A stretch of 38,726 bases of DNA, from the NCBI GenBank assembly GCA_030694905.1, contig JAUYTY010000152.1, positions 1 to 38,726 on the forward strand, given 5' to 3'. Below the pieces are notes generated by a model. The model did no database searches and was not told the DNA's origin. It was given only the letters and a program-made list of their open reading frames with translations. This DNA comes from Eubacteriales bacterium (GTDB taxonomy: Bacteria; Bacillota; Clostridia; Tissierellales; Dethiosulfatibacteraceae). The position numbers and the translations under genes were made by a program. Positions 1 through 38,726 of this stretch are shown here, in pieces; position 1 is the first letter of the stretch; the number at the start of each line of letters is the position of its first letter.

Positions 1-183
1 CATACAGCCGCAACACTGATGTATCAGTATGGCGATGTCGATATCAGAGCTCTACAGGAGATTTTAGGACACGAGAGTGTCTCAACGACACAGATCTATA
101 CACATATCAATAGTGAGAGACTAAAAAAAGCCGTCGACAGCAATCCACTGAGCGGCATAGGTTCCGATGAAGATGAAGATTAA
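1..183 (+). CDS. Tyrosine recombinase (XerC/integrase family), 3' end only
   Basis: The frame is open from the first base and stops at TAA 181-183, giving 60 C-terminal residues; the 5' part is outside the window. The visible part is the end of the catalytic domain. It starts at the HT that follows the HxxR box, has the third-box motif LGHESVSTTQIYTH with the conserved His and the nucleophilic Tyr, and ends in an acidic tail. These residues look functional, unlike those of the second recombinase-like protein at 22490-23374. Its place beside lexA suggests a chromosomal XerC-type recombinase, but an integrase of another kind cannot be excluded from the fragment. It converges on the LysM gene. 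Confidence 0.85.
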   Translation, partial: HTAATLMYQYGDVDIRALQEILGHESVSTTQIYTHINSERLKKAVDSNPLSGIGSDEDED

Positions 184-264
184 GATTTTCACAGATGAAC
201 GATTGATTAGATATTTTAGAGTATTATATATGAAAACTATTAACTCATTAAGATAACGAGAGAA

Positions 265-283
265 TAAAAATGATTTAAATCAT
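265..283 (-). terminator. Weak intrinsic terminator candidate after the LysM gene
   Basis: The 14-nt palindrome at 270-283 can form a 5-bp AT-rich stem with a four-base loop. On the minus strand it is followed by a short U run (A266-A270 on the plus strand). It lies 26 nt past the stop of the LysM gene. The stem is weak, so the call is tentative. Confidence 0.35.
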
Positions 284-308
284 ATAACCATCATGATGCG
301 TTTATGGT

Positions 309-611
309 TTAGAGACTTGGTACGATGATTACCTGTCCTGGATAGATCATACCATCTTCGATATTGTTCAATTTCATGATTGTATAAACATCTTGTCTTA
401 TGGAATCGGATGTGCCATACTCTCTGGCGATGTTCCATATGGTATCGCCATCGCGTACCGGAATTTCAATGAAAGTGTTGCAGTTGACGGAAAAAGCCGT
501 AATGTTATAAATGAGCACAGACGCCGTCAGAACGGCTAAAATAGCTGAAACCATAACAAAGGATCTGAATCTTTTGTAGTTGACCACTTTATATTTCCCT
601 AACACGATCAT
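309..611 (-). CDS. yneA: YneA-like LysM protein, SOS-induced cell-division inhibitor candidate
   Basis: This 100-residue protein has a basic N-terminus, one membrane segment (about residues 17-37) and a C-terminal LysM domain (about 48-98, with DGDTIWNIA and the ending YPGQVIIVPSL). That is the architecture and size of B. subtilis YneA, which delays division during the SOS response and is transcribed divergently from lexA. The same divergent arrangement is seen here, with LexA boxes in the shared 136-bp spacer and one box inside this gene's own promoter. The ATG at 611 follows a GGAGGTT ribosome site. The domain and context are direct observations; the division-inhibitor role is inferred from the YneA family. 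Confidence 0.85.
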   Translation of the reverse strand: MIVLGKYKVVNYKRFRSFVMVSAILAVLTASVLIYNITAFSVNCNTFIEIPVRDGDTIWNIAREYGTSDSIRQDVYTIMKLNNIEDGMIYPGQVIIVPSL

Positions 612-625
612 TTTGAACCTCCATC

Positions 626-637
626 GAACATTTGTTT
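626..637. promoter_or_regulatory. LexA (SOS) box 1, one mismatch
   Basis: GAACATTTGTTT matches the Firmicute LexA consensus GAAC-N4-GTTC with one change. It lies just upstream of the LysM gene's ribosome site, probably in its 5' leader. Confidence 0.7.
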
Positions 638-643
638 AATTAG

Positions 644-672
644 ATGATATCAGAACAATTGTTCGTTGTCAA
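644..672 (-). promoter_or_regulatory. Promoter of the YneA-like gene
   Basis: On the minus strand a perfect -35 TTGACA (672-667) is separated by 17 bp from the -10 TATCAT (649-644). The perfect LexA box 653-664 occupies the spacer, so LexA binding would block RNA polymerase directly. Confidence 0.7.
653..664. promoter_or_regulatory. LexA (SOS) box 2, perfect
   Basis: GAACAATTGTTC is a perfect inverted repeat matching GAAC-N4-GTTC. It sits between the -35 and -10 of the leftward promoter and upstream of the lexA promoter. Confidence 0.88.
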
Positions 673-681
673 CTTTTTTCA

Positions 682-693
682 GAACGAATGTTT
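682..693. promoter_or_regulatory. LexA (SOS) box 3, one mismatch, at the lexA -35
   Basis: GAACGAATGTTT is a one-mismatch LexA site whose last bases overlap the -35 hexamer of lexA (692-697). This fits autorepression of lexA. Confidence 0.75.
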
Positions 694-720
694 GATTTAA
701 TTTTCAAACTGTGTTATAAT
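692..720 (+). promoter_or_regulatory. lexA promoter
   Basis: A -35 TTGATT at 692-697, a 17-bp spacer and a perfect -10 TATAAT at 715-720 precede lexA. The ribosome site GAGGTGA (736-742) is followed by ATG at 748. Confidence 0.8.
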
Positions 721-747
721 GAAAAAAAATTAGATTGAGGTGAAGCA

Positions 748-1368
748 ATGAGCGAAGAATTATCGAAAAACCAGCTAAGGATACTGAGCTATATAAAGGA
801 AGAAATAAATAGCAAGGGCTATCCCCCATCAGTCAGAGAGATTTGCAAGGCTGTTGGATTAAGCTCTACATCTACAGTTCATTCTCATCTTACAGCCATT
901 GAACAGAAGGGTTTTATAAAAAAAGGAAACAATAAAAATAGAGCTATAGAAGTAATAGACCAGGAAGTAGCAATGTATGACCTGCCCAAAAAGGAAATCG
1001 TTAATATCCCCCTGATTGGCAGCATAGCTGCTGGACAACCGATACTGGCTACCCAAAATGCTGAGGACCTGTTCCCTATACCGATAGAATGGGTCGGCAA
1101 GAATGAGTCTTTTGTCCTTAGGGTAAAAGGTGACAGCATGATCAATGCAGGCATATTCAGTGGCGATTTTGTAGTCATTAGCTGCCAGAATTCAGCCAGG
1201 AACGGAGACATCGTAGCGGCCCTTATAGATGATGAGGCTACATTGAAGCGATATTACAGAGAAAAGGACCATATCAGATTACAGCCGGAAAATGATAACA
1301 TGGAGCCAATCCTGTCAAAGGAAGTTGTAATTCTTGGCCTTTTGAAATGTGTTATCCGTAAATATTGA
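748..1368 (+). CDS. lexA: LexA, SOS transcriptional repressor
   Basis: LexA binds SOS operators as a dimer and cleaves itself when RecA filaments form on damaged DNA. The 206-residue length is normal for the family. The winged-helix N-terminal domain includes PSVREICKAVGLSSTSTVHS (about residues 27-46). The self-cleavage bond is Ala95-Gly96. The protease dyad is Ser130 in VKGDSM and Lys167 in ATLKRYY. The start is set by TATAAT at 715-720 and a GAGGTGA ribosome site. It is the only complete plus-strand gene in the window. Its promoter carries a LexA site, so it should repress itself and the divergent YneA-like gene. Confidence 0.97.
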   Translation: MSEELSKNQLRILSYIKEEINSKGYPPSVREICKAVGLSSTSTVHSHLTAIEQKGFIKKGNNKNRAIEVIDQEVAMYDLPKKEIVNIPLIGSIAAGQPILATQNAEDLFPIPIEWVGKNESFVLRVKGDSMINAGIFSGDFVVISCQNSARNGDIVAALIDDEATLKRYYREKDHIRLQPENDNMEPILSKEVVILGLLKCVIRKY

Positions 1369-1385
1369 AATCCTTAGTTACAAAA

Positions 1386-1413
1386 AGAAGAGAAGTCATC
1401 CGACTTCTCTTTT
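1386..1413. terminator. Bidirectional terminator between lexA and the PLP-enzyme gene
   Basis: The 9-bp stem AGAGAAGTC/GACTTCTCT (1389-1397 with 1402-1410) has a four-base loop, with A-rich sequence on the left and a T run on the right. It can terminate lexA rightward and the miaB-hfq-PLP operon leftward. The stop codon of the leftward gene (1396-1398) lies inside the hairpin. Confidence 0.8.
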
Positions 1414-2670
1414 GATATCCTCATATGTTATGGCTGCCGCTAATTTGCATTGGGTGTATGTGAGCCCACCCTGAAAAAATGCGGCATATGGTTCCCGTAT
1501 CGGAGCATCTGCGCTGATCTCAATGGATGATCCCTGAACAAAGGCACCGGAGGCCATTATGATCTCACTGGTATATCCCGGCATGGCCCAGGGTTCGGTG
1601 ATTGCCTGAGAATCAACGGGTGATGATCTCTGCACACCCTGACAGAACTTCACTAGCAATTTTTTTGAATTGAACACAACGCTTTGAATGATATCGCTCC
1701 TTTGATCATCCAGGTCCGGAATGACTTCAAAACCCAAGCCCTTGAACAAACAAGCTATCAGGAGAGATCCCTTAAGGGATTCAGAAACAGCCGACGGAGC
1801 CAGATATAGCCCTTGAAGGGTGTTTCTTGTCTGCCCGAATGTCAGGCCTACCTCTTTTCCTATTCCCGGCGCGGTCAGCCTGTTGGCGATCATATCGATC
1901 AGATAGGCTTTGCCACAGATGTAGCCTCCTGTCAGAGCGATTCCTCCACCCGGATTCTTGATGAGCGATCCAACAACAAGGTCAGCGCCAACATCGCTTG
2001 GTTCCAATGTTTCCATGAATTCACCGTAGCAGTTGTCCACCATTACAATTATATCAGGGTAGACGGCCTTGATTTTAGAGATGCATTCACCAATTTTGCC
2101 AATGACAATGGCTTTTCTATCGCTGTAACCGGTTGATCGTTGTATCATAATTACCTTGGTTGTCTGATCGATTGAATCAAAGATTGCATCATAGTCGAAA
2201 TCCCTTTTGTTTTCAAGGGAAACCTCATTGTATGCGATGCCTTGAGATTTCAAGCTATTGGCTTCATTGCCCTCCACGCCCAGCACAGTCAACAGCGTAT
2301 CGTAAGGCCTTCCTGATACCGAGAGTATGGCGTCGCCATACTTAGTGATGGCTGAGAGCGTCAGATACAAAGCGTGGGTACCTGAGACGATATTAGGCCT
2401 GACCAAGGCATCTTCAGTATTGAAGACTTTGGAATAGATCTCTTCAACCTTCTCCCTACCTGGATCATTATACCCATAACCTGTATTCCAATAAAAATTG
2501 GAATAGTTCAGATTCGAATCCTGCATGGCTTTAATGATTTTCAACTGGTTGTATTCCTTTATCAGGTCTATGGACCCAAATTTCGGTAAAAGAGAGACCT
2601 CAGCTTCCAGTATGGCATCCTCGGTCTCTTTTTTGATAGAAAAGAGTTTACATAAATTATATTTATTCAA
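1396..2670 (-). CDS. PLP-dependent enzyme, methionine gamma-lyase / aluminium-resistance family
   Basis: This 424-residue fold-type-I PLP protein belongs to the family annotated as methionine gamma-lyase-like or aluminium resistance protein (B. subtilis YnbB type). The probable Schiff-base lysine is Lys238 in GSLIKNPGGG. It is preceded by the cofactor-binding Asp in VMVDNCYGEF and by SGTHALYL, which would hold the PLP phosphate. It is last in the miaB-mutSL-miaA-hfq unit, 11 nt after hfq, and ends inside a terminator. Members of this family commonly neighbour hfq/miaA in Firmicutes. The physiological substrate is not established; C-S lyase activity is a family inference. Confidence 0.85.
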   Translation of the reverse strand: MNKYNLCKLFSIKKETEDAILEAEVSLLPKFGSIDLIKEYNQLKIIKAMQDSNLNYSNFYWNTGYGYNDPGREKVEEIYSKVFNTEDALVRPNIVSGTHALYLTLSAITKYGDAILSVSGRPYDTLLTVLGVEGNEANSLKSQGIAYNEVSLENKRDFDYDAIFDSIDQTTKVIMIQRSTGYSDRKAIVIGKIGECISKIKAVYPDIIVMVDNCYGEFMETLEPSDVGADLVVGSLIKNPGGGIALTGGYICGKAYLIDMIANRLTAPGIGKEVGLTFGQTRNTLQGLYLAPSAVSESLKGSLLIACLFKGLGFEVIPDLDDQRSDIIQSVVFNSKKLLVKFCQGVQRSSPVDSQAITEPWAMPGYTSEIIMASGAFVQGSSIEISADAPIREPYAAFFQGGLTYTQCKLAAAITYEDIKREVG

Positions 2671-2681
2671 CTAAAATCACC

Positions 2682-2912
2682 TTATTCATTGTTGGATTGA
2701 ATTCTAATGTTTGTATCAGGAATAATGGTTGATACGGCATGCTTGTAAATTAGCTGTTGCTTGTCATTCAGTTCAAAGATTATCACATAATTGTCAAATC
2801 CTTTTACGTATCCCTTTAACTTGACACCATTGGTCAAAAAAATGGTCAGTCCAATCTTGTCTTTTCTGGCTTGATTCAAAAATGAGTCTTGCAGATTAAT
2901 CGATTGCTTCAT
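2682..2912 (-). CDS. hfq: Hfq RNA chaperone
   Basis: This 76-residue Sm-like protein forms hexamers that bind small RNAs and A/U-rich mRNA segments. The Sm1 motif ([20 protein letters not shown], about residues 24-43) and the Sm2 signature YKHAVSTI (about 56-63) are clear. It has the short C-terminal tail usual in Firmicutes. Its ATG overlaps the miaA stop by four bases, so it is translationally coupled to miaA, the widely conserved pairing. Confidence 0.97.
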
Positions 2913-3847
2913 AGTATTCCCCTCTCGCTCAAATAGTTTTGAACTTCTTTTAATGTTTGATCTATATTAATTGGATCAACATTGACCCATTTAATCCTGT
3001 TGTCCGCTTTGAACCAGGTAAGCTGTCTCTTGGCAAGACGTCTGGAGTTGCGCTTCATAAGCCTTAATGACTCTTTAAATGTAATTTCGCCGTCCAGATA
3101 CTGTATGATTTCCTTGTAGCCAATTCCCTGCATGGATACGAGATCCCCGTTGTTACCCAGTGCTCTCAACCCCACCACTTCATCTATCAAACCGTCATTG
3201 ACCATTTCATCCACACGCTGATCAATTCTATTATACAGCAGTTGACGATCCATTTCCAATCCTATTATAACAAAATCATAATCTTCCGATTCCTCCCTGA
3301 AGTTGGTGTTGGATGCGGAAAAAGGTATACCTGTGATGTAATAGACCTCTAGAGCTCTCATTACCCTTTTGGCATTGTTCATGTGGATTCTATCAGCTGA
3401 TAATGGATCAATAGACTCCAGCATATTGTGCAGATGTTCCTTGCCTTTCGCTTCAAGCAATAGTGTAAGCTTGCTTCGAACCGTGTCATCTGATATGGTA
3501 TTGGAGAAGTTCAGGTTGTAGATCAGTGAATTGACATAGAGGCCTGTTCCCCCCGCAATAACCGGAATTTTTCCTTTAAGATGCAGCTGACCAATGATTG
3601 CGCCAGAGCGTGTTTTAAAGTCAGAGACTGTGAATTTCTCATCCGGATGGATCAGGTCTATCATATGGTGTGGGATTCCCTGCTTTTCATCCTCTCGGAT
3701 CTTGGCAGTGCCGATATCCATTCCGATATAAATCTGCATGGCATCAGCTGATATGACCTCCGTGTCCATGAGCTTTGCGGTCTCAACTGATACATGGGTC
3801 TTCCCCACTGCTGTCGGTCCGACAATAATGACTAATTTATTCTTCAT
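2909..3847 (-). CDS. miaA: MiaA, tRNA dimethylallyltransferase
   Basis: MiaA transfers a dimethylallyl group from DMAPP to N6 of A37 in tRNAs that read UNN codons. The 312-residue length is typical. The P-loop GPTAVGKT is at residues 10-17. The motifs [15 protein letters not shown] and [11 protein letters not shown] are conserved, as are the C-terminal elements [10 protein letters not shown]. The product is the substrate of MiaB, encoded in the same operon three genes upstream. It lies nine bases after mutL and overlaps hfq by four. Confidence 0.97.
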
Positions 3848-3856
3848 ATTCCATCC

Positions 3857-5635
3857 TTAATTTGTTCTGTTGAAAAGCTTCTCCAACTCGTGTCTGGTGA
3901 ACTTGATCCAAATCGGCCTGCCATGTGGACATGTATGGGGGCTATCGCATTGGGACAATTTTTCAGTCAGATGCTCGACCTCTTTTTTTGATAGCCTGTC
4001 ACCAGATTTGACAGAATCGACACATGCCTTCTTAATCAGCTCATCAATCTTCATTACTGTATTCTCAGGCTTATCATTCATCGTATCCAGAAGCTGGTAG
4101 AACATGCCTTTAATGCTTCCATCGGTTAAAGCCAGTGGTATGGCCGTTATATGAATGGATTTGAGTCCAAAATCATATATTGAGAAACCAATGTCAGCAA
4201 AGATATCCTTATTACGCAGGGCCTTTTCATATTCTTCAGTGCTTAAATGAATCACCTCAGGTATCAGAAGCTGTTGAATTTCAATATTTCTGAGTTGATA
4301 GGCCTTGATAAGCTTCTCATAATTGATCCTCTCATGGGCTGCGTGCTGGTCCATGATATACAGCTCCTTGTGAAAGGCATCCTCAAATATCAGATAGCCG
4401 TTGAATATAGGTCCAATAAAGTTCAAGTGCTCATATACGTTTTTAAAGGAAGCATCGGGGTTGTTTTTTATAATCAGATCCGGAGTAGATTCCCTAAACG
4501 ATTCATGTTCGTCTTTCTGATCAAAACCCAAATCTGCGAAGGTATCATCAAAAACCTGATTATCAGATATTTTTACATTAGGCTTGTTGGTTATTGGTCT
4601 ATTATCGATTCTTGCAGGAATGCTGTCCATACGTTTTGACAGAAACCGCTCCCTGAGGTGCTTGCTGGTTATGGCATATATCAGGTCTTCAATCATTTGT
4701 ATATTGTCTATTTTGACAATTGACTTTTGAGGATGAATATTCACATCAATATCATTGGGATCAATATTGATGTAGATGACAAAGCCCGGAAATTTGCCCT
4801 TTGGCAGAAGTGTGGCATAGGCCTTTTCAATTCCGGAAGAAATGCTTTTATTGGATACAAATCGTCCATTGACAAATATAATCTGCATTCGCCTATTGAC
4901 CCGGTAATAGTTCAGGTTGGTAAAAAATCCCTTAATGCTGATTTTATCGGAGTCGTAGGTTATCTGGGACAATGAGCTGGAAAAATCAGATCCCATCACA
5001 CTTGTGATGACATTTAAAGTGCTTGTTTTTGAAGGCGTTGACAGTACAACCTGACTATCCCTGACCAGTTTGAATGAAACGCCTGTATTTGACAATGACA
5101 GCTTTGAGATCAGATCAGAAATGGTTGATGACTCGGCCTGGTCTGATTTTAGAAATTTCTTTCTGGCCGGGACATTGTAAAACAAATCCCTGACGATTAT
5201 TGTGGTGCCGTCAGTCGATCCTGTAAGCCTTTCATCCACCAAAACACCACCATTGATCTTGAGTGTCTTGGCGGTTTCCTCTTCTCTTGATTTTGAGGTC
5301 ATTTCAAATCTCGATACAGCTGAGATACTGGCAAGCGCCTCTCCCCTGAATCCTAGAGTGTTCAGATTGTTGAGATCCTCAATCCTGGTGATCTTGCTGG
5401 TGGCATGTCTTATGACCGCCTTATTGACTTCAGAATTGATCATGCCTGAGCCATTGTCTGTAACTCTGATATATGATTTTCCACCGTTTTTTATTTCAAT
5501 CAGAATCTCATCGGCATTTGCATCAATAGCGTTTTCCACCAGCTCCTTGATGACAGAAGCGGGACTTTCCACCACTTCCCCAGCGGCAATCTTGTTGATG
5601 GTTGATTCATCTAATATGCTAATTCTTTGCATCAA
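3857..5635 (-). CDS. mutL: MutL, mismatch-repair endonuclease
   Basis: MutL couples MutS mismatch recognition to strand incision. The GHKL ATPase motifs are present: ELVENAIDA with Asn35, DNGSGM near 60-65 and TLGFRGEAL near 93-101. The C-terminal metal site DQHAxxExxxxE (Asp429 to Glu440) and the CPHGRP motif show it is the endonuclease type found in bacteria without MutH. Length is 592 residues. The gene overlaps mutS by four bases (ATGA). Two adjacent ATGs at 5635 and 5632 are possible starts; the first gives the overlap. Confidence 0.97.
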   Translation of the reverse strand: MMQRISILDESTINKIAAGEVVESPASVIKELVENAIDANADEILIEIKNGGKSYIRVTDNGSGMINSEVNKAVIRHATSKITRIEDLNNLNTLGFRGEALASISAVSRFEMTSKSREEETAKTLKINGGVLVDERLTGSTDGTTIIVRDLFYNVPARKKFLKSDQAESSTISDLISKLSLSNTGVSFKLVRDSQVVLSTPSKTSTLNVITSVMGSDFSSSLSQITYDSDKISIKGFFTNLNYYRVNRRMQIIFVNGRFVSNKSISSGIEKAYATLLPKGKFPGFVIYINIDPNDIDVNIHPQKSIVKIDNIQMIEDLIYAITSKHLRERFLSKRMDSIPARIDNRPITNKPNVKISDNQVFDDTFADLGFDQKDEHESFRESTPDLIIKNNPDASFKNVYEHLNFIGPIFNGYLIFEDAFHKELYIMDQHAAHERINYEKLIKAYQLRNIEIQQLLIPEVIHLSTEEYEKALRNKDIFADIGFSIYDFGLKSIHITAIPLALTDGSIKGMFYQLLDTMNDKPENTVMKIDELIKKACVDSVKSGDRLSKKEVEHLTEKLSQCDSPHTCPHGRPIWIKFTRHELEKLFNRTN

Positions 5636-8262
5636 TCATCCAGCTCCTTGGATTTTAGGATTATTTCATTCAATACAGTCATGCATTGCAAAGGTGTCAG
5701 GTTGTTTAAATTGATATTGTAGATATTTTCTTTCAAAAAATCCTTGTATTTGTTGTTAATATCCCAGAAAGCGATCTGGTCTGAGTGATCGGCAAACTTT
5801 TCGGATAGATTGTAATTTTTGTTAAGGTCGGATTCCTCAAGTTTTTTCAGTATGTTGAAAGCTCTTTTGATCAGTTCGTTTGGAATGCCGGCCAGACGGG
5901 CGACATGGATGCCGTAGCTCTTATCGATACTGCCTTTTGATATCTTTCTGAGAAAAATGATGTCATCGCCTGATTCCTTGATAAGTATCTTGTAATTGCT
6001 GATGCCTTCTATCTTTCCCTCCAATTCGGACAGCTCATGGTAATGGGTTGCGAAAAGGGTTTTTGCCTTGATCTTTTTCGAGATATACTCAGTCACAGCC
6101 CATGCGATGCTCAGACCATCATAGGTGCTGGTTCCTCTGCCGATCTCGTCAAGTATGATAAGACTGTCCCGTGTAGCGCTTTTGATAATATTTGAAACCT
6201 CTGACATCTCTACCATGAAGGTGCTTTGACCGCTGGACAGGTCATCGGAGGCTCCCACACGGCTGAATACCTTGTCTGTCATTGCTATATCGGCATCCTC
6301 CGCAGGTACAAAGCTACCGACATGGGCAAGAATGACGATCAGGGCAATCTGTCTCATATAGGTTGATTTACCTGCCATATTCGGTCCGGTGATGATTGAA
6401 AACCTTTCCAGCTCATTATCCATGTAGGTGGAATTGGGTATGAAAACCTCGTTTTTCAGCACCTTTTCAACCACTGGGTGCCTGCCATCCACAATGCTGA
6501 TAATGCCGGCGGTGTTCATTTTAGGTTTTTTATATCGATTCTTGACTGCGACGATACATAGTGAATTGATGGCATCAACAGTTGCCACCATATCGGCAGT
6601 CTTCTGTATCCTCACGACCTGGTTTTTGATAAAAGTCCTGATTTCATTGAACAGATCAAATTCCAGCTTTTCAATCCTGGATTCTGCGCTCAGGATTTTG
6701 ACCTCCATGTCCTTCAAATCCGGTGTGATATACCTTTCAGCGTTGGCCAATGTCTGTTTCCTGATATAGTAGTCAGGCACAAGCTTCATGTATGATTTGG
6801 TAACCTCGATGTAGTAACCAAAGATCTTGTTGTAGCCAATTCTGAGATTCTTGATACCTGTGGTTTCCCGTTCTTTTTCAATTAATGCGTTGATCCAATC
6901 CTTCCCATGTGTGGTAATGGACCTTAGTTCGTCAAGTTCTTCGTTATAGCCATCCCTTATGATATTCCCCTCTTTGACTGTTACAGGAGGGTTCTCCTCT
7001 ATGCTTGAGTGAATCAGATCAAGTATGTCCTTGAGGGTATCAATATTATTTGATATATCTTCGAAAATATCACCTTTTACTGATGATATATCAGATTTCA
7101 GATCCGGTAGTATCTCAATAGACTGTTTTAAAGAATTCATGTCCCTTGCATTGCAATTGCCATAAACGATTCTGGTGATCAGACGCTCAATGTCATAGAC
7201 CTGCCTCAAGTGCGTTGAAAGATGATTGGAGATGAGGATATTGTTGTAGAGCTGGTCTACAGCCTCATGCCTGTCTTCTATGGCTTTTACGTCCTGAAGA
7301 GGCTCTAGCAGCCACTTCTTGAGCTTTCTTGCACCCATAGCTGTCATAGTGTGGTCGATGACATTAAACAGCGTGTTTTTCTTGTCAGTTCCCCTAATCG
7401 GCTCAATCAGTTCCAAGTTCCTGCGGGTGCTGTTGTCAATCACCATATAGTCCCCTGTATTATAAGGTACAAGGCTGTTGATATGGGTCAGCGCTATTTT
7501 CTGTGTATCATGAAGATAGTCTAAAAGCGCTCCAATTGAGTTTACTAGCGGCTTCTGGCTTGAATGAATCCCCAAAGCCTCTATGGAGATAACCTTAAAG
7601 TGATCCATGATTTGGTTTACATAATAACTGGAATCACTGGAAAGATCGATCACCTCTAGGCTTCTGAATACGGTGTCGGTTGTGCTGAAATGATAGCTCT
7701 CAAACAGCTTCAACAGATCCTTGTTTGCGATGATCTCAGAAGGATTGATTTTCAGCAGCTCGTTGTAAAGGCTCAGAATTGTCTTATCAGGTGTATTCTC
7801 CCTGAACTGGGTGCAATAAATACTGCCGGTGGATACATCCACATAGGCTATTGCGGCATCATTTTTAAACAGCGCTACTGTGCACAGGTAGTTGTTTTTT
7901 TTCTCATCCAGCAGGTTGTTGTCAGTGACAGTCCCTGGTGTAATAATCCTCACTACCTCTCTCCTTACAATTGTGTTTCCGTTAGGCTCTTCAACCTGCT
8001 CGCATATGGCGACCTTGATGCCGTTTTCTATCAGCTTGGCAATATAGCCGTCAGCCGAATGAAAAGGTATACCGCACATTGGTGCCTTTTCAGCCTGACC
8101 GCAGTCCCTTGCCGTCAGTGTGATTTCTAAAATCTTTGAAGCCTTCAGGGCATCATCAAAAAACATTTCGTAGAAGTCTCCCAACCTGAAAAACAAAATG
8201 CTGTCCTGATGGTTATCTTTAATTTTCATATACTGCTGCATCATGGGTGTAAGTTTGCTCAT
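5632..8262 (-). CDS. mutS: MutS, DNA mismatch recognition ATPase
   Basis: MutS recognises mispairs and small loops as a dimeric sliding clamp. The N-terminal Phe-Tyr-Glu mismatch-wedge motif (GDFYEMF, about residues 29-34), the Walker A sequence GPNMAGKST, and the Walker B/signature DEIGRGTSTYDG are intact. The 876-residue length is normal. ATG 8262 is chosen over the in-frame GTG at 8265 because the AAGGTG ribosome site is five bases from the ATG but only two from the GTG. It follows miaB by nine bases and overlaps mutL. Confidence 0.97.
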   Translation of the reverse strand: MSKLTPMMQQYMKIKDNHQDSILFFRLGDFYEMFFDDALKASKILEITLTARDCGQAEKAPMCGIPFHSADGYIAKLIENGIKVAICEQVEEPNGNTIVRREVVRIITPGTVTDNNLLDEKKNNYLCTVALFKNDAAIAYVDVSTGSIYCTQFRENTPDKTILSLYNELLKINPSEIIANKDLLKLFESYHFSTTDTVFRSLEVIDLSSDSSYYVNQIMDHFKVISIEALGIHSSQKPLVNSIGALLDYLHDTQKIALTHINSLVPYNTGDYMVIDNSTRRNLELIEPIRGTDKKNTLFNVIDHTMTAMGARKLKKWLLEPLQDVKAIEDRHEAVDQLYNNILISNHLSTHLRQVYDIERLITRIVYGNCNARDMNSLKQSIEILPDLKSDISSVKGDIFEDISNNIDTLKDILDLIHSSIEENPPVTVKEGNIIRDGYNEELDELRSITTHGKDWINALIEKERETTGIKNLRIGYNKIFGYYIEVTKSYMKLVPDYYIRKQTLANAERYITPDLKDMEVKILSAESRIEKLEFDLFNEIRTFIKNQVVRIQKTADMVATVDAINSLCIVAVKNRYKKPKMNTAGIISIVDGRHPVVEKVLKNEVFIPNSTYMDNELERFSIITGPNMAGKSTYMRQIALIVILAHVGSFVPAEDADIAMTDKVFSRVGASDDLSSGQSTFMVEMSEVSNIIKSATRDSLIILDEIGRGTSTYDGLSIAWAVTEYISKKIKAKTLFATHYHELSELEGKIEGISNYKILIKESGDDIIFLRKISKGSIDKSYGIHVARLAGIPNELIKRAFNILKKLEESDLNKNYNLSEKFADHSDQIAFWDINNKYKDFLKENIYNINLNNLTPLQCMTVLNEIILKSKELDD

Positions 8263-8271
8263 CACATCACC

Positions 8272-9594
8272 TTAAACAATTGTGCCTTCTATATACCAGG
8301 TTCTGGCTTTTTCGATACGGACATCCACCATCTGACCTATCAGATCCTTTTGGCCTGTGAAATGGACCAGTTTGCCAGACTCGCTTCTACCAGTCAGGTA
8401 TGATTCTTTGTTTTTGCTTACATCATCCACCAGCACAGACACTGTACGCCCTATGTATTGAAGGTTATTTGCCTCAAAAATTGGATAAAGGGTTTTAAGG
8501 AGCCTGTCAAATCTCTCGTGCTTGACCCTATCATTGATCTGGTCTGTTCTCTTTCCTGCTGTCGTACCGGGTCTGATGGAATAAATGAAGGTAAACGCCG
8601 AGTCGAATTGAACCTCTTCCACCAGGCTAAGCGTATCATTGAAATCATCCTCTGTCTCCCCTGGAAAACCGGTTATGATATCAGTCGATATTGATATGTC
8701 AGGTATTTCAGCCTTAGCCATCCTTACAAAATCAAGATATTGCTCACGGGTATACTTTCTGTTCATTTCACGCAATACCTTTGTGCTGCCGGACTGTACC
8801 GGCAAATGAATCTGATTGCATACCTTGTCGCATTCCTTTATCGCTTTGATAAACTCAAGGTTCACATCCTTCGGATGGGATGAGATGAATCTGATTCTTT
8901 CTATCCCTTCGATTCCATTCAGGTCCCTTAACAGGTCAGGAAACTGATACCGGTCATCTATGTCATTTCCGTAGGAGTTGACATTCTGGCCAAGCAGGGT
9001 TATTTCCTTGAACCCATTTTGTCCTAAGCCTATGACCTCGTCAATGATTTCCTGTCTGTCCCTGCTTCTTTCCCTGCCTCTTGTATAGGGTACGACACAA
9101 TAAGAGCAATAATTGTTGCAGCCGTACATGATATTGACAAAAGCCTTATGGCTGAATTTTCTGGATTTTGGAACCTCTTCCTTGAGGTTGTCGCTGTTTT
9201 CCTCTATGGATATTACTTTCTTCTTCTTCTTTTGCTCTATGTCGTATAGCAGTTCCGGGAGCTGGTCATAGGTATTGGTTCCAAATATCAGATCGACGAA
9301 TGGATACATCTTGAGCATCTTTTCTCTGACCTTCTGATTCTGAGGCATACAGCCACAGACAGCAATGATTTTTTCCTTATTGGCAAGCTTGAGTCTCTTC
9401 ACTTCTCCCAGATTGCCATATAACCTGTTTTCAGCGTTTTCCCTGATCAAACAGGTGTTAAAAATAATCAAATCAGCTTCATCTCTTAATGTCGTTTCCA
9501 TATAGCCTTGAGAATTCAAGAGACCACTGATTTTTTCGGAATCATATTCATTCATCTGACACCCGAATGTTTCTATGTAAAATTGTCTATTCAT
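8272..9594 (-). CDS. miaB: MiaB, tRNA-2-methylthio-N6-dimethylallyladenosine synthase
   Basis: MiaB is a radical-SAM methylthiotransferase that adds a 2-methylthio group to i6A37 of tRNA. The N-terminal auxiliary-cluster cysteines are Cys12 (GCQMNEYDSE), Cys48 and Cys82. The radical-SAM triad is Cys159, Cys163 and Cys166 in YGCNNYCSYC. A C-terminal TRAM domain ends the 440-residue protein. GCQMNxxDS and the TRAM ending favour MiaB over the paralogue MtaB. It is first in the operon that also makes the MiaA product it uses. An AGGTGAT ribosome site precedes ATG 9594. Confidence 0.96.
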   Translation of the reverse strand: MNRQFYIETFGCQMNEYDSEKISGLLNSQGYMETTLRDEADLIIFNTCLIRENAENRLYGNLGEVKRLKLANKEKIIAVCGCMPQNQKVREKMLKMYPFVDLIFGTNTYDQLPELLYDIEQKKKKKVISIEENSDNLKEEVPKSRKFSHKAFVNIMYGCNNYCSYCVVPYTRGRERSRDRQEIIDEVIGLGQNGFKEITLLGQNVNSYGNDIDDRYQFPDLLRDLNGIEGIERIRFISSHPKDVNLEFIKAIKECDKVCNQIHLPVQSGSTKVLREMNRKYTREQYLDFVRMAKAEIPDISISTDIITGFPGETEDDFNDTLSLVEEVQFDSAFTFIYSIRPGTTAGKRTDQINDRVKHERFDRLLKTLYPIFEANNLQYIGRTVSVLVDDVSKNKESYLTGRSESGKLVHFTGQKDLIGQMVDVRIEKARTWYIEGTIV

Positions 9595-9680
9595 CTAATC
9601 ACCTTTGTTTTATGTTATATATTCAAACTACAATATTTTATCATATAATGAGATAAAATTAAATATCAATCAAAAAAGTA

Positions 9681-9708
9681 AAAAAAAAGCTGTTAGTGTG
9701 AACTAACA
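9681..9708 (-). terminator. Intrinsic terminator after rpsA
   Basis: On the minus strand a TGTTAG/CTAACA stem (9708-9703 with 9696-9691) is followed by a run of eight T (9688-9681). It ends the aroH-cmk-plsC-ispH-rpsA unit immediately after the rpsA stop. The rest of the 115-bp spacer to miaB is AT-rich and should hold the miaB promoter; no single hexamer pair stands out. Confidence 0.8.
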
Positions 9709-9709
9709 A

Positions 9710-11128
9710 CTATTTTTTAGTGAATAAGTCACCTATAGTGAAATTGTCGTCTCCAAGGGTGTAGCTGCTCAAATTCTCGACTTTGTTGTCTTTTTTATCT
9801 TCGGTTTCATTTTCTATAATCATTGTAAGCTTTATGGTTTTTGATTTTCTGTTGATGTCAGTAATCTTGCATTCCACTTCCTGATCTTTTTCAAGAATCT
9901 GAGCCGGTGTTCTCAGCTTGTCCTTTGATACCAGCTTTGTAGGCACAAATCCTTCGATTTCTTCAGCCAACTCCACCACGACGCCTTCAGTTGTCATACT
10001 GGTCACTTTGCCTTTGACAACATCAAATCTTTTCAGATTTTTAGTGTATTTGACGAAAGGATCTTCAGATAGCTGCTTGGCTCCCAATGACAGTCTTTCT
10101 TTTTTACTGTCTATTGCCAGTATTTTCACTTCAACCTCTTGTCCCACTTTCAATACATCCTGTGGATGCTTTACCATGTCCCATGAGATGTCAGATACGT
10201 GCAAGAGTCCTTGAACATTGTCTATCTCAACGAATGCGCCGAAATCAGTCAAGGATACTACTTTTCCTGTAACGATATCACCTGCATTGTAGTTCTCTGT
10301 GAACAGCTCGAATGGTCTTTTAAGTGTGGCTTTATGGCTTAAAGACATTCTTTTTCTTTCAAGGTCCTTCTTCAAAATCTTGACACTGATCACATCTCCC
10401 TCTTTCAACACATCAGAAGGGTGCTTGATTCTATTCCATGATATTTCATTGATGTGAAGAAGTCCTTCAATGCCATTGACTTCGACAAATGCGCCAAAAT
10501 CAACTACACGATTTACTTTTCCTTCATAAATCTCTTTGGTGTCTATGGTCTCCCATGCTTGCTGTTCTTTTGCCTTTGCTTCTTCAATTTCCAACACTTT
10601 TCTAGAAAAAATCAACTTGTTCTTGTTGTTTTTCATTTTGGCTTCGATGATTCTCACTTCAAGGTTCTTCCCTACAAAATCAGCCGGAACAGCATTTCTG
10701 TCTTTGGACAGATGAGAGCCCGGTATGAACCCGCTGAATCCTTTGAACTCTGCTATAACGCCACTGTCGTTAGAATTGGTTGTTTTGACGGTCACGGTTT
10801 CACCGGTTTTCATCAGTTCGACAATAGCATCCCATTTGTGTTGTTCCTCAAAATCTTTTCTTGACAGGACAATGTTGCCATCATCGTTGCTGTTACTGGC
10901 CACTACAGCTTCAATCTCATCACCGACATTGAGGATATCACGCAAATCCTCCACATCATCCATTGTGTAATCATCCTTTGTAATGATTCCGTCAGACTTG
11001 TAACCGAAGTTAACCAAAGCCTTATCCCTTTCAACAAGGATTACAGTCCCTTTTATTTGTCTTCCTGGAAAAATTTTAATGAATTCGAAATTTTCTAGCA
11101 GTTCATGCATTTCATTTTGTTCTGACAT
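9710..11128 (-). CDS. rpsA: Ribosomal protein S1 homologue with five S1 repeats
   Basis: S1-type proteins bind single-stranded RNA through OB-fold S1 repeats. The 472-residue product shows five repeats, at about residues 20-90, 106-176, 196-266, 281-350 and 366-436. Repeats three and four are the most canonical (VDFGAFVEVNGIEGLLHINE and DFGAFVEIDNVQGLLHVSDI). Repeats one, two and five are more diverged. ATG 11128 is chosen because AGGAGGTT lies seven bases upstream; the in-frame TTG at 11134 would be one base away. It overlaps ispH by 17 bases. In many Clostridia the two are fused; here they are separate frames. Confidence 0.93.
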   Translation of the reverse strand: MSEQNEMHELLENFEFIKIFPGRQIKGTVILVERDKALVNFGYKSDGIITKDDYTMDDVEDLRDILNVGDEIEAVVASNSNDDGNIVLSRKDFEEQHKWDAIVELMKTGETVTVKTTNSNDSGVIAEFKGFSGFIPGSHLSKDRNAVPADFVGKNLEVRIIEAKMKNNKNKLIFSRKVLEIEEAKAKEQQAWETIDTKEIYEGKVNRVVDFGAFVEVNGIEGLLHINEISWNRIKHPSDVLKEGDVISVKILKKDLERKRMSLSHKATLKRPFELFTENYNAGDIVTGKVVSLTDFGAFVEIDNVQGLLHVSDISWDMVKHPQDVLKVGQEVEVKILAIDSKKERLSLGAKQLSEDPFVKYTKNLKRFDVVKGKVTSMTTEGVVVELAEEIEGFVPTKLVSKDKLRTPAQILEKDQEVECKITDINRKSKTIKLTMIIENETEDKKDNKVENLSSYTLGDDNFTIGDLFTKK

Positions 11129-11951
11129 TAACAATAACCTCCTCGACTATTCCCAGCGGAGTCGATGCTCCAGCTGTAATACCGATCTTCTTAGAATTTT
11201 TTATCAAATCATAAGGAATCCCGTCGGCGTTTTCAATCCAGTAGGTATTGTCACAGAGTTCCTTACAAATTTCATACAGTTTTTTTGTGTTTGAGCTTTG
11301 TTTGCCACCGATTACCAAGACAGAGTCGCATTCCACAGCCAATCGCTTGGCCGCTTCCTGTCTTAGCTCCGTAGCCCTGCAGACGGTGTCCTTTACTATA
11401 ATAGCATTATTATTTAAAGAATAAAAGTATTCTTTTATATCATTATGTTTATTTATATTGTAGGTGGTCTGAAAAACGATACAAGTCTTGTTTTCAGAAT
11501 AATTATGATTGTTTTTATAGTCATTTAGGTCGGAATAGATGTAGACTCCCTTTTCACACCAGCCCTTGATTCCCTGAACTTCTGGATGGTCTCTGTTTCC
11601 GAAAATGATAATATCGTAACCGTCGTCACAGTGTTGGCGGACTATGCTGTGTATACGCCTAACCTTTGGACAGGTCGCATCTATGATGCGGACGTTGTTT
11701 TTCACGCAATAATCGTAAACGGACTGTCCAACGCCATGGGACCGAATCACCAGGCTCGAGTCCTTCAGATCCTGCAAATCTTCTATTATATGTAAACCCT
11801 TGCGCTCGAGACTCTCCAAAACGTCATTGTTATGGATCAGCTCTCCATAGCAGTATAGCTCGGTTTCCGATTCCAATGCGTCGTTTGTTATCTCCAACGC
11901 CCTGTCAACGCCAAAACAGGTGGCATAGTGGTCGGCTCTAATTATTTCCAT
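11112..11951 (-). CDS. ispH: IspH, 4-hydroxy-3-methylbut-2-enyl diphosphate reductase
   Basis: IspH makes IPP and DMAPP in the last step of the MEP isoprenoid pathway using a [4Fe-4S] cluster. The three cluster cysteines are Cys12 (TCFGV), Cys94 (DATCPKV) and Cys191 (DTVCRAT). Family motifs IRSHGVG, GNRDHPEV, GKQSSNT and the ending GITAGASTPLGIVEEV are present. ATG 11951 puts the N-terminus where IspH usually starts and has a weak GGATGG five bases upstream. In-frame ATGs at 11960 and 11972 are alternatives. The gene overlaps the plsC end. DMAPP from this pathway also feeds MiaA. Confidence 0.95.
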   Translation of the reverse strand: MEIIRADHYATCFGVDRALEITNDALESETELYCYGELIHNNDVLESLERKGLHIIEDLQDLKDSSLVIRSHGVGQSVYDYCVKNNVRIIDATCPKVRRIHSIVRQHCDDGYDIIIFGNRDHPEVQGIKGWCEKGVYIYSDLNDYKNNHNYSENKTCIVFQTTYNINKHNDIKEYFYSLNNNAIIVKDTVCRATELRQEAAKRLAVECDSVLVIGGKQSSNTKKLYEICKELCDNTYWIENADGIPYDLIKNSKKIGITAGASTPLGIVEEVIVNVRTK

Positions 11952-12552
11952 TTTTGCCATCCATAAAAACATTTTTCAGGTTGTAGATCCTTTTCATGAT
12001 GTCAATGCTTATATCGGTATACTGCTTCGAATCAAGCGTGGTTTTATCCATATGATTGTAATCATATTTATCACCGTAATAGATGTCAACCCTGCCGAAC
12101 AATTTGTATTTGGAGTCGATATAGACGGGAAGCACAGTCGCTTTGGACCGGACAACCAACATGCCGATGCCGCCTTTGACAGCGCTTTCATTAAATCCCT
12201 TGACTCTTGTTCCTTCAGGGAAAATACCCAATGTGTTGTTGTTCTTCAATATCTTAAGGGAGTTCTTAAGGGCAGTCAAGGAGTTGCCTTCTCTATCCAC
12301 AGGGAAAACCTTAATTCTTGTCAGAAGAAATCTGAGAATACTGTTCTCAAACAATTCTTTTTTAGCCATATAGCTGATCTCGTCTTTGAAAGTGATCGCA
12401 ACGACAAAAGGATCGAACCAGGAAGAATGATTGGCACATAATACCAAAGGCTCTTCTTCGTTGATCAGTGAATTTTCCTTATAATGAACTTTTATTCTGA
12501 ACAGAATCTTTAAAATGATAATTGCTATTACCCTGATAAACTTATAAAACAT
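11938..12552 (-). CDS. plsC: PlsC, 1-acyl-sn-glycerol-3-phosphate acyltransferase
   Basis: This enzyme acylates lysophosphatidate to phosphatidate at the membrane. The acyltransferase HX4D motif is NHSSWFD (His42, Asp47). The glycerol-phosphate binding motif FPEGTR is at residues 111-116. An N-terminal hydrophobic stretch (about 5-20) would anchor it. The 204-residue length is typical. It abuts cmk and overlaps ispH; the order cmk-plsC-ispH-rpsA is common in Clostridia. Confidence 0.94.
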   Translation of the reverse strand: MFYKFIRVIAIIILKILFRIKVHYKENSLINEEEPLVLCANHSSWFDPFVVAITFKDEISYMAKKELFENSILRFLLTRIKVFPVDREGNSLTALKNSLKILKNNNTLGIFPEGTRVKGFNESAVKGGIGMLVVRSKATVLPVYIDSKYKLFGRVDIYYGDKYDYNHMDKTTLDSKQYTDISIDIMKRIYNLKNVFMDGKNGNN

Positions 12553-13199
12553 TAATCCTCCATCCTGATATATCCGATTATGGCATCGATGACCTGATCG
12601 ATACCAATGTTGGACGTGTCAATTTCCACCGCATCCGCAGCCTTTTTCAATGGTGCCAGTTCCCTGTTGCTGTCATTTTTATCTCTGATTCTTATAGCTT
12701 CAATTGTTTCTTCAAGTGAGACACCATTATCAGATTTTTTCAATTCCTTATATCGCCTGCGTCCACGAACCTCATGGCTTGCTGTCAGAAAAAACTTGAA
12801 ATCGGCATTGGGAAAAACAACCGTTCCTATGTCTCTGCCCTCCATGACAACATCATTGTTCTCCGCCAGCTTTCTCTGGAAACCAGTGGCAAAGGATCTG
12901 ATAACTGGATTTTTGGAGTAATCGGAGGTTTTGCTTGAAATGGGTTCCTCCCGGATTTCGCGATCTATAATAGATCCTTGGAAATAAATATGATCAGAGG
13001 TGTATATGAGGTCGATCCTATTGAGATAGCATTCCAGTTCTTCCTTATTGCCCAAGTTGATGTTGTCCTTGATCAAACTATAAGTGACAGCCCTGTAAAT
13101 GGCGCCTGTGTCTATAAACATAAATCCAAGAATCTCGCTGACTTTTCTGGCAACGGTGCTTTTACCGGCACCGGCCGGTCCATCTATGGCAATGATCAT
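12552..13199 (-). CDS. cmk: Cytidylate kinase
   Basis: Cmk phosphorylates CMP and dCMP. The protein starts MIIAIDGPAGAGKST with the P-loop at residues 7-14. It also shows DTGAIYRAVT, the GRDIGTVVFP motif and a C-terminal lid region. The frame extends upstream to 13355, but that extension has no cmk similarity and lies over aroH. ATG 13199 with GGAGGAG directly upstream gives the normal 215 residues. It sits 11 bases after aroH. Confidence 0.96.
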   Translation of the reverse strand: MIIAIDGPAGAGKSTVARKVSEILGFMFIDTGAIYRAVTYSLIKDNINLGNKEELECYLNRIDLIYTSDHIYFQGSIIDREIREEPISSKTSDYSKNPVIRSFATGFQRKLAENNDVVMEGRDIGTVVFPNADFKFFLTASHEVRGRRRYKELKKSDNGVSLEETIEAIRIRDKNDSNRELAPLKKAADAVEIDTSNIGIDQVIDAIIGYIRMED

Positions 13200-13210
13200 G
13201 GCTCCTCCAT

Positions 13211-13567
13211 CTAAAGCTTTTTTAAATCCGGTCTGAGCTTTTCCGCACCTTTCAGATAAACATGTGTCGGACTGGACAATTCCGGGTGGCTGACAAACAT
13301 CAATACTCGGATACATAGCGGTAAGCTGCCTTCCACATTCATTTCCTGCATGCACATCAAAGTGGCATTTTCGAACCCTATTTCACGGGCGAATTTTGCG
13401 GGATAGGCTCTGGTGATGTCCTTGGTGGCAGTAAAAATAATGCTTTCAACATCTGAAGCAATGATATGGTTGACACTCAATATCTCTTCCAGCAATGTGA
13501 TGGTATTGGTTCTTATTTCAGTTTCAGAGTTGTTTTTAATGGTTATGGCACCACGTATCGTTTTCAT
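13211..13567 (-). CDS. aroH: Chorismate mutase, AroH type
   Basis: AroH converts chorismate to prephenate for phenylalanine and tyrosine synthesis. The 118-residue protein matches the small pseudo-alpha/beta-barrel AroH family of B. subtilis rather than the helical AroQ type: it starts MKTIRGAITI, has IIFTATKDI, PAKFAREIGF and LMCMQEMNVEGSLPLCIRVL, and ends HVYLKGAEKLRPDL. The conserved active-site Arg, Glu, Cys and the C-terminal LRPDL tail are all visible. It is the first gene of the cmk-plsC-ispH-rpsA unit. Confidence 0.95.
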   Translation of the reverse strand: MKTIRGAITIKNNSETEIRTNTITLLEEILSVNHIIASDVESIIFTATKDITRAYPAKFAREIGFENATLMCMQEMNVEGSLPLCIRVLMFVSHPELSSPTHVYLKGAEKLRPDLKKL

Positions 13568-13582
13568 AAAATCACCTTTAAC

Positions 13583-13611
13583 ATTATAGTATAATTTGAC
13601 AATTAAAACAA
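13583..13611 (-). promoter_or_regulatory. Probable promoter of the aroH-cmk-plsC-ispH-rpsA unit
   Basis: On the minus strand a perfect -10 TATAAT (13588-13583) lies 17 bp after a weak -35 TTGTTT (13611-13606). It sits just after the terminator of the preceding unit and before the aroH ribosome site. Confidence 0.6.
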
Positions 13612-13612
13612 C

Positions 13613-13638
13613 AAAAAAAACCGGGATCAGAGCCCGGT
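13613..13638 (-). terminator. Intrinsic terminator after the RpiR-family gene
   Basis: On the minus strand the GC-rich stem ACCGGG/CCCGGT (13638-13633 with 13625-13620) is followed by eight T residues. It closes the korDABC-rpiR unit. Confidence 0.9.
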
Positions 13639-13642
13639 AGTC

Positions 13643-14524
13643 TTATTTCTTAAAATCATTTTCCTTGTTGTAGATGCTGTATTTGTCCCATACATTTTCC
13701 AGAAGGTCAAAATATTTCAATATCTCATCCTTTTCCTGCATCCCCACACTCATAATAAGTGAATTGATTACAGCCATTGGCGTAACCAGCGAATCTACAA
13801 AGGAAACCATATTGCTCTTTCCAAGCAAAGCGATATCGGCCAGCTGGTAAAATGGCGATGCTTCCGTGTCTGTGATGGCTATGACCTTAGCCTTCTTGTC
13901 GATGGCAAATTTGACGGCATCCATAGTCTGTCGCGAATAACGGGGATAACTGATGACAATGAACAGGTCGTTCTCATTGATTCTGATCAGTTGTTCAAAT
14001 ACCGAGTTGGTGTTCTGGTTGATTATTTTGACATTTTCCAGAATAACATCCAGATAAAACCCTAGATACAGAGCCAAAGCATATGAGCTTCTCATACCCA
14101 GGATATAAATCTTTTTAGCTTTCAAAATAAGAGCTGCCGCATTGTTGAGCCGCTCCTGGTCAAGGTCTTCAAGATAATTCTTTAAAGAATTGATTTCGTT
14201 TTTCAATATTTTATTGATGAATTCCTCTGAATCCTTTGGTGTTTCATTCAGGGAAATTCTCTGTACTGTCGTCAGCTTGTTCTTGATCATGACCTGCAAG
14301 GCTTGCTGCAAATCAGGGAAACCGTCAAATCCTAAGGCAGTGGCAAATCTGACCACAGTCGATTCGCTGACATCAACAGTCTTGCCAATCCTGGCAGCTG
14401 TCATAAAAGCGGCCTTGTCGTATTGCTCGATGATAAACTGTGCAATCGCCTTTTGGCCTTTGCTGAACTTATAATAATTGCTCTGGATAATTTTGATTAG
14501 ATCTTCATTAGTTTTGAATGCCAT
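13643..14524 (-). CDS. RpiR/MurR-family transcriptional regulator (HTH-SIS)
   Basis: The 293-residue protein has an N-terminal RpiR-type helix-turn-helix (about residues 35-70, with AARIGKTVDVSESTVVRFAT). A C-terminal SIS sugar-phosphate-binding domain (about 120-260) contains KKIYILGMRSSYAL, FIVISYPRYSRQTMDAV and KVIAITDTEASPF. Family members sense phosphosugars and control carbohydrate genes. Here it follows korC by 49 bases with no sugar genes nearby, so a role in controlling the 2-oxoacid oxidoreductase operon is possible but unproven. It is also the last gene before a strong terminator, which supports co-transcription with kor. Confidence 0.9.
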   Translation of the reverse strand: MAFKTNEDLIKIIQSNYYKFSKGQKAIAQFIIEQYDKAAFMTAARIGKTVDVSESTVVRFATALGFDGFPDLQQALQVMIKNKLTTVQRISLNETPKDSEEFINKILKNEINSLKNYLEDLDQERLNNAAALILKAKKIYILGMRSSYALALYLGFYLDVILENVKIINQNTNSVFEQLIRINENDLFIVISYPRYSRQTMDAVKFAIDKKAKVIAITDTEASPFYQLADIALLGKSNMVSFVDSLVTPMAVINSLIMSVGMQEKDEILKYFDLLENVWDKYSIYNKENDFKK

Positions 14525-14573
14525 TTGACCATCCTTTTTGTCAAATCATAGACACACCCTTATAGAAAGCAGT

Positions 14574-15068
14574 CTAAGTGATATAGTCCGTTCCAGGCGG
14601 AACCCTTTTCAATACCGCTTTAAGGATATTGTCTTCTGTGACAATATCAAGTACTTTGCTGATGACACCTAAAGAGATGATATTGGCGACCATAGGCCTT
14701 TTCATATCATCTACCGCTGTTTTAAGGATTGGGAGGCTGTAAACCTTAAACCCATTCGCCCCTCTGAGCTCGATGCTGTCATCTACTATAAGTATACCAT
14801 CATTTTTCAAGGATGCAATATATTGATCATAAGATTTTTGCGTCAGACAAAGAAGCATGTCACACTTTTGAACCTTTGGATAGTTTATTTCCGTCTCGCT
14901 GATGATAACCTCAGCCTTGCTGGCACCACCCCTGGCTTCAGGACCGTAAGATTGGGATTGGATCGCGTTGATACCTTGCAACAGACTGGCATCAGCCAAT
15001 ATGATGCCTGCTAGGATAAGCCCTTGGCCACCTGAACCTGACAATCGGATTTCAAATTTTTTAGGCAT
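14574..15068 (-). CDS. korC: 2-oxoacid:ferredoxin oxidoreductase, gamma subunit
   Basis: This is the gamma subunit of the four-subunit Kor/Vor-type enzyme, which oxidatively decarboxylates a 2-oxoacid to acyl-CoA and reduces ferredoxin. The 164-residue protein begins with RLSGSGGQGLILAG (residues about 8-21), the family signature. It contains QSYGPEARGGASKAEVIIS, also conserved. The start is supported by AAGGAG nine bases upstream. It follows korB by one base. Confidence 0.93.
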   Translation of the reverse strand: MPKKFEIRLSGSGGQGLILAGIILADASLLQGINAIQSQSYGPEARGGASKAEVIISETEINYPKVQKCDMLLCLTQKSYDQYIASLKNDGILIVDDSIELRGANGFKVYSLPILKTAVDDMKRPMVANIISLGVISKVLDIVTEDNILKAVLKRVPPGTDYIT

Positions 15069-15069
15069 T

Positions 15070-15891
15070 TTATTGCTCCTTCTTCAACAGATCGATGATC
15101 TTTTGATATTTTTCCGTATATTCTTCCTCAGGCTTGTTGTAAAACTCGCCCATCAAGATTTTAGATTCAGCCAATTCGGGCTTCTTCTCAGCGATCTTGA
15201 TATCGATGTAGTCATCCTTCAGGCTTTTCATCATTTCAACGGCATCGCCTTTTTTGTTTTTTCTGCCATAGTAGGTCGGGCATGAGCTGACAGCTTCAAT
15301 AAATGAGAATCCCTTGTTTTTGATGCCATTTTCCACCAGAGTCGTCAACTGCTTTGCATAATAGGCTGTTGATCTGCCGACATATGTTGCACCGGCAGCC
15401 TTGGCCAGATTGCATAGGTCGAAGGGCTTGTCAATATTGCCATAGGGTGCCGTGGTACCATAAGAATCAGTTGGTGTTGTTGGCGAGTATTGCCCGCCGG
15501 TCATTCCATATATGTTGTTGTTGAAGGCTATCGTTGTGATGTCGATGTTTCTTCTAGCGGCGTGGATCAGGTGATTTCCACCTATAGCGGAACAGTCCCC
15601 GTCACCAGTCAGAACAAGCACCTCCAAGCTGGGATTGGCCATCTTGACGCCAGTTGCAAAGGCAAGAGCCCTGCCATGAGTCGTATGAAGGGTATTGAAA
15701 TTCATGTAGCCAGAAGCTCTGGATGAGCAACCGATACCGGAAACGATACAGATCTTCTCAGGATCCAGTTTCAGATTGTCGATGGCTCTGACCACCGCAT
15801 GCATGACGATGCCATGTCCGCAGCCCGGACACCAGATGTGGGGTAATTTCTCTTCTCTGAAATATTCCTTTACCAAAGCACTGGTATTCAT
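15070..15891 (-). CDS. korB: 2-oxoacid:ferredoxin oxidoreductase, beta (TPP) subunit
   Basis: The 273-residue beta subunit carries the thiamine diphosphate site: CPGCGHGIV near residue 21, GIGCSSRASGY, and the TPP-Mg motif GDGDCSAIGGNHLIHAARRN near 97. IAFNNNIYGMTGGQYSPTTP is highly conserved in this family. It overlaps korA by four bases. The beta subunit alone does not settle whether the substrate is 2-oxoglutarate, 2-oxoisovalerate or another branched 2-oxoacid. Confidence 0.95.
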   Translation of the reverse strand: MNTSALVKEYFREEKLPHIWCPGCGHGIVMHAVVRAIDNLKLDPEKICIVSGIGCSSRASGYMNFNTLHTTHGRALAFATGVKMANPSLEVLVLTGDGDCSAIGGNHLIHAARRNIDITTIAFNNNIYGMTGGQYSPTTPTDSYGTTAPYGNIDKPFDLCNLAKAAGATYVGRSTAYYAKQLTTLVENGIKNKGFSFIEAVSSCPTYYGRKNKKGDAVEMMKSLKDDYIDIKIAEKKPELAESKILMGEFYNKPEEEYTEKYQKIIDLLKKEQ

Positions 15892-17024
15892 TTCAGCACC
15901 TCCCTTGCAAAATCATAAATCTCATCCGGGTTGATCGGTTGGCCGTCGATTCTGCCGTAGAACTCTACTTTGCAGTTTTTGCAGGCTACTCTTTCAACCT
16001 CATATACGTACTGTCCCATATTCATTTCAGCGACAATGATAGTGTTCACTTTTTTCGACAGGCCAATCAGTGCATCTTCCGCCAAAGGCCATATGGTGAT
16101 GGGTCTGAAAAGGCCTGCTTTTACACCATCTTCTCTCAGCCGGTTGACCGTGTCTTTAGCGGCTCTGGATGTGGCGCCAAATGCCACAATGGCAAAATCC
16201 GCGTCTTCAAGCCTATATTCTTCATATTTGATGATATCTTCTTTGTTGATCTCGATTTTCTTCATCAGTCGGGTCATCATATCAAGAGCGACCTTCGGAC
16301 TGTTGCTTGGAAAACCGGTCACATCATGGGTAAGCCCAGTGACATGTTGCCTATAGCCAGTCCCAAAATCAGCCATATCGGGAATCAGATCCTCATCAGC
16401 CTTATAAGGCAGATAGCCTTCCTTAGGACCTGTCGGTCTCTTTCTGCTGATGATTTTTATTCTATCCACTGATGAGAGGTCTACCTTTTCTCTCATGTGG
16501 GCGATAATCTCATCCAACAATAGAATAACAGGTGTTCTGTATTTCTCAGCCATATTGAAGCACTCAATTGTGATGTCGAAAATTTCCTGAACGGAATTTG
16601 GATACAGGGCTATTACAGGATGATCCCCATGGGTCCCCCATTTCGCCTGCATGATATCACCCTGTGAAGGAGATGTCGGCAAGCCGGTGCTAGGTCCCCC
16701 TCTTTGAACATTCACGATGACACAGGGTATTTCAGCGATGCATCCATAGCCTAAATTCTCCTGTTTCAATGAAAACCCGGGACCGCTGGTTGCAGTCATG
16801 GATTTCTTGCCTGCCAATGAGCCGCCCAGCGTTGCGGCCATGCCTGCAATCTCGTCTTCCATCTGTATAAAATGGCCACCAATGGCCGGTAATTTCTGTG
16901 CGGATATTTCAGCTATTTCAGTAGATGGTGTGATGGGATAGCCTGCGTAAAATTCCATTCCTGCGGCTAATGCACCTTCGACACATGCTTCATTCCCCTG
17001 AAGCAATTTTATCTTATTGGACAT
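15888..17024 (-). CDS. korA: 2-oxoacid:ferredoxin oxidoreductase, alpha subunit (KorA/VorB-like)
   Basis: The 378-residue alpha subunit contains the pyrimidine-binding region FYAGYPITPSTEIAE (about 28-42), the conserved TATSGPGFSLKQENLGYG and a C-terminal transketolase-like domain with IIVAEMNMGQYVYEVER. Proteins with this arrangement are annotated as 2-oxoglutarate synthase or 3-methyl-2-oxobutanoate dehydrogenase VorB. In a fermenting Clostridium, amino-acid-derived 2-oxoacids are plausible substrates. AAGGAGGTGC precedes ATG 17024, which overlaps the ferredoxin gene by 11 bases. Confidence 0.94.
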   Translation of the reverse strand: MSNKIKLLQGNEACVEGALAAGMEFYAGYPITPSTEIAEISAQKLPAIGGHFIQMEDEIAGMAATLGGSLAGKKSMTATSGPGFSLKQENLGYGCIAEIPCVIVNVQRGGPSTGLPTSPSQGDIMQAKWGTHGDHPVIALYPNSVQEIFDITIECFNMAEKYRTPVILLLDEIIAHMREKVDLSSVDRIKIISRKRPTGPKEGYLPYKADEDLIPDMADFGTGYRQHVTGLTHDVTGFPSNSPKVALDMMTRLMKKIEINKEDIIKYEEYRLEDADFAIVAFGATSRAAKDTVNRLREDGVKAGLFRPITIWPLAEDALIGLSKKVNTIIVAEMNMGQYVYEVERVACKNCKVEFYGRIDGQPINPDEIYDFAREVLK

Positions 17025-17223
17025 TTTCAGGCACCTCCTTTAAATATATTGCAAAATCAGGACATCTCAATTCACACTGCCCACATTTAATGCAATCCTC
17101 AGGTCTTGCGATATCAACAACACCATTAATCAGCTCTAAAACATTTTTGGGACAAAATGCGACACAAATGCCACATCCTTTACACCATTCCTTGTTGACG
17201 ACTACCATTTTGGGCGCACCCAT
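17014..17223 (-). CDS. korD: 2-oxoacid:ferredoxin oxidoreductase, delta (2x[4Fe-4S] ferredoxin) subunit
   Basis: The 69-residue protein has two classic four-cysteine cluster motifs, CKGCGICVAFCP (about residues 14-25) and CIKCGQCELRCP (about 43-54). It would pass electrons from the TPP site to external ferredoxin. It is first in the order delta-alpha-beta-gamma. AGGAGGTATC precedes ATG 17223. Confidence 0.94.
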   Translation of the reverse strand: MGAPKMVVVNKEWCKGCGICVAFCPKNVLELINGVVDIARPEDCIKCGQCELRCPDFAIYLKEVPENVQ

Positions 17224-17263
17224 ATGATACCTCCTAGTATTTTAACAAATTAATTCCTTTTTA

Positions 17264-17322
17264 AGGATATCAAACCTAAACCTGTTTTGCAAGATATAAT
17301 TCATAATTATACACAATTGCAA
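17264..17322 (-). promoter_or_regulatory. Probable promoter region of the kor operon
   Basis: The 177-bp spacer upstream of korD holds two minus-strand candidates with identical -35 TTGCAA. One pairs 17292-17287 with TATCCT at 17269-17264; the other pairs 17322-17317 with TTATAT at 17299-17294. Both have 17-bp spacers. A short dyad TCCTT-N3-AAGGA at 17255-17267 overlaps the first -10 and could be an operator. Which promoter is used cannot be told from sequence. Confidence 0.4.
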
Positions 17323-17383
17323 GATGACCATCATTTGTTGCATTTTCAACAAAAAACAGAGTTGTTTATATGCGGTTTAGTAA

Positions 17384-17423
17384 TAAAATGCATGAAACCA
17401 TTAATTAGTTTCATGCATTTTTT
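17384..17423 (-). terminator. Intrinsic terminator after mnmM
   Basis: A perfect 14-bp stem (17385-17398 with 17408-17421) encloses a nine-base loop that includes the mnmM stop codon (17401-17403). On the minus strand it is followed by TTTTATTA, overlapping the base of the stem. It closes the xerD-deoB-pdp-scpAB-rluB-mnmM unit. Confidence 0.8.
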
Positions 17424-17976
17424 GGATGATAAACAGCTCAGGTGGATAATTATTGATGTTGATTATTCTATGATTGACAACCTTGAACAGCCGGTCATCA
17501 AGCTTCTCCAGATAGCCGAACAGGGCGTTTCTCTCCAATCCCTTGTCATGGCCTGTATAGGCGGCTATGAGAATATAGCCTTTCAGTTTTAATCTCTCCA
17601 GCATTTTTTCCAAAGCGTAAATTGTTGTCTGCGGATTGGTGGAAATGCCGGATTTGCTCTCAGGCAGATAGCCAAGATTAAAAACGGCAAGCTGGACTTT
17701 TTCTGTTATGTAACGATCCACATTCACATGTGAATCGTGTATGACGCTGAAGTTGTTGAATTCACAGGATTTTTCCAAAAGCTCATGCGTTTTTCGTATA
17801 GCCTCTTCCTGAATGTCGAATGCATACAGAAAACCTTTGCCCTTCATGGCATTGCATAAAAATAAGCTGTCATTTCCATTGCCACAGGTACAGTCTACAG
17901 CGATGCCGTCCTCAGTTAGAAATTCCGAAATCAAAAAATGATAGTATTGTACAATGTTATAGATATTAAGACTCAT
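17401..17976 (-). CDS. mnmM: Class I SAM methyltransferase, YtqB/MnmM family
   Basis: This 191-residue methyltransferase belongs to the family of B. subtilis YtqB. That protein was once annotated as an rRNA methylase and has been assigned as the tRNA wobble-uridine (nm5U34 to mnm5U34) methyltransferase MnmM. The SAM motif I is VDCTCGNGNDS (about residues 27-37). NLGYLPESKSGISTNPQTTI and GYILIAAYTGHDKGLER are the hallmark family motifs. It overlaps the rluB stop by four bases. The MnmM role is a family transfer; the exact target was not tested here. Confidence 0.85.
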   Translation of the reverse strand: MSLNIYNIVQYYHFLISEFLTEDGIAVDCTCGNGNDSLFLCNAMKGKGFLYAFDIQEEAIRKTHELLEKSCEFNNFSVIHDSHVNVDRYITEKVQLAVFNLGYLPESKSGISTNPQTTIYALEKMLERLKLKGYILIAAYTGHDKGLERNALFGYLEKLDDRLFKVVNHRIININNYPPELFIIQKMHETN

Positions 17977-18689
17977 ATTCGATCCTTCAGATAGCGCACC
18001 TCATCGGTGGTTAGATGACGCCATTTGCCAACCGGCAGGTCCCCCAGTTTCAACTCTCCGATGGAAACGCGTTGCAAATCCACAACACGGCATTTGAATT
18101 TTTCAAACATTTTTCTGATCTGACGGTTTCTGCCCTCGCTGATCACCACCGACAATTTGGTTATATGCTCTATTTCTCCGATTACACTGATTTCACAGGG
18201 CTTGGTTCGGTAGCCGTCTATGTAGATCCCTTTTGAAAGCTTGGCGACAGTTGCGGCATCCAGATCACCCTTTACCTGAACGAGATAGTTCTTTGGAATA
18301 TCATGGCTTGGATGGGTCAGCTTAAAGGTCAGTTCCCCATCATTGGTCAGCAGCAAGAGCCCTTTAGAATCATAATCGAGTCTTCCAACCGGATAGATTC
18401 TGTCCTCTATGCCGATGAGATCTATAACGGAGGGTCTGTCAAACTGATCCTTGACAGTTGTGATGTATTTTTCAGGCTTGTTAAGCATGATATAGATGAA
18501 ATCCGCCTGCACGGCAATGGGGCTTCCCGAGACCTCGACACGATCAAGCTTGGAGTCCACCTGATAGCCCGGTTCAATGACCACGACACCGTTGACGGTG
18601 ACCTCGCCATTGAAAATAAGCTCGTCGGCATTCCTTCTTGAGGTGTAGCCTGAATTGCTTATGAATTTATTAAGCCTAATATCACCCAT
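17973..18689 (-). CDS. rluB: RluB-type rRNA pseudouridine synthase
   Basis: The protein has an N-terminal S4 RNA-binding domain (MGDIRLNKFISNSGYTSRRN) and a pseudouridine-synthase domain with the catalytic Asp in PVGRLDYDSKGLLLLTNDG. Family members modify 23S rRNA near the peptidyl-transferase centre. ATG 18689 has AGGAGG nine bases upstream, so the 7-residue GTG-initiated extension to 18710 is unlikely. Length is then 238. It overlaps scpB by eight bases; scpA-scpB-rluB is a very conserved Firmicute order. Confidence 0.95.
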   Translation of the reverse strand: MGDIRLNKFISNSGYTSRRNADELIFNGEVTVNGVVVIEPGYQVDSKLDRVEVSGSPIAVQADFIYIMLNKPEKYITTVKDQFDRPSVIDLIGIEDRIYPVGRLDYDSKGLLLLTNDGELTFKLTHPSHDIPKNYLVQVKGDLDAATVAKLSKGIYIDGYRTKPCEISVIGEIEHITKLSVVISEGRNRQIRKMFEKFKCRVVDLQRVSIGELKLGDLPVGKWRHLTTDEVRYLKDRI

Positions 18690-19239
18690 GAAAAACAGCC
18701 TCCTGATCACCTGTCAGAGAATCAGGCGTTATTTTAAGGGGTGGCAGATCTTTAATTGACTTCAATCCGAAGTATGCCAAAAAATGACCGGTAGTGCCGT
18801 AAATGATAGGCTTGCCCGGCCTGTCCAGCTTGCCCCTTGCCTCGACAAGATCCTTATCCATGAGCGTTTTTAGAATGTAATCGGATTTGACACCCCTGAT
18901 CATGTCCACCTCGATTTTGGTGATCGGCTGCTTGTAGGCGATGATAGACAACGCCTCCAGCGCTGAGTTGGACAGATTCGAACGGGTGTTGGTCTTGAAA
19001 AGCATTGCGACGTAGTCATAATTGACGTCCTTTGTCTTGAACTGATAGGTGTCTCCAAAGGTTTTCAGGACGATGCCTCTGGATTCTGACGAATAGTCCT
19101 TTTCCATTTCCAGTAGAATGTCACGCAGATGTGATTCCTTTATCTCAATAATTTTGCTCAGCTCACCCACCTTGATCGGGTCTCCCCAGGCAAACAATAT
19201 GCTTTCAATGATGCTTTTTACACGGTCTTTTTCCATCAT
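18682..19239 (-). CDS. scpB: ScpB, segregation and condensation protein B
   Basis: ScpB is the winged-helix (kite) subunit of the SMC-ScpAB condensin that compacts and segregates the chromosome. The protein has IIESILFAWGDPI near the start, and the conserved LSNSALEALSIIAYKQPITKIEVDMIRGV and DRPGKPIIYGTT in the second winged helix. Length is about 185. ATG 19239 is six bases after GAGG; adjacent ATGs at 19236 and 19245 are alternatives. It is 10 bases after scpA. Confidence 0.94.
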   Translation of the reverse strand: MMEKDRVKSIIESILFAWGDPIKVGELSKIIEIKESHLRDILLEMEKDYSSESRGIVLKTFGDTYQFKTKDVNYDYVAMLFKTNTRSNLSNSALEALSIIAYKQPITKIEVDMIRGVKSDYILKTLMDKDLVEARGKLDRPGKPIIYGTTGHFLAYFGLKSIKDLPPLKITPDSLTGDQEAVFHG

Positions 19240-19249
19240 TACCATCCTC

Positions 19250-19960
19250 TTAAGCCTTTTGAATAAATATCTCGCCGAAAATCCTTTCCTGGACTAGCCT
19301 GATGTTTTTCAGCCTGGACATCTCAAGTATACTCAGAAATACGGCAATCACAAATTTTTTTGAATTGTGGAGCGAGAAGATTTCAACAATATTCACTTTC
19401 TGCAGGATTTCCAGCTTTTCGCTGATCAGGTCGATGCAGTCGTTGATGGTGAATTCATCCTTTGCCAGCTCCATTATATTGTCCTCCGTATCAAAACGGC
19501 TTCTTTTTAAAACATTCTTCAAAGCATACAGCAGATCATATGCGCTTATCTCCTCAAAGAGAAGCTGTTCGCAGACAGTATCCTCCTCAATATGAAAGTC
19601 TTCTGCCGGCTTGGCGATGAATCTGCTCTCCCTTTCCTCCGAAACCTTCAGATCCTCAGAGGCCATTCTATACAATCTATATTCGAGCAGCTGATTGACA
19701 AGCTCCTCTCTCGGATCCTCCTGCTTTTCCTGATTTGGAAGGAGCATCTTGGATTTGATTTCAAGCAGTGTAGAGGCCATCAGCACAAACTCGCTGGCTA
19801 TAGCCATGTCAAACTCCTGAAGGACATCCAAATAAGCGATATACTGTTCTGTGATTTCAGCTATCGGTATATCATAAATATCCACTTCATTAGTTTCGAT
19901 CAAGTATACCAGCAATTCAAACGGGCCATAGAATTTGTTGATCTGAACAATATACTCCAA
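19250..19960 (-). CDS. scpA: ScpA, segregation and condensation protein A (kleisin)
   Basis: ScpA bridges the SMC heads in the bacterial condensin. The 236-residue protein opens with the kleisin signature FYGPFELLVYLIETNEVDIYDIPIAEITEQY (residues about 10-40), continues with MASTLLEIKSKMLLP, and ends with the C-terminal winged-helix region that contacts SMC. It starts seven bases after the pdp stop and precedes scpB, matching the standard pair. The smc gene itself is not in the window. Confidence 0.94.
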   Translation of the reverse strand: MEYIVQINKFYGPFELLVYLIETNEVDIYDIPIAEITEQYIAYLDVLQEFDMAIASEFVLMASTLLEIKSKMLLPNQEKQEDPREELVNQLLEYRLYRMASEDLKVSEERESRFIAKPAEDFHIEEDTVCEQLLFEEISAYDLLYALKNVLKRSRFDTEDNIMELAKDEFTINDCIDLISEKLEILQKVNIVEIFSLHNSKKFVIAVFLSILEMSRLKNIRLVQERIFGEIFIQKA

Positions 19961-19967
19961 ATTATCC

Positions 19968-21299
19968 CTACTTTCTCATATCGATAAAGCCATGGCCATC
20001 GACCATGCCTATGATGACATTGTTTTTCTTCACAGTCTCACCACTAAAGCCAAAGGCCTCGTAGAAAGATTCGGTTAGCGCTTCTTTCTCATCGCTTTTA
20101 TTGGTGTAGATGACGCCCAGCGAATCGCCAAACTCAACACGGTCCCCTACCTTCTTATGCAATATAATGCCTGCTGTATAGTCGATTTCCTCTTCCTTTG
20201 TGCCACGTCCCGCACCGGCCACCAATGAGCACAGACCGATTTTTTCAGCGTCAATAGCTTTAATGTAGCCCTCCGACGTGCTGATCACCTTGTAGGCGTA
20301 TTTTGATTTCTCGAATTTGGTCAGATCCTTAATATAGGTAATATCTCCCTTTTGCGCATAGATAAAGTCAACAAATTTCAGAAAAGGCTCGTCGGTTCTC
20401 AGAATGGCTTTGGTTTTTTCCAATCCCGTTTCAAGAGAATCACAAATGCCAGCCAGCTTAAGCATAGCGGCATTCAGAAAAACGCACAGAGTCGTGAAAT
20501 CCTCTGGGCCTTCATTCTTAAGGGTATTGACAGCCTCGATGACCTCAAGGGAGTTGCCCACTGCAAATCCAAGGGGTTCCTCCATATTCGAAAGGACGAT
20601 ACCCACCTTCCTGCCGAAGCCTTTGCCGATAGAAACCATCATTTCTGCCAACTGTACCGCATCGTCAACGTTCTTCATAAAAGCGCCGCTTCCCACCTTC
20701 ACATCAAGGAGTATGATGTCGGCGCCGGACGCGATTTTTTTGGACATAATGGAGCTGGCAATCAGCGATAGATTGTCAACCGTCGCAGTCACGTCTCTCA
20801 GGGCATATAGCTTCTTATCAGCAGGGACAAGATCAAGGGTCTGTCCTGATATGGCAAAGCCGAATTTCTCGACAATATAGAACATCTCATCCCTGTCCAG
20901 ATTCACATTAAAGCCCGGTATTGACTCAAGCTTGTCTATGGTGCCGCCGGTGTGGCCCAGCCCCCTGCCTGACATCTTGGACACCTTCAACCCGCTTAAG
21001 GCCATCAGCGGCAACAAAACCAGCGAGGTCTTGTCACCGACACCGCCTGTGCTGTGCTTGTCCACCTTGATACCGTCAATGAACGAAAGGTCGACTGTTT
21101 CACCGGACTCCACCATGGCTCTAGTAAGGGCAGTGGTTTCAGACAGGTTCATGCCTTTGAAATAGATGGCCATCAGCATAGCCGACATCTGATAATCAGG
21201 AATCTCACCCTTGACGTAGCCATCGATCAGGAACTTGATCTCTTCATCTGACAATTGTCCACCATGCTTCTTATTGTTGATCAGATCATAAACTCTCAT
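19968..21299 (-). CDS. pdp: Pyrimidine-nucleoside phosphorylase
   Basis: This enzyme cleaves uridine, thymidine and deoxyuridine to the base and (deoxy)ribose-1-phosphate. The protein carries the family signature SGRGLGHTGGTIDKLESIPG (about residues 110-129) and KHSTGGVGDKTSLVLLPL in the phosphate site. The N-terminus MRVYDLINNKKHGGQLSDEE is typical. ATG 21299 is preferred; a GTG at 21308 would overlap deoB by four bases but lacks a ribosome site. It pairs with deoB, which isomerises the sugar phosphate it makes. Confidence 0.95.
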   Translation of the reverse strand: MRVYDLINNKKHGGQLSDEEIKFLIDGYVKGEIPDYQMSAMLMAIYFKGMNLSETTALTRAMVESGETVDLSFIDGIKVDKHSTGGVGDKTSLVLLPLMALSGLKVSKMSGRGLGHTGGTIDKLESIPGFNVNLDRDEMFYIVEKFGFAISGQTLDLVPADKKLYALRDVTATVDNLSLIASSIMSKKIASGADIILLDVKVGSGAFMKNVDDAVQLAEMMVSIGKGFGRKVGIVLSNMEEPLGFAVGNSLEVIEAVNTLKNEGPEDFTTLCVFLNAAMLKLAGICDSLETGLEKTKAILRTDEPFLKFVDFIYAQKGDITYIKDLTKFEKSKYAYKVISTSEGYIKAIDAEKIGLCSLVAGAGRGTKEEEIDYTAGIILHKKVGDRVEFGDSLGVIYTNKSDEKEALTESFYEAFGFSGETVKKNNVIIGMVDGHGFIDMRK

Positions 21300-21304
21300 T
21301 CCAA

Positions 21305-22480
21305 TCACCCTTTGTCCAACATGTTCTTGATGCTGACATTGCCGATGCCATTATCCACATCCAGATAATCCAGAATAGTTTTGGCGATTACATTGAAGCC
21401 CTTCATATTTCCGAAGCCTTCAGGCTGTATGGTTTTATGGTAGACCAGCAATGGCACATATTCCCTGGAGTGATCGGTGCTCTCCGTTGAAGGATCACAG
21501 CCATGGTCAGCAGAAATCATGAGGAGATCCTCCGGCTTCAAGGCTGCAATTATTTCCGGAAGCTTGCTGTCAAATTCCTCCAAAGCATTGCCATAGCCTT
21601 CTACGTTGTTTCTGTGACCGTAAAGCATGTCAAAATCGACAAGGTTGGTGAAGATAAGGCCTTTGCTATCTCGGTTTATCTCGCTCAAAGTCGCTTCGAT
21701 ACCTGTTTCATTATTTTTTGTATGGATGGCTTTTGTGATGCCCCTGCCGACAAAAATATCCTCGATTTTGCCGATTGCGACAACCTCCTGCCCAGCTTCT
21801 GAGATGTAATCAAGCATTGTTTTACCAATGGGTTCAAGCGAGAAATCCTTGCGGTTCTCTGTTCTTTTGAAGCTGCCTGGCACGCCGACAAATGGCCTTG
21901 CAATGACCCTTCCAACAGCATGCTTGCCAATCAGTATCTCCCTGGCTTTTTTGCATATCTCGTAAAGCTCACCCAGTGGCACCACGTTCTCATGGGCAGC
22001 GATCTGAAAAACACTGTCTGCCGATGTATAGGCAATGATTTTGCCTGTCTGGACATGCTCCTCTCCCAGCTCCTCTATAATAGCCGTACCTGAGGCTGCC
22101 TTGTTGCCGATGATGCCTCTGCCTGTTTCCTTCTCCAAGGCCTGCAATATCTCTTCAGGGAAGCCGTCAGGATACGTTGGAAACGGATACTCCAAAACGA
22201 TCCCCGAAATTTCCCAGTGTCCGGTGGTCGTATCTTTGCCGGGAGAAATCTCCTCCAATCTTCCATAGGAAGCCATAGGTGTTATGGTGTTTCTCCTGAT
22301 TTCTTCCAATCCTTCGATATGTGTGAGTCCCATTTTTTCCAGGTTCTCGAGCTTGAAATTTTCTATGTTCCTGTAAATGTTCAGCAGTGTGTTGCTGCCC
22401 TCATCCCCATAAAGATGGGCATCTGGCATTGCGCCAATACCGACGCTGTCTAGAATGATCAGAATTACTCTGTTAATCAT
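21305..22480 (-). CDS. deoB: Phosphopentomutase DeoB
   Basis: DeoB interconverts (deoxy)ribose-1-phosphate and -5-phosphate. The 391-residue alkaline-phosphatase-fold protein shows metal ligand Asp11 in [13 protein letters not shown], the phosphothreonine region [10 protein letters not shown] (84-86), and the metal cluster [30 protein letters not shown] precedes ATG 22480. It works with the downstream Pdp in nucleoside salvage. Confidence 0.96.
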
Positions 22481-22489
22481 ATTACCTCC

Positions 22490-23374
22490 TCATGCTCTAG
22501 GGTGTGACTTTCTATAAATCTCAAAGGTGCGCTTTTCCTGTGTCTTCAGATACATTTGAATGGCACTGATGCTGTTCTGTCCGAACAATATCTGCAGGGT
22601 GTTGATGTCCGCGCCATTCTGGAGAAGATGCACCACAAATGAATTTCTGATGATCTGCGGCGTAATCCTCCTCTTGATGCCGGCACCCTTGGCATACTGC
22701 TTTAAAAGCTTCCAGAAGCCCTGCCTGGACATGTGGGTTCCGGATAGATTGACAAACATTGTATCCCCGGTTTCAGGATTGACAAGATCCTTGCGCTTTT
22801 CTGACAGGTAGGTCTCCAGATACAGCTTTGCCTGGCTACCTACGGGAACACGGCGTGTATTGTTCTTTTTGTTGATGCTGAGGCTCTGGGAGGATGGATT
22901 GTAGTCCCCTGTCTTCAGATCCAATAGCTCACTGACCTTGATGCCAGTTGAATACATAAGCTCCAGCATGGTCTTGTCCCGATAGCCCTTGGCAGTATGG
23001 ATGTCTGGCAACTCCAGCAGCCTGTCTATCTCACCGGCCGTAAGATATTCAGGCAGTTTCCTGTCAATTCTAGGCGCATGAATGGTGTTGGAGGGGTTCT
23101 TGATGATTTCGCCCCGGTCCTCCATAAATCCATAGAATGACTTGATGGAAGAGAGGCTTCTGGATACGGTAGCTGCATTCTTTGATTTTTTCTGCATATC
23201 CAGCATATAGGTCAGAATCATACTTTTCGTGACGCTTAAAATATCCTTTTTATAGGTTTCCTGGATATACTTGTAGAAAGCGATAATGTCGCTGATATAG
23301 GCTGATGATGTGTTTTCCGAGATATTTCTTCTGTTCCTTAGAAAGTGGCTGAATTCATTGATATGTTCGCTCAT
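22490..23374 (-). CDS. XerD-like tyrosine recombinase with altered catalytic residues
   Basis: The 294-residue protein has the full SAM-like N-terminal domain and catalytic domain of XerC/XerD. Aligned by eye to E. coli XerD, the catalytic set R-K-H-R-H-Y reads Lys146 (for Arg148), Lys169 or Lys170, Gln240 (for His244), Arg243, Gln266 (for His270) and Tyr275. Spacing between boxes is conserved, so these are substitutions rather than misalignment. The nucleophile and second Arg remain. Streptococcal XerD-like proteins beside scpAB are likewise non-canonical and are reported not to act at dif. A structural or DNA-binding role, or reduced activity, is inferred. GGAGGTTTTGA precedes the ATG. Confidence 0.85.
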   Translation of the reverse strand: MSEHINEFSHFLRNRRNISENTSSAYISDIIAFYKYIQETYKKDILSVTKSMILTYMLDMQKKSKNAATVSRSLSSIKSFYGFMEDRGEIIKNPSNTIHAPRIDRKLPEYLTAGEIDRLLELPDIHTAKGYRDKTMLELMYSTGIKVSELLDLKTGDYNPSSQSLSINKKNNTRRVPVGSQAKLYLETYLSEKRKDLVNPETGDTMFVNLSGTHMSRQGFWKLLKQYAKGAGIKRRITPQIIRNSFVVHLLQNGADINTLQILFGQNSISAIQMYLKTQEKRTFEIYRKSHPRA

Positions 23375-23450
23375 TCAAAACCTCCATACTATATCTATGG
23401 TTTCAAATATATAATACCACAATTTATAGTGTTTTATAAGTAGTGCAAAG

Positions 23451-23475
23451 AAAAAAACTTCCCTCTTCAGGAAGT
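23451..23475 (-). terminator. Intrinsic terminator after the NUDIX gene
   Basis: On the minus strand an ACTTCC/GGAAGT stem (23475-23470 with 23462-23457) is followed by seven T residues. It contains the NUDIX stop codon and closes the long asp23-to-NUDIX unit. The remaining 75 bp to xerD is AT-rich and should hold the xerD-operon promoter, but no clear -35/-10 pair is seen. Confidence 0.8.
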
Positions 23476-24012
23476 GGCGCAATACATTTTATAGTACAAA
23501 AGACCGATGATTGTTTTAGAGTCCACAATCTCTCCGGAGACGATTTTTTCCAATGCCTCATCCAGATCCAGTGTGATCAGGTCGATGAATTCATCCTCGT
23601 CATTCTCCAGATAATCCGCAGCCAGACTTTTGGCGACAAACAAATGGATTTTCTCGGTGCAAAATCCCGGTGAGGTGATGATTTCCATAACCTCATGGAG
23701 CTGATGTGCACGAAAACCGGTCTCCTCGATTAGCTCTCGATAGGCACAGTCGAAGGGGGTCTCCCCCTTTTCCAGCTTTCCGGCGGGTATTTCTGTCAGA
23801 ACCTTCTCCACTGCCTTTCGGTATTGCCTCACCATCAGAATCTTGTTCTCATCAGTTACCGCAACGATGGCCACAGCCCCGTTATGCTCAACAATCTCTC
23901 TCAGTGAGGTTTTGTCATTTGGAAGAAGCACCTCGTCCACCCGGAGATTCAGGATCTTGCCTTCGTGTATCCGCCTGCTGCTTATTGTTTTTTCTATCAT
24001 ATCATTTCTCAT
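23467..24012 (-). CDS. NUDIX hydrolase, ADP-ribose pyrophosphatase type
   Basis: The 181-residue protein has a complete NUDIX box GX5EX7REUXEEXGU at residues 78-100 (GKLEKGE...RELIEETGF). The preceding VRQYR and TEIPAGKLEKGE segments and the SPGFCTEKIHLF downstream are characteristic of ADP-ribose pyrophosphatases (NudF type). It would convert ADP-ribose to AMP and ribose-5-phosphate. It overlaps recN by 11 bases if started at 24012; an alternative ATG at 24000 would avoid overlap. Confidence 0.9.
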   Translation of the reverse strand: MRNDMIEKTISSRRIHEGKILNLRVDEVLLPNDKTSLREIVEHNGAVAIVAVTDENKILMVRQYRKAVEKVLTEIPAGKLEKGETPFDCAYRELIEETGFRAHQLHEVMEIITSPGFCTEKIHLFVAKSLAADYLENDEDEFIDLITLDLDEALEKIVSGEIVDSKTIIGLLYYKMYCATS

Positions 24013-25675
24013 TTGCTCTGACCATTTCCTCTGCGTTTTTCATCGATATCTCAGTGATGTCCAGACTGCTCAGCAGCCTTGCAACTTCCCTGATCCTGTC
24101 CTCATAGCCAAGCCTTGTGACTGAAGAATATGTCTTTTGGCCGTCAGTCAGCTTCTCTATGACAAAATGGGTATGGGCCGCGGATGCGATTTGTGGCGAG
24201 TGGGTCACACAGATCACCTGATGGGTAGCTGAAATCTTCTTGATCTTCTCGCCTACCATGTGGGCGGTTTTCCCGCTGATGCCAGTGTCTATCTCATCAA
24301 ATATCATTGTCGGTATATCATCTATTTCATTTATGATGGACTTGATGGCCAGCATGATTCTGGACACCTCTCCACCGGATAATATCTTGTCTAGGGGCAT
24401 GAGATCCATACCCGGGTTGGTGCTGATCATGAACAATATGCTGTCCCTGCCCAACTCATTGAAGGAAGGCGTATCCGTGGTGCTGATGCTAAACCGGGCC
24501 TCTTTCATATTTAAAGAGTGAAGCTGTTTTTCAATTTCCTTTTCAATTATGGCTGCCTTATTATTTCTGATGCCATGCAGATCCTTTGCAAGTGACGCCA
24601 AATCGGTCTCAACTGATTTCAGTCTGGTTTTTAGGCTGCTGATTCTCGACTCGATATTTTTCAGAAGCTCCAGTTCACTGACGGCATTGTCCCTGTGATG
24701 CAACAGATCTGCAATTTCCATGTTGTATTTTCTTTTGATATGATTGATGGCTTCCAGCCGCTGCTCCAAGAACAAGAGCCTTTCATCGTCCAGCTCCTTT
24801 TCATTGGCGTAGTCTATCAGATCAAACGACAGCTCCTGGGTGGAATCTATAATAAGCTCCATGGCTGATTCAAAGCCTTTGATGGCCTCGTCATAATGGG
24901 ATACCTTCTTGATAGCCTTGAGGGCCTCTGAAAGCATGTCCGTTATTGAGCGGTTCTCATTGGTGAAATAGCCCGCCGCCTGAAAGACATTCATTTTGAT
25001 GTCGTTCAGATTGGACAGAATATTGTACTCGCCAAAAAGAGACTCCTCTTCTCCCGGTTTCAGTTTTGCACTATTGATCTCATTGATCTGAAACGCAAGA
25101 AAATCCATCCTGGCATTCTTGTCCCGATTGCTTTTCTCGAGGGATGAAATCTCATTTTTCAAACCAAGATAGTCCTTGTAAAGAGATTGATAGCTTTCTA
25201 GAATACCTTTAAGCTCCGAGCCGCACATCTTATCCAAAATAAGGATATGCTCGCCGCTATCCAGAATGGACTGCTGCTCATATTGACCGTGAATATCCAG
25301 CAGGTATCTTGCGATGACCTTGAGAAAGGAGATGTTGATAAGCACGTCGTTTACTCTGGCTGTTGACCTGCCATTGTCCATCACATCTCTGGTTATGATG
25401 ATCGTGCCATCCTCCGTCCCGATGCCCTGCTCAGCCAAAATAGGCAGCAAGGGGGAATTTTCCTCAATATAAAAACTACCTTGAACAGTAGCCTTGTCAC
25501 AATCTTTTCTTACAAAACCTTTGTTGGATTTTCCACCAAGTAGCAAATTCAAAGAGTCTATAATCATGGACTTTCCAGCACCGGTCTCTCCCGTAAAAAC
25601 ATTGAAGCCGTCTGTAAAGTCCAGAAATATTTTTTCAAAGATGATAAAGTTCAAGATGCTTAGATTAAGCAGCAT
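24002..25675 (-). CDS. recN: RecN, DNA double-strand break repair ATPase
   Basis: RecN is an SMC-like protein acting early in double-strand break repair. The Walker A motif GETGAGKS is at residues 29-36. A central coiled-coil region spans about 150-370. The ABC signature LSGGEVSRIMLAIK and Walker B with FDEIDTGISG are near the C-terminus. The 557-residue length is normal. CGGAGGTTTT precedes the ATG. No LexA box lies in the 11-bp gap to argR, so any SOS control would act elsewhere. The argR-recN order is conserved in Firmicutes. Confidence 0.96.
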   Translation of the reverse strand: MLLNLSILNFIIFEKIFLDFTDGFNVFTGETGAGKSMIIDSLNLLLGGKSNKGFVRKDCDKATVQGSFYIEENSPLLPILAEQGIGTEDGTIIITRDVMDNGRSTARVNDVLINISFLKVIARYLLDIHGQYEQQSILDSGEHILILDKMCGSELKGILESYQSLYKDYLGLKNEISSLEKSNRDKNARMDFLAFQINEINSAKLKPGEEESLFGEYNILSNLNDIKMNVFQAAGYFTNENRSITDMLSEALKAIKKVSHYDEAIKGFESAMELIIDSTQELSFDLIDYANEKELDDERLLFLEQRLEAINHIKRKYNMEIADLLHHRDNAVSELELLKNIESRISSLKTRLKSVETDLASLAKDLHGIRNNKAAIIEKEIEKQLHSLNMKEARFSISTTDTPSFNELGRDSILFMISTNPGMDLMPLDKILSGGEVSRIMLAIKSIINEIDDIPTMIFDEIDTGISGKTAHMVGEKIKKISATHQVICVTHSPQIASAAHTHFVIEKLTDGQKTYSSVTRLGYEDRIREVARLLSSLDITEISMKNAEEMVRANEK

Positions 25676-25686
25676 AAAACCTCCGT

Positions 25687-26139
25687 TTAGTTAATCAGGG
25701 CATACAGGTTGTTGATGATCTCATCCACTGATTCAAGCTTTCTCACAGCGACAAAAACGGTGTCATCTCCGGCTATGGTTCCGCCGACATCAGTCATCTG
25801 AAGCGAGTCTATGGCAGAGCCGCAGATCTGCGCCGCACCGGGTATTGTTCTGATAACCACAATATTCAGTGCTGCATCAATGGATATGATGGAGTTTTTG
25901 AATATTCTGACAAGCCTGTCAGAAATGGAGTTCTGGCTCTCTTCAATGGTGCCGTATTTATACTTGCCTGTGTTTGAGGTGACCTTGATCAGCCTCAGCT
26001 CCTTGATGTCCCTGGAGATGGTTGCCTGCGTCACGTCGATTCCCATACCCTTAAGCGTTACTGCCAGGTCTTCCTGTGTTTCAATTTCCCTTTCGTTGAT
26101 CAATTCAAGAATCTTTGATTGTCTTGCGTATTTTTTCAT
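25687..26139 (-). CDS. argR: ArgR, arginine repressor
   Basis: ArgR is a hexameric, arginine-dependent regulator of arginine synthesis and catabolism. The N-terminal winged helix includes ETQEDLAVTLKGMGIDVTQATISRDIKEL. The C-terminal oligomerisation and arginine-binding domain includes PGAAQICGSAIDSL and the GTIAGDDTVFVA motif. The 150-residue length is standard. An ARG-box-like sequence lies in its promoter at 26174-26187. It is followed closely by recN. Confidence 0.95.
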   Translation of the reverse strand: MKKYARQSKILELINEREIETQEDLAVTLKGMGIDVTQATISRDIKELRLIKVTSNTGKYKYGTIEESQNSISDRLVRIFKNSIISIDAALNIVVIRTIPGAAQICGSAIDSLQMTDVGGTIAGDDTVFVAVRKLESVDEIINNLYALIN

Positions 26140-26168
26140 TTTATCTCTCCCGATAGTTCATATACTAT

Positions 26169-26197
26169 ATTATTGCATATTTATACACTGTTTTCAA
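26169..26197 (-). promoter_or_regulatory. argR promoter with candidate ARG box
   Basis: On the minus strand -35 TTGAAA (26197-26192) and -10 AATAAT (26174-26169) are 17 bp apart. The spacer contains TGTATAAATATGCA (26187-26174), matching 11 of 14 positions of the Firmicute ARG-box core TGAATAAAAATTCA. Autorepression by ArgR is inferred. The -35 overlaps the tlyA stop codon. Confidence 0.5.
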
Positions 26198-27003
26198 TTG
26201 TTTAATTCGGTATTTGCTAAATTTACTACTTTATTGATTTTATCCTCGCAATCGAAGGCGCTTTTAATCCCTATATAATGGAAAAAAGCCAGATACTCTA
26301 TATTGCCCTTTGCCCCCTTTATTGGTGAAAAGCTAAGGTCAACCAATTCAAATCCATTGTCAGCGCCATAAGCGATAGCGTTTCTGATGACCTCAATATG
26401 GGTATTCCTATCCTTGACCACGCCATGTTTTCCCACCTTTTCCCGACCTGCCTCGAACTGTGGTTTGATTAGCGTCACAGCCTCGGCATTATCGGCGGCC
26501 AATTCGGCCATATTCGGGAACATCAGCTTCAAAGATATAAAAGACACATCCACGCTGTAGAAATCTATCCTGTCCTCTATCAGAGATTGGTCCATATACC
26601 TGAAATTGGTCCTTTCCAGCACCTTGACCCGCGGATCGTTTCTTAGCTTCCATTCCAGCTGTCCATATCCCACATCCACGGCATAGACCTTTCGGGCACC
26701 GTTTTGCAGCATACAGTCTGTGAAGCCGCCTGTGGATGATCCTATGTCCATGCAGACCTTATCCCTCAAATCCAGAGAGAATGCCTCTTGCGCCTTTTCT
26801 AGCTTGTACCCGCCTCTGCTGACATAGCGCTCCTTTTGCTTGACCTCTATGCTGGACAGCACATCTATCTTTGTGCCTGCCTTGTCGACAATGTTGCCAT
26901 CAACCAGGACATCTCCTGCCATTATAGCCCTTCGCGCCTTTTCCCTGCTGTCAAAATAATTGTTCTCATGCAAGAATGTATCGATCCGTTGCTTATCAGA
27001 CAT
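26194..27003 (-). CDS. tlyA: TlyA-family RNA 2'-O-methyltransferase
   Basis: TlyA proteins methylate ribose 2'-OH in rRNA (in mycobacteria, 16S C1409 and 23S C1920). This one has an N-terminal S4 domain (RIDTFLHENNYFDSREKARRAIMAG) and a FtsJ/RrmJ-like domain with MDIGSSTGGFTDCMLQNGAR and FYSVDVSFISLKLMFP. ATG 27003 with AGGTG four bases upstream gives 269 residues; an extension to 27042 runs into oapA. It follows oapA by seven bases. tlyA-argR-recN is a conserved order, and tlyA is a usual neighbour of OLE loci. Confidence 0.93.
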   Translation of the reverse strand: MSDKQRIDTFLHENNYFDSREKARRAIMAGDVLVDGNIVDKAGTKIDVLSSIEVKQKERYVSRGGYKLEKAQEAFSLDLRDKVCMDIGSSTGGFTDCMLQNGARKVYAVDVGYGQLEWKLRNDPRVKVLERTNFRYMDQSLIEDRIDFYSVDVSFISLKLMFPNMAELAADNAEAVTLIKPQFEAGREKVGKHGVVKDRNTHIEVIRNAIAYGADNGFELVDLSFSPIKGAKGNIEYLAFFHYIGIKSAFDCEDKINKVVNLANTELNN

Positions 27004-27010
27004 AATACAC

Positions 27011-27568
27011 CTAAACCTTAAACTTGAAGAACCGATGGACAAACTTCAGAAACTTAGCGGCATAAAGGACAATCCTGTTAGCCTTGTTGATGGCCACATC
27101 CTTGCCGATGGCCTTTCCGCCAACTGTCAGGCCTGCGATCATGCTACTCATTAAAACGGTCAGATAAAAACCTTGTCTGAAGCCGTAATCCCTTATGAGA
27201 TTGATTACAATGATCGTGCCTGCGCCTCCGCTGATGATACCTGAAATATCCCCGATAACATCGCTGCAGAAGCTGGAGACCTTTGCGGCGTTCTTTGTGA
27301 TAAACAGGCAGTAATAAGCGATTTCAATCTTTTTTGATGCCATGGCATGAAAATGCCTCTCATCGGCAACAGCAGCCGCAACACCGATAATATCCGTCAG
27401 CACGCCGATCATGATGATAACGATCAGCGTTAAAAAGGCAAAATAGATATTAAGGTTTTGCAGGATCGAATCTGAGATGAAACTAAAAAAAGCGGCCAAT
27501 ATAACTGTAGAGACCGTTATAATAATGACCCAGCGATTATTGAATTTACTTATTTTATTTTTTTCCAT
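27011..27568 (-). CDS. oapA: OapA, OLE RNA-associated membrane protein (CorB/DUF21-like)
   Basis: The 185-residue protein has predicted membrane segments at about 12-34, 41-66, 107-125 and 134-150. Between them is a conserved-looking loop containing AVADERHFHAMASKKIE and KNAAKVSSFCSDVIGDISG. It ends in a basic tail rich in Lys, Arg and Phe. Size, topology and partial resemblance to the DUF21 membrane domain of CorB/CNNM magnesium transporters match OapA, which binds OLE RNA at the membrane. Its place directly after the OLE RNA and before tlyA is the known context. A GGAG site nine bases upstream sets the ATG at 27568. The main alternative label is a generic CorB-like membrane protein. Confidence 0.82.
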   Translation of the reverse strand: MEKNKISKFNNRWVIIITVSTVILAAFFSFISDSILQNLNIYFAFLTLIVIIMIGVLTDIIGVAAAVADERHFHAMASKKIEIAYYCLFITKNAAKVSSFCSDVIGDISGIISGGAGTIIVINLIRDYGFRQGFYLTVLMSSMIAGLTVGGKAIGKDVAINKANRIVLYAAKFLKFVHRFFKFKV

Positions 27569-27587
27569 AATATCTCCAAATGATTAA

Positions 27588-28132
27588 ATGGCAGTACAAC
27601 AAGTAAAATTTGCGGCATAGGTTCAGTTGGATTTCCCATAGGCCAACTGGTTGTCGCCAACCAGCGGTTTCCCTTGAATAACCTCTCTGCATAGTCGCCT
27701 GACACAGTACTGAATTACCACTCAGTCCGCACTGCAATCCTTGCCATACCTCCCGTAAAGGATCAGTCTAGGAGTTTTCCTCAACAGCTTTTCTAATCTC
27801 TAGCCTCTTTTGCAGTAAAAATTTCAGCAGCATGGTCCAGCAGAACATGAGCTCCTGTTCCGCCCTACTTTAATCTGAATCCCATTTTACCACTCAAGGC
27901 AGGCTACGCTGATGTCAGGTTCACTGCACATCAGGTTTTCCTAATACTAGGTCTCCACGATAGGGGGGTCTACGCCCACATGCCATTGTGGATCGCCCCA
28001 ACTACCTTACTTCCAGAAAAGACCCTCGACTGGGCGTCGAAAGCCCCAACCAGAAACTTCATCGATTTGCCCTTCGACGGATTTTTAGGCCCGCCTTCAA
28101 GAATAGATAGACTGACTAGAATACTGAGCCAT
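27588..28132 (-). ncRNA. ole: OLE RNA (ornate, large, extremophilic RNA)
   Basis: This gene-free stretch of about 545 nt lies between xseB and oapA and its minus strand is highly structured. A terminal helix pairs 28132-28129 plus 28126-28122 with 27588-27596 (a two-base bulge). Internal helices include 28079-28071 with 28043-28035; 27934-27928 with 27915-27909; a GGUUG-GCGA-CAACC hairpin with a GNRA loop (27662-27649); and 27648-27643 with 27630-27625. OLE RNAs are found in anaerobic and extremophile Firmicutes between xseAB/ispA and oapA/dxs/tlyA, bind OapA at the membrane, and have been linked to Mg2+ and stress responses. The context fits except that ispA and dxs are missing. End points are set by the closing helix and are approximate. 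Confidence 0.85.
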
Positions 28133-28164
28133 CTTATCAAACAAATTATAGCATAACAATTGAT

Positions 28165-28356
28165 TTATTTCAAATTCTCGTTTATCTCTTGAAATTTATT
28201 GGACGCTTCGGCCAACAATCCTTCGCAATATTGGTGAAGCTTGACACCCTCTTCGTAATTGGCGATGGCCTCGTCCAATGTCAGATCGTTCTTGTTGAAG
28301 GACTGGATCAGCAGTTCCAGTTTTTTGGCTGCCTCTTCAAAGGTTAGATTTTTCAT
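28165..28356 (-). CDS. xseB: Exodeoxyribonuclease VII small subunit
   Basis: The 63-residue protein starts MKNLTFEEAAKKLELLIQSF and contains LTLDEAIANYEEGVKLHQYC, the conserved helical core of XseB. Several copies bind each XseA to form exonuclease VII, which degrades single-stranded DNA from both ends. It overlaps xseA by four bases and is the last protein gene before the OLE RNA. Confidence 0.96.
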   Translation of the reverse strand: MKNLTFEEAAKKLELLIQSFNKNDLTLDEAIANYEEGVKLHQYCEGLLAEASNKFQEINENLK

Positions 28357-29546
28357 ATCTTATCTCCTACATCGGTTATAGTAGCTTTTGCAATACGCTG
28401 CAGATTTTCAAGACTTACCTTGTCATCCGGCTTCAGAGCATTGAGAGTCTTCAATAGTTTACCCTCAGAGTCTTTGATGAATACAAAGCCCTTCTCGCAT
28501 ATCTTCTGATAATCATTTTGATTCAAGTCCAGATGAAGCCGGTTCAGTGCATCCTTTCTATTGTTGATATACTTAATATAATGGCTTGATATATTAGCTG
28601 TTTTAGCCATTATCTGATCATGTCTCCGTTCAATAAAATGTGATGTATTGAGGAATTTAAGCCTCTCTTTTTGTAGGTTCACATAATATATTTTACGTGA
28701 ACTAAACTCCGTAAATCTGTCGTTTAGCTGTTCCCTATAAGCCGGAAGTGCGTTGATAACCGTCTTATAGCCCCTGATGGTCAGCTCGGCCGCAGCTGTG
28801 GGAGTCTGCACCTCCCTGTCAGCGGTCATATCCGCTATGGAAAGGTCCGTTCCATGGCCTATGCCTGTCAGTACGGGAACCTTGGATTTGAATATGGTGT
28901 CAGCCAATATCTCATCGTTGAAGGTTTCAAGATCAACCTTGGATCCCCCGCCTCTGGCCAGGATGATGATGTCGCAGCGGTTGACCTCATTGAAGTGCTT
29001 TAGACCTGATATGATGTTGAAGACGGCTGTTCTGCCCTGCACAAAGGCATTGTAGAACAGTATGTCCAGACCAACGTTGCACTCGCTGTAAACCCGCTTG
29101 ATATCCTCTATCACCGCTCCCTCTATGGAGGTTATAATACCGATTCTTTTAGGGAAAACAGGCAAGGGTTTTTTTCTCTCCGGATCAAAATATCCCTTCT
29201 TTTCCAGCTTAAGCTTCAGCTCTTTGAGATACTTGCTCTCTACGCCCTCTGATATCTCAGACACCTCATGAACGATGAGCTGGTAGACGCTACGCTTGTC
29301 GTAGGTTTCCACCTTTCCTTTTACGATGGTGATCTTATCCTCAGGGATCTCCACATCAGGATCAAAACAGACGCAGTGGATGATGCTGTTCTCGTCCGAT
29401 AGAGAAAAGTATTTATAGCCAAGCTTAGATCTTCTAAGGTCTCTGACCTCGCCCATGACGGTCACATTGTTCAGAATCGGATTGCTGTAAAGAATCTTTC
29501 TTATGTAATTGTTCAGTTCACTGACTTTTAGAGGTTTTATTATCAT
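28353..29546 (-). CDS. xseA: Exodeoxyribonuclease VII large subunit
   Basis: XseA is the catalytic subunit of exonuclease VII. The N-terminal OB-fold spans about residues 20-100 (VMGEVRDLRRSKLGYKYFSL). The catalytic domain includes PKRIGIITSIEGAVIEDI, IILARGGGSKVDLETFNDE and PVLTGIGHGTDLSIADMTAD, all conserved. ATG 29546 is preferred because AGGG is 10 bases upstream; ATG 29555 would be one base away. Length is then 397. It follows nusB by 62 bases. Confidence 0.95.
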   Translation of the reverse strand: MIIKPLKVSELNNYIRKILYSNPILNNVTVMGEVRDLRRSKLGYKYFSLSDENSIIHCVCFDPDVEIPEDKITIVKGKVETYDKRSVYQLIVHEVSEISEGVESKYLKELKLKLEKKGYFDPERKKPLPVFPKRIGIITSIEGAVIEDIKRVYSECNVGLDILFYNAFVQGRTAVFNIISGLKHFNEVNRCDIIILARGGGSKVDLETFNDEILADTIFKSKVPVLTGIGHGTDLSIADMTADREVQTPTAAAELTIRGYKTVINALPAYREQLNDRFTEFSSRKIYYVNLQKERLKFLNTSHFIERRHDQIMAKTANISSHYIKYINNRKDALNRLHLDLNQNDYQKICEKGFVFIKDSEGKLLKTLNALKPDDKVSLENLQRIAKATITDVGDKI

Positions 29547-29608
29547 ATTCACCATTCCCTAAAACAAACATAGACAGCCATAGCTGCCTATTTTGTTCAC
29601 TTAAAAAT

Positions 29609-30010
29609 CTATACCTCGGATCTTCGGCTGATGTTGCCCAATATGCCGTTAATGAACTTATGCGCATCCGAGCTTGAGTACTTTTTGCTGATTTCAACAG
29701 CCTCGTTGATAGATACACTGACAGGTATGGAGTCATCAAACTCCATTTCACACACCGCTAGCCTGAGGATGGCAAAATCTATCCTTGCTATCCTGTTCAG
29801 CTTCCAGTCATTGGAATAGATATCAATAAGCCTGTCAATCTCCAGAACGTGCTGGCGAAAGTTTTCCGCTGTTCTTCTGAAGTAATCCACATCAACCATT
29901 ATTTCCAGATACTCCAGATATTTCTCCAAATCAAAATCACCGATGGTATCATTGATGTCTACCATGTAAAACAGCTTCATCAACTCTTCTCTGGTATCTT
30001 TTCTGCTCAT
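29609..30010 (-). CDS. nusB: NusB, transcription antitermination factor
   Basis: NusB, with NusE (S10), binds boxA RNA to promote rRNA operon antitermination. The 133-residue all-helical protein has an N-terminal REELMKLFYMVDIN and the C-terminal signature RIARIDFAILRLAVCEMEF...PVSVSINEAVEISKKYSSSD with FINGILGNI. It overlaps the asp23 stop by four bases. asp23-nusB-xseA-xseB is the common Firmicute order. Confidence 0.95.
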   Translation of the reverse strand: MSRKDTREELMKLFYMVDINDTIGDFDLEKYLEYLEIMVDVDYFRRTAENFRQHVLEIDRLIDIYSNDWKLNRIARIDFAILRLAVCEMEFDDSIPVSVSINEAVEISKKYSSSDAHKFINGILGNISRRSEV

Positions 30011-30435
30011 TTAGTCTTTTTTTCCTCTTTAACTTCCACAGTTGGCTCTATGACAGCCTCTTCCTTTGGAATTACGACATTCTGGACATTGACGCTGACA
30101 TTGGTGACATTCAGGCCGGTCATGTTCTCAACTTCTGTCTTAACCTTCTGCTGAACCTTGACTGCGACATCCTGAATCTTATAGCCATAGTCCACAGTTA
30201 TGCTCATATCTATAGATGCATCATTTTCTTTCATTTCTACCTTTATGCCTTTGGTATAGTTCTTTTTGGTGAACAGGCTTGATATGCCCTCGACAAATCC
30301 GCTGGCAGCTGCATTGACGCCATCAATCTCAGAGGCCGCAATACTGGCTATGATGCTGATCACTTCAACAGATATCTTTACCTGGCCGTTTTTAAGTGTT
30401 TCTTGCTTAGCAGTCATTCTGATTACCTCCTTCAT
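30007..30435 (-). CDS. Asp23/Gls24 family envelope stress response protein (YqhY-like)
   Basis: The 142-residue protein contains the Asp23 domain (about residues 15-120, with KISVEVISIIASIAASEIDGV and SIDMSITVDYGYKIQDVAVKVQQKV). It ends in a charged Glu/Lys-rich tail. YqhY, the B. subtilis member, is encoded beside acetyl-CoA carboxylase genes and nusB and influences lipid synthesis. Here the accBC genes are absent from the upstream side; a terminator and a small acidic gene sit there instead. AAGGAGGTAATCAG precedes the ATG. It is first in the unit that leads to OLE RNA. Confidence 0.93.
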   Translation of the reverse strand: MKEVIRMTAKQETLKNGQVKISVEVISIIASIAASEIDGVNAAASGFVEGISSLFTKKNYTKGIKVEMKENDASIDMSITVDYGYKIQDVAVKVQQKVKTEVENMTGLNVTNVSVNVQNVVIPKEEAVIEPTVEVKEEKKTK

Positions 30436-30454
30436 TGCTGATTCAATATAGAAT

Positions 30455-30483
30455 AAAAAACGGGAGAAGATCTCCCCGTTTTT
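30455..30483. terminator. Terminator after the acidic-protein gene
   Basis: A CGGGAGA/TCTCCC(C)G stem (30461-30467 with 30471-30478, one bulged C) is flanked by A and T runs on both sides. On the minus strand it closes the pilus-efp-acidic unit. It overlaps that gene's stop codon at 30482. The 30436-30454 interval to asp23 is too short to show a complete separate promoter, so some readthrough into asp23-nusB is possible. Confidence 0.8.
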
Positions 30484-30775
30484 ATTCCTCGTCGTATGCT
30501 ACTTCTTCGAGATCTTCGTCGTCTTCGTCTTCAAAATCATCAATATCGAATTCGCCAAACAGTTCGTCTTCTACATTTGAAAGATCTTCATCCATCAACT
30601 CGACGTATTCTTCCATTTCAGCTTGATCTTCATCAATCTCTTCCAACGCCTCAACGATGTCTTCCAAAATCTCAGCTATTACGATTAAAGCCTTTCCTTC
30701 TTTGGTGCTCTCATCTAATTCCATGCCGTCAATAAGACCATTAAGATAAGCTACTTTTTCATACAAATAATCCAT
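30482..30775 (-). CDS. Small acidic protein, CD1247 N-terminal domain type
   Basis: The 97-residue protein begins MDYLYEKVAYLNGLIDGMEL and has an IAEILEDIVEALEEI helix. Its C-terminal half is almost all Asp/Glu. The N-terminal part resembles the CD1247 N-terminal domain family found next to efp in Clostridia. Function is unknown. AAAGGAGGATAAC precedes the ATG. It lies 11 bases after efp and ends in a terminator, so it is likely co-transcribed with efp. Confidence 0.85.
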   Translation of the reverse strand: MDYLYEKVAYLNGLIDGMELDESTKEGKALIVIAEILEDIVEALEEIDEDQAEMEEYVELMDEDLSNVEDELFGEFDIDDFEDEDDEDLEEVAYDEE

Positions 30776-30786
30776 GTTATCCTCCT

Positions 30787-31344
30787 TTAAACCCTTGATA
30801 AATATTCACCGCTTCGGGTGTCTATTTTTATTTTATCGCCAATTTCGACGAATAAAGGCACTTGTACCACCGCTCCGGTCTCTACTGTCGCTGGCTTGTA
30901 CACACCTTGCGATGTGTCGCCCTTGAAACCCGGTTCAGTGTGTATTATTTCCAATTCCACAAAATTCGGTGCTTGAACCTCGAAAGCTTTGCCCTGGAAA
31001 AAACGCATGACCGCGACATCATTTTCCTTTAGAAACTTGATGGCCTCCTCAACTTCATCGAAGTTGAGAGGGATCTGCTCATAGGACTCAGTGTCCATAA
31101 AATAGTAGAGCTCTCCGTCATTGTAAAGATACTGCATCTCCTTAGTTTCTATATGGGCTTTCGGGAATTTTTCCGATGGATTGAAGGTTTCCTCCCTGAT
31201 CGATCCGTTCATTACATTTTTAAGCTTAGTCCGAACGAAAGCGGCTCCCTTGCCTGGCTTGACATGCTGAAAATCCAGTATGACCCATACGCCATTATTC
31301 CATTGAATGGTGACTCCCTTTTTTATATCTCCTGCTGAAACCAT
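30787..31344 (-). CDS. efp: Elongation factor P
   Basis: EF-P rescues ribosomes stalled at polyproline stretches. The 185-residue protein has the three-domain EF-P pattern: a KOW-like N-terminal domain with the tip loop [10 protein letters not shown], where Lys32 is the residue that is modified in many bacteria; a central OB domain; and the C-terminal signature [48 protein letters not shown] precedes the ATG. It follows the last pilin gene by only 21 bases, so it may be read from the pilin promoter. Confidence 0.96.
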
Positions 31345-31365
31345 GTGCTCCTCCTGTATTGGTTC

Positions 31366-31794
31366 TCATTCATAAAGTAGAATCCTTCCGGTGTTGACAT
31401 TGATTGTGATTTCCCTGTATCTACCGGTTTTGTTGTTGATAATCCTTATTGTCTGGGCACGTCTGGGTGTGCCGTTTGCATTGAACCAGACCGAGTTTTC
31501 ATAGAAGCTGATCGAGTATTGATCCCTCAAATCCACCACTTTGTGAAAGGCAGGCATGGGATTGGCGTATCTCACCTGATAGCCATCCTCCAGCAACACC
31601 ATATTAAATGACTTCATCGGTTCCGTCATGTTCATGTTTTTGACAAAACGGATGTCATACAGCAGCTGTCTGGCAAAATTATTCAAATAAGCGTCATTTG
31701 CGTTGGATATTGTCGGCATTGAAATGAGTAAAATAATACCTAATATAGCCAAAACCAAAATCAGCTCTACTAAAGTATACCCTTTTTTATTCAA
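31366..31794 (-). CDS. Type IV pilin-like protein (minor pilin or pseudopilin), TTG start
   Basis: The protein has a class III signal: short basic leader NKKG, then YTLVELILVLAILGIILLIS with Glu at +5. A soluble domain of about 110 residues follows. Cleavage after Gly5 by the PilD of this cluster is expected. TTG 31794 is chosen because a GGTGA ribosome site is four bases upstream and the leader is then five residues; the in-frame ATG at 31863 would give an unusual 28-residue leader. Tyr instead of Phe follows the processing site. It is the fourth pilin-like gene; order suggests a minor or core subunit. Confidence 0.8.
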   Translation of the reverse strand: MNKKGYTLVELILVLAILGIILLISMPTISNANDAYLNNFARQLLYDIRFVKNMNMTEPMKSFNMVLLEDGYQVRYANPMPAFHKVVDLRDQYSISFYENSVWFNANGTPRRAQTIRIINNKTGRYREITINVNTGRILLYE

Positions 31795-31863
31795 TTTGTC
31801 ACCATACTTTATCTTCCAAAATGCATTACAATTATATAATATAGATTTATTAAAAGCAACCAT

Positions 31864-32322
31864 TTAATTTTGTATATTCCGCATAAAAACAGTGTTTTCA
31901 ATCAGATAGGTTTCGTTGCCTTTGCCGAACAGCAGTGAATAATGGACGGAATTGCTGATTTCATCCCTCTCGAAATGCATATCATCGATATAATTGGCCA
32001 TTTCGTTGTAGTTTTCAATCAGATCTCCATTGGGCTTCAGTTTGATATCATATCTGTCGTACCGGTAGGTGCTTTGATTGTAGGTCAATAAAACCACCAT
32101 CTTGTTGCTTTCATCAAAACCGAAATAGTCGCATTGGGATATCCGTCTGTTCAGATGGTTGTTGACAATCTGAGCCTGGTAATGCAATTCGTTAAGATTG
32201 TTTATTTTTGTGTTCTGTCTCACCTGATAGATGAAAAACGAAAATACCATTGCTGTCACGATTCCAAGGATAGACAGTGACACTAGAAGCTCTATCAGTG
32301 TCAGACCTCGCCTATTGCCCAT
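31864..32322 (-). CDS. Type IV prepilin-like protein (PilW/ComGF-like minor pilin)
   Basis: The 152-residue protein starts MGNRRGLTLIELLVSLSILG, a class III leader with Gly6 before the processing site and Glu at +5. A single N-terminal hydrophobic helix is followed by a domain of about 110 residues with no recognised fold. GGAGGGT precedes ATG 32322; an upstream in-frame extension to 32394 lies inside the preceding gene and is rejected. It overlaps the PilX-like gene by 11 bases. Confidence 0.85.
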   Translation of the reverse strand: MGNRRGLTLIELLVSLSILGIVTAMVFSFFIYQVRQNTKINNLNELHYQAQIVNNHLNRRISQCDYFGFDESNKMVVLLTYNQSTYRYDRYDIKLKPNGDLIENYNEMANYIDDMHFERDEISNSVHYSLLFGKGNETYLIENTVFMRNIQN

Positions 32323-32980
32323 ATAAGACCCTCCAGTTGCTTCTGGATACTGACACGTCCTGATGAACAATATCGAACATATACCCGTCACCAAGAGAGA
32401 TTTGAGGATAAGCGATTATCAGATCCACGCCATTCTTTCTTGTGATGCCCTTTGCTTTATAGGTGGATTCAATGCTGTATGCACTCTTCCCCGTTGTGCT
32501 GGAGATTCTCGTTATTCTGACTTTGATGTCCGCATCTATCCTGGAATCAAAGTCATTGATCATTCCTGCGTAACAATCGCGAAATGTCTGATTGAAGTGA
32601 CTTTGAAACTCTATTTTGATTTCATCAGGAAGCAGCGTCAGGTCCAATGGATGTATATACTCCCGGTAGGGACTCAGCACATAACTTTTTTCACCATTGT
32701 TTATTCTATCGATGCTGTGGATTGTCCCTTCGATGATCTCTGTGATGTGCTCTATAGTCTCAGAAGCTGCCTGCTCGTAGGACAGGATTGCCAAGGCATT
32801 GGCCTCATCCAGACCTGCGTCGCTCAAATAGGCATTGGAGACATAGGTAACGTTGCTTAGCCTCATCTTATAGCTCATGACAGTAGTTGCCATAACCGTG
32901 GTGCCTAGAAGCAAAACAATGGCTATCACATATACAAGCAATATCAGAATACCGCCATTATCTCTCTTTAACGATTCCAT
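32312..32980 (-). CDS. PilX-like pilus assembly protein
   Basis: The 222-residue protein has a short N-terminal charged segment (MESLKRDNGG) and a single hydrophobic helix (about 11-35). It lacks the Gly-Phe-x-x-x-Glu processing motif, as in PilX-N/GspK-type subunits. The rest is a soluble domain with no recognised motif. ATG 32980 with GAGAGGT upstream is preferred over ATG 32995, which would overlap the previous stop by four bases. Its place second among the four pilin-like genes matches the PilU/PilK region of C. difficile clusters; the exact counterpart is uncertain. Confidence 0.7.
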   Translation of the reverse strand: MESLKRDNGGILILLVYVIAIVLLLGTTVMATTVMSYKMRLSNVTYVSNAYLSDAGLDEANALAILSYEQAASETIEHITEIIEGTIHSIDRINNGEKSYVLSPYREYIHPLDLTLLPDEIKIEFQSHFNQTFRDCYAGMINDFDSRIDADIKVRITRISSTTGKSAYSIESTYKAKGITRKNGVDLIIAYPQISLGDGYMFDIVHQDVSVSRSNWRVLYGQ

Positions 32981-32991
32981 ACTTACCTCTC

Positions 32992-33363
32992 TCATTCCAC
33001 TATTGTGGTACCTCTCATCTCCAGAAGAATCTCATCATCAATAACCTTTGACAGTCGGATCTGATATAGTATGCTCCGGTGGTCCACATCATAAAAAGAG
33101 ACAGGCTCAATAGCATATCTGATGCTACTGTCTGTCGGAAGAAGGTGCTCATTCCCGTCCTTATGCAACCCAAGCAAGTCTTCACAGCCCTTGATGCCCT
33201 CCATGACCCTCTGAAGGTCTATAGATGCATCCAGTGCCGCCTGAGCGGCAAGGTTAGCCGTTGCTGAAAAATACAGCATGTTAAGGGCTGGTACAATGAT
33301 AATCAACAAGATGGCTATTGTTATGATCAGTTCCATTAATGAAAAGCCTTGAAAATTTCTCAT
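32992..33363 (-). CDS. Type IV prepilin-like protein (PilV-like)
   Basis: The 123-residue protein starts MRNFQGFSLMELIITIAILL, with Gly6-Phe7 at the processing site and Glu at +5. The upstream frame to 33459 reads through noncoding sequence and is rejected. ATG 33363 has no ribosome site; instead a minus-strand TATACT box ends seven bases upstream, raising the possibility of a leaderless mRNA. It is the first of four pilin-like genes. In C. difficile the gene after pilO is pilV, which this resembles in size and position. Confidence 0.82.
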   Translation of the reverse strand: MRNFQGFSLMELIITIAILLIIIVPALNMLYFSATANLAAQAALDASIDLQRVMEGIKGCEDLLGLHKDGNEHLLPTDSSIRYAIEPVSFYDVDHRSILYQIRLSKVIDDEILLEMRGTTIVE

Positions 33364-33369
33364 AAACAT

Positions 33370-33378
33370 AGTATAGCA
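33370..33378 (-). promoter_or_regulatory. Promoter candidate of the pilin sub-operon, extended -10
   Basis: On the minus strand TGCTATACT (33378-33370) is an extended -10 element. The -35 region 17 bp upstream is poor. The predicted start of transcription falls on or near the ATG at 33363. Confidence 0.45.
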
Positions 33379-33409
33379 TAAAATGAACCTGGATTGAAGG
33401 AATACATAT

Positions 33410-33445
33410 AAAAAGATTCCCCTTTTTACAGAGAAATCTCTTTTT
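33410..33445 (-). terminator. Intrinsic terminator candidate after pilO
   Basis: On the minus strand AAAAAGAGATTTC (33445-33433) can pair with GGGGAATCTTTTT (33422-33410), with a two-base bulge and one G-U pair. The 3' arm ends in five T residues. It would separate pilD-pilMN-pilO from the pilin genes. Confidence 0.55.
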
Positions 33446-33475
33446 ATTATAATGACCACTTATTTAATTTACTGG

Positions 33476-34654
33476 TTAGTTCATCTGTACGACGACATTT
33501 TCAGTGGTTTCCAGATTCAATCTTGGTCTTACCGGATCATCACCGAAAACATTGATATAGAACAGTAAATCTGTTTCGTTGATTATTGTCAGATTGACGC
33601 CTGATTGATCATCAGCGGATTCTCTTACCATTGACCTGACTTCCATGCTTAAAAAGTCGTTGGCTGGCTTGAATTCCACCCAGTTCTGGTAGTTTGCGGG
33701 ATAAGTCCCCAAAGGCGTATTGTACTTATAGGCGTATATGCCATTCTCAAGCTTGATGGAAATCTCAACAGTTTCCCGAATATTGCTGTCCGCATAGACA
33801 TAGCTCTGATAAGTGTCATCTCTGAATTTACCGAGGTTGACTGTCGGTATGTCCTGCGACATAGGTCCTAGAACCATGGTCAGGTCATACTTGGTTGTGA
33901 AGTATGGATCAAGCACCACATCATCCAGCAAGAACGGATTCGATCGCCCATATTCTATGACGTCCGACCATATCCAATCCATATACTCATGCTCATGAAG
34001 CTTAGGGATGGAGAAAATCGATACTGCTGTGTTTCCGGTAACAATAGAGTCCTCAAGGCTTGAGGCCATTGAAAGGTTCGACATGACAAACTCGACCTTA
34101 TTCTGTTGCATGAAATCAATAAAATCCAACAGGTCATAATAGTCAGCCTCAAAACCAAATGACACTGTCATGCTCTCAGCAGAGGCAGTTACAGGCTCTT
34201 GAGCTTCCGCTGGCGGTGGGGTGATGATGCCCAAATATTGATCTCTCAGGTCACGCAATGGATATTGTGGCAATCCGGTGGCTGAAGGATTTGGATTGTA
34301 GACAACGCTCATCAATCCAACTTCCGAAAAGCTAATATTGCTGACATCCAAGCCATACTCATCGAAATATCGGTTAAAGAACATAATGGCATTCTCTTGG
34401 TCGATTCTCTCTAAATAGCTCTCTGTCATATTTGAGACCTCAAAATTCAAAGACTGTATCTCAAATAACAACTCTTTTTCAAGTTTTAAGGCATTCAATA
34501 TTCTTTCGGCTTCCTGTTTCTTTTGCTCGATGACAGTTTCCTTTTCCGCGATAGTCTCGAGATTTCTCAGATAAACAAAGTTGTAGAACAAATATGAACC
34601 GATGACTAATATTAGAATCAACAATAATATTCTTTCTCGCTTTTGTATTCTCAT
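33476..34654 (-). CDS. pilO: PilO-like pilus alignment protein
   Basis: The 392-residue protein has a cytoplasmic basic start (MRIQKRER), one membrane helix (about 8-30), a coiled coil (about 33-70) and an extracellular domain. This is PilO topology and it follows PilMN directly, starting one base after the pilMN stop. It is longer than the usual 200-residue PilO, with an extra domain of about 190 residues. PilO links PilN to the rest of the pilus machine. AAAGGATGTG lies upstream within pilMN. No homology beyond topology and context was confirmed. Confidence 0.75.
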   Translation of the reverse strand: MRIQKRERILLLILILVIGSYLFYNFVYLRNLETIAEKETVIEQKKQEAERILNALKLEKELLFEIQSLNFEVSNMTESYLERIDQENAIMFFNRYFDEYGLDVSNISFSEVGLMSVVYNPNPSATGLPQYPLRDLRDQYLGIITPPPAEAQEPVTASAESMTVSFGFEADYYDLLDFIDFMQQNKVEFVMSNLSMASSLEDSIVTGNTAVSIFSIPKLHEHEYMDWIWSDVIEYGRSNPFLLDDVVLDPYFTTKYDLTMVLGPMSQDIPTVNLGKFRDDTYQSYVYADSNIRETVEISIKLENGIYAYKYNTPLGTYPANYQNWVEFKPANDFLSMEVRSMVRESADDQSGVNLTIINETDLLFYINVFGDDPVRPRLNLETTENVVVQMN

Positions 34655-34655
34655 A

Positions 34656-36308
34656 TTAATTCACATCCTTTGTTGTGATATTGACTGTGAAAGTATATGC
34701 ATTCAGAGCCCCTGCCACTGCTTCTGTCTCTATTTCCAAGGCATCTTCCTGGCGAGAGATACTTGGGACATGAACCCTGTCAGTGAAGTCCAGATCTTTA
34801 AGATTCTTAGCAAACTGAGCGATGGATTCTCTGACCAGTGATGTGCCCTGTATAGCTATATTGGGACCGCTTATGTTCATGGAACTGATATTGGTGTCTA
34901 CCGGCACGGTTGAAGACAATGCAATCAGCAGATCTGTCTGAATCACATCAGCCCTTCCCAGCTGACTGTTGAGCGCTCCCATGATATTCTTGTAATCTCT
35001 CAATACGTTAATTTTAGCCTCAAGCTCCTGTACTTCCTTATATTTTGTCTGATATGTGGGATTGTTGATGATGCTGTCATAGTAATCAATATCATTGTTT
35101 AAGGAATATATTTTAAGGGAATAATCCAGAAAATAGAACAGTAATCCAAGCGCTATCAGCCCAAGCACCAAGGTACTTGAAGCAACGGTTCTTAATCTGG
35201 CTTGTTTAGATTTGAGAATGTCGGAGAGAAGATTCATGTCAGTCTTTGTTTTCAGCAAACCAGATACGGCATTTAGATAGTCGACCAGGGACAGATCTTT
35301 CTCATTTCGGCTCTTTAACTCAAGGGTAAAACCACCGATTTTATCAATTACCTCGGTTTTGACATTCAGATTGTCCTGGAAAAACTTCTCAATATTTCTT
35401 ATCTTTGCAGACCCACCGTACAATAATAATCTGTCGGCTTCGATCTCCTTGTTTCGGGAGTTAAAATACTGGACAACTCTCCTGACCTCATTGATCCACT
35501 CATCCACTGTTGAATTGATTATGTTGTTGACAGAGGTATCCTCAGGAGTCTCCAACTGGTAAAGCTCAAGACTGGATACCTTGTGTTTCAGCTTGGTTGC
35601 ATTCTCCGGATTGGTGTCGAAAAGGTTTCCTATGCTGATATCTATATCCGAACCGCCAAGATTGATGATTCTAGTGAACAGGTTCTTGTCATTGTACATC
35701 ACATTAAAGATCAGTGATTTGTGTCCCATTTCCAGAACATAATATGCTTTGTCTTTCAGTATTTTTTGATCATTGACGGTTCTTCCCACACTGAACACCT
35801 TTTCAAGGGAATTGAAGGACAGGTCCATAGAAATCAATCTCAACCCTATGGTCTCAGCTAGATGCCTATAGTCATTGATCAGTTTGGTTGGTACCGCATA
35901 GATCAGGTAGCTGCCTTTTTTTATGCCATCCTCAGTATAGGTCTTGACGATTCTAAAAACAATCTTGTACTCATCCAAAACAACAGGCAAAAACTGCTCA
36001 AGTTCAAACCTGATCATCTGAATAGTCTCGTCATGCTTTTTCAATATAGGCAACTCAACTGTTCTGGTGATTAGAGAAGTGGTATTGATGTTGAATACCG
36101 CGTTTTTTGATCGAATACCATTGGATGTCAGTGTCTGCTTCAATACATTGCGGACACTTTCAAAATCCTTGATATAGCCTTCCTGAATTGAGTCAATCGG
36201 GGTGCTGATCGTTACTGCCTTTTTGACAGTCAGATTTTTCTTATCCGAAACCCCCTCAACTATTTTGATGCTCTTGCTACCAATATCGATAGAAACAAGT
36301 TTTGCCAT
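34656..36308 (-). CDS. pilMN: PilM-PilN fusion, type IV pilus inner-membrane assembly protein
   Basis: Residues 1 to about 355 form a PilM actin-like ATPase, with MAKLVSIDIGSKSIKIVEG at the start, INLGGSDIDISI and LLLYGGSAKI. The remainder is PilN-like: MNLLSDILKSKQAR near residue 358, the characteristic PilN start, then a membrane helix (about 375-395), coiled coil and a periplasm-type domain. In most Gram-negatives these are separate genes; C. difficile also has a PilMN fusion. ATG 36308 with AAGGGG upstream is chosen over the extension to 36365, which runs into pilD. It is followed by pilO. Confidence 0.88.
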   Translation of the reverse strand: MAKLVSIDIGSKSIKIVEGVSDKKNLTVKKAVTISTPIDSIQEGYIKDFESVRNVLKQTLTSNGIRSKNAVFNINTTSLITRTVELPILKKHDETIQMIRFELEQFLPVVLDEYKIVFRIVKTYTEDGIKKGSYLIYAVPTKLINDYRHLAETIGLRLISMDLSFNSLEKVFSVGRTVNDQKILKDKAYYVLEMGHKSLIFNVMYNDKNLFTRIINLGGSDIDISIGNLFDTNPENATKLKHKVSSLELYQLETPEDTSVNNIINSTVDEWINEVRRVVQYFNSRNKEIEADRLLLYGGSAKIRNIEKFFQDNLNVKTEVIDKIGGFTLELKSRNEKDLSLVDYLNAVSGLLKTKTDMNLLSDILKSKQARLRTVASSTLVLGLIALGLLFYFLDYSLKIYSLNNDIDYYDSIINNPTYQTKYKEVQELEAKINVLRDYKNIMGALNSQLGRADVIQTDLLIALSSTVPVDTNISSMNISGPNIAIQGTSLVRESIAQFAKNLKDLDFTDRVHVPSISRQEDALEIETEAVAGALNAYTFTVNITTKDVN

Positions 36309-36321
36309 ATTACCCCTTCTT

Positions 36322-37062
36322 TCATAAGAAAATATTAAAATATATAGATAAAAGCTCATTGCCATAAAGCATATACGTCAATGCTGCAATGGCTATGAAA
36401 GGACCGAAAGGTATATAATCCTTTCTTGTAGCCTTTTTAGTGGCAATCAGCATGATTGAAATGATTGCGCCATAGATGAAACTCATCATAGTGACAAAAA
36501 CGATACCCGTCAAACCGAACAGCAATCCTAATACCCCCATGAGTTTGATGTCCCCCCCACCCATGGCATTGGTTATCATCGCTATCACCAGAAATAAAAG
36601 AAAACCGAATAAAAATCCAAATAAGTGCGTTAAATAGTTTCCTCTAAAAAGATATATACCCAAAATCACAGTAATTATAACACCAAAAATGTTCAAACCA
36701 TCAGGAATTGTCTGAGTTTTTAAATCAATCATGCTGATAACAATCAGCAAGCTGCTGATGATCCCATAGAGCACCGTAAGTAATGAAAAACCATATCTGT
36801 AAAAGAGCAGCGCATAAATCACTCCGTTCAACAATTCAATCATAGGATATTGAATCGAGTAACTTGCCTTGCAATACCTGCATTTGCCTCTGAAAATAAA
36901 ATAGCCAACAAATGGTATCATATCGATAAAATTGAGCCTGTGATCGCAACTCCCGCAGCTGGACGGTGGAAAAACAATTGATTTGCCCACAGGAATTCGA
37001 TAGATGCATACATTCAGAAACGATCCTATGAATAATCCTAAAATAAAAACTAATAATATCAT
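36322..37062 (-). CDS. pilD: PilD, prepilin leader peptidase / N-methyltransferase
   Basis: PilD removes the short leader of type IV prepilins and N-methylates the new first residue. The 246-residue polytopic protein starts with FIGSFLNVCIYRIP and has two CxxC pairs (CGSCDHRL and CRYCKASY) in the cytoplasmic loop. The aspartic protease residues are in the segment DLKTQTIPD and in GGGDIKLMG. The substrates are the three or four prepilins encoded downstream. AAGGA precedes ATG 37062. No PilB, PilC or PilT is seen in the window. Confidence 0.95.
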   Translation of the reverse strand: MILLVFILGLFIGSFLNVCIYRIPVGKSIVFPPSSCGSCDHRLNFIDMIPFVGYFIFRGKCRYCKASYSIQYPMIELLNGVIYALLFYRYGFSLLTVLYGIISSLLIVISMIDLKTQTIPDGLNIFGVIITVILGIYLFRGNYLTHLFGFLFGFLLFLVIAMITNAMGGGDIKLMGVLGLLFGLTGIVFVTMMSFIYGAIISIMLIATKKATRKDYIPFGPFIAIAALTYMLYGNELLSIYFNIFL

Positions 37063-37098
37063 CTTTTGTCCTTGTTTAATGTCATTGTATTTGTATTC

Positions 37099-37107
37099 AT
37101 TATAGCA
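37099..37107 (-). promoter_or_regulatory. pilD-pilMN-pilO promoter, extended -10
   Basis: On the minus strand TGCTATAAT (37107-37099) is a perfect extended -10. The -35 region 16-17 bp upstream (around TTTAAC) is weak. Confidence 0.6.
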
Positions 37108-37140
37108 TATAAAAGCACTTGTTAAATAGTTATTTAAGAA

Positions 37141-37167
37141 AAAGGGGACAAATATTTTGTCCCCTTT
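37141..37167 (-). terminator. Intrinsic terminator after the surface-protein gene
   Basis: A perfect 12-bp stem AAAGGGGACAAA/TTTGTCCCCTTT (37141-37152 with 37156-37167) has a three-base loop. On the minus strand it is followed by TTTTTCTT. It closes the surface-protein gene. Confidence 0.9.
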
Positions 37168-37181
37168 GAGTTAGAATCTAA

Positions 37182-38726
37182 TTATCTTCTTTTCTTTTTC
37201 AAAAGACCCAACAGAGATAGCATGGCTCCTGCGCCATATGCATACAATGCGCCACCGCTTCCTGTATCAGGAATGTCGAGTGGTGGTTCTTCTTCTTCTA
37301 TTTCAATTTCAACCAATACTGTTGCAGTGTCTCGCAAGGTACCAATTTTAGTGTTAGTTGCTGTTGCGACATTGTCAAATGATTCTTCATCAAAACTCTC
37401 ATCTATGGTCACAGATACTGTGAATTCTTGAGATTGTCCAGGATCTAGTGAAGGTATCGACTGCAGGAATCCTGCCAGTATGTCTTCAACCAATATATTT
37501 TCCAGTTTTTCAGTTCCTGTATTTGTGACGAGAATTTTAAATTGTACAGTGTCACCAGGATTGAATACTTGATTAGGTCCTCCTACAACTGTCTTACTGA
37601 TAACCAACCCAGGTACACCTAGTGGCGGTCCTTCTACTACGAATACCAATGCCTCATCCAGTACAGCTGGCGCTTGGTCATCAGTTGCAGTAGCGGTGTT
37701 TTCAAGCAATCCCTCTTCCGTTGCCAGGTAAGTGGCTGTGAAAGTACGGCTTGCGCCAACATTTAAGGTTGCTATTACTTCATCCAGATCCACCATTTCA
37801 TCTTTGACTGCTATGTTTGTCAAGGTTACATCTCCTGTATTGGTTACAGTGATGGTGTAAGTGATCAGATCGCCTACATTCACCTCAGCTGCATCTGCAG
37901 TTTTTGTGATTGACATCCTGTAATCAGATGACGGAGTGGAGATGTTGTATCGGTTAGTGAAATTGACGACAGTTTGACTATCTTCACCGACATAAACAAT
38001 TATTCCTCTTGCTCCATCCAGTTCATACTCAGGATCATTGCTGCTTCTTGCTGTCAGATTGTATGGTGACGGATCTCTTTCTGTTACCAGATACCATCCC
38101 GGTTCTAGATGTCCTGCATAGCCATCTGTTACGGCACTAGCTGTTACAACTAGTGGAAACTGCGGCATCTGCAATGTATTAGGCATTAAGTCGTTGCCAT
38201 TCTCATAATAATAAGGCACGATATCATATGTGAAGATGTCACTGGAATTGGCTCTATTTCCTGTAACTGTCTTATTGATCAAAATACTGCCTGGTGTTGT
38301 ATACTCACTTGACCAATCATTGTAGAAAGCTACTGAAGTTGTCTGTCCAGCTGTAATCCAAACATACTGTGATGTGGTAGAAGGTGTGTAGCTTCCATAA
38401 TCAGTTTCCACTACCATGTAATATCCTTGAGGTAATTGAATGGAACCATCGGTTATTGCACTTGCAGTGACATAGTATCCTACTACCATAACAGACACAG
38501 CTTGTTGTGGATATATATTGAATTCGAATACATCGGTTTCATCTGAAAGATCTCCTGTAACTATCTTGTCGATAATCAAGGTGCCATCTGTTGGTGGTCG
38601 TTCAGTTACAGTTACTGTAGCACTTGCAGAATCCCACACATCACCTGTGATAGAAGATGCGGTTACAGTGTTATTCATGGTACCCAACACTGCCGCTGCG
38701 GTCACGGTATAATCCTTATAGGCTCC
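37182..38726 (-). CDS. Sortase-anchored surface protein, 3' part
   Basis: The frame is open to the window edge, so the true start is outside; the visible 514 residues are the C-terminal part. Two related Cna-B/SpaA-like modules (each beginning near GTLIIDKIVTGD or GSILINKTVTGN and containing VTASAxTDG) are followed by two DUF11-type beta-sandwich repeats (SITKTADAAEVNVGDLITYT and VISKTVVGGPNQVFNPGDTV). The end has an acidic linker (EIEIEEEEPP), the sortase motif variant IPDTG, a hydrophobic helix and KKKRR. It would be attached to the cell wall. Adhesion is a plausible role but unproven. A terminator follows the stop. Confidence 0.88.
   Translation of the reverse strand, partial: GAYKDYTVTAAAVLGTMNNTVTASSITGDVWDSASATVTVTERPPTDGTLIIDKIVTGDLSDETDVFEFNIYPQQAVSVMVVGYYVTASAITDGSIQLPQGYYMVVETDYGSYTPSTTSQYVWITAGQTTSVAFYNDWSSEYTTPGSILINKTVTGNRANSSDIFTYDIVPYYYENGNDLMPNTLQMPQFPLVVTASAVTDGYAGHLEPGWYLVTERDPSPYNLTARSSNDPEYELDGARGIIVYVGEDSQTVVNFTNRYNISTPSSDYRMSITKTADAAEVNVGDLITYTITVTNTGDVTLTNIAVKDEMVDLDEVIATLNVGASRTFTATYLATEEGLLENTATATDDQAPAVLDEALVFVVEGPPLGVPGLVISKTVVGGPNQVFNPGDTVQFKILVTNTGTEKLENILVEDILAGFLQSIPSLDPGQSQEFTVSVTIDESFDEESFDNVATATNTKIGTLRDTATVLVEIEIEEEEPPLDIPDTGSGGALYAYGAGAMLSLLGLLKKKRR

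Follow-up and report, generated by a model that had tools for sequence, protein, structure and literature searches.

The ole locus and its RNA

The window, i.e., the whole stretch of 38,726 nucleotides that was analyzed, encodes on its minus strand an intact, full-length OLE RNA of the known class next to the gene oapA (Table 1). The gene order nusB-xseA-xseB-OLE-oapA-tlyA, proposed by an earlier sequence-only reading, was confirmed: NusB, XseA, XseB, and TlyA exceed curated Pfam or NCBIfam cut-offs, while OapA is identified by its location directly after OLE, the occurrence of relatives at 145 of 146 OLE loci, at most 900 nt downstream of the RNA, and its predicted fold. The tlyA-like gene, whose ATG start was picked by reading, lies immediately 3' of oapA; neither ispA nor dxs was found between xseB and tlyA. 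According to the ORF list of the window, 596 bases separate the end of xseB (28165) from the start of oapA (27568). The statement that this gap has no supportable frame holds, as a single minus-strand ORF of at least 60 aa extends into the gap, namely one of 60 aa with a TTG start (27555-27737) that overlaps the 3' part of OLE. The closing CCAT ends at 27588, the lower boundary given earlier for the structured region.

Table 1. Features of the ole locus and of its surroundings in the window
Feature	Position	Strand	Basis or remark
OLE RNA gene (ole)	27572..28148	-	Rfam RF01071, 474.4 bits, E 2.5e-136, model 1-616; short P7
OLE closing helix	about 28132-27588	-	
Promoter-like site TTGAAA-17-TATAAT, extended -10 TG	28145..28173	-	11/12 consensus matches
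GAGCUC, self-complementary P9-arm loop, predicted dimer kissing loop	27849..27854	-	
oapA, OLE-associated membrane protein A, 185 aa	27011..27568	-	ORF, position after OLE, AlphaFold model
tlyA-like rRNA methyltransferase	26194..27003	-	TIGR00478, 275 bits (cut-off 186)
xseB, exodeoxyribonuclease VII small subunit	28165..28356	-	PF02609, 52 bits; TIGR01280, 58 bits; both above cut-off
xseA, exodeoxyribonuclease VII large subunit	28353..29555	-	TIGR00237, 336.5 bits (cut-off 180)
nusB	29609..30010	-	TIGR01951, 117.5 bits (cut-off 88)
argR, common downstream neighbor of OLE loci	25687..26139	-	NF001680, 197.8 bits (cut-off 184)
recN-like, common downstream neighbor	24002..25675	-	Named by reading; tblastn finds relatives at this position in many order OLE loci
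ispH (lytB), ~15.6 kb from OLE	11112..11972	-	TIGR00216, 263 bits (cut-off 188)

Elsewhere in the window, the minus strand of 31366-38705 contains prepilin-like, pilM-like, and prepilin peptidase-like ORFs, which by reading resemble the components of a type IV pilus or of type II secretion; beyond them lies, also by reading, a surface protein whose domains are repeated and whose C-terminal tail resembles an anchor.

In an Rfam scan of the whole window, the sole match above the gathering score was OLE (RF01071; 28148-27572, minus strand), with 474.4 bits (gathering score 50), an E-value of 2.5e-136, and coverage of model positions 1-616 of 616. The proposed identity thus withstood the covariance-model check, and the probability that the region is another structured RNA or a coding sequence is vanishingly small, since OLE alone reaches the gathering score in the window and there is no long ORF. 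Plain folding of the OLE region yields -189.9 kcal/mol (z -2.63, one of 100 shuffles being equally good), a weaker and moderately unusual signal; the covariance model is decisive. The structured minus strand with a GNRA loop, also described earlier, is borne out: in the Rfam alignment, GCGA (GNRA) loops cap two hairpins of the 3' domain.

The Rfam structure places 145 pairs on the window sequence, 130 of which are standard. Helix names (P7, P8, P12.2, and P13) were assigned to the window OLE by order. From the 71 order genomes with OLE, 66 were aligned after exclusion of the fragments in G195, G197, G209, G210, and G230. Standard pairs fill 85.8% of the cells at the 145 model pairs, compared with 41.9-48.4% in four versions with the 3' partners slid by one or two positions, a comparison that favors the unslid version because the structure is that of Rfam, fitted by Rfam to the window; 100 shuffles gave a mean of 75.3% and a maximum of 75.8%. 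Changes on both sides occur at 94 of the 145 pairs in these 66 OLEs (shuffles: mean 73.8, maximum 81).

The sequence-only reading had further regarded the gap as shorter than expected, perhaps marking a compact variant. This did not hold up: the length of 577 nt falls within the 552-610 nt of the rest of the order and equals that of the Clostridium acetobutylicum OLE solved by cryo-EM (PMC12286853), and 205 of the 207 near-invariant columns (at least 97% in the 65 other order OLEs) are kept. The two departures are located at 27617 and 27576, the latter within the single-stranded tail, and the single clear reduction concerns P7 (2 nt, compared with 34 model positions). A compact or decaying OLE that lost parts along with its isoprenoid neighbors is therefore very unlikely. 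The short P7 agrees with such decay, as do the median lengths of 615 nt in the class outside the order (80 of 108 genomes with OLE analyzed), 589 nt in the order without f1 (the family of the source genome, G000), and 575 nt in f1. However, besides the preserved columns, P9 is long with a self-complementary loop, and both GCGA loops of the 3' domain are present, where OapB has been reported to bind (P12.2 and P13; PMC9723947). Moreover, 25 of 146 OLEs have at most 577 nt, all six of f1 among them.

The P9 loop has been described as a symmetric kissing contact between two OLE copies, with reported core switches among GGCC, GAUC, and AGCU (PMC12286853). Across the seven OLE-bearing genomes of f1 and its sister lineage f14 (represented by G161, its one genome with OLE seen), the loop reads GAGCTC in five, GGGCTC in one, and GGGCCC in one, and is self-complementary in all seven when G-U pairs are allowed. 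Among the other 59 order genomes, 44 have GGGCCC and one has AGGCCT, while the remaining 14 are non-palindromic in this alignment register or carry a gap or deletion there. A loop that is altered yet still self-complementary is as expected if the dimer is kept. A separate case is the 552-nt OLE of G011 (L100/L028), which scores 498 bits despite the absence of the distal P9 arm and the dimer kissing loop; from its sequence, it appears to be a natural OLE lacking the kissing contact.

Gene order around OLE in related genomes

Gene order was compared by tblastn with one G000 protein per gene, a search that may miss divergent copies: at the 59 order loci with adequate flanks (short flanks removed 7 of 66), ispA is located upstream of OLE at 51, dxs downstream at 20, and neither is present at eight, while the corresponding numbers for the 72 class loci outside the order (8 of 80 removed) are 44, 56, and 12. 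Both genes are thus missing at 20 of 131 OLE loci, and dxs at 39 of the 59 order loci. The set of xseA, ispA, oapA, dxs, and tlyA is complete around OLE at 37 of the 72 loci from the class outside the order and at 20 of the 59 from the order.

A direct xseB-OLE junction with neither isoprenoid gene is present in all six OLE-bearing f1 genomes as well as in G161, the Tissierellales isolate SM3-B4.1; two of the former, G004 and G007, have short flanks and stand outside the 59 loci. Family f1 includes G003, the cultured type strain Dethiosulfatibacter aminovorans DSM 17477. The direct junction is a particular trait of f1 and its sister, while the loss of both isoprenoid genes is not unique to them. 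An assembly error as the cause of the missing ispA is extremely improbable. Although the source assembly consists of 221 contigs (listed as 99% complete and 2.3% contaminated) and the OLE loci of some relatives do break in assembly, the junction recurs in six f1 genomes and G161, the type-strain contig included, and ispA resides on a separate contig with different neighbors.

The earlier claim that the isoprenoid genes are gone applies to the cluster, from which they are absent, and not to the genome. A full-length dxs is encoded at G000:C151:1278-3104 (767.6 bits, cut-off 466), ispA is found at G000:C128 among other neighbors (farnesyl diphosphate synthase model, 353 bits, cut-off 275), and ispH lies in the window itself. 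The genes therefore left the cluster, not the organism. That the organism instead gave up ispA or the MEP (isoprenoid precursor) pathway, whereupon the genes left the OLE cluster, would suit a cluster without both ispA and dxs; this is hardly conceivable, being refuted by the three genes unless the contigs carrying them are contaminants.

In a 48-row tree of four neighboring proteins, built without families f6, f11, and f36, the seven f1 and f14 genomes group as a single clade with support 100, nested in the order with support 97. A 113-row FastTree recovers the same clade (1.0), but its placement inside the order is unsupported (0.54), and f6 and f11 fall outside. The simplest and likeliest account is one old eviction of ispA in an ancestor shared by f1 and f14. 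The present ispA may be either the moved gene or a foreign replacement: in a quick IspA tree, f1 IspA groups with genomes outside the order (support 90-91), but a single ispA clade was not rejected (p-AU 0.33; f6, f11, and f36 excluded, one row per other family). In the dxs tree, f1 is a separate branch, and the deeper nodes are weakly supported.

Two apparent exceptions were considered and set aside. The same-genus genomes G001 and G002 gave no OLE match, but this is not interpretable as OLE loss within the genus: G001 also lacks oapA, tlyA, and xseA, i.e., the block is either missing from the assembly or deleted, and the G002 contig ends inside oapA. A split, two-piece OLE in G210 is an assembly artefact, as the pieces overlap and each abuts an N stretch; in its relative G209, OLE stops at a contig end in the same place as the G210 break. 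Assemblies broken inside or beside OLE comprise G209, G210, G002, G195, and G197; when a draft genome seems to lack OLE or to have it split, the contig ends need to be checked.

Transcription and the 3' side of OLE

The scanned region contains four promoter-like sites, compared with 2.9 expected, the best being TTGAAA-17-TATAAT at 28173-28145, whose -35 hexamer overlaps the end of xseB. At this position, matches of at least 10/12 are found in four of the six f1 genomes, in 54 of the 60 order genomes outside f1, and in 34 of the 79 class genomes with enough upstream sequence (of 80 loci), against a background of 17 in 1200 windows from the order's own flanks. In G006 and G007 (f1, genus g4), the site scores only 8 and 9 of 12, and the xseB stop lies 5-7 nt from OLE.

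In 56 of the 60 order genomes that do not belong to f1, OLE is directly followed by a hairpin with a near-fixed stem, GCTGATAG...CTATCAGC, and a T-rich stretch. By the same sequence-pattern search, which scored G222 as missing despite a near-match, the hairpin occurs in none of the six f1 genomes, not in G161, and in six of 80 class genomes outside the order. In G161, OLE is followed by a different hairpin with a poor T-run. No second copy of the conserved hairpin was found on the OLE strand within the 691,018 bases of the 60 order loci, and no description of it was found in the available text of PMC12054373, PMC10898510, and PMC9723947, although figures or other papers may describe it. The hairpin (GCTGRTAG...CTATCAGC; e.g., L136, L139, and L153 from G211, G215, and G236) sits at or past the end of the Rfam model, and its stem is more conserved than a terminator should need. 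In the f13 genomes (L116, L117, L118, and L162), a partial second copy of the first arm is visible by eye further downstream, so that both copies are potential pairing partners for the terminator arm.

In the window, no terminator-like site was found on the minus strand between 26900 and 28400. A separate terminator scan overlooked some hairpins visible by eye, and the hairpin counts given above are those of the sequence pattern. The start of oapA is located 19 nt after the closing helix of OLE, and a Shine-Dalgarno-like GGAG occurs 10 nt past that helix. The missing terminator-like hairpin and the short spacing suggest that OLE and oapA are probably co-transcribed, with OLE released by processing, and the arrangement points to joint transcription of ole, oapA, and tlyA, with the 3' end of OLE generated by cutting. 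The spacing is 19-51 nt in f1 (median 24), compared with a median of 71.5 nt in the rest of the order; at 31 of 80 class loci outside the order, oapA likewise follows OLE within 40 nt, so the close spacing is a local change and not a new design. The idea that terminator loss is a unique trait of f1 was weakened by the same loci, among which only six have the conserved hairpin.

The f1 OLE could additionally act in cis as the 5' leader for oapA, whereby OapA would tune its own synthesis through binding of this RNA. Such a role, consistent with the absent hairpin, the position of GGAG, and the reduced distance between the closing helix and oapA, is nonetheless improbable: spacing of at most 40 nt is common enough outside the order that no special function is needed, and the OLE of Halalkalibacterium halodurans has been described as lying in an operon, with its own promoter, and as presumably processed (PMC9723947).

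A broader rearrangement is possible but doubtful. A terminated stand-alone gene in an isoprenoid cluster might have been rewired, in the Dethiosulfatibacter-like lineage, into the leader of an ole-oapA-tlyA transcript, with mature OLE obtained only by cutting of the mRNA; the isoprenoid genes would have been evicted, the 3' hairpin lost, and the promoter match weakened in genus g4. If true, this would couple the dosage of the RNA and OapA, and the linkage of OLE to isoprenoid genes would be dispensable while that to OapA would not. The conserved order hairpin and its absence in f1 lead to predictions on how the 3' end of OLE is made.

The preferred reading, held at a probability of roughly 90%, is that of an intact OLE with its partner oapA in a Dethiosulfatibacter-like Tissierellia bacterium, including the proposed function, the ispA loss, and the processing. 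By analogy, this OLE would work like other OLEs, as a dimer of the RNA to which OapA binds at the membrane and which helps the cell through stress, a role known for OLE from H. halodurans. The ancestor of f1 and its sister may have lost ispA from between xseB and OLE, with dxs also departing from the cluster, as in many relatives. OLE would be transcribed from its own promoter, perhaps also from upstream, on into oapA and tlyA, and would be cut out of the longer RNA.

Protein partners and relation to known systems

OapA had no match to Pfam or NCBIfam models at an E-value of 0.001. Its AlphaFold model (mean pLDDT 82) best matches the membrane domains of CNNM/CorB proteins (Z 13.5, 2.7 Å over 132 residues), although, according to the tool's own warning, Z up to about 13 can arise by chance for helical bundles. 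CNNM entries occupy structural ranks 1-4 (Z 11.9-13.5), the next row having Z 8.4; superposition gave Z 13.5 with MtCorB (7m1t) and Z 12.0 with CorC (7cfg). Foldseek alone returned nothing at an E-value of 0.001, its best match (0.097) also being a CNNM protein. The model thus presents OapA as a multi-helix membrane protein with a predicted CNNM-like fold, next to OLE, in agreement with the published similarity between OapA and MpfA (PMC11332333).

At the oapA position of two other genomes (G211:C3:307535-307930 and G210:C1:317581-317976), the CNNM Pfam model scores 25.2 and 22.4 bits, below its cut-off of 28.4; such matches would support the kinship of OapA and CNNM proteins. The source genome also encodes a CNNM-family transporter (G000:C109, L209, ORF 4182-5477 on the minus strand; 430 aa, PF01595 with 173 bits), which coexists with OLE. 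An anticorrelation with OLE has been reported for MpfA, itself a CNNM protein; the G000 transporter may be an MpfA orthologue, though it reached no NCBIfam cut-off. PF01595 matches above the cut-off were also found in G003, G004 (partial), G006, G007, and G161.

The search of the remaining genome for oapB, oapC, ispA, and dxs, suggested by the sequence-only reading, retrieved the two intact isoprenoid genes and candidates for both proteins. The OapB candidate, encoded between map and infA (names by reading), matches OLE-associated protein B (PDB ID: 7k9b; E 2.5e-12) but is absent from the KOW (PF00467) matches. The OapC candidate, encoded between rpoC and rpsL (also by reading), matches YbxF structures (4lck and 3v7e; E 1.1e-11). 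Neither reaches a curated NCBIfam cut-off, and OapB and OapC also occur in species without OLE according to PMC11332333, a study reporting 2,822 OLE hits in Bacillota; both are regarded here as candidates.

The gene neighbors of OLE (dxs and isoprenoid genes) have been used as clues to its biochemical task (PMC10898510 and PMC12265935). Family f1 constitutes a natural test of the isoprenoid clue, with OLE and oapA intact and both isoprenoid genes moved away: OLE need not cluster with isoprenoid genes, while the adjacency of oapA is kept at nearly all loci. The OLE RNA itself is ordinary, and its neighborhood is an inherited variation of f1. In the open-licence literature, no paper was found that treats OLE RNA together with ispA or links the ornate large extremophilic RNA with Dethiosulfatibacter.

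Among known systems, the membrane domain of the CNNM/CorC/MpfA Mg2+ transporters (PF01595) has its fold in common with the OapA model; OapA, however, shows only 11-15% identity, contains no CBS domains, totals 185 aa, and has no Pfam match. Compared with the xseB-ispA-ole-oapA-dxs-tlyA cluster, the window locus has the same nusB, xseA, xseB, oapA, tlyA, argR, and recN flanks but is devoid of ispA and dxs, which are both located elsewhere in G000. OLE variant 2 is characterized by the absence of P7 and P8, whereas the window OLE has a P8 hairpin. With variant 1 (shorter P7, P8, and P9; OapB site P13 often missing), it has the short P7 in common but retains P8, a long P9, the GCGA loops of the 3' domain, and OapB/OapC candidates; it is thus placed outside both variants. 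Together with the reference OLEs of RF01071 (C. acetobutylicum and H. halodurans), it covers the whole model and has the near-invariant columns, a self-complementary P9 loop, oapA directly downstream, and its own promoter-like site, and it differs from them in the short P7 and in the P9 loop GAGCUC. The latter stands in place of GGGCCC, the loop of 44 of the 59 other order members, and is of the AGCU type already described (PMC12286853).
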